Under the pieces are notes generated by a model, which saw only the letters and a program-made list of their open reading frames with translations, did no database searches and was not told where the DNA came from. This document shows positions 1-25,603 of a stretch of 25,603 nucleotides of DNA, piece after piece. The stretch lies in the IMG/VR virus record IMGVR_UViG_3300020159_001388, positions 1 to 25,603 of that record. The stretch is one strand, 5' to 3'. The translations under genes and the position numbers were made by a program. Within the stretch, counting starts at the first letter, position 1, and every line of letters starts with the position of its first letter. The stretch comes from a virus.

Positions 1-3000
1 ACAAGTATTAACCCTGACAAAAACCCTGAATGGGACGATTTTTCAAATGCGTTGGCATTTAAATTATGTGGAGATGTTCATAACCCGCAAATAGGTGTTA
101 GAATTTTAAGATTCACTGGCGATTGTGTAACGACAGGTAGTTGTTCAACTACTGGCATCACATATCAAACAGGATATACTGTTGACAACTTATGTACACC
201 TAACGGAATATACTATTTTTGTGAAAATACCAATCCTGATTTTTTGATTCGAGAACATTGGATTCAATTAGATTTAGTTTGGGAAAGATATACTTGGTTT
301 GATACTTGTGATTTATGGTATAGAGGTGGGTTAGGTTTAATTACCGATAACCCATATTTGTTTTCATTAGTTAATCAGTCTACAAAATTAATACAACCTC
401 CTATAACAAGTACTGATTCATCACCCGCTGAAAAAATTGAAGTTGTTAGATTAAACGAGCGATGGTTAATTGAAAAAGATTATAGAAAAGGTAGGTTAAA
501 GGTTTATGTTAATGGTAGAATTTTCCATACATTTGAAGATATTGAAGAAATAATACCAAGAGCGTTAGATACTGAAAAAGAAAGACAAGTAGGGGTACCG
601 TATAATATTTCTTGGGGAGGAGGAACTCAAGGGTTACATAATAATTTAACTTTTACAGGATGTCCTGAATCTTTAAACGGATTAGTATATCAACAGGACC
701 CTGAATGTTTACCAAATAATATTTTAAGCGGAACTTCATTATCGGCATTAACCACAAATATTTTATTAGAACAAAATTTTGCAGGAAGTTTTGATGGTGC
801 AATATCTCAATTTAGAATGTATACTGAACCATTATCTGCGGATGAGGTAAAACATAACTTTTTATTATTAAAAGATAAATTTGAATTATTTAACAATGAT
901 TGTCCTAATTGTATTCCTCCAACTCCAACCCCAACAAATACACCAACACCAACATTAACCCCAACAAATACACCAACACCAACATTAACCCCAACAAATA
1001 CTCCAACACAAACATTAACCCCAACAAATACTCCAACACAAACATTAACCCCAACAAATACTCCAACACAAACATTAACCCCAACATTAACCCCAACAAA
1101 TACTCCAACAAATACTCCAACAAATACTCCAACATTAACCCCAACAAATACTCCAACAAATACACCAACACCAACATTAACCCCAACAAATACACCAACA
1201 AATACTCCAACAAATACACCAACAAATACACCAACAAATACTCCAACATTAACCCCAACAAATACTCCAACAAATACACCAACACCAACATTAACCCCAA
1301 CAAATACACCAACACCAACATTAACCCCAACAAATACTCCAACAAATACACCAACACCAACATTAACCCCAACAAATACTCCAACACCAACACCAACTCG
1401 TACACCTATACCTTGCACAAAATGGATAACTTGGACGGGAGGTACTGGTGGTAATTTTACGGGTACAACCATTTCACTAAATTCGACTTCATCGAGCCCA
1501 ACATATATGCAGCCGTTGGTTTTGTATACTCCATTAGTATGTCCTGATAAAAATCCAAATACTAATGTTCAAAGTATTTTTAATGCTGATACATACACAT
1601 ATACTTTCTCAGAATCTGTACTTAATCCGTTATTGGCAATATATTCATTAGGAAATACTGTACCAACTACAGTAACAATGTCAGCTAACACACCATTCTC
1701 AATTTATTGTGATACGGTTAGTAACCCTAGTTATCAAATCACATACGACCTCCCAAATCAAACTTTAACTGGTACGGAAGGTTATGGTATTATTCAATTT
1801 AGTGGTTTAACTAACCAAATTATTTTAACACTTAGTGCATATGAAGCTTATACACAATTAACTTGGGGATTACCATTTCCATGCCCTTCTTCCACACCAA
1901 CTCCAACCCCAACATTAACACCAACAAATACTTCAACAAATACACCAACTCCAACATTAACACCGACTCCAACATTAACACCAACAAATACTCCAACACA
2001 AACAGTAACTCCAACATTAACTCCAACAATAACTCCAACAAGAACACCAACTCCCACCCCAACACCAACATTGGGAACATTAATGCAAATGTATATAAAT
2101 ACTAAGGATACAACGGGTGCTCAATTAGGTATAAAAACTATTTCATATGATGTTTATGTAGATTGGGGGGACGGCTCACCGATTGATTTATTTAATGCTG
2201 GAGCTCCATTTACTACTATAACCCATAATTATTCTCCTGCGACCAATAATACAATAGTTATTAGTTCAATTGATTTATCGACTATTGACGAATTAGTTGT
2301 GGGAAGTTCTGGTTCTACGAACTTATATATGTTTACCACGGAAATTGCTAAAGCAATTTCGTGTCAATTATTTAGTGGGGGAACTGATGTTAATGTTTTT
2401 GGAAACGTTGTAGATTTACCAACTAGTTTAATAACTTTTTGTAATTTGTCGGGTGGTATATCAGGAGATACCGGTAATATACCTTTATCAATTACTTCGT
2501 TCGAATCAAGAGGTGAAAACGCCTTATCTGGTGACTTTGCTAGTTGGGCATCAACTAGTATTATTAATTTTGCGGTTACAGGAATAAATACTATTGACGG
2601 AGATACAGCGTCAATACCTAGTACGATACAAAGTTTAGAACTTGGTGGTCTTAATACGGTATATGGTGATATTGGAGACTTACCAACAGGTTTAATCAAT
2701 CTTCAATTAAGTGGTAATACAACTGTGAGTGGAAGCACTCAAGATTTTCCACCAAATATGGAAGTGATAGTTATAGGTGGAACTAATACTGTATTTGACA
2801 GGATTCAAGCTTTACCATTAACAGCGACTTATGTTAGGATTGAAGGTAATAATACGTTATTTGGTGATTTATCAAAAATACCTCCGAATATTATTTATTT
2901 TGTTATTACAGGAGATAATACAATAACGGACTATAGTACACCAAGAACACCTGGATGGGCTCCTAATTTTCAAACTTTATATATTAATTCTGCTTTTTCA

Positions 3001-3186
3001 GGGTTTAAGGTTGGTCAAGTTGACCAAATATTAACCGATTTGGCAGCAACTAGTTGGGATAAATTTGGAATTTTAGAAATTATAGGAGTAGATAATCCTA
3101 AATATACTAACACTACAGATTTTAATATTTTAGATTTGGGAGCTCCTCCAGTAAACAATCCATTGACGGTATTATCAATTTTATAA
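1..3186 (+). CDS. Large modular virion/adhesin-like protein, 5'-truncated
   Basis: The frame is open to the left edge, so the gene starts outside the window; the TTG at 52 is not a convincing start. About 1061 residues are visible. In order (residues counted from base 1): a LamG/concanavalin-like region to about 300, ending in a typical [13 protein letters not shown] strand pattern; Thr/Pro tract 306-471; a beta-rich, Cys-bounded module 472-631; a second Thr/Pro tract 632-690; a PKD-like module with VDWGDGSP and THNYS; and about eight 22-residue LRR-like repeats to about 981. PKD followed by LRR resembles BspA-type surface proteins. No membrane segment or sortase motif is seen. Its place beside phage structural genes and glycosyltransferases suggests a tail-fibre or other surface-exposed virion protein that binds a host or a glycan. 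The exact role is inference. Confidence 0.8.
916..1413 (+). repeat. Thr/Pro tandem repeat tract 1 (mucin-like linker)
   Basis: In-frame low-complexity DNA encoding about 166 residues built from [12 protein letters not shown] and TQTLTP blocks. At 931-1080 there are five consecutive 30-bp units: two copies of one variant, then three identical copies of another. After that the unit length becomes irregular (multiples of 6 and 12 bp). Nearly every proline codon is CCA, so the DNA itself is homogenised. The open frames on the other strand here are shadows of the repeat. Confidence 0.95.
1894..2070 (+). repeat. Thr/Pro tandem repeat tract 2
   Basis: A second tract of about 59 residues in the same gene, made of TPTLTPT, TNTPTP and TQTVTP blocks. 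It is less regular than tract 1. Like tract 1 it follows a Cys-containing motif (PFPCPSS here, CPNCIPP before tract 1), so linker plus module looks like a repeated building block. Confidence 0.9.
2413..2943 (+). repeat. LRR-like protein repeats, about eight 22-residue units
   Basis: The translation shows about eight units of 22-23 residues with the pattern (L/I/F)P-x2-(I/L)-x2-(L/F)-x-(L/V/I)-x-G-x-NT-(V/I)-x-GD. Examples are [19 protein letters not shown] and [19 protein letters not shown]. The DNA is diverged, so this is an old protein-level repeat. It predicts a solenoid fold suited to binding protein or glycan. Confidence 0.7.
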
Positions 3187-3190
3187 TAGT

Positions 3191-3307
3191 ATGACAGTTC
3201 AATCAATAATAGTAAGTAATGTCGGAGTAAACGAAAGTCCGTTTAGAATTTCCAATAATGTATTAAGAATTTTATCAACAAGAGTTATTGTCTCTCTTGA
3301 TAATTAG
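3191..3307 (+). CDS. Possible small protein, 38 aa
   Basis: A short ORF that begins four bases after the stop of the large adhesin-like gene and starts MTVQSIIVSNVG. It has no recognisable motif and no clear ribosome binding site. The tight spacing argues for a real, translationally coupled gene. Its size and the AT-rich context mean a chance ORF cannot be excluded. Confidence 0.35.
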   Translation: MTVQSIIVSNVGVNESPFRISNNVLRILSTRVIVSLDN

Positions 3308-3356
3308 AAACTATTTTAATCTTTAACCTAAAATTTATAGTTTATTATTTTTTTTT
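3308..3356 (+). terminator. Weak candidate rho-independent terminator
   Basis: AAACTAT at 3308-3314 pairs with ATAGTTT at 3337-3343 across a 22-base loop, followed shortly by a nine-base T run at 3348-3356. The stem is short and nearly all A/T. The position, between the virion gene and the glycosyltransferase run, is sensible. Confidence 0.3.
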
Positions 3357-3389
3357 ATTTTCTACTTTTTTAAAGTAAAAAATAATTTT

Positions 3390-4640
3390 ATGAAAATATT
3401 CATTCAAATCGCCTCTTATCGCGACCCACAATTAATCCCAACAATTAAAGATGCTATTGATAAAGCTAAGAATCCAAAAAATTTAGTTTTTTCAATTGCC
3501 CGACAGTTTCATCCTGATGATAAATTTGATGATTTATCCGAATATGAAAATGACGATAGATTCAGAATTACAAATATTCCTTATGAGGAATCAAAAGGTG
3601 TTTGTTGGGCACGACACATAACCCAACAATTATATCAGGGAGAAAAATATACAATGCAAATTGATTCTCATATGAGATTTGAAAAGAATTGGGATAAAAC
3701 CTTAATTGATATGATTAAAGGTTTACAAAAAAAAGGATATAAGAAACCATTATTAACAAGTTACGTATCTTCCTTTGACCCTGAAAACGACCCTAACGGT
3801 AGAGTTAATGTTCCTTGGAGAATGTCTTTTGATAGATTTATTCCTGAAGGTGCGGTATTCTTTTTACCTGAAACAATACCAGGTTGGGAGACTTTAACAG
3901 AACCAGTACCGTCAAGATTTTATTCCGCCCACTTCGCATTCACAGTAGGACAATTCTCAAAAGAAGTTCAACACGACCCCGAATTTTATTTCCACGGAGA
4001 AGAAATTTCAATCGCGGCCAGAGCTTATACTCACGGATATGATTTATTCCATCCACATAAAGTTGTTGCTTGGCATGAATATACTCGTAATGGTAGAACT
4101 AAGCAATGGGACGACGATATAACTTGGGGTGAAAAGAATTCAAGAGCTCATGCAAAGAATAGACGACTATTCAGTATGGATGGTGAAGTGTTTGACACTA
4201 AGGAGTTTGGTATTTTTGGGTTTGGTACTGAAAGAACGTTAAAAGATTATGAAAAATACTCAGGACTTCTTTTTGGTAAAAGAGCGGTACAACAATATAC
4301 TTTGGATAAAAAGTATCCTCCAAACCCTTACCTTTATGAGAACGATGAAGAATGGATGAATAGTTTCTCATCTATTTTTAAACATTGTATCGATGTTTCA
4401 TTTTCTCAAGTTCCTGAAAAAGATTATGATTTTTGGGCTGTTATTTTTGAACGAGACGGTAATCAAGAATTATTTAGAAAAGATGCAGATAAAACTGAGA
4501 TTGAAAGGATTATGTCGGATAAAGATGGGTATTGTAAGATTTGGAGAGAATTCCAAACTGCGGAAAAACCAACTAAATGGGTGGTTTGGCCGTACTCAGT
4601 ATCTAAAGGATGGTGTGATAAAATTGAAGGAAATTTATAA
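3390..4640 (+). CDS. GlcNAc-transferase-like glycosyltransferase (PF11397 type)
   Basis: 416 residues, GT-A fold. Features of the GlcNAc family (relatives of the Skp1 hydroxyproline GlcNAc-transferase) are the start IFIQIASYRDPQL, the metal/nucleotide motif MQIDSHMRF with D92-S-H94 followed by NWD, the FHGEEIS segment (E204/E205), and HEYTR at 229-233. In the known family these enzymes transfer GlcNAc from UDP-GlcNAc to hydroxyprolyl protein; donor and acceptor here are not known. No signal peptide or membrane segment is seen, so it should be cytosolic. It is the first gene of a packed five-gene run and starts about 200 bases after a protein with long Thr/Pro tracts, a possible acceptor. The ATG at 3390 has no Shine-Dalgarno. 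Confidence 0.85.
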   Translation: MKIFIQIASYRDPQLIPTIKDAIDKAKNPKNLVFSIARQFHPDDKFDDLSEYENDDRFRITNIPYEESKGVCWARHITQQLYQGEKYTMQIDSHMRFEKNWDKTLIDMIKGLQKKGYKKPLLTSYVSSFDPENDPNGRVNVPWRMSFDRFIPEGAVFFLPETIPGWETLTEPVPSRFYSAHFAFTVGQFSKEVQHDPEFYFHGEEISIAARAYTHGYDLFHPHKVVAWHEYTRNGRTKQWDDDITWGEKNSRAHAKNRRLFSMDGEVFDTKEFGIFGFGTERTLKDYEKYSGLLFGKRAVQQYTLDKKYPPNPYLYENDEEWMNSFSSIFKHCIDVSFSQVPEKDYDFWAVIFERDGNQELFRKDADKTEIERIMSDKDGYCKIWREFQTAEKPTKWVVWPYSVSKGWCDKIEGNL

Positions 4641-4646
4641 AAAAAT

Positions 4647-5357
4647 ATGGAATATGCGATAGCGACTTTTTGTTATGGTGATATATACTATAATCAGACT
4701 AATAGAATGATAGAATCATTTAACCAATTATCTGACCCCCCACAAATTTTTATAGTTACAGATAACCCTGACGCAATAACCAAAAAAAATTTTGTTAATG
4801 TTAAAAATATTTCGGAATATAATCCAAAATATTCTGAGTATAATAAAGACTATTATACTTTTGATTTTTCAGTTAAAAGATTTTCATTATTATTTGCTTT
4901 TGATTCCGGATATAATAATGTTATTTTAACAGATACCGACGCAATGGTTAATCAACAAATATTTTCTCACGAACGAGTTATGGAATGTTTTATACCAAAC
5001 TCAATATCAGGACAAGTAACCTATAACTTTAATAACGAAATTACTACTAATAGTATGTTAGGTGAAAGATTACTTCGTTACGAAGATGTTTTTAAAGTTT
5101 CGTTTAATAAAGAAGAACTAACAGAAATGACAGAAGACTGTATACAATTCATTTCAATTGAGAGTAATTTAAAATATAAATTTCTTGAGGTGTGGGATAA
5201 GTGTATTAAAATAAAAGATTCTGAATCTCTCCCTAATATTCCTGCAGGAAATATCGATGAGATGTGTTTTTCAGCACTATACAATGGAATTAAAGTTTTA
5301 AATAATTCAAATAAACATATTAATTTATTAACCCCAACACACAACAAATGGTATTAA
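4647..5357 (+). CDS. Putative GT-A type glycosyltransferase
   Basis: 236 residues. The beta-strand plus DxD arrangement NVILTDTDAMV (D96-T-D98) and the start IATFCYGDIYYNQTNRMIESF are typical of small nucleotide-sugar-dependent GT-A enzymes. The C-terminal part has NIDEMCFSALY, a likely acceptor-side helix. I cannot assign a specific family. It begins six bases after the previous gene and overlaps the next by ten bases, so co-translation is likely. Confidence 0.65.
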   Translation: MEYAIATFCYGDIYYNQTNRMIESFNQLSDPPQIFIVTDNPDAITKKNFVNVKNISEYNPKYSEYNKDYYTFDFSVKRFSLLFAFDSGYNNVILTDTDAMVNQQIFSHERVMECFIPNSISGQVTYNFNNEITTNSMLGERLLRYEDVFKVSFNKEELTEMTEDCIQFISIESNLKYKFLEVWDKCIKIKDSESLPNIPAGNIDEMCFSALYNGIKVLNNSNKHINLLTPTHNKWY

Positions 5358-6823
5358 AAATAGTTACATCAATTTACGAATTAAATTATGAAAATTTAAG
5401 AGGCGGAGGAGTATATAAGGGATTCCAACTACTAACAGAAACAATACGAGCACTTATATTTGACGAATATGAATACGTGATTTATACTAATAAACACACT
5501 TATGATAAACATCATTTAAGTGAAGTATTCAACCGTCCTAACATAACAATTAAAATTCAAGAATTAAATTCTGATTTTTATACTACAAAAATTAACCCAA
5601 TTAGACAAGATAGATTTTCTAAAGGAGAGATTTATGATAGAATTTACTCAGTGTCAAACTATATGGAAGTTATTTTAAATAAAATAAAACATATTGTTGA
5701 CGAATCAAATCTTAGTAATGAAGATGATTCAGTTATTTGGTTAGATTCAGGATTATTTGGAACTAGTTGTCATAATGTTTGGAGAGATTATATTAAAACA
5801 ATTGTTTATGATAAATTCTTTTTAGATAAAATTTTTGAAAAAGTTAATGAAAATGGTTTTATTGCAACCAAAGGTAAAGAAATTTTAATTAATTATGAAT
5901 TAAAAGATAGAATCGCTTTAATGTGTGATGAAGGTTCAAATATTAATATAATCCCCGGTTGTTTATTTGGGGGTAAAGTAAAAAATAATTTAGACTTATT
6001 ATCTAATTATGAAAATCATTATTTAAATTATATTACAAAAAACAACGAATTAGTTAGTGAACAAGAACTTTTATTTATGTTAACTAATAATAAAAATGTT
6101 AAGTTTTTTGAATTTGGCGATTGGCTTGATTTACAAAAAGCGTTTTTACAAATCCTTGATTTATATGATGAAAAAAAATATAAAATTGATAGTATTTTAG
6201 GGTATCAAACAAATAAAAATCTTGAGGATATTGTTGATGAGGACATTACATTCAATAATTTTACTGAATTATCTGATAAATTAGGTATTGATAAAGGGTC
6301 TATACACGAAAACCATATGTATAGTGAGGTTTATGAAAAAATGTTATCAAAGTACATTGGTGGAGAACCTGTAATAATTGAAATTGGTATACTTGACACT
6401 AGATTTCCTGGTGGATGTTTAAAATTTTGGGACTTAATATTCCCTAATATGAAATATTATGGGTTTGACATTATAGATTGTAATCATTTAAAATATAATA
6501 GAGATAAAATTACTACGGTTATTGGTGACCAAAATAACCCTGAAGATTTAATGAGTATGATTAATACGTATGATTTATCTGGTAAAATAGATTTTATTAT
6601 AGATGATGGTAGTCATATTTCGGAACACATAATAACTAGTTTTAAAACATTATACCCTCACATAAAAAAAGGAGGTTATTATTTTATTGAATCTTTACAT
6701 GCCGGATATGCTGAAAGAGATAATACTATGTCGACAATAAATTCAATTATTAACGAATACGGTTTTGAGGTCACCACAAAAGAATTGGTTAATAATGATA
6801 AATTATGGATAATAACTAAATAA
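5348..6823 (+). CDS. Fusion: HtrL/YibB-like glycosyltransferase domain + SAM methyltransferase
   Basis: 491 residues in two parts. Residues 1-290 resemble the HtrL/YibB (WlaTC) family seen in surface-polysaccharide loci: start VTSIYELNY, then VIYTNK and the acidic strand SVIWLDSGLFG with D133. Residues 305-491 are a class I SAM-dependent methyltransferase of the macrocin O-methyltransferase/Methyltransf_24 kind: LGIDKGSIHENHMYSEVYE, SAM loop IIEIGI (343-348), YYGFDI, then metal-site type IIDDGSH (417-423) and KKGGYYFIES. This suggests one protein that adds and O-methylates a sugar, which is inference. It overlaps the previous gene by ten bases and the next by one (TAATG). Confidence 0.75.
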   Translation: MVLKIVTSIYELNYENLRGGGVYKGFQLLTETIRALIFDEYEYVIYTNKHTYDKHHLSEVFNRPNITIKIQELNSDFYTTKINPIRQDRFSKGEIYDRIYSVSNYMEVILNKIKHIVDESNLSNEDDSVIWLDSGLFGTSCHNVWRDYIKTIVYDKFFLDKIFEKVNENGFIATKGKEILINYELKDRIALMCDEGSNINIIPGCLFGGKVKNNLDLLSNYENHYLNYITKNNELVSEQELLFMLTNNKNVKFFEFGDWLDLQKAFLQILDLYDEKKYKIDSILGYQTNKNLEDIVDEDITFNNFTELSDKLGIDKGSIHENHMYSEVYEKMLSKYIGGEPVIIEIGILDTRFPGGCLKFWDLIFPNMKYYGFDIIDCNHLKYNRDKITTVIGDQNNPEDLMSMINTYDLSGKIDFIIDDGSHISEHIITSFKTLYPHIKKGGYYFIESLHAGYAERDNTMSTINSIINEYGFEVTTKELVNNDKLWIITK

Positions 6824-7500
6824 TGAAAATACAAATATTTTATCATATTTTCTTAATTACTAATTGGTATGATATTGTAAAAGAACAAATTGATTCATTA
6901 TCTAATTCTAAGTTGTTGGAAGTATCAACATTAAATGTTGGAGTTCTTTTTGATAAACAAATTGATTCTGAAAAAGAAAAGTTAATGGAACTTTTATCTA
7001 AAGTACCAAGTCTTAATTTAATGTTTATTGATGAAAATGTTTCGTTTGGAGAATCAAAAACTTTAATTAAACTTAAAGAATTCTCAATGACTGATACTAA
7101 TAATACCAACATTCTTTATCTCCATACTAAAGGAGTTACACAACATAATTCAGTTAGGGAAAAACCTGTTAAAGAATGGAGATTAATGATGGAACATTTT
7201 TTAATTACTAATTGGGAAAAATGTGTTGAGAAATTAAATAACGAATTTGATTGTTGTGGGATAAATTACCAAGACCACGCAGGTAATGTTAAAGGTGTAA
7301 CAAAATTAATTCAAATTTTCAATGGTAACTTTTTTTGGACCAAATCTGATTACGTTAAAAAATTAGATGGGTCTATTTTATTTGAACATAGATATTCCTC
7401 AGAGAATTGGATTTTAAGTTCAGAACATAAAGCATACACATTTCTTAATGTTCCTCCTATTTTTGACCTATATTATAACATATACGAAAATTATAAATAA
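6823..7500 (+). CDS. Putative glycosyltransferase (HTKG-motif family)
   Basis: 225 residues. The landmarks are NILYLHTKGV (HTKG at 101-104), WRLMMEHFLITNWEKC, a CGINY segment, and FNGNFFW at 167-172 followed by a Tyr/Leu helix. This set recurs in small proteins of polysaccharide loci and large DNA viruses and is consistent with a GT-A-like enzyme lacking a classical DxD. There is no signal peptide. Its start overlaps the previous stop by one base (TAATG). Confidence 0.55.
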   Translation: MKIQIFYHIFLITNWYDIVKEQIDSLSNSKLLEVSTLNVGVLFDKQIDSEKEKLMELLSKVPSLNLMFIDENVSFGESKTLIKLKEFSMTDTNNTNILYLHTKGVTQHNSVREKPVKEWRLMMEHFLITNWEKCVEKLNNEFDCCGINYQDHAGNVKGVTKLIQIFNGNFFWTKSDYVKKLDGSILFEHRYSSENWILSSEHKAYTFLNVPPIFDLYYNIYENYK

Positions 7501-7530
7501 AAATTATAACTAAAAATAATAACTAAAAAT
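7492..7530 (+). promoter_or_regulatory. Candidate late promoter with 13-bp direct repeat before the three-domain gene
   Basis: TATAAATA at 7492-7499 matches the T4 late promoter consensus exactly and lies 32 bases before the ATG at 7532. Between them ATAACTAAAAAT occurs twice (7506-7517 and 7519-7530). In such AT-rich DNA the 8-mer is expected several times by chance, so this is only a candidate. Confidence 0.3.
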
Positions 7531-7531
7531 T

Positions 7532-9847
7532 ATGCCATATAGTACCGGATATTTTAAAACAGAAACCAAAGATTATATTTTAAAAAATTACCCAAAAGAC
7601 GTTAGAATTTTAGACGTTGGTGCGGGTTGTGGAACTTACTCAGACCTATTAAAACCATTAGGGTATACTAATATTGATTGTGTTGAGGTTTTCCCTGAAT
7701 ACGTATCTCAATTTAATTTAAAAGAAAAATATAATAATGTTTTTATTGGTGATATAACCAAACTCACTTTAGATTTTAACAACTACGATTTAATTATTTT
7801 TGGGGATGTATTAGAACATATCACTCTTTCAGAGTCTAAGAAATTATTAGAAAAAATTAATGAAAAATCTATACTGATTGGGATTCCATTTGAATCTCCT
7901 CAGGGGGAACATTTTGGTAATATTTACGAAACACATTTGCAACCGGATTTAACTTTAATTAATTTTATTGAGGAGTATCGGGGATTCCACCCAATCTCGG
8001 TAAGATTTGATTATGGTATTTTTATAAATAAACAAGAAAATGATATCTTTGTTGAGGTGGGTCAATTTCAGTTACCTGAGAATTATGATAATTATTTAAA
8101 AAACAATTATAAAGAAAGTAATTTCATTTATTTAAATGGTGAGGCCCCTCAAACTAAAGAAACTCAAAATGTGACAATTGTCACCGCGTTGTGGAATTTA
8201 GGTCGAGACAATATTAATGATTCATTTAAAAGAAGTTACAATAGTTACTTAGATAAATTTAGTGAGTTATTAAAAACTGATGTTAATATGTATATTTTTA
8301 TTGATAAATCCGATGAGGAATTTATTTGGAAGTATAGAGATAAGAAAAATACGGTATTAAATTTTATGTCTTTAGATGAATTAAAAGAGTGGTTTAATTT
8401 TACAAATATAACTAATAAATTAAGGGTTAATGAAGATTGGTTAAATCAAGCATCTTGGTTAAGGGAATCTCCACAAGCTACTTTAGATGGTTATAACCCA
8501 TTAGTTATGAGTAAAATGTTTATGTTAAACAACGTAACAATTTGGAACCCTTTTAATAGTGAATATTTCTTTTGGATTGACGCTGGTATAACTAATACGG
8601 TTCATTACGGATATTTTACTCACGATAAAGTTTTTAATAATCTACCTGAATTTATAGACAATAATGAGGATTTTGTATTCTTGACTTATCCTTATGAAGG
8701 TGGTGGTGAAATACACGGTTTTCAAAGAGAACCAATGGCAACTTACTGTAATACAGATTATGTTAAATTTGTATGTAGAGGAGGGTTTTTTGGTGGTAAA
8801 AAGGAAAGGATTAATGAAATAAATGGTTTGTATTATATGTATTTAAACACTACCCTTAATGATAATCTAATGGGTACTGAAGAAAGTGTTTTTACTATTT
8901 TACTATATAATCACCCTGATTTAATAACTCAATATAGTGTTGAGTCTAACGGTATGATTTGGCCATTTTTTGAGGATTTAAAAGATAAAAAATATAAAAA
9001 AAATGTTATAGTAACGTCACCTAAATTTATTCTAAATAATACAAAAGTTGGTCTTTATGTAATTACTTTCAATTCACCAAAACAATTTGAAGTATTAATA
9101 CAATCAATGTTAGATTATGATGCAGATTTCATTGAAAAACCAAGAAAATTCTTATTAGATAATTCAACAGATTTATCAACAACACCACAATATATTGAAT
9201 TATGTGAAAAGTATGGTTTTGAACATATTAAAAAAGATAATATTGGTATTGTTGGGGGTAGAGTATTTGTTGCAGAACATTTTAATGAGACTGATTTAGA
9301 TTTTTATTATTTTTTTGAAGATGATATGGGGTTTTACCCTAAAAAAGGTGAAGTTTGTAGAAATGGGTTTCCTCGTTATGTCGATAATTTATATCAAAAA
9401 TCATTAGAGATTATTCAAAAAGAAAATTTTGATTTTTTAAAATTAAATTTCAGTGAATTTTTTGGTGACCATAGTGTACAGTGGAGTTGGTATAATGTTC
9501 CACAAGATTTTAGACAATCTCATTGGCCAAATAATCCTAAATTACCTGTACAAGGATTAGACCCTAATTCCCCTAAAACAAAATTTGATGAAATACATAT
9601 TTACAAAGGATTACCATATATAACAGGTGAATCCCATTTATCGAATTGGCCGATTGTATTAACAAAAGAGGGTAATTATAAATGTTATTTGGAGACTAAA
9701 TGGGCTCATCCTTACGAACAAACTCTTATGTCGTACGCTTATCAAGAAACTGTTAAAGGAAATATTAAACCGGGACTATTGTTATTAACACCAACCGAAC
9801 ACGTTCGATTTGATTTTTATGACGGAAAATTAAGAAAAGAATCTTAA
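7532..9847 (+). CDS. Three-domain fusion: SAM methyltransferase + HtrL/YibB-like GT + GT-A glycosyltransferase
   Basis: 771 residues. Residues 1-170 form a class I methyltransferase with SAM loop ILDVGAGCGTY (26-36) and FGDVLEH (90-96). Residues about 213-490 are HtrL/YibB-like: VTIVTALWNLGRD, NPLVMSKMFML, and FFWIDAGIT with D350. Residues about 505-771 are another GT-A-like domain: VGLYVITFNSPKQFEVLIQSM, an acidic metal motif FFEDDMGF (E596-D597-D598), FLKLNFSEFFGD, and a C-terminal TGESHLSNWPIVLTKEG. It probably makes or finishes a methylated oligosaccharide with the four upstream genes. Substrates cannot be read from sequence. The last four bases overlap the convergent HNH gene. Confidence 0.8.
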   Translation: MPYSTGYFKTETKDYILKNYPKDVRILDVGAGCGTYSDLLKPLGYTNIDCVEVFPEYVSQFNLKEKYNNVFIGDITKLTLDFNNYDLIIFGDVLEHITLSESKKLLEKINEKSILIGIPFESPQGEHFGNIYETHLQPDLTLINFIEEYRGFHPISVRFDYGIFINKQENDIFVEVGQFQLPENYDNYLKNNYKESNFIYLNGEAPQTKETQNVTIVTALWNLGRDNINDSFKRSYNSYLDKFSELLKTDVNMYIFIDKSDEEFIWKYRDKKNTVLNFMSLDELKEWFNFTNITNKLRVNEDWLNQASWLRESPQATLDGYNPLVMSKMFMLNNVTIWNPFNSEYFFWIDAGITNTVHYGYFTHDKVFNNLPEFIDNNEDFVFLTYPYEGGGEIHGFQREPMATYCNTDYVKFVCRGGFFGGKKERINEINGLYYMYLNTTLNDNLMGTEESVFTILLYNHPDLITQYSVESNGMIWPFFEDLKDKKYKKNVIVTSPKFILNNTKVGLYVITFNSPKQFEVLIQSMLDYDADFIEKPRKFLLDNSTDLSTTPQYIELCEKYGFEHIKKDNIGIVGGRVFVAEHFNETDLDFYYFFEDDMGFYPKKGEVCRNGFPRYVDNLYQKSLEIIQKENFDFLKLNFSEFFGDHSVQWSWYNVPQDFRQSHWPNNPKLPVQGLDPNSPKTKFDEIHIYKGLPYITGESHLSNWPIVLTKEGNYKCYLETKWAHPYEQTLMSYAYQETVKGNIKPGLLLLTPTEHVRFDFYDGKLRKES

Positions 9848-10509
9848 TTTAATATTTTATTACTTTTTTTCAAATTATCTTCAGCCCATAGTGGTTGGAG
9901 ATTTGTGTAATGACAAAGTTTATATATTTCTTCCTCAGTATTTGCTGAAGATAATGGTATAATGTGGTCTATATGAATATGTTGTCCCATTAACTCCCAA
10001 GACATATCTTCAGTAAATTGTTTTTCAATATATTCTTTAAGAAATTCCGGAGAACAACCTACAATTTCAAAAGATGTTTTTGTTTTATTTCTTAAAACTG
10101 AATAAATTCTTGTTCGGACATTAAAAATTAATTTTTTTAATGGGTCAGTTTTTCTTTGTTCTTTAATTCTATTGTTATAATATTCTCTAATTTTAGTTAT
10201 ATTTTTTTCCGTCCATATTTTATTATTTTCTTTATGTTTTTCTTTATTTAAGTTATACCAATTTTTATTTAAGTTTCTAACTTTTTCTGTATTATTTTTA
10301 TAATATTTTTTATTATATTCAGGATTTTTATCATACCACTTTTTAAGTGTTAAAGCTCTTTTTTCTGAGTTTTGGTTACGATAAATATCACCTTCAAGTT
10401 TACGACATTCTTTACAAATGTTTCTCAATTTGTCTTTAGTTGTTTTATGTTTTCCAAAATCACAAACCTCTTTTTCTTCTTGACATTTACGACATATCTT
10501 TTTTTCCAT
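9844..10509 (-). CDS. Free-standing HNH homing-type endonuclease 1
   Basis: 221 residues. The N-terminus carries a CxxC...CxxC zinc site (C6, C9, C32, C35). A long Lys/Asn/Tyr-rich linker follows, then the catalytic HNH core HIHIDHIIPLSS (H179, D181, H182) with N203 in TNLQPLWAEDNLKKSNK. The last 73 residues match the second HNH gene (17076-17669) at 62 positions by my count; the middles have diverged. The ATG lies inside the 3' end of the RHH gene (23-base overlap), so it is probably translationally coupled. Base composition is more A/T-rich than the polymerase gene nearby. It is likely a mobile, intron-less homing gene. Confidence 0.9.
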   Translation of the reverse strand: MEKKICRKCQEEKEVCDFGKHKTTKDKLRNICKECRKLEGDIYRNQNSEKRALTLKKWYDKNPEYNKKYYKNNTEKVRNLNKNWYNLNKEKHKENNKIWTEKNITKIREYYNNRIKEQRKTDPLKKLIFNVRTRIYSVLRNKTKTSFEIVGCSPEFLKEYIEKQFTEDMSWELMGQHIHIDHIIPLSSANTEEEIYKLCHYTNLQPLWAEDNLKKSNKILN

Positions 10510-10645
10510 AATACTCTTTTAATAATTTATTAAGTAATGTTGATTTTTTAATTTTTTCTTTAACCATTCGGTCAAATAAATCACGGTCCAAACTTATTCC
10601 AAATTTAACCTTTCTGTCTTCTTCTAATTTTGTTGGTCTTGCCAT
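10487..10645 (-). CDS. Small ribbon-helix-helix (CopG-like) protein paired with HNH 1
   Basis: 52 residues starting MARPTKLEEDRK. The strand KFGISLDRDLFDRM followed by KIKKSTLLNKLLKEYYG gives the beta-alpha-alpha pattern of RHH dimeric DNA binders, with a basic N-terminal arm. A paralogue with the same layout precedes the other HNH gene. The start is ATG at 10645, the only ATG at the N-terminal end. AGATATTTAT lies five bases upstream, as also seen (four bases away) for the other RHH gene. Likely a DNA-binding partner or autoregulator of the endonuclease gene; function is inferred. Confidence 0.7.
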   Translation of the reverse strand: MARPTKLEEDRKVKFGISLDRDLFDRMVKEKIKKSTLLNKLLKEYYGKKDMS

Positions 10646-10740
10646 ATTATATAAATATCTTGTTTATTATTAAAGTTTCACTAAAACTAATAATAAATAA
10701 ATATTTTCCTTTTATCAAGTATTTATAATAAAAACTTTAA
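10646..10740. promoter_or_regulatory. Divergent promoter region between RHH 1 and the small virion gene
   Basis: 95 bases, nearly all A/T. On the plus strand TATAAATA (10650-10657) and AATAAATA (10692-10699) precede the ATG at 10741. On the minus strand TATAAATA occupies 10720-10727, upstream of the RHH gene. These resemble T4-type late promoters, but the composition makes chance matches likely. The AGATATTTAT element (minus strand, 10651-10660) lies at the RHH end. Confidence 0.35.
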
Positions 10741-11121
10741 ATGGATTTTTTTATCAAAAAAAACGCTACGCTACCGTTATTAAAACTTGCCGTTATTAAA
10801 GACGGTAGAAGTGACTATCACAACTTTATGGATTTAATAGAATCTTCTTCTATTATTTTTAGTATGGTTGATGTTGAAACAGGGATACCTAAAATATCTT
10901 CAAAACAAGCAGGGTTTGTGTCAAAAACTTTTATTGACCCAAATACCCCAACTGAATATTATATTTATTATACTTTTACTAAAAAAGACACCAATAGAGT
11001 TGGTCGTTATGAGGGTCAATTTATGTTAAAAAACACACAAGGGGACCTGATAGTACCAATTAGAGAACGATTATTTATTACTATTCAAGATAGTTTTATT
11101 TCAGATACTCCTTGTTGTTAA
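10741..11121 (+). CDS. Small conserved phage protein, possible baseplate/tail Ig-like domain
   Basis: 126 residues. MDFFIKKNATLPLLKLAVIKDG followed by alternating beta strands (SSIIFSMVDVETG, YYIYYTFTKKDT, GRYEGQFMLKN, ERLFITIQDSF) resembles the N-terminal Ig-like domain of BppU-type baseplate proteins. It ends in DTPCC. There is no signal peptide. I cannot assign it firmly; a virion-associated role is suggested by the fold pattern. It is separated from the polymerase gene by 94 bases. Confidence 0.45.
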   Translation: MDFFIKKNATLPLLKLAVIKDGRSDYHNFMDLIESSSIIFSMVDVETGIPKISSKQAGFVSKTFIDPNTPTEYYIYYTFTKKDTNRVGRYEGQFMLKNTQGDLIVPIRERLFITIQDSFISDTPCC

Positions 11122-11150
11122 TTGACTTAGGTTTTTTAAATTTCTATATT

Positions 11151-11158
11151 TATATTTG
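11151..11158 (+). promoter_or_regulatory. Possible Bacteroidota-type -7 element before DNA polymerase
   Basis: TATATTTG fits the Bacteroidota -7 consensus TAnnTTTG. A TTG lies upstream at 11122-11124, but the spacing of 26 bases is longer than usual for the -33 element. The start codon is 58 bases downstream. Weak single-site evidence. Confidence 0.25.
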
Positions 11159-11167
11159 TAAGGTAAA

Positions 11168-11184
11168 TGTCGAATTTTTCGGCA
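11168..11184 (+). promoter_or_regulatory. Hairpin in the DNA polymerase 5' leader
   Basis: TGTCGAA at 11168-11174 pairs with TTCGGCA at 11178-11184 (one G-T pair) across a three-base loop, giving a tight seven-pair stem in otherwise A/T-rich leader. It ends 31 bases before the polymerase ATG. T4 gp43 represses its own translation by binding an RNA hairpin near its start, so this may be an autogenous operator. The stem has no T run and is not a terminator. Confidence 0.4.
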
Positions 11185-11215
11185 GCTAATAAGCCACACG
11201 TAAAATATAGAAAAA

Positions 11216-13927
11216 ATGATTAGTCAAGAAGAAATTAAAACCTTCCTTGAAGGTAATGACCCCGAAGAATTCATTGTTTCGGTAGAATTTGATTATGCGT
11301 CAGGTTCAATTTATAAAATTAAAGAAATCCCTGGTCAGGGTAAAGTAATCCAAAAAGACAGTTTTATTGCATTTGCTTGGGTGGGAGACTTAAGAGGTTT
11401 GAATTTTTATCAAAACTCTAAAGCTACTCAAAAAGAGTATATGACCAAATATGGTATTGTTATCGAAAAGTTAGAAACTCGAGGTGATGATAGAATGGAA
11501 CAAGGTCTTAAATATATGGTTAAATCCTTAAAAGGTTATCGTACCCTAATTCAATTCTTCCGAGATGGTGGATTGGACCCGTGGGGTGATAATACTAAAG
11601 ATTTAATAATGATTCTACCTCCTGTAGAACAATATCTAATTCAAAGAGAAAAACGTTTATTTAAAGGATACGAGGAGTATAATGATGTTACTCGACTTGT
11701 ATTTGACTTGGAGACTACCGCTTTAGAACCTAAGGACGGTCGTATCTTTATGATTGGGATTAAAACTAATAGAGGGTATCAAAAAGTTATTGAGTGTGCA
11801 ACTGAAGAACAAGAGAGACAAGGTTTAATTGAGTTTTTTAATATTATTGATGAAATCAAACCAAGTATTATTGGTGGATATAATTCAGCAAACTTCGACT
11901 GGTTTTGGATTTTTGAAAGATGTAACGCACTTAATTTAGATATTAAAAAAACTTGTCGTTCTTTAAATCCTTCAAGAACTATTTCACAGAAAGAAAGTAT
12001 GTTGAAATTGGCGAACGAAGTCGAGAGGTTTAATCAAGTTTCAATATGGGGTTATAATGTTATTGACATTATTCACTCGGTTCGTAGAGCTCAGGCGATT
12101 AACTCAAGTATTAAATCTGCAGGTTTGAAGTATATTACACAATACATCCAAGCCGAATCTCCTGACCGTGTTTATATTGACCACACAGACATTGGGTCTA
12201 TGTATGCAAAAAAAGAAGAGTATTGGTTAAACGTTGAGAACGGTAAATATAAAAGAGCCGATAATCCATCGTTTGATAATTTAGATACAAGATTTCCTGG
12301 TAAATACTTAAAGGTAACCGGTGATAACATTGTTGAGAGGTATCTTGATGATGACTTGGAAGAAACCTTAACAGTGGATGACGAGTTCAACCAAGGTTCA
12401 TTCTTATTGGCGTCAATGATTCCAACAACATATGAAAGGGTTTCAACTATGGGAACCGCCACATTATGGAAAATGTTGATGTTAGCTTGGTCATATAAAT
12501 TCAAATTAGCAATCCCTAAAAAACAAGACAAGACAGATTTCGTAGGTGGTTTATCTCGATTACTTAAAGTTGGTTATTCAACTAACGTATTAAAACTTGA
12601 CTTTAGTTCTCTATACCCATCTATTCAGTTGGTGCATGATGTATTTCCTGAATGTGACGTAACTGGAGGTATGAAAGCGATGTTAAAATACTTCCGTGAT
12701 ACTCGTATCTTATATAAGAATTTAGCGGGTCAATATGAGAAATCAGACCCTAAGAAATCTTTATCGTATGACCGTAAACAATTACCAATTAAGATTTTTA
12801 TTAACTCAATGTTTGGTGCCTTATCAGCACCACAAGTATTTGCTTGGGGTGATATGTATATGGGAGAACAAATTACGTGTACAGGCAGACAATATCTTCG
12901 TATGATGATTAAGTTTTTTATGAAACGTGGTTACACTCCACTTGTAATGGATACGGACGGTGTGAACTTCTCTAAACCTGAAGGTTGGGAAAACAGACGT
13001 TACGTAGGTAAAGGTTTGAATTGGAAGGTTAAAGAGGGTAAAGAATATACGGGTGACGATGCTGACGTTGCAGAGTTTAATGACTTATTTATGAGAGGAG
13101 AAATGGCATTAGATACCGATGGAACTTGGCCGTCTTGTATTAACTTGGCTCGTAAGAACTATGCGGTTATGGATGCTAAGGGTAAAGTTAAGTTAACGGG
13201 TAATACTATTAAATCTAAAAAATTACCACTATACATTGAGGCGTTCTTAGATAAAGGAGTTAAGATGTTATTGGAGGGTAAAGGACAAGAATTTGTGGAA
13301 TGGTATTATGAATACATACAAAGAATTTTTGATTTAAAAATACCTTTAAAACAAATCGCTCAAAGAGCTAAGGTTAAACTTTCATTAGATGATTATAGAA
13401 TTAGAAGTACTCAAAAAACTAAATCAGGTGGTTCTATGAGTAAAATGGCACATATGGAATTGGCAATTAAACACGGATTGAACATAAACTTAGGAGATGT
13501 TATCTTTTATGTGAATAATGGATTAAAAGCGTCTCACGGAGACGTTCAAAAGAAGGGTGATGGTGTTGTTTTAAATTGTTATATGTTGGACGCTAAGGAA
13601 TTAGAAGATAACCCTGATTTAACAGGTGAGTATAACGTAGCCCGAGCATTGACTACCTTTAACAAACGTATTGAACCGTTATTAGTTGTGTTTAAAGATG
13701 AGGTTAGAGATGGGTTATTAGTTTTGGACCCCGAAAAACGTGGATTATTCACTAAAGAACAATGTGAACTAATTAACGGAAAACCGTTTGACGAATCAGG
13801 TCAAGACAAACTTGAGGATGTATTGGCGATTTCGGAACAAGAAATGATATATTGGGGCAAAAGAGGATTAAGTCCTGATTATATGTATGAATTGGCGGAA
13901 GAAGGATGGGAAGAATATATTAATTAA
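11216..13927 (+). CDS. 43: DNA polymerase, family B (T4 gp43-like)
   Basis: 903 residues, close to the 898 of T4 gp43. It is the replicative polymerase with proofreading. Exonuclease motifs: Exo I FDLETTAL (D164, E166), Exo II YNSANFDWFW, Exo III YNVIDIIHS (Y-x3-D). Polymerase motifs: motif A LKLDFSSLYPSI (D462), motif B KIFINSMFGALSAP (about 526-539), motif C VMDTDGVNF at 579-582, where Gly replaces the common Ser of DTDS. TIKSKKLPLYI matches the Lys-rich KKxY-type region after the palm. The start at 11216 gives the expected N-terminus; no strong Shine-Dalgarno is seen. The gene stands alone between a 94-base leader with a hairpin and a strong terminator. Confidence 0.95.
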   Translation: MISQEEIKTFLEGNDPEEFIVSVEFDYASGSIYKIKEIPGQGKVIQKDSFIAFAWVGDLRGLNFYQNSKATQKEYMTKYGIVIEKLETRGDDRMEQGLKYMVKSLKGYRTLIQFFRDGGLDPWGDNTKDLIMILPPVEQYLIQREKRLFKGYEEYNDVTRLVFDLETTALEPKDGRIFMIGIKTNRGYQKVIECATEEQERQGLIEFFNIIDEIKPSIIGGYNSANFDWFWIFERCNALNLDIKKTCRSLNPSRTISQKESMLKLANEVERFNQVSIWGYNVIDIIHSVRRAQAINSSIKSAGLKYITQYIQAESPDRVYIDHTDIGSMYAKKEEYWLNVENGKYKRADNPSFDNLDTRFPGKYLKVTGDNIVERYLDDDLEETLTVDDEFNQGSFLLASMIPTTYERVSTMGTATLWKMLMLAWSYKFKLAIPKKQDKTDFVGGLSRLLKVGYSTNVLKLDFSSLYPSIQLVHDVFPECDVTGGMKAMLKYFRDTRILYKNLAGQYEKSDPKKSLSYDRKQLPIKIFINSMFGALSAPQVFAWGDMYMGEQITCTGRQYLRMMIKFFMKRGYTPLVMDTDGVNFSKPEGWENRRYVGKGLNWKVKEGKEYTGDDADVAEFNDLFMRGEMALDTDGTWPSCINLARKNYAVMDAKGKVKLTGNTIKSKKLPLYIEAFLDKGVKMLLEGKGQEFVEWYYEYIQRIFDLKIPLKQIAQRAKVKLSLDDYRIRSTQKTKSGGSMSKMAHMELAIKHGLNINLGDVIFYVNNGLKASHGDVQKKGDGVVLNCYMLDAKELEDNPDLTGEYNVARALTTFNKRIEPLLVVFKDEVRDGLLVLDPEKRGLFTKEQCELINGKPFDESGQDKLEDVLAISEQEMIYWGKRGLSPDYMYELAEEGWEEYIN

Positions 13928-13930
13928 AAC

Positions 13931-13969
13931 AAAAAAGGAATATGTGTTGTTAACATATTCCTTTTTTTT
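13931..13969. terminator. Bidirectional rho-independent terminator
   Basis: GGAATATGT at 13937-13945 pairs perfectly with ACATATTCC at 13953-13961 around a seven-base loop. Six A's precede and eight T's follow the stem, so a T run follows it on both strands. It sits between the convergent polymerase and minus-strand neck operon stops (13927 and 13968) and should end both transcripts. Confidence 0.85.
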
Positions 13970-14303
13970 ATGATTGTTTTAAACCGTCAGAGCTCATAAT
14001 ATACCAATTACCACTACTGAACACAAATTCAACACAAGCACCTTTACTTATTAGGATTTCATCGAATTCCTCATCAATTTTACCTGTACTTGTTAATATT
14101 AAAACATTTGTTAACGCTTTAATTGTTATGTGGTCAGTTGTTGAGTGGTCTAATATTACTTTGCAGTTATCCACCCCTTTTACAATTACGAACCCTTCAC
14201 CCCTTGTTCTAAATTGACTATCAGATACTATTGCAGTTTCTGATGAAACTATTAATTTTCCGTTTACGATTCTTTCTGAAGGTGTACTTCTTATTATTGC
14301 CAT
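13968..14303 (-). CDS. Small beta-rich protein, likely virion-associated
   Basis: 111 residues, almost all predicted beta strands: KLIVSSETAIVSD, GFVIVKGVDNCKVILDHS, HITIKALTNVLIL, then a C-terminal VEFVFSSGNWYIMSSDGLK. The last motif is common at the ends of phage tail, head-decoration and similar beta-solenoid proteins. It lies four bases after the gp13-like gene and is the last gene of the minus-strand operon. No catalytic motif; the function is not known. Confidence 0.5.
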   Translation of the reverse strand: MAIIRSTPSERIVNGKLIVSSETAIVSDSQFRTRGEGFVIVKGVDNCKVILDHSTTDHITIKALTNVLILTSTGKIDEEFDEILISKGACVEFVFSSGNWYIMSSDGLKQS

Positions 14304-14307
14304 ATAA

Positions 14308-15420
14308 TTAAATTACGTATATTTGTCTTGGCATTGCTCTATACTTCATTGCCTTATTTAAATTTTCAGCGATTAACGCTTCTTTTTCCATCATCTTTTC
14401 AGGTCTTAATCTTTCAAGACGAGCCATTAATTCTTCTTGTAATTTCGCTCTTTCATCTTTACCCTCAGTTAACAAACTTGTATAATCCATAGTAAGTTCA
14501 CTATCAGGTGTTTTTAAGTTACCACTATATTTTCCTCTAACTCTTCCTAAAGTTTCTTTACACAATCCAATGAACCATCTTCTAACCCATTGTTGTGCAG
14601 GGTTATTCAAATCTACCCAAGAAATTTCATCAATCGGAACGTCAGATGGTAATTTCACAATATCAGGATTCGCTTTTAAACAAGCATCTCTATCAGCACC
14701 GTCAACGTCGTAATACCAATACCAAACTTTACCACCTGCCATACTTCCACTACCAAAGTCAAATTTACCGCCAGGAGTGTTCATTAAATGTATCATCTTT
14801 TTACCATCAGGTAAAGCGGTTATTCTATAAGTTAAATCTCCACCCAAGATACGTCTTTGTATGTTTGTTTCTTGCATTCTTAACAACATATCAAATGCCG
14901 GCATCATTGTGTACGAACCTGAATAACCCAATTGAGCGAATCCTCCTGTTCCACCAAGTCCAGGTCCACCCATAGCACCAAATGCAAATGGGTCAAAAAG
15001 AACATTGGTTAATGTTGGGGGGGTAAACCAAAGTAATTCATTGATTTCTCTTCCTTTAGGTATTTCATATAATTGTTGTCCTCTAACTAAATCAAAATAA
15101 TCTTTTTTCAAAACCCAATCCCCACCAGCTTGTAACCCAACAATTTTAGAATATGCGTAAGAATATCTTGTTTCATAATCTAAACTTCTCGTAATAAACG
15201 CTCGAGTTAGAGATTGCTCGTCTAAATTAAGATTCTGAAGTGCGGACCATTGAGATTCAATTAACCAATCTTGGATATATTGTGAATAGTCCCCAATTGA
15301 TAATTCAAGTAATGAATCTAACATTTCGTCTTCTAATTCAACACTTCTTAACGGAGCTCCAAGTAAATGTTTAACTCTCGTATATAGTTTTGTTCTTTGT
15401 GGTTCAGCTATTATTCCCAT
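14308..15420 (-). CDS. 13: Neck (head-tail connector) protein, gp13-like
   Basis: 370 residues, against about 309 for T4 gp13. The N-terminus (TRVKHLLGAPLRSVELEDEMLDSLLELSIGDYSQYIQDW) and the block DLVRGQQLYEIPKGREINELLWFTPP look like the helical-plus-beta layout of T4-type gp13 neck proteins. A Gly-rich insertion (FGAMGGPGLGGTGGF) follows. The end is charged and helical (ERAKLQEELMARLERLRPEKMMEKEAL). gp13 seals the filled head and joins it to the tail with gp14. The assignment also rests on gp14-, gp15- and gp18-like genes nearby, in T4 order though on the other strand. It overlaps the SOD-fusion gene by ten bases. Confidence 0.6.
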   Translation of the reverse strand: MGIIAEPQRTKLYTRVKHLLGAPLRSVELEDEMLDSLLELSIGDYSQYIQDWLIESQWSALQNLNLDEQSLTRAFITRSLDYETRYSYAYSKIVGLQAGGDWVLKKDYFDLVRGQQLYEIPKGREINELLWFTPPTLTNVLFDPFAFGAMGGPGLGGTGGFAQLGYSGSYTMMPAFDMLLRMQETNIQRRILGGDLTYRITALPDGKKMIHLMNTPGGKFDFGSGSMAGGKVWYWYYDVDGADRDACLKANPDIVKLPSDVPIDEISWVDLNNPAQQWVRRWFIGLCKETLGRVRGKYSGNLKTPDSELTMDYTSLLTEGKDERAKLQEELMARLERLRPEKMMEKEALIAENLNKAMKYRAMPRQIYVI

Positions 15421-17072
15421 ATTATGTTTTCTGATAAATATTTGTTACAATCAATTAATTTCAAATCATTAGAACCAACTAATGTCATAATTTCATTTTG
15501 TTCTGGAATTACGAATGTATTTTTATCGATTTTAACACCATTTGTTTTATAAATCTTAACAGTTTTACTTTTAACATTAACAAATATAATAATATCAACT
15601 TTCTTATATTCTTGGAGACTTGACGAACCTTGTATTGAAAAACTACCATCTGGTAATTGTTTTACAATTTGAAAAGGTTTAATTTGTCCAGTTAATGATT
15701 GGTTATTTATAGTCACAGTAGCATCAATTCCTGATAACATATCTGAAGTACTACCTGCACCTGCTTGAATTTCACAAGCACCTTCACCTAAATGTTGGTT
15801 AATAATTTTCATTGCGGCATCTTCATTTCGTTTACCTAAACAATCGGTTCTTTTTAAGATACCCCCTATTTGTTTTAAAGTATTAGATTGTGTTGCTCTA
15901 TTAAAAATTTGTGAACGAAGTCCATCTAAAACTGAAAAGAATCTTTTTAATTCTAATAAATTTATTTGTGGGTCGTTACCATATTCTATTTTAGGTTGTC
16001 CATTTTGAGATAAATATTCATTAATGTCTTTATGAATAACACAAAATGCGGAGTATGACGAGGTTAAATTCATTAATAAAGACCTAACACTTTGTTTGTC
16101 GTACAAACCTGCCTCGTGACCAACGAATAATGAGTTTTTATCTCTCCAATTTTGGGGGTATTCTTTTTTAAGTATATCCATCCACCCTTGGACATAGTCG
16201 TACTTAAACTTCTTGAAGATATACGGTAAATCACTAGATGGGAATAGTAAGGATTTAAATTTAAGTTCCTCACTATGAGAACAACTTTGAGACTTTATTT
16301 CCGATTCCGTTAAAATATCTTGAGATGAACTATTCATTAATTGCATCATAACTATTTCTTCATCAATACGAGTTTCAACTTTCATTTTATAAAGTTTTTC
16401 AACAAACTCCCAATTAACAACTTCCCAAAAGTTTTTAACATATTCGTCTCGTTTATTTCTGTATTTTAAATAATAAGCGTGTTCCCATATATCTAATCCA
16501 AGAATTGGATACCCACCATTTTTAACGTCATTCATTAATGGATTGTCTTGATTTGGTGTTGACATAATCTTTAAAGAATTGTTTTTGGTAATTACTAACC
16601 AAACCCATCCCGAACCAAATTGTTCTTTTGCAATGGCATTAAATTGTTTCTTCAAACCTGCAAGACTTCCAAAGTCTTTTTCAATTCTTTTTATAACTAA
16701 TCCTCCTGGTTTTTGTTTGGTGGGTGATAACATTTTCCAAAATAATGCGTGATTGTAAGCACCTCCGGCATTATTTCTAACATCATCATTAAATCTACTA
16801 ATTGTTTTAACTATTTGTTCTAAATCTAAATCTCCGAATTTTTTCTTATCTAAGGCTAAGTTTAATTTTTCCACATAACCTTTGTAGTGTTTGTTATAGT
16901 GGACATCCATAGTTTCAGGGTCAATAAATCTTTTAAGGGAACTGTAGGAATAAGGTAATTTTTCAATACCTATTTTTTTCATTTCATTAATGAAAAATTT
17001 TTGGGCGAAGTCACGTTCATTTTTTTGAACCTCTTCTTTTAACTCTTCAATCTTGTTTACTAAGTTTCTCAT
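15411..17072 (-). CDS. Fe/Mn superoxide dismutase fused to a PD-(D/E)XK nuclease-like C-terminus
   Basis: 553 residues, more than twice a normal SOD (about 200). Residues 38-230 are a full Fe/Mn SOD: LPYSYSSLKRFIDPETMDVHYNKHY (ligand H58), GGAYNHALFW (H108), FGSGWVWLV, and LDIWEHAYYLKYRN (D194, H198), then VNWEFVEKLY. All four metal ligands are present, so activity (superoxide to O2 and H2O2) is plausible. Residues about 240-410 are helical and not recognised. Residues about 412-553 carry E417, GIDATV (D450) and GQIKP (Q463-x-K465) between beta strands, matching a PD-(D/E)XK nuclease in its QxK form. It overlaps the neck gene by ten bases and follows HNH 2. No frameshift is seen; the fusion is one frame. 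Confidence 0.8.
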   Translation of the reverse strand: MRNLVNKIEELKEEVQKNERDFAQKFFINEMKKIGIEKLPYSYSSLKRFIDPETMDVHYNKHYKGYVEKLNLALDKKKFGDLDLEQIVKTISRFNDDVRNNAGGAYNHALFWKMLSPTKQKPGGLVIKRIEKDFGSLAGLKKQFNAIAKEQFGSGWVWLVITKNNSLKIMSTPNQDNPLMNDVKNGGYPILGLDIWEHAYYLKYRNKRDEYVKNFWEVVNWEFVEKLYKMKVETRIDEEIVMMQLMNSSSQDILTESEIKSQSCSHSEELKFKSLLFPSSDLPYIFKKFKYDYVQGWMDILKKEYPQNWRDKNSLFVGHEAGLYDKQSVRSLLMNLTSSYSAFCVIHKDINEYLSQNGQPKIEYGNDPQINLLELKRFFSVLDGLRSQIFNRATQSNTLKQIGGILKRTDCLGKRNEDAAMKIINQHLGEGACEIQAGAGSTSDMLSGIDATVTINNQSLTGQIKPFQIVKQLPDGSFSIQGSSSLQEYKKVDIIIFVNVKSKTVKIYKTNGVKIDKNTFVIPEQNEIMTLVGSNDLKLIDCNKYLSENIIWE

Positions 17073-17075
17073 ATT

Positions 17076-17669
17076 TTAGGCTATTTTGTTTATAATAAAT
17101 ATCTTATTACTTTTTTTTAAGTTATCTTCCGCCCATAATGGTTGTAGGTTAGTATAGTGACATAACTTAAATATTTCTTCCTCTGTCTTTGCGGAAGATA
17201 ATGGGATTATGTGGTCAATATGAATGTATTTACCCATTAATTCCCAAGACATACCATCTGTGAATTGATTCTCAATATGTTCTTTTAAAAATTGAGGAGT
17301 ACAACCAATAATTTCAAATGTTTGACTTCTCTTTGTAATATAATTGACATCTAAAAATCTTTTTAACCTTCGTCTAACATTTTTTATTAATTTAAAGGTA
17401 GGGTCAATTTTTTTTCTTTCTGTTGTATATCTTGGATTATTTTTTCTCCACAATCTATTTCTTTCTAATATTATATCGTGGTTTTTTTCTTTATTTTCGT
17501 TATAATATTTTTTAGCCTTTTCTTTTTTTGCCTCAGAATTATTTGCACGGTAAATTAATTTACGACATTCTTTACAATAAACATAATAACCATCACATCT
17601 TTGTTTATCCTTTGGGAATTCACAAATATATTTTTTTTCTTTACACTTACTACAAATCTTTGTTTCCAT
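17076..17669 (-). CDS. Free-standing HNH homing-type endonuclease 2
   Basis: 197 residues and a paralogue of the endonuclease at 9844-10509. It has an N-terminal zinc site (CSKCKEKK, then CKEC), a Lys/Asn-rich linker shorter than in copy 1, and the core YIHIDHIIPLSS (H150, D152, H153) with N174 in TNLQPLWAEDN. The catalytic third is far better conserved between copies than the DNA-recognition parts, as expected if targets differ. The ATG overlaps the RHH gene end by 20 bases. Its stop is three bases before the SOD-fusion start. Confidence 0.9.
   Translation of the reverse strand: METKICSKCKEKKYICEFPKDKQRCDGYYVYCKECRKLIYRANNSEAKKEKAKKYYNENKEKNHDIILERNRLWRKNNPRYTTERKKIDPTFKLIKNVRRRLKRFLDVNYITKRSQTFEIIGCTPQFLKEHIENQFTDGMSWELMGKYIHIDHIIPLSSAKTEEEIFKLCHYTNLQPLWAEDNLKKSNKIFIINKIA
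17092..17106. repeat. 15-bp direct repeat, copy A (HNH 2 cassette downstream edge)
   Basis: ATAATAAATATCTTA in the last codons of HNH 2. The same 15 bases recur in the same orientation at 17813-17827, just before the paired RHH gene. The two copies bracket the RHH-HNH cassette. Confidence 0.6.
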
Positions 17670-17811
17670 TTTTTTTATAATCTTTAAGTAGTTGATTAAC
17701 GAGTGAAGATAAATTAATATGAAGATTTCTGTAATATGTTAATAATTCACGGTCTAAAGCCACGGATACTTTAGTTTTTTTTTCTTCTTCTGTTTTTAAT
17801 TTTCTTCCCAT
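17650..17811 (-). CDS. Small ribbon-helix-helix (CopG-like) protein paired with HNH 2
   Basis: 53 residues, starting MGRKLKTEEEKKTKVSVALDREL and ending in a helix LSSLVNQLLKDYKK. It aligns with the RHH protein at 10487-10645 (M-x-R-x2-K-x-EE, LDR-(D/E)-L, then L-x-NQLLK/LLNKLLK and a closing Tyr). RHH proteins bind DNA as dimers through the beta strand. Its 3' end overlaps the HNH start by 20 bases, again suggesting coupled expression. Probably regulates or guides the endonuclease. Confidence 0.7.
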   Translation of the reverse strand: MGRKLKTEEEKKTKVSVALDRELLTYYRNLHINLSSLVNQLLKDYKKNGNKDL

Positions 17812-17812
17812 A

Positions 17813-17827
17813 ATAATAAATATCTTA
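17813..17827. repeat. 15-bp direct repeat, copy B (upstream of RHH 2)
   Basis: Second copy of ATAATAAATATCTTA. Read on the minus strand it places AGATATTTAT four bases before the RHH ATG, the spacing also seen at 19665 (four bases) and 10651 (five bases). Confidence 0.6.
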
Positions 17828-17849
17828 AAAGTTATAAAAGTGTGAATAT

Positions 17850-17870
17850 TCCTAAAATTATTTTTTAGGA
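17850..17870. other. Hairpin over the SNF2 gene stop codon
   Basis: TCCTAAAA at 17850-17857 pairs perfectly with TTTTAGGA at 17863-17870 around a five-base loop that contains the SNF2 gene stop. No T run follows on the minus strand, so a classical terminator is unlikely; an mRNA end or processing structure is possible. Confidence 0.3.
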
Positions 17871-19630
17871 TTTATTTTATTCATAATGTTCGCAACAAAA
17901 TCTCCTTTATCCTCTAAATCATCACCCATAACGGTATTAATATTTAATTTTTTTTGATTTATCATATCGTATATAATACTTTCTATAGAATTAATGAAGA
18001 TTGGGTAATAAACGGATACCGAATTTTTTTGCCCATATCTGTATGCTCTGTCTTCAGCTTGTGATAAATCACCCGGAACAAAAGATAAGTCATTCATTAT
18101 AACCGCTTCTGCTGCGGTTAGTGTTATTCCAGTTCCCGCCGCTCGAATATTCCCAACAAACACTTTGATTTTTTCGTTATTTTGGAATTCATCAATAGCG
18201 TATTGTCTTTGAGGTTTTGACGTTGAACCGTCTAACTTAACCGATTGTTTCCCAAAATGTTCAGCAATCTTGTTTAATGTTTCTGTAAAGTTGGTAAAGA
18301 TTATGACTTTTTTGTCTTGTTCTAAAATATTTTCAGCCAATTCTATTGTGTCTTTTATTTTTTCTTCGGCAATCACTTGACGAACTTTCATTAACTTACT
18401 GAACTGAACTGTTAAAGATGTTGATTCATCTGGATTCTTATTATACCAATCGTAATATTCTCCCATTAATCCTTCATAAAGTTTTGAGTTTAATCTCAAA
18501 TAAATTGGTGTGATAATTTTTTCGGGTAAATCTAACACTTCCGTTTTTAATCTACGTAAAAATTGTCTTGAGGTTCTGTCTCTTAATTCTTCTAAATTAG
18601 ATGCTCCGGTTACATTCCATATTTTACGAGTTCCTGCGGTGAACTGATAACCCTGACAATATCTTACAGCATATGCTAACCAATTCTGAGCTACAGGACT
18701 CTCAATAAGTGCCAATAGATTAAAGTAATTCATTGGACGGTTAGTCATCGGTGTTCCGGTTAATAACCACACTCTCTCACAACTTTTAGAAAAACTATTA
18801 ACTAATTTGGTCCTCGCGGCTTGTCCGTTACTTACATAATGAGCCTCATCCAAAATAATCAAATCAAAATTACCTTGAGTGATTAAAGACTCTGACTTAC
18901 CTTTGATGTCGTAAAAGTTTTTAAGAATATCATAATTAATAATTACAAAATCGTGTTCTGTTGAGAAGTTCTTCCCTTCGCAGATATAAACACTTCTGTC
19001 CGTATAATTCTGAATTTCCCTCATCCAATTAATCTTCAAAGATGCTGGAGAAATGATTAGTATTTTTTTAACCCCCGTCTCCAAGGCGGCAATAATTGTA
19101 GAGGTTGTTTTACCCAATCCCATATCATCGGCAAGGATAAATCTTTTACATCCTACTAATTTTTCGATAGCCTCTTTTTGGTGATTAAGCGGGGGACGAT
19201 GAGAATATTTTGAGTAATCTATTTCAACCTTTTCAACATTATGGGTTTTAATCACAGCACCTTTCGGTAACCAAAATTCGTGTAATTCTTCATTTTCAAA
19301 CACCTTGCCCCAAATGTGATATGACTTGTCTTTTTCAACTAAAAGTTTTTCAATCCAAATTTGTTCGGGAACTTTAGTATACAATTTTTCATCGGCAATC
19401 TTCTGAGCAAAGTATGGGTCTAAATTAACCCATTTCTTAGCCACTTTAGGGACAACGTTAAAATAATTTACAATATATTCTGATTGGGCTCTTGTGGGGT
19501 AGAATTTTTTATTCAACTCCTGTTGACGTTTTAATCTCATCAGATAGTTGTTTGCACCACTATACGACTCAAGAATTTCGAGTGCTTTTTGTTCTAACAA
19601 CGGTTTAATTTCTTGGTTTTTTATTTCCAA
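17858..19630 (-). CDS. SNF2-family DNA-dependent ATPase/helicase
   Basis: 590 residues. Two RecA-like domains with all main SF2/SNF2 motifs: ADDMGLGKTT (Walker A, 167-176), LIISPASLKINW (Ia), DEAH (261-264), LLTGTPMTNRP (III), KVIIFTNFTE (IV), GTGITLTAAEAV (V) and QAEDRAYRYGQKNSV (VI, 524-538). An alpha-helical N-terminus of about 130 residues precedes. The layout resembles compact SMARCAL1/HepA-like translocases; T4 UvsW has a different motif VI. It likely remodels DNA during replication or recombination. The apparent start is TTG at 19630; no in-frame ATG exists upstream before a stop, and the first internal ATG is residue 31, so the true start is uncertain. Confidence 0.9.
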   Translation of the reverse strand: MEIKNQEIKPLLEQKALEILESYSGANNYLMRLKRQQELNKKFYPTRAQSEYIVNYFNVVPKVAKKWVNLDPYFAQKIADEKLYTKVPEQIWIEKLLVEKDKSYHIWGKVFENEELHEFWLPKGAVIKTHNVEKVEIDYSKYSHRPPLNHQKEAIEKLVGCKRFILADDMGLGKTTSTIIAALETGVKKILIISPASLKINWMREIQNYTDRSVYICEGKNFSTEHDFVIINYDILKNFYDIKGKSESLITQGNFDLIILDEAHYVSNGQAARTKLVNSFSKSCERVWLLTGTPMTNRPMNYFNLLALIESPVAQNWLAYAVRYCQGYQFTAGTRKIWNVTGASNLEELRDRTSRQFLRRLKTEVLDLPEKIITPIYLRLNSKLYEGLMGEYYDWYNKNPDESTSLTVQFSKLMKVRQVIAEEKIKDTIELAENILEQDKKVIIFTNFTETLNKIAEHFGKQSVKLDGSTSKPQRQYAIDEFQNNEKIKVFVGNIRAAGTGITLTAAEAVIMNDLSFVPGDLSQAEDRAYRYGQKNSVSVYYPIFINSIESIIYDMINQKKLNINTVMGDDLEDKGDFVANIMNKINPKK

Positions 19631-19678
19631 AGCTCGTCTATTTATGTAATGATAATAAAATTATAGATATTTATCAAT
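19631..19678. promoter_or_regulatory. Divergent promoter region between SNF2 and gp14-like genes
   Basis: Only 48 bases separate the two divergent starts. On the minus strand CATAAATA (19639-19646) and GATAAATA (19668-19675) resemble T4-type late promoter boxes facing the SNF2 gene. On the plus strand AGATATTTAT (19665-19674) lies four bases before the ATG. Both operons must start here or within the neighbours. Confidence 0.35.
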
Positions 19679-20194
19679 ATGAGTCAAAATAAAATACCAA
19701 TTACAAGGTTAGGAAAATTTTTTGGTGGTGAAGATTTCAACTTAGAGGTTGAAATGGGTAGGGAGTGGTTAGAAGGTGATATGAATTTTACTTTAATATT
19801 ATATCGTGTTGATAGATACCGTTCTAGCACTGACGACGTTTATGGTGAAACTGTCTCGGACGGTATTAAATTTCAGTCTCCTGTGGAGTTTAAGGCTCTT
19901 GTTCAAGTAATGGCTCCTGAGAATAAATTTATGGGTAGTTCCAAGATTGAACAGTTTGAGCCAGGTAACATTCGTATATCGGTATATCAATCACAACTTG
20001 AAGAATTGGGTATTGATATTGAATATGGAGACTATATTGGATACTACGAAACGGAAACAAGAGTTAGATACTATGTGGTCAATAATGATGGTAGAGTTGT
20101 CTCAGATAATAAACATACGTATGCGGGTTTTAAACCATTTTATAGAACTATTATGGCATCACCTGTAAGTGCCAACGAATTTAGAGGATTATAA
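19679..20194 (+). CDS. Neck protein, gp14-like (tentative)
   Basis: 171 residues, shorter than T4 gp14 (256). YGETVSDGIKFQSPVEFKALVQ, a long beta region, IDIEYGDYIGYYETETRVRYYVVNND and FKPFYRTIMASP recall the GD-IYF and PFYQ blocks of T4 gp14. It sits where gp14 should be in T4 order, before the gp15-like and sheath genes. gp14 completes the neck with gp13. The assignment is partly by context. The stop shares one base with the next ATG (TAATG). Confidence 0.5.
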   Translation: MSQNKIPITRLGKFFGGEDFNLEVEMGREWLEGDMNFTLILYRVDRYRSSTDDVYGETVSDGIKFQSPVEFKALVQVMAPENKFMGSSKIEQFEPGNIRISVYQSQLEELGIDIEYGDYIGYYETETRVRYYVVNNDGRVVSDNKHTYAGFKPFYRTIMASPVSANEFRGL

Positions 20195-20487
20195 TGAAAA
20201 TATTAATTACAGAATCACAAATAGAGGTATTACGAAGAGTATACGAAATAAGTGACCTTGTTGATTACGTTATTCATCATTTGAATAATGAGATTAGAAG
20301 TGGGGGTCCAGGTAATAAACCCGACAATTTTGGAGTATATGAAAATTGGGTTGCCCAAAGACTTAGTGATAGTTTCCAACGTAGACACCCTAACATTGAT
20401 TATAAAAAAATAGATTTTTTAAGGATAATATCTGCGGTGTATAACGATAAACTAAAATTAGGGTTCAAATACTCGAGAAAAAACTAA
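20194..20487 (+). CDS. Small phage protein with MKILITESQ leader
   Basis: 97 residues, mostly helical and basic, with a conserved-looking GGPGNKPDNFGVYENW turn. The N-terminus MKILITESQ is nearly the same as that of the next gene (MKIFITETQ) although the remainders are unrelated. No known domain. It is coupled to both neighbours by one-base TAATG overlaps, so it is probably co-expressed with neck and tail genes. Confidence 0.6.
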   Translation: MKILITESQIEVLRRVYEISDLVDYVIHHLNNEIRSGGPGNKPDNFGVYENWVAQRLSDSFQRRHPNIDYKKIDFLRIISAVYNDKLKLGFKYSRKN

Positions 20488-20642
20488 TGAAAATATTTAT
20501 AACGGAAACCCAGTATAAAAAAATAATTGAAACTGTCACAAATAAAGAAGTAATTTGTGACAATTGTGGTTGGTCTTGGGATTTATCTGAAGGTGGTGAC
20601 GACCCATATATTTGTCATAAATGTGGACACGATAATGAATGA
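20487..20642 (+). CDS. 51-residue zinc-ribbon protein with MKIFITETQ leader
   Basis: A short gene. After the leader, CDNCGWSWDLSEGGDDPYIC and HKCGHDNE form two CxxC knuckles separated by a Gly/Asp-rich loop, a treble-clef or zinc-ribbon-like zinc site. The ATG overlaps the previous stop by one base and its end overlaps the next start, so the small gene fits a continuous operon. This ribbon is also familiar as a C-terminal tail of other phage proteins, so it may be a portable module. Role unknown; metal binding is very likely. Confidence 0.75.
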   Translation: MKIFITETQYKKIIETVTNKEVICDNCGWSWDLSEGGDDPYICHKCGHDNE

Positions 20643-21036
20643 AAAAGATTTAAAAGGTGAAAAAGTTATGGTTCATTATAACTTACATAAACATACTTTT
20701 TCAGTGACTTACAAATCACGGGTTATAATGAACGCCGATTATGTTAAATTAACTAACGTTGAATTTAGAGTTAGACAAGGTGGGAAGAATAAAGTTAGAG
20801 AAGAAAAAAATAAAAACGTACACGCCTTTGTTATTGGGGAATTAGTCAATTATTGTAAATACCCTTGTGAAAACATACCACAGGAATCAAACGATAATAT
20901 TGTCACATACGACCCTTACAAATATGATAGTTTTGTTTACAAATCAACAGAACAACCAATATACGGAGCCAAAGAGGTTGATATGATTAACCAAAAGAAT
21001 AAATTATTCGTAATTAACGAAATTTTAAAATATTAA
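20635..21036 (+). CDS. Conserved hypothetical phage protein
   Basis: 133 residues from the ATG at 20635, which overlaps the zinc-ribbon stop. An in-frame ATG at 20557 would add 26 residues entirely inside the zinc-ribbon gene and is less likely. It has a beta-rich, basic first half (VMVHYNLHKHTFSVTYKSRV, VEFRVRQGGKNKVREEKNKNVHAFVIG) and a Tyr/Asp-rich second half. No catalytic motif is recognised. It lies one base before the gp15-like gene. Confidence 0.6.
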   Translation: MNEKDLKGEKVMVHYNLHKHTFSVTYKSRVIMNADYVKLTNVEFRVRQGGKNKVREEKNKNVHAFVIGELVNYCKYPCENIPQESNDNIVTYDPYKYDSFVYKSTEQPIYGAKEVDMINQKNKLFVINEILKY

Positions 21037-21037
21037 T

Positions 21038-22078
21038 ATGGGATTTCCTAAACAAATAAAAAAAAATATTGAGTTAACTCCCTACAGGACATTATATCCT
21101 CGTAGAGTTGAGTTATTGGATAAAATTAATGAGCACGGAACTTTTTTGCCAAAATCAATTTTACACGCCGACTTGGACGGTGGATTCTTAAATTTCGTTA
21201 AAAATGATTTAAAAGTGGTTACAGAAGGAAAAGTAATCCCTACGACAGATATTTTAATCACCACACAAAATTGGGCTCAATTTACACAAACTTGGAACTT
21301 CCAAGACTTGGATAAAAATGTCTCACCACCATTTATCACAGTTGTTAGAAATCCTGAAATAAAATACGGTTCATTACCGTCACTACAGTGGACAATTCCA
21401 AACAGAAAAGAATTTTATTATGCCTCGGTTCCAAATTTTGATGGGAATAGAATTAATGTTGATGTGTATAAGATACCTCAACCTGTTCCTGTTGATATAA
21501 AATATTCTGTTAAAATTATTTGTAATAGAATGAGAGAATTAAACACTCTTAATAAAACTATTTTACAGAAATTTTCATCAAGACAAGCATATACTCAAAT
21601 TAAAGGACATTACATTCCTATAATTATGGATAATGTATCTGACGAATCGGTAATGGACGTTGAGAAAAGAAAATATTATATACAAAGTTACGATTTCACT
21701 ATGATGGGATTCTTAATGGATGAAGATGAGTTTGAAGTTAAACCCGGTGTCGAAAGAGTTTTCCAATTATTCGAAACAACTCAAGGTATTGATAATAGAA
21801 AAAGAAAGTCTCTATCAGACAATCCTAAAAATTATAATACCACGATTGAATTTGTTGACGAAAATGTTTTTGCGACAAAAAGATTTTACGATAAAGTTGA
21901 TTTGACATTAATTAAAACTGACAATGTTGATTCATATGACGTATTTGTTAATGATGAATACTACGGTTTAAACCCTATCAAAATACAACTAAATGCCAAT
22001 AGTATTGTTAGGTTTGAAATCGTGAAAGATTTTCCGAATCAAACATCAACTATTGAATTTAAAGCGACGATAGTCTAA
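21038..22078 (+). CDS. 15: Tail terminator / sheath-stabilising protein, gp15-like
   Basis: 346 residues against 272 in T4 gp15. The alignable core is VDIKYSVKIICNRMRELN (T4 has IKMIYELSIFTRYEDDM), then NKTILQKFSSRQAYTQIKGHYIPIIMDNVSDES, and MDVEKRKYYIQSYDFTMMGFLMDEDEF (T4: LSRRRIEWSLTFEVNGWMYP). The position before the sheath gene fits. gp15 caps the tube and sheath and meets the neck. About 95 extra C-terminal residues form a beta-rich extension not found in T4. The stop overlaps the 3' end of a minus-strand RHH gene by four bases. Confidence 0.75.
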   Translation: MGFPKQIKKNIELTPYRTLYPRRVELLDKINEHGTFLPKSILHADLDGGFLNFVKNDLKVVTEGKVIPTTDILITTQNWAQFTQTWNFQDLDKNVSPPFITVVRNPEIKYGSLPSLQWTIPNRKEFYYASVPNFDGNRINVDVYKIPQPVPVDIKYSVKIICNRMRELNTLNKTILQKFSSRQAYTQIKGHYIPIIMDNVSDESVMDVEKRKYYIQSYDFTMMGFLMDEDEFEVKPGVERVFQLFETTQGIDNRKRKSLSDNPKNYNTTIEFVDENVFATKRFYDKVDLTLIKTDNVDSYDVFVNDEYYGLNPIKIQLNANSIVRFEIVKDFPNQTSTIEFKATIV

Positions 22079-22239
22079 CGCTCACCGTAGATATCTTTCT
22101 TTTCCTTACAAGTTTCAATAATTAAATTTTCCACAAACTTGTAAATCTTAATACCTTTTTTATCACAATATTTCTTCAATATTTCGTGAGACTCAACTGA
22201 AATCTTAAGATTTTTAATTTTTTTATTCTCATTACTCAT
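22075..22239 (-). CDS. Lone ribbon-helix-helix protein (54 aa)
   Basis: Starts MSNENKKIKNLKISVESHEIL and continues KKYCDKKGIKIYKFVENLIIETCKEKKDIYGER. The beta strand (KNLKISV) followed by two helices fits an RHH DNA binder. Unlike the other two RHH genes there is no HNH partner. It is antisense to, and convergent with, the gp15-like gene by four bases and divergent from the sheath gene. Upstream of its ATG is an 11-bp tandem repeat. A repressor of the divergent sheath promoter, or a leftover of a decayed cassette, are both possible. Confidence 0.6.
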   Translation of the reverse strand: MSNENKKIKNLKISVESHEILKKYCDKKGIKIYKFVENLIIETCKEKKDIYGER

Positions 22240-22247
22240 ATACATAA

Positions 22248-22269
22248 GTAGAAAAAAGGTAGAAAAAAG
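22248..22269. repeat. 11-bp perfect tandem repeat, possible RHH operator
   Basis: GTAGAAAAAAG occurs twice head to tail (22248-22258 and 22259-22269), eight bases upstream of the minus-strand RHH start and about 95 bases before the sheath ATG. RHH proteins commonly bind short repeated sites next to their own genes. Confidence 0.45.
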
Positions 22270-22332
22270 TCTGCCAAAATAAAAATATGTTTATAAAAGT
22301 AAAGTTTTTTGGTATAAAAACAAATATTTATG

Positions 22333-22340
22333 AATAAATA
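22333..22340 (+). promoter_or_regulatory. Candidate late promoter for the tail sheath gene
   Basis: AATAAATA, one base off the T4 late consensus TATAAATA and matching the NATAAATA form used by marine T4-like phages, lies 24 bases before the sheath ATG. A/T-rich context lowers confidence. Confidence 0.35.
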
Positions 22341-22364
22341 AATCTGAACAGAAATTAAAAAATA

Positions 22365-25300
22365 ATGGCAACAAACAGTAAAGTATTCGTGTCTCCTGGA
22401 GTTTACACTTCTGAAAGAGACTTAAGCTTTGTAGCTCAGAGTGTTGGTGTTACAACTTTAGGTATAGTTGGGGAGGCGTTAAAAGGTCCCGCATTCGAAC
22501 CTATTTTTATCACAAACTATGACGAGTTTCAAACTTATTTCGGTGGGACTAGCCCCGAAAAATTTATAAACACACAAATTCCAAAGTACGAATCATCGTA
22601 TATTGCGAAATCATACCTACAACAATCTAATCAAATGTTTATGACAAGAATATTAGGTTTATCAGGTTATGATGCGGGTCCGTCTTGGTCAATTCAAACG
22701 ATTGCAAATGTTGATTCAACAACAGTAGGGTTCAATCAAAATTGTATAAGTACTCCTAATTTCACGGCAGGTACTTGTGATATATCGTGTACACCGGTAG
22801 AAGTATCATTTGATGTTAATTTCACAGGTAGTACTAATGTCGATGGTAGTATTAGTTATACAACCGCACTTCCCGCTGCAATTCAAACCATTTTGAATGA
22901 TAATTACACTAAATTCAACGGTGGTACATCAACTATAAATCAAGATATTCAATCTCAATTACAATCTATTTTCCAAAACAATAGTTTAAGCGCAACATCT
23001 ATCAACTATTGGGGAACTATTTCGGAAATTGATTATGGTATCTTAAGCTCTGTGTTCACAACAGAAACTAACGTATTAGGAGTTCCTTCAGTATCTTCTT
23101 ATTATCAAGATTACACTGACCCTAAAAATGAACCTTGGTATTATTCGTTATTTAACAATTATAGTGGTAACAGTTATTCAGGGTTTTCATTTTGGACTAC
23201 AGTTACTGGGTTGACTATAACGTCGGCTACACCAGTAACTCCATCAGGTACCACAACAACCACAACAACAACGTTAAATCCTTGTTCAACAACAACGACT
23301 ACGTTACCGGTAACCACAACAACTACAACTCAAGTAACTAGTTTCTCAGGTACAGTTCACGGTAAAATTTATGCTTATACAGGAACAAGTTACACTAACT
23401 ATAATAATTTAGTTGTTGCAACTTTACGTTCAAGAGGTATATCTCAATTTAATTCAACTAGTGATGGTCCAACTTATGAAGTTAGTCAATTAGGTAATGT
23501 TAGTTTAGATTGTTCAGGAAGTTATTCCGATGTTCTTAAAAACCCATACTCACCGTTTGCAATTAACGTTACTAACGATAGTGGTAAGAATTTAGTATTC
23601 AAAACTTCTTTATCTCTTTCTGACGCAACTTACTTACCAAAAGTATTCGGTGGTGGTAATTTTGATAAACCAAGAAGTGAGGTTCCTTTATTTGTTGAAG
23701 AACATTTCCATAGTTTATTAAAATGGGCATATAATAAAGGTTACGTTAGAGGTTTAAGACCCCAATTAGTTTCTTTATCAGATGCAAGAAGTAATGAAAT
23801 TGATAATATCGCATACTATGCTGAGAAATATCAAGCACCTGAAACTCCTTGGTTAGTTTCGGAATTAAGAGGTACTAAAGTTTATAGATTATTTAAATTT
23901 ATATCAATTGCGGATGGTAATAGTGCAAACTTCCAAATAAAAATATCAATTTTTAACATTTCATTTAGTAATGGAACATTTGATGTGATGGTTCGTGATT
24001 ATTACGATACTGATGATGCACCTGTTGTTTTAGAGAAATTTACTAATTGTTCTATGGACCCTAACCAAAATAACTTCGTAGCTAAGAAAATTGGTTCGTC
24101 AGACGGGGAATACTCATTAAATTCTAAATTTATAATGGTTGGACTTAATGAAGATGCTCCAACGGATTCATTACCTTGTGGTTTTGAAGGATATAACTTT
24201 AGATTATACGATGGAATTAATTCACCGTTCCCAATTTTTAAAACTAAATACGATTTTCCTGGTGAAACAATATTTAACCCTCCATTCGGATTCCCAAGTG
24301 GTAGTGATAATCCTGCAATAAGTGCTGGAGATAACGTAAGAAGAACTTATTTAGGTATATCAAGTAATATTGGATATGATTTAGATTTCTTCCAATATGT
24401 TGGTAAACAAAATCTTGGAGATACTGAATCACCGGCATTACAAGATTGGGCATATATGACTAAAGGATTCCATATGGACTCAGGAGCTACTATTGTCACA
24501 ATTACTGACGGTGTTACTTCAGGTAAAACGGCATTTGCGGTTGGTGCTGCTGAATTTAGAGGTGAACCACAAAACTCTGATAATCCTTATTATAGATTAT
24601 TCGCAAGAAAATTCACTTTATTATTTGCAGGAGGATTCGACGGATGGGATATATACAGAGAGTCTAGAACAAATAGTGATAGATTCCAATTAGGTTCTTC
24701 AGGTTATTTAGCAGGTGCGGCACCTGATGATAGATATCCTAATGCTACAGGTACAGGATTATTCAAAAGAATAACTGTTGGAGATAATACTCAAGATTAT
24801 GCAAACACTGACTACTACGCTTACTTATTAGGACAAAGAACTTATATAAATCCTGAGGCGGTTAATATTAACGTGTTTGTTACACCTGGTATTGACTTCC
24901 AAAACAATAGTAACTTAGTTGAGGACGCTGTTGAAATGATTGAATATAACAGAGCGGATTCATTGTACATCTGTACAATCCCTGACTTTAATATGTTTGT
25001 ACCATCAACAACTAACGAAACTGATTACATATATCCACAAGAAGCTGTTGATATGATTGACGGTTATTTAGACTCTAACTACACGGCAACTTATTATCCT
25101 TGGGTATTAACTCGTGATACTGTTAATAACACACAAATTTATTTACCAGCAACAGGTGAGGTTTGTAGAAACTTAGCATTAACCGATAATATTGCGTTCC
25201 CTTGGTTCGCATCAGCGGGTTACACAAGAGGTTTAGTAAATGCAGTTAAAGCAAGACGTAAATTAACACAAGAAGATAGAGATGTTCTTTATGTTGGTAG

Positions 25301-25603
25301 AATTAACCCAATTGCCACATTCTCTGATGTGGGAACTGTAATTTGGGGTAATAAAACTCTACAAATTAGAGAAAGTGCTCTTGATAGAATTAATGTTAGA
25401 AGATTGTTATTACAAGCTCGTAAGTTGATTTCAGCAGTAGCTGTAAGGTTATTGTTTGAACAAAACGACGATAAAGTAAGACAAGATTTCTTAGACGCTG
25501 TTAATCCTATCTTAGATGCTATCAGAAGAGACAGAGGTTTATACGATTTCCGTGTAACAGTTTCATCTACACCTGAAGATTTAGACAGAAATACACTTAC
25601 AGG
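22365..25603 (+). CDS. 18: Tail sheath protein, gp18-like, 3'-truncated by window end
   Basis: The frame stays open from the ATG at 22365 to the window edge (about 1079 codons); T4 gp18 has 659. It starts SKVFVSPGVYTSERDLSFVAQSVGVTTLGIVGEALKGPAFEP, the classic sheath N-terminus. The C-terminal half has FAGGFDGWDIYRES, NPEAVNINVFVTPGID, a PWFASAGYTRG block, then VLYVGRINPIATFSDVGTVIWGNKTL and IRESALDRINVRRLLLQARKLI, the conserved sheath core. Residues about 120-400 are extra, including a poly-Thr stretch at 296-322, and probably form a surface-exposed domain inserted in the sheath. It contracts to drive the tail tube. Only a short C-terminus appears to be missing. Confidence 0.93.
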   Translation, partial: MATNSKVFVSPGVYTSERDLSFVAQSVGVTTLGIVGEALKGPAFEPIFITNYDEFQTYFGGTSPEKFINTQIPKYESSYIAKSYLQQSNQMFMTRILGLSGYDAGPSWSIQTIANVDSTTVGFNQNCISTPNFTAGTCDISCTPVEVSFDVNFTGSTNVDGSISYTTALPAAIQTILNDNYTKFNGGTSTINQDIQSQLQSIFQNNSLSATSINYWGTISEIDYGILSSVFTTETNVLGVPSVSSYYQDYTDPKNEPWYYSLFNNYSGNSYSGFSFWTTVTGLTITSATPVTPSGTTTTTTTTLNPCSTTTTTLPVTTTTTTQVTSFSGTVHGKIYAYTGTSYTNYNNLVVATLRSRGISQFNSTSDGPTYEVSQLGNVSLDCSGSYSDVLKNPYSPFAINVTNDSGKNLVFKTSLSLSDATYLPKVFGGGNFDKPRSEVPLFVEEHFHSLLKWAYNKGYVRGLRPQLVSLSDARSNEIDNIAYYAEKYQAPETPWLVSELRGTKVYRLFKFISIADGNSANFQIKISIFNISFSNGTFDVMVRDYYDTDDAPVVLEKFTNCSMDPNQNNFVAKKIGSSDGEYSLNSKFIMVGLNEDAPTDSLPCGFEGYNFRLYDGINSPFPIFKTKYDFPGETIFNPPFGFPSGSDNPAISAGDNVRRTYLGISSNIGYDLDFFQYVGKQNLGDTESPALQDWAYMTKGFHMDSGATIVTITDGVTSGKTAFAVGAAEFRGEPQNSDNPYYRLFARKFTLLFAGGFDGWDIYRESRTNSDRFQLGSSGYLAGAAPDDRYPNATGTGLFKRITVGDNTQDYANTDYYAYLLGQRTYINPEAVNINVFVTPGIDFQNNSNLVEDAVEMIEYNRADSLYICTIPDFNMFVPSTTNETDYIYPQEAVDMIDGYLDSNYTATYYPWVLTRDTVNNTQIYLPATGEVCRNLALTDNIAFPWFASAGYTRGLVNAVKARRKLTQEDRDVLYVGRINPIATFSDVGTVIWGNKTLQIRESALDRINVRRLLLQARKLISAVAVRLLFEQNDDKVRQDFLDAVNPILDAIRRDRGLYDFRVTVSSTPEDLDRNTLT
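23250..23330 (+). repeat. Poly-threonine linker inside the sheath gene
   Basis: Encodes three runs of 8, 5 and 6 threonines separated by LNPCS and LPV (residues 296-322). Mixed ACA, ACC, ACT and ACG codons show it is kept at the protein level. It resembles a mucin-type linker, as in the adhesin-like protein at the window start. Confidence 0.85.

What the first reader, a model, noticed from the sequence alone, without database searches (positions are those of the whole stretch)
15411..17072. Phage superoxide dismutase fused to a nuclease-like domain
One frame contains a complete Fe/Mn SOD with ligands H58, H108, D194 and H198, an unrecognised helical linker, and a C-terminus with E417, D450 and Q463-x-K465 in the order of a PD-(D/E)XK nuclease. 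I know of no described protein with this pairing. It might couple handling of reactive oxygen to DNA cutting or repair, or to defence or counter-defence. The gene lies directly between a mobile RHH-HNH cassette and a neck gene. The SOD part is certain from sequence; the nuclease part is inferred from motif order.
Basis: partly seen in the sequence, partly recalled or inferred. Interest (0 to 1): 0.78.

Follow-up and report, generated by a model that had tools for sequence, protein, structure and literature searches.

The report
Phage head-cargo polyprotein: superoxide dismutase plus nuclease
A gene shared by hundreds of large uncultured phages joins a complete superoxide dismutase to a DNA-cutting enzyme, and cut sites like those of the T4 head protease at its joints suggest that it is cargo packed in the phage head, trimmed there and injected into the host.

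Summary
The 553-aa gene (minus strand) is one frame with a complete Mn-type Fe/Mn SOD (36-229) and a C-terminal nuclease. The nuclease call is now supported: E417, D450, Q463 and K465 are invariant in 61 fused relatives and in 52 non-redundant homologues that include other architectures, and the predicted fold matches PD-(D/E)XK enzymes (I-Ssp6803I, SPARDA, NhoI, Hjc). The fusion is no assembly artefact: it is followed by the same neck gene in 76 of 79 loci, and both halves are under purifying selection.

Across 139 distinct neck alleles this slot holds a modular set: SOD+nuclease, nuclease alone, SOD alone, HExxH domain+SOD, and up to four modules. The SOD of the fused family is bracketed by conserved [I/L]xE (E30, E238), the cleavage motif of T4 prohead protease gp21. 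The motif is enriched at the joints and depleted inside the SOD. Long relatives encode a gp21 homologue, and gp23 with the same motif in its propeptide.

Best reading: a head-packaged, protease-processed effector polyprotein, in style like T4 internal proteins and 'polyvalent proteins', with SOD as a new module. Packaging, cleavage and enzyme activities are inferred, not shown.

The parts
15411..17072 (-). whole SOD-nuclease polyprotein gene, 553 aa
16983..17072 (-). N-terminal leader, residues 1-30, ending in I28-N29-E30, the first putative prohead-protease site (E30 in 61/61 relatives; I or L at 28 in 97%)
16386..16967 (-). Fe/Mn superoxide dismutase domain, residues 36-229; metal ligands H58, H108, D194, H198; Mn-type residues G104 and Q175
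16359..16367 (-). I236-D237-E238, second putative protease site directly after the SOD ([I/L]xE in 61/61)
16305..16313 (-). L254-T255-E256, third putative protease site before the nuclease; every relative has at least two [I/L]xE in this linker
   Evidence: linker pLDDT <50
15480..16283 (-). helical region plus PD-(D/E)XK-type nuclease, residues 264-531
15678..15824 (-). catalytic motif span E417 ... D450 ... Q463-x-K465
   Evidence: invariant
17095..17101 (-). TATTTAT motif 23-29 nt upstream of the start codon, a candidate promoter element shared with gp21, gp22-like and portal genes
14308..15420 (-). neck protein (head-tail adaptor, PHROG 211), next gene downstream; overlaps by 10 nt and is syntenic in relatives
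17858..19630 (-). SNF2-type helicase, conserved upstream neighbour

Best explanation
The gene encodes a cargo polyprotein of a large T4-like phage. It is made late, enters the prohead core, and is cut by the phage's gp21-type prohead protease after [I/L]xE at residues 30, 238 and about 256. That frees a Mn-type superoxide dismutase and a PD-(D/E)XK nuclease inside the head. Both would be ejected with the genome: the SOD removes superoxide in the newly infected cell, and the nuclease cuts host or competitor DNA, or a branched or modified DNA. The same slot in related phages carries other module sets (HExxH metallopeptidase-like, a second nuclease lineage, unknown modules), as expected of an injected-effector locus that keeps exchanging its parts. 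Shown: both domains, the nuclease fold, the conserved joints, the modular slot, and protease and capsid genes in relatives. Inferred: expression time, cleavage, packaging, ejection, substrates.
For: Domains and catalytic residues. Fold: AF2 pLDDT 84 and 90; Foldseek top PDB hits are PD-(D/E)XK nucleases. Only three columns of the fusion have conserved [I/L]xE: E30, E238 and one inside the SOD active-site motif. Over 47 non-redundant slot proteins, [I/L]xE counts are 113 observed vs 55.8 shuffled before the SOD, 83 vs 29.2 after it, and 57 vs 83 inside it; in 21 fused proteins the ratios are 2.2, 2.9 and 0.31. L/I-X-E is the T4 gp21 motif (PMC9026906). Relatives encode Peptidase_S77 and gp23, with a conserved LINE-A at residue 60 of gp23. 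Paralogues of the nuclease start MKxxx[TS]E-Q; one lies between the protease and scaffold/gp23 genes. MKxx[I/L]TES-type N-termini are enriched in G001 and G005. Slot architectures. A shared upstream TATTTAT motif in 63/67 SOD+NUC genes. Active nucleases have been packaged in T4 heads by fusion to a capsid targeting sequence (PMC3012670, PMC9026906).
Against: No virion proteomics and no cultured phage exist for this family. [I/L]xE is short and common. The 30-residue leader is not the MKxxITESQ form of other candidate cargo. In G003 the N-terminal enrichment is weak (4.5% vs about 3.3%), and the nuclease interior is not depleted in the motif (ratio 0.99). A few relatives have V in place of I/L at the first site (L117, L144). 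The window itself does not contain the protease gene. TATTTAT as a late promoter is a guess.
Confidence: 0.58

Rival explanations
1. An uncut bifunctional enzyme working in the infected cell during late infection: the SOD lowers ROS while the nuclease resolves or repairs phage DNA before packaging (Hjc-like).
For: Hjc resolvases are among the fold matches; the gene sits beside an SNF2 helicase and PolB; both halves are under purifying selection, dN/dS 0.03-0.10.
Against: SOD lost twice with the nuclease kept, and SOD-only alleles exist, so the two need not act together; the invariant [I/L]xE at the joints is unexplained.
Confidence: 0.22
2. A mobile (homing-type) nuclease that attached itself to a phage SOD gene, as suggested by the best fold match, I-Ssp6803I.
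For: Top PDB fold hit is a homing endonuclease; two empty slots seen (L258, L261).
Against: Vertical conservation in one slot across relatives down to about 30% identity in this domain; the nuclease module also occurs at other loci with a head-type N-terminus; the real mobile element here is the nearby HNH gene.
Confidence: 0.07
3. A plain auxiliary gene: the SOD protects host and phage from oxidative stress (for example a grazer's oxidative burst) as proposed for freshwater phages, and the C-terminus is a secondary DNA-binding tether without real nuclease activity.
For: ROS-defence genes, SOD included, are reported in many freshwater phages (PMC6802176); SOD catalytic residues invariant.
Against: Four catalytic nuclease residues are invariant over 52 diverse homologues, which a mere tether would not need; nuclease-only alleles persist.
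Confidence: 0.1

Closest known systems
T4 internal head proteins (IPI, IPII, IPIII, Alt) with capsid targeting sequence and gp21 processing
   Same: Short N-terminal leader ending in L/I-x-E; T4-like gp21 and gp23 in the relatives; polymorphic cargo at one locus; catalytic cargo such as Alt is precedent.
   Different: Several enzymes in one precursor with sites between the domains, not just one leader; SOD and PD-(D/E)XK nuclease as cargo; no virion evidence here.
Polyvalent proteins (Iyer et al. 2017, PMC5512222)
   Same: 2-15 disparate domains in one polypeptide, phage late-gene context, zincin-like metallopeptidase domains (HExxH in 22 relatives here), proposed to be injected with DNA.
   Different: The main text does not mention superoxide (0 occurrences); processing here looks like prohead-protease sites rather than only zincin autoproteolysis.
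Fe/Mn superoxide dismutases, including phage SODs (PA5oct group, freshwater phages)
   Same: Full SOD fold, ligands and Pfam match.
   Different: Other phage records match only over the SOD part.
PD-(D/E)XK nucleases (I-Ssp6803I, SPARDA nuclease, NhoI, Hjc as fold neighbours)
   Same: Predicted core fold and order E - D - QxK.
   Different: No credible sequence-level match in Pfam or PDB; own helical N-terminal region; conserved G-x3-D-x3-G-x-D and QxKP signature.
Moraphages (PMC12619734), large T4-like phages of Bacteroidota
   Same: Same type of core genes (gp13 neck, prohead protease, PolB) and glycosyltransferases; aquatic.
   Different: Identity of this phage with that lineage was not tested; superoxide is not mentioned in that paper.

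Membership tests
Fe/Mn superoxide dismutase | His-His-Asp-His metal ligands and both Pfam domains | tested here: met
Fe/Mn superoxide dismutase | Mn-type rather than Fe-type second-shell residues (Gly in GGxxNH, Gln in NQD) | tested here: met
   G104 and Q175 near-invariant; residue rule from general knowledge
Fe/Mn superoxide dismutase | superoxide dismutation activity | not testable with these tools
   needs enzyme assay
PD-(D/E)XK nuclease superfamily | alpha-beta core fold | tested here: met
   AF2 pLDDT 90; 2ost E 2.0e-4, prob 1.00, plus SPARDA, NhoI and Hjc; TM-scores modest (0.4-0.5)
PD-(D/E)XK nuclease superfamily | catalytic E, D and (D/E)xK | tested here: met
   E417, D450, Q463-x-K465 invariant, third motif as the QxK variant
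PD-(D/E)XK nuclease superfamily | metal-dependent DNA cleavage | not testable with these tools
   needs assay
T4-type internal head protein | N-terminal leader ending in L/I-x-E | tested here: met
   E30 in 61/61, I or L at P3 in 97%
T4-type internal head protein | phage encodes a gp21-type prohead protease and gp23 | tested here: met
   7 and 8 of 13 long relatives, many of them fragments; not in the window fragment itself
T4-type internal head protein | presence and cleavage in the virion head | not testable with these tools
   no cultured phage, no proteomics
Polyvalent proteins | two or more biochemically unrelated domains in one phage polypeptide with shuffling of domains | tested here: met
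Polyvalent proteins | transfer into the host with DNA | not testable with these tools
   inferred only
Polyvalent proteins | shares one of the published polyvalent domains (zincin-type metallopeptidase) | tested here: inconclusive
   HExxH followed by a conserved NEDEA-like stretch in 22 relatives, not in the window protein; no Pfam match

The most novel reading that the evidence does not exclude
Large aquatic T4-like phages carry a hypervariable string-of-beads cargo precursor whose beads (SOD, nucleases, metallopeptidase, unknown modules) are separated by prohead-protease sites, so that one gene loads several different enzymes into the head and delivers them, SOD included, at the moment of infection.
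Probability: 0.5. Interest if true: 0.82.

Novelty: new variant of a known kind. Interest (0 to 1): 0.7.

Why it matters
If true, phages inject an antioxidant enzyme together with a nuclease, which makes oxidative stress part of the first moments of infection, and it shows a route by which new cargo enzymes are loaded: a protease-cut precursor with exchangeable parts. The MKxx[I/L]TES-type N-termini and [I/L]xE joints would give a sequence rule to list the injected proteins of uncultured T4-like phages, a set that is otherwise invisible without virions.

Tried and rejected
Pfam and PHROG scans of the C-terminal part gave only chance matches (LcrV E about 0.007). PDB sequence search with the profile gave two spurious hits. 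Bacterial and archaeal genomes: no relative confirmed (one degenerate pattern only). INPHARED: the nuclease part and the head-cluster paralogue have no match. A T4-like TATAAATA late promoter was looked for and found exactly in only 2 of 60 fusion loci; TATTTAT was found instead. Assembly error: rejected by conserved fusion and synteny in independent metagenomes. Homing: considered and ranked low. Paper searches found no description of a SOD-nuclease fusion in the open library, and the one paper naming both PA5oct and superoxide dismutase was not read.

Full report
What is there. The ORF lies on the minus strand at 15411-17072 and reads 553 aa without interruption. Residues 36-229 are a full Fe/Mn SOD (Pfam E 1.5e-21 and 5e-40; 162 distinct PDB sequences match at E up to 0.01, and all 60 listed are SODs). 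The residues G104 and Q175 of the GGxxNH and NQD motifs are those of Mn-type enzymes (sequence reading, family knowledge).

The C-terminal part. No family library recognises it. An alignment of 33 diverse members without the SOD leaves few invariant columns, and these include E417, D444, D450, Q463, K465 and P466. AlphaFold2 gives pLDDT 84 for residues 236-553, with pLDDT below 50 only in the linker at 247-260. A trimmed core with 53 sequences gives pLDDT 90. Foldseek against the PDB puts PD-(D/E)XK enzymes at the top in both runs: I-Ssp6803I (E 2.0e-4, probability 1.00), the SPARDA nuclease, NhoI and Hjc (that these belong to the superfamily is general knowledge). TM-scores are modest, 0.4-0.5, so the superfamily is well supported but no close family is. 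The QxK third motif is a variant. In BFVD the best match is an uncultured phage protein of 501 aa named only superoxide dismutase, so members of this family are already in databases under the SOD name.

How widespread and how placed. IMG/VR holds hundreds of relatives of the protein (598 confirmed candidates, best 80 kept, 44-95% identity over the full length). In 76 of 79 loci the gene is followed within 100 nt by the same neck gene; SNF2 helicase, neck, a small protein and PolB keep their order in the loci listed. The HNH gene at 17076-17669 is absent from the 95%-identical relative L001, so it is a local insertion. Synonymous change far exceeds non-synonymous change in both halves (dN/dS 0.03-0.10).

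The slot is modular. Anchoring on the neck gene rather than on the fusion reduces the search bias. Among 139 distinct neck alleles the slot holds SOD+nuclease 67, nuclease alone 18, SOD alone 14, HExxH domain+SOD 12, SOD+nuclease+further region 12 (one cut by a contig end), HExxH+SOD+other 7, HExxH+SOD+other+nuclease 3, SOD+other 2, an unrelated protein 2, nothing 2. Labels are by profile matches and lengths, so rare classes may shift (for example L269 is a split fusion). The longest examples have three or four modules (L293, 909 aa; L450, 958 aa). A tree of the nuclease places nuclease-only genes inside the fused group twice, best read as two losses of the SOD. One still carries the remnant SINEMKKIEIEKL of the SOD border (L145). 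Four contigs with the SOD-less gene, up to 318 kb, show no other SOD.

The joints. In 61 fused proteins exactly three columns carry conserved [I/L]xE: E30 just before the SOD, E238 just after it, and one inside the SOD active-site motif DxWEH. Every member has at least two [I/L]xE in the linker of up to 35 residues. In 47 non-redundant slot proteins, [I/L]xE is enriched before the SOD (113 vs 55.8, sd 5.8) and after it (83 vs 29.2, sd 4.7) and depleted within it (57 vs 83, sd 8.8) against shuffles of the same segments. The fused set alone gives ratios 2.2, 2.9 and 0.31, with the nuclease interior neutral at 0.99. Related sequences are not independent, so these counts are a guide and not probabilities. 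Extra joints in the longer proteins show the same pattern, such as LNKLITESKLKKIIITEEQ in L293. L/I-X-E is the published cleavage motif of T4 gp21 (PMC9026906). Long relatives have a gp21-type protease (7 of 13) and gp23 (8 of 13); the non-hits may be fragments. Their gp23 carries LINE-A at residue 60, with five [I/L]xE in the first 62 residues against 1.4 expected, a positive control.

Other cargo candidates. The nuclease core also occurs in three other proteins: a zinc-ribbon/gp82-like fusion a few genes from the fusion, a 318-aa protein encoded between the protease and the scaffold and gp23 genes, and a 369-aa protein. They begin MKxxx[TS]E-Q. This N-terminal pattern is enriched in G001 (14% of proteins vs about 2.5%) and G005 (8.8% vs about 2.3%) but weakly in G003. 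It resembles a T4 capsid targeting sequence, a resemblance not tested experimentally. A TATTTAT motif sits upstream of 26-32% of genes (about 2% per 50-mer genome-wide), including gp21, the gp22-like gene, the putative portal gene and 63 of 67 SOD+nuclease genes, and is associated with the [IL][TSN]E N-termini in G001 and, weakly, G005. I take it as a candidate late promoter.

Mechanism. The simplest account is a cargo precursor that is packaged, cut by the prohead protease and injected. Precedents: T4 Alt and IP proteins, and foreign nucleases carried in T4 heads by a capsid targeting sequence (PMC3012670, PMC9026906). What the nuclease cuts is unknown; host, competitor or branched DNA are possible. 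What the SOD guards is also unknown. Steps shown: domains, fold, conservation, modularity, joints, presence of the protease family in relatives. Steps inferred: expression time, packaging, cleavage, ejection, activities.

Comparison. In style it joins T4 internal proteins with the polyvalent proteins of Iyer et al. (PMC5512222). It differs by the SOD module (superoxide does not occur in that paper's text) and by prohead-protease-type joints between domains. Freshwater phage SODs have been explained as ROS defence for the infected host (PMC6802176); that reading stays compatible if the SOD acts from the start of infection. I therefore call it a new variant of a known kind, pending virion data.

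Noticed in passing
window 20437-21036, +: The zinc-ribbon/gp82-like gene (PF25735) next door is split by a frame change: a zinc-ribbon stretch ending ...PYICHKCGHDNE runs into a stop in one frame and the gp82-like part continues in another. Relatives have one frame; some add the same nuclease module.
   Followed up: partly
window 20194-20487, +: 97-aa protein starting MKILITESQ, the N-terminal pattern enriched in these phages; another candidate head cargo.
   Followed up: partly
window 17076-17669 and 9844-10509, -: Two related HNH genes (PHROG 1035, endonuclease VII type), local insertions; related copies sit at other places in relatives (L009, L135, L138).
   Followed up: partly
L314, L311, L320, L359, L450 slot proteins: N-terminal HExxH...NEDEA module without a Pfam match; in L311, L314 and L320 also a C-terminal module with FDV...CK that could be a further nuclease.
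   Followed up: partly
G001, G003, G005 genome-wide (loci L179-L212): TATTTAT about 10-30 nt upstream of 26-32% of start codons: probable phage promoter element.
   Followed up: partly
window 52-3186, +: 1044-aa protein with long [11 protein letters not shown]-type repeats, perhaps a tail or surface protein; the repeats make spurious ORFs on both strands.
   Followed up: no
window 3390-9847, +: Cluster of several genes that look like glycosyltransferases and methyltransferases (by eye, not searched).
   Followed up: no
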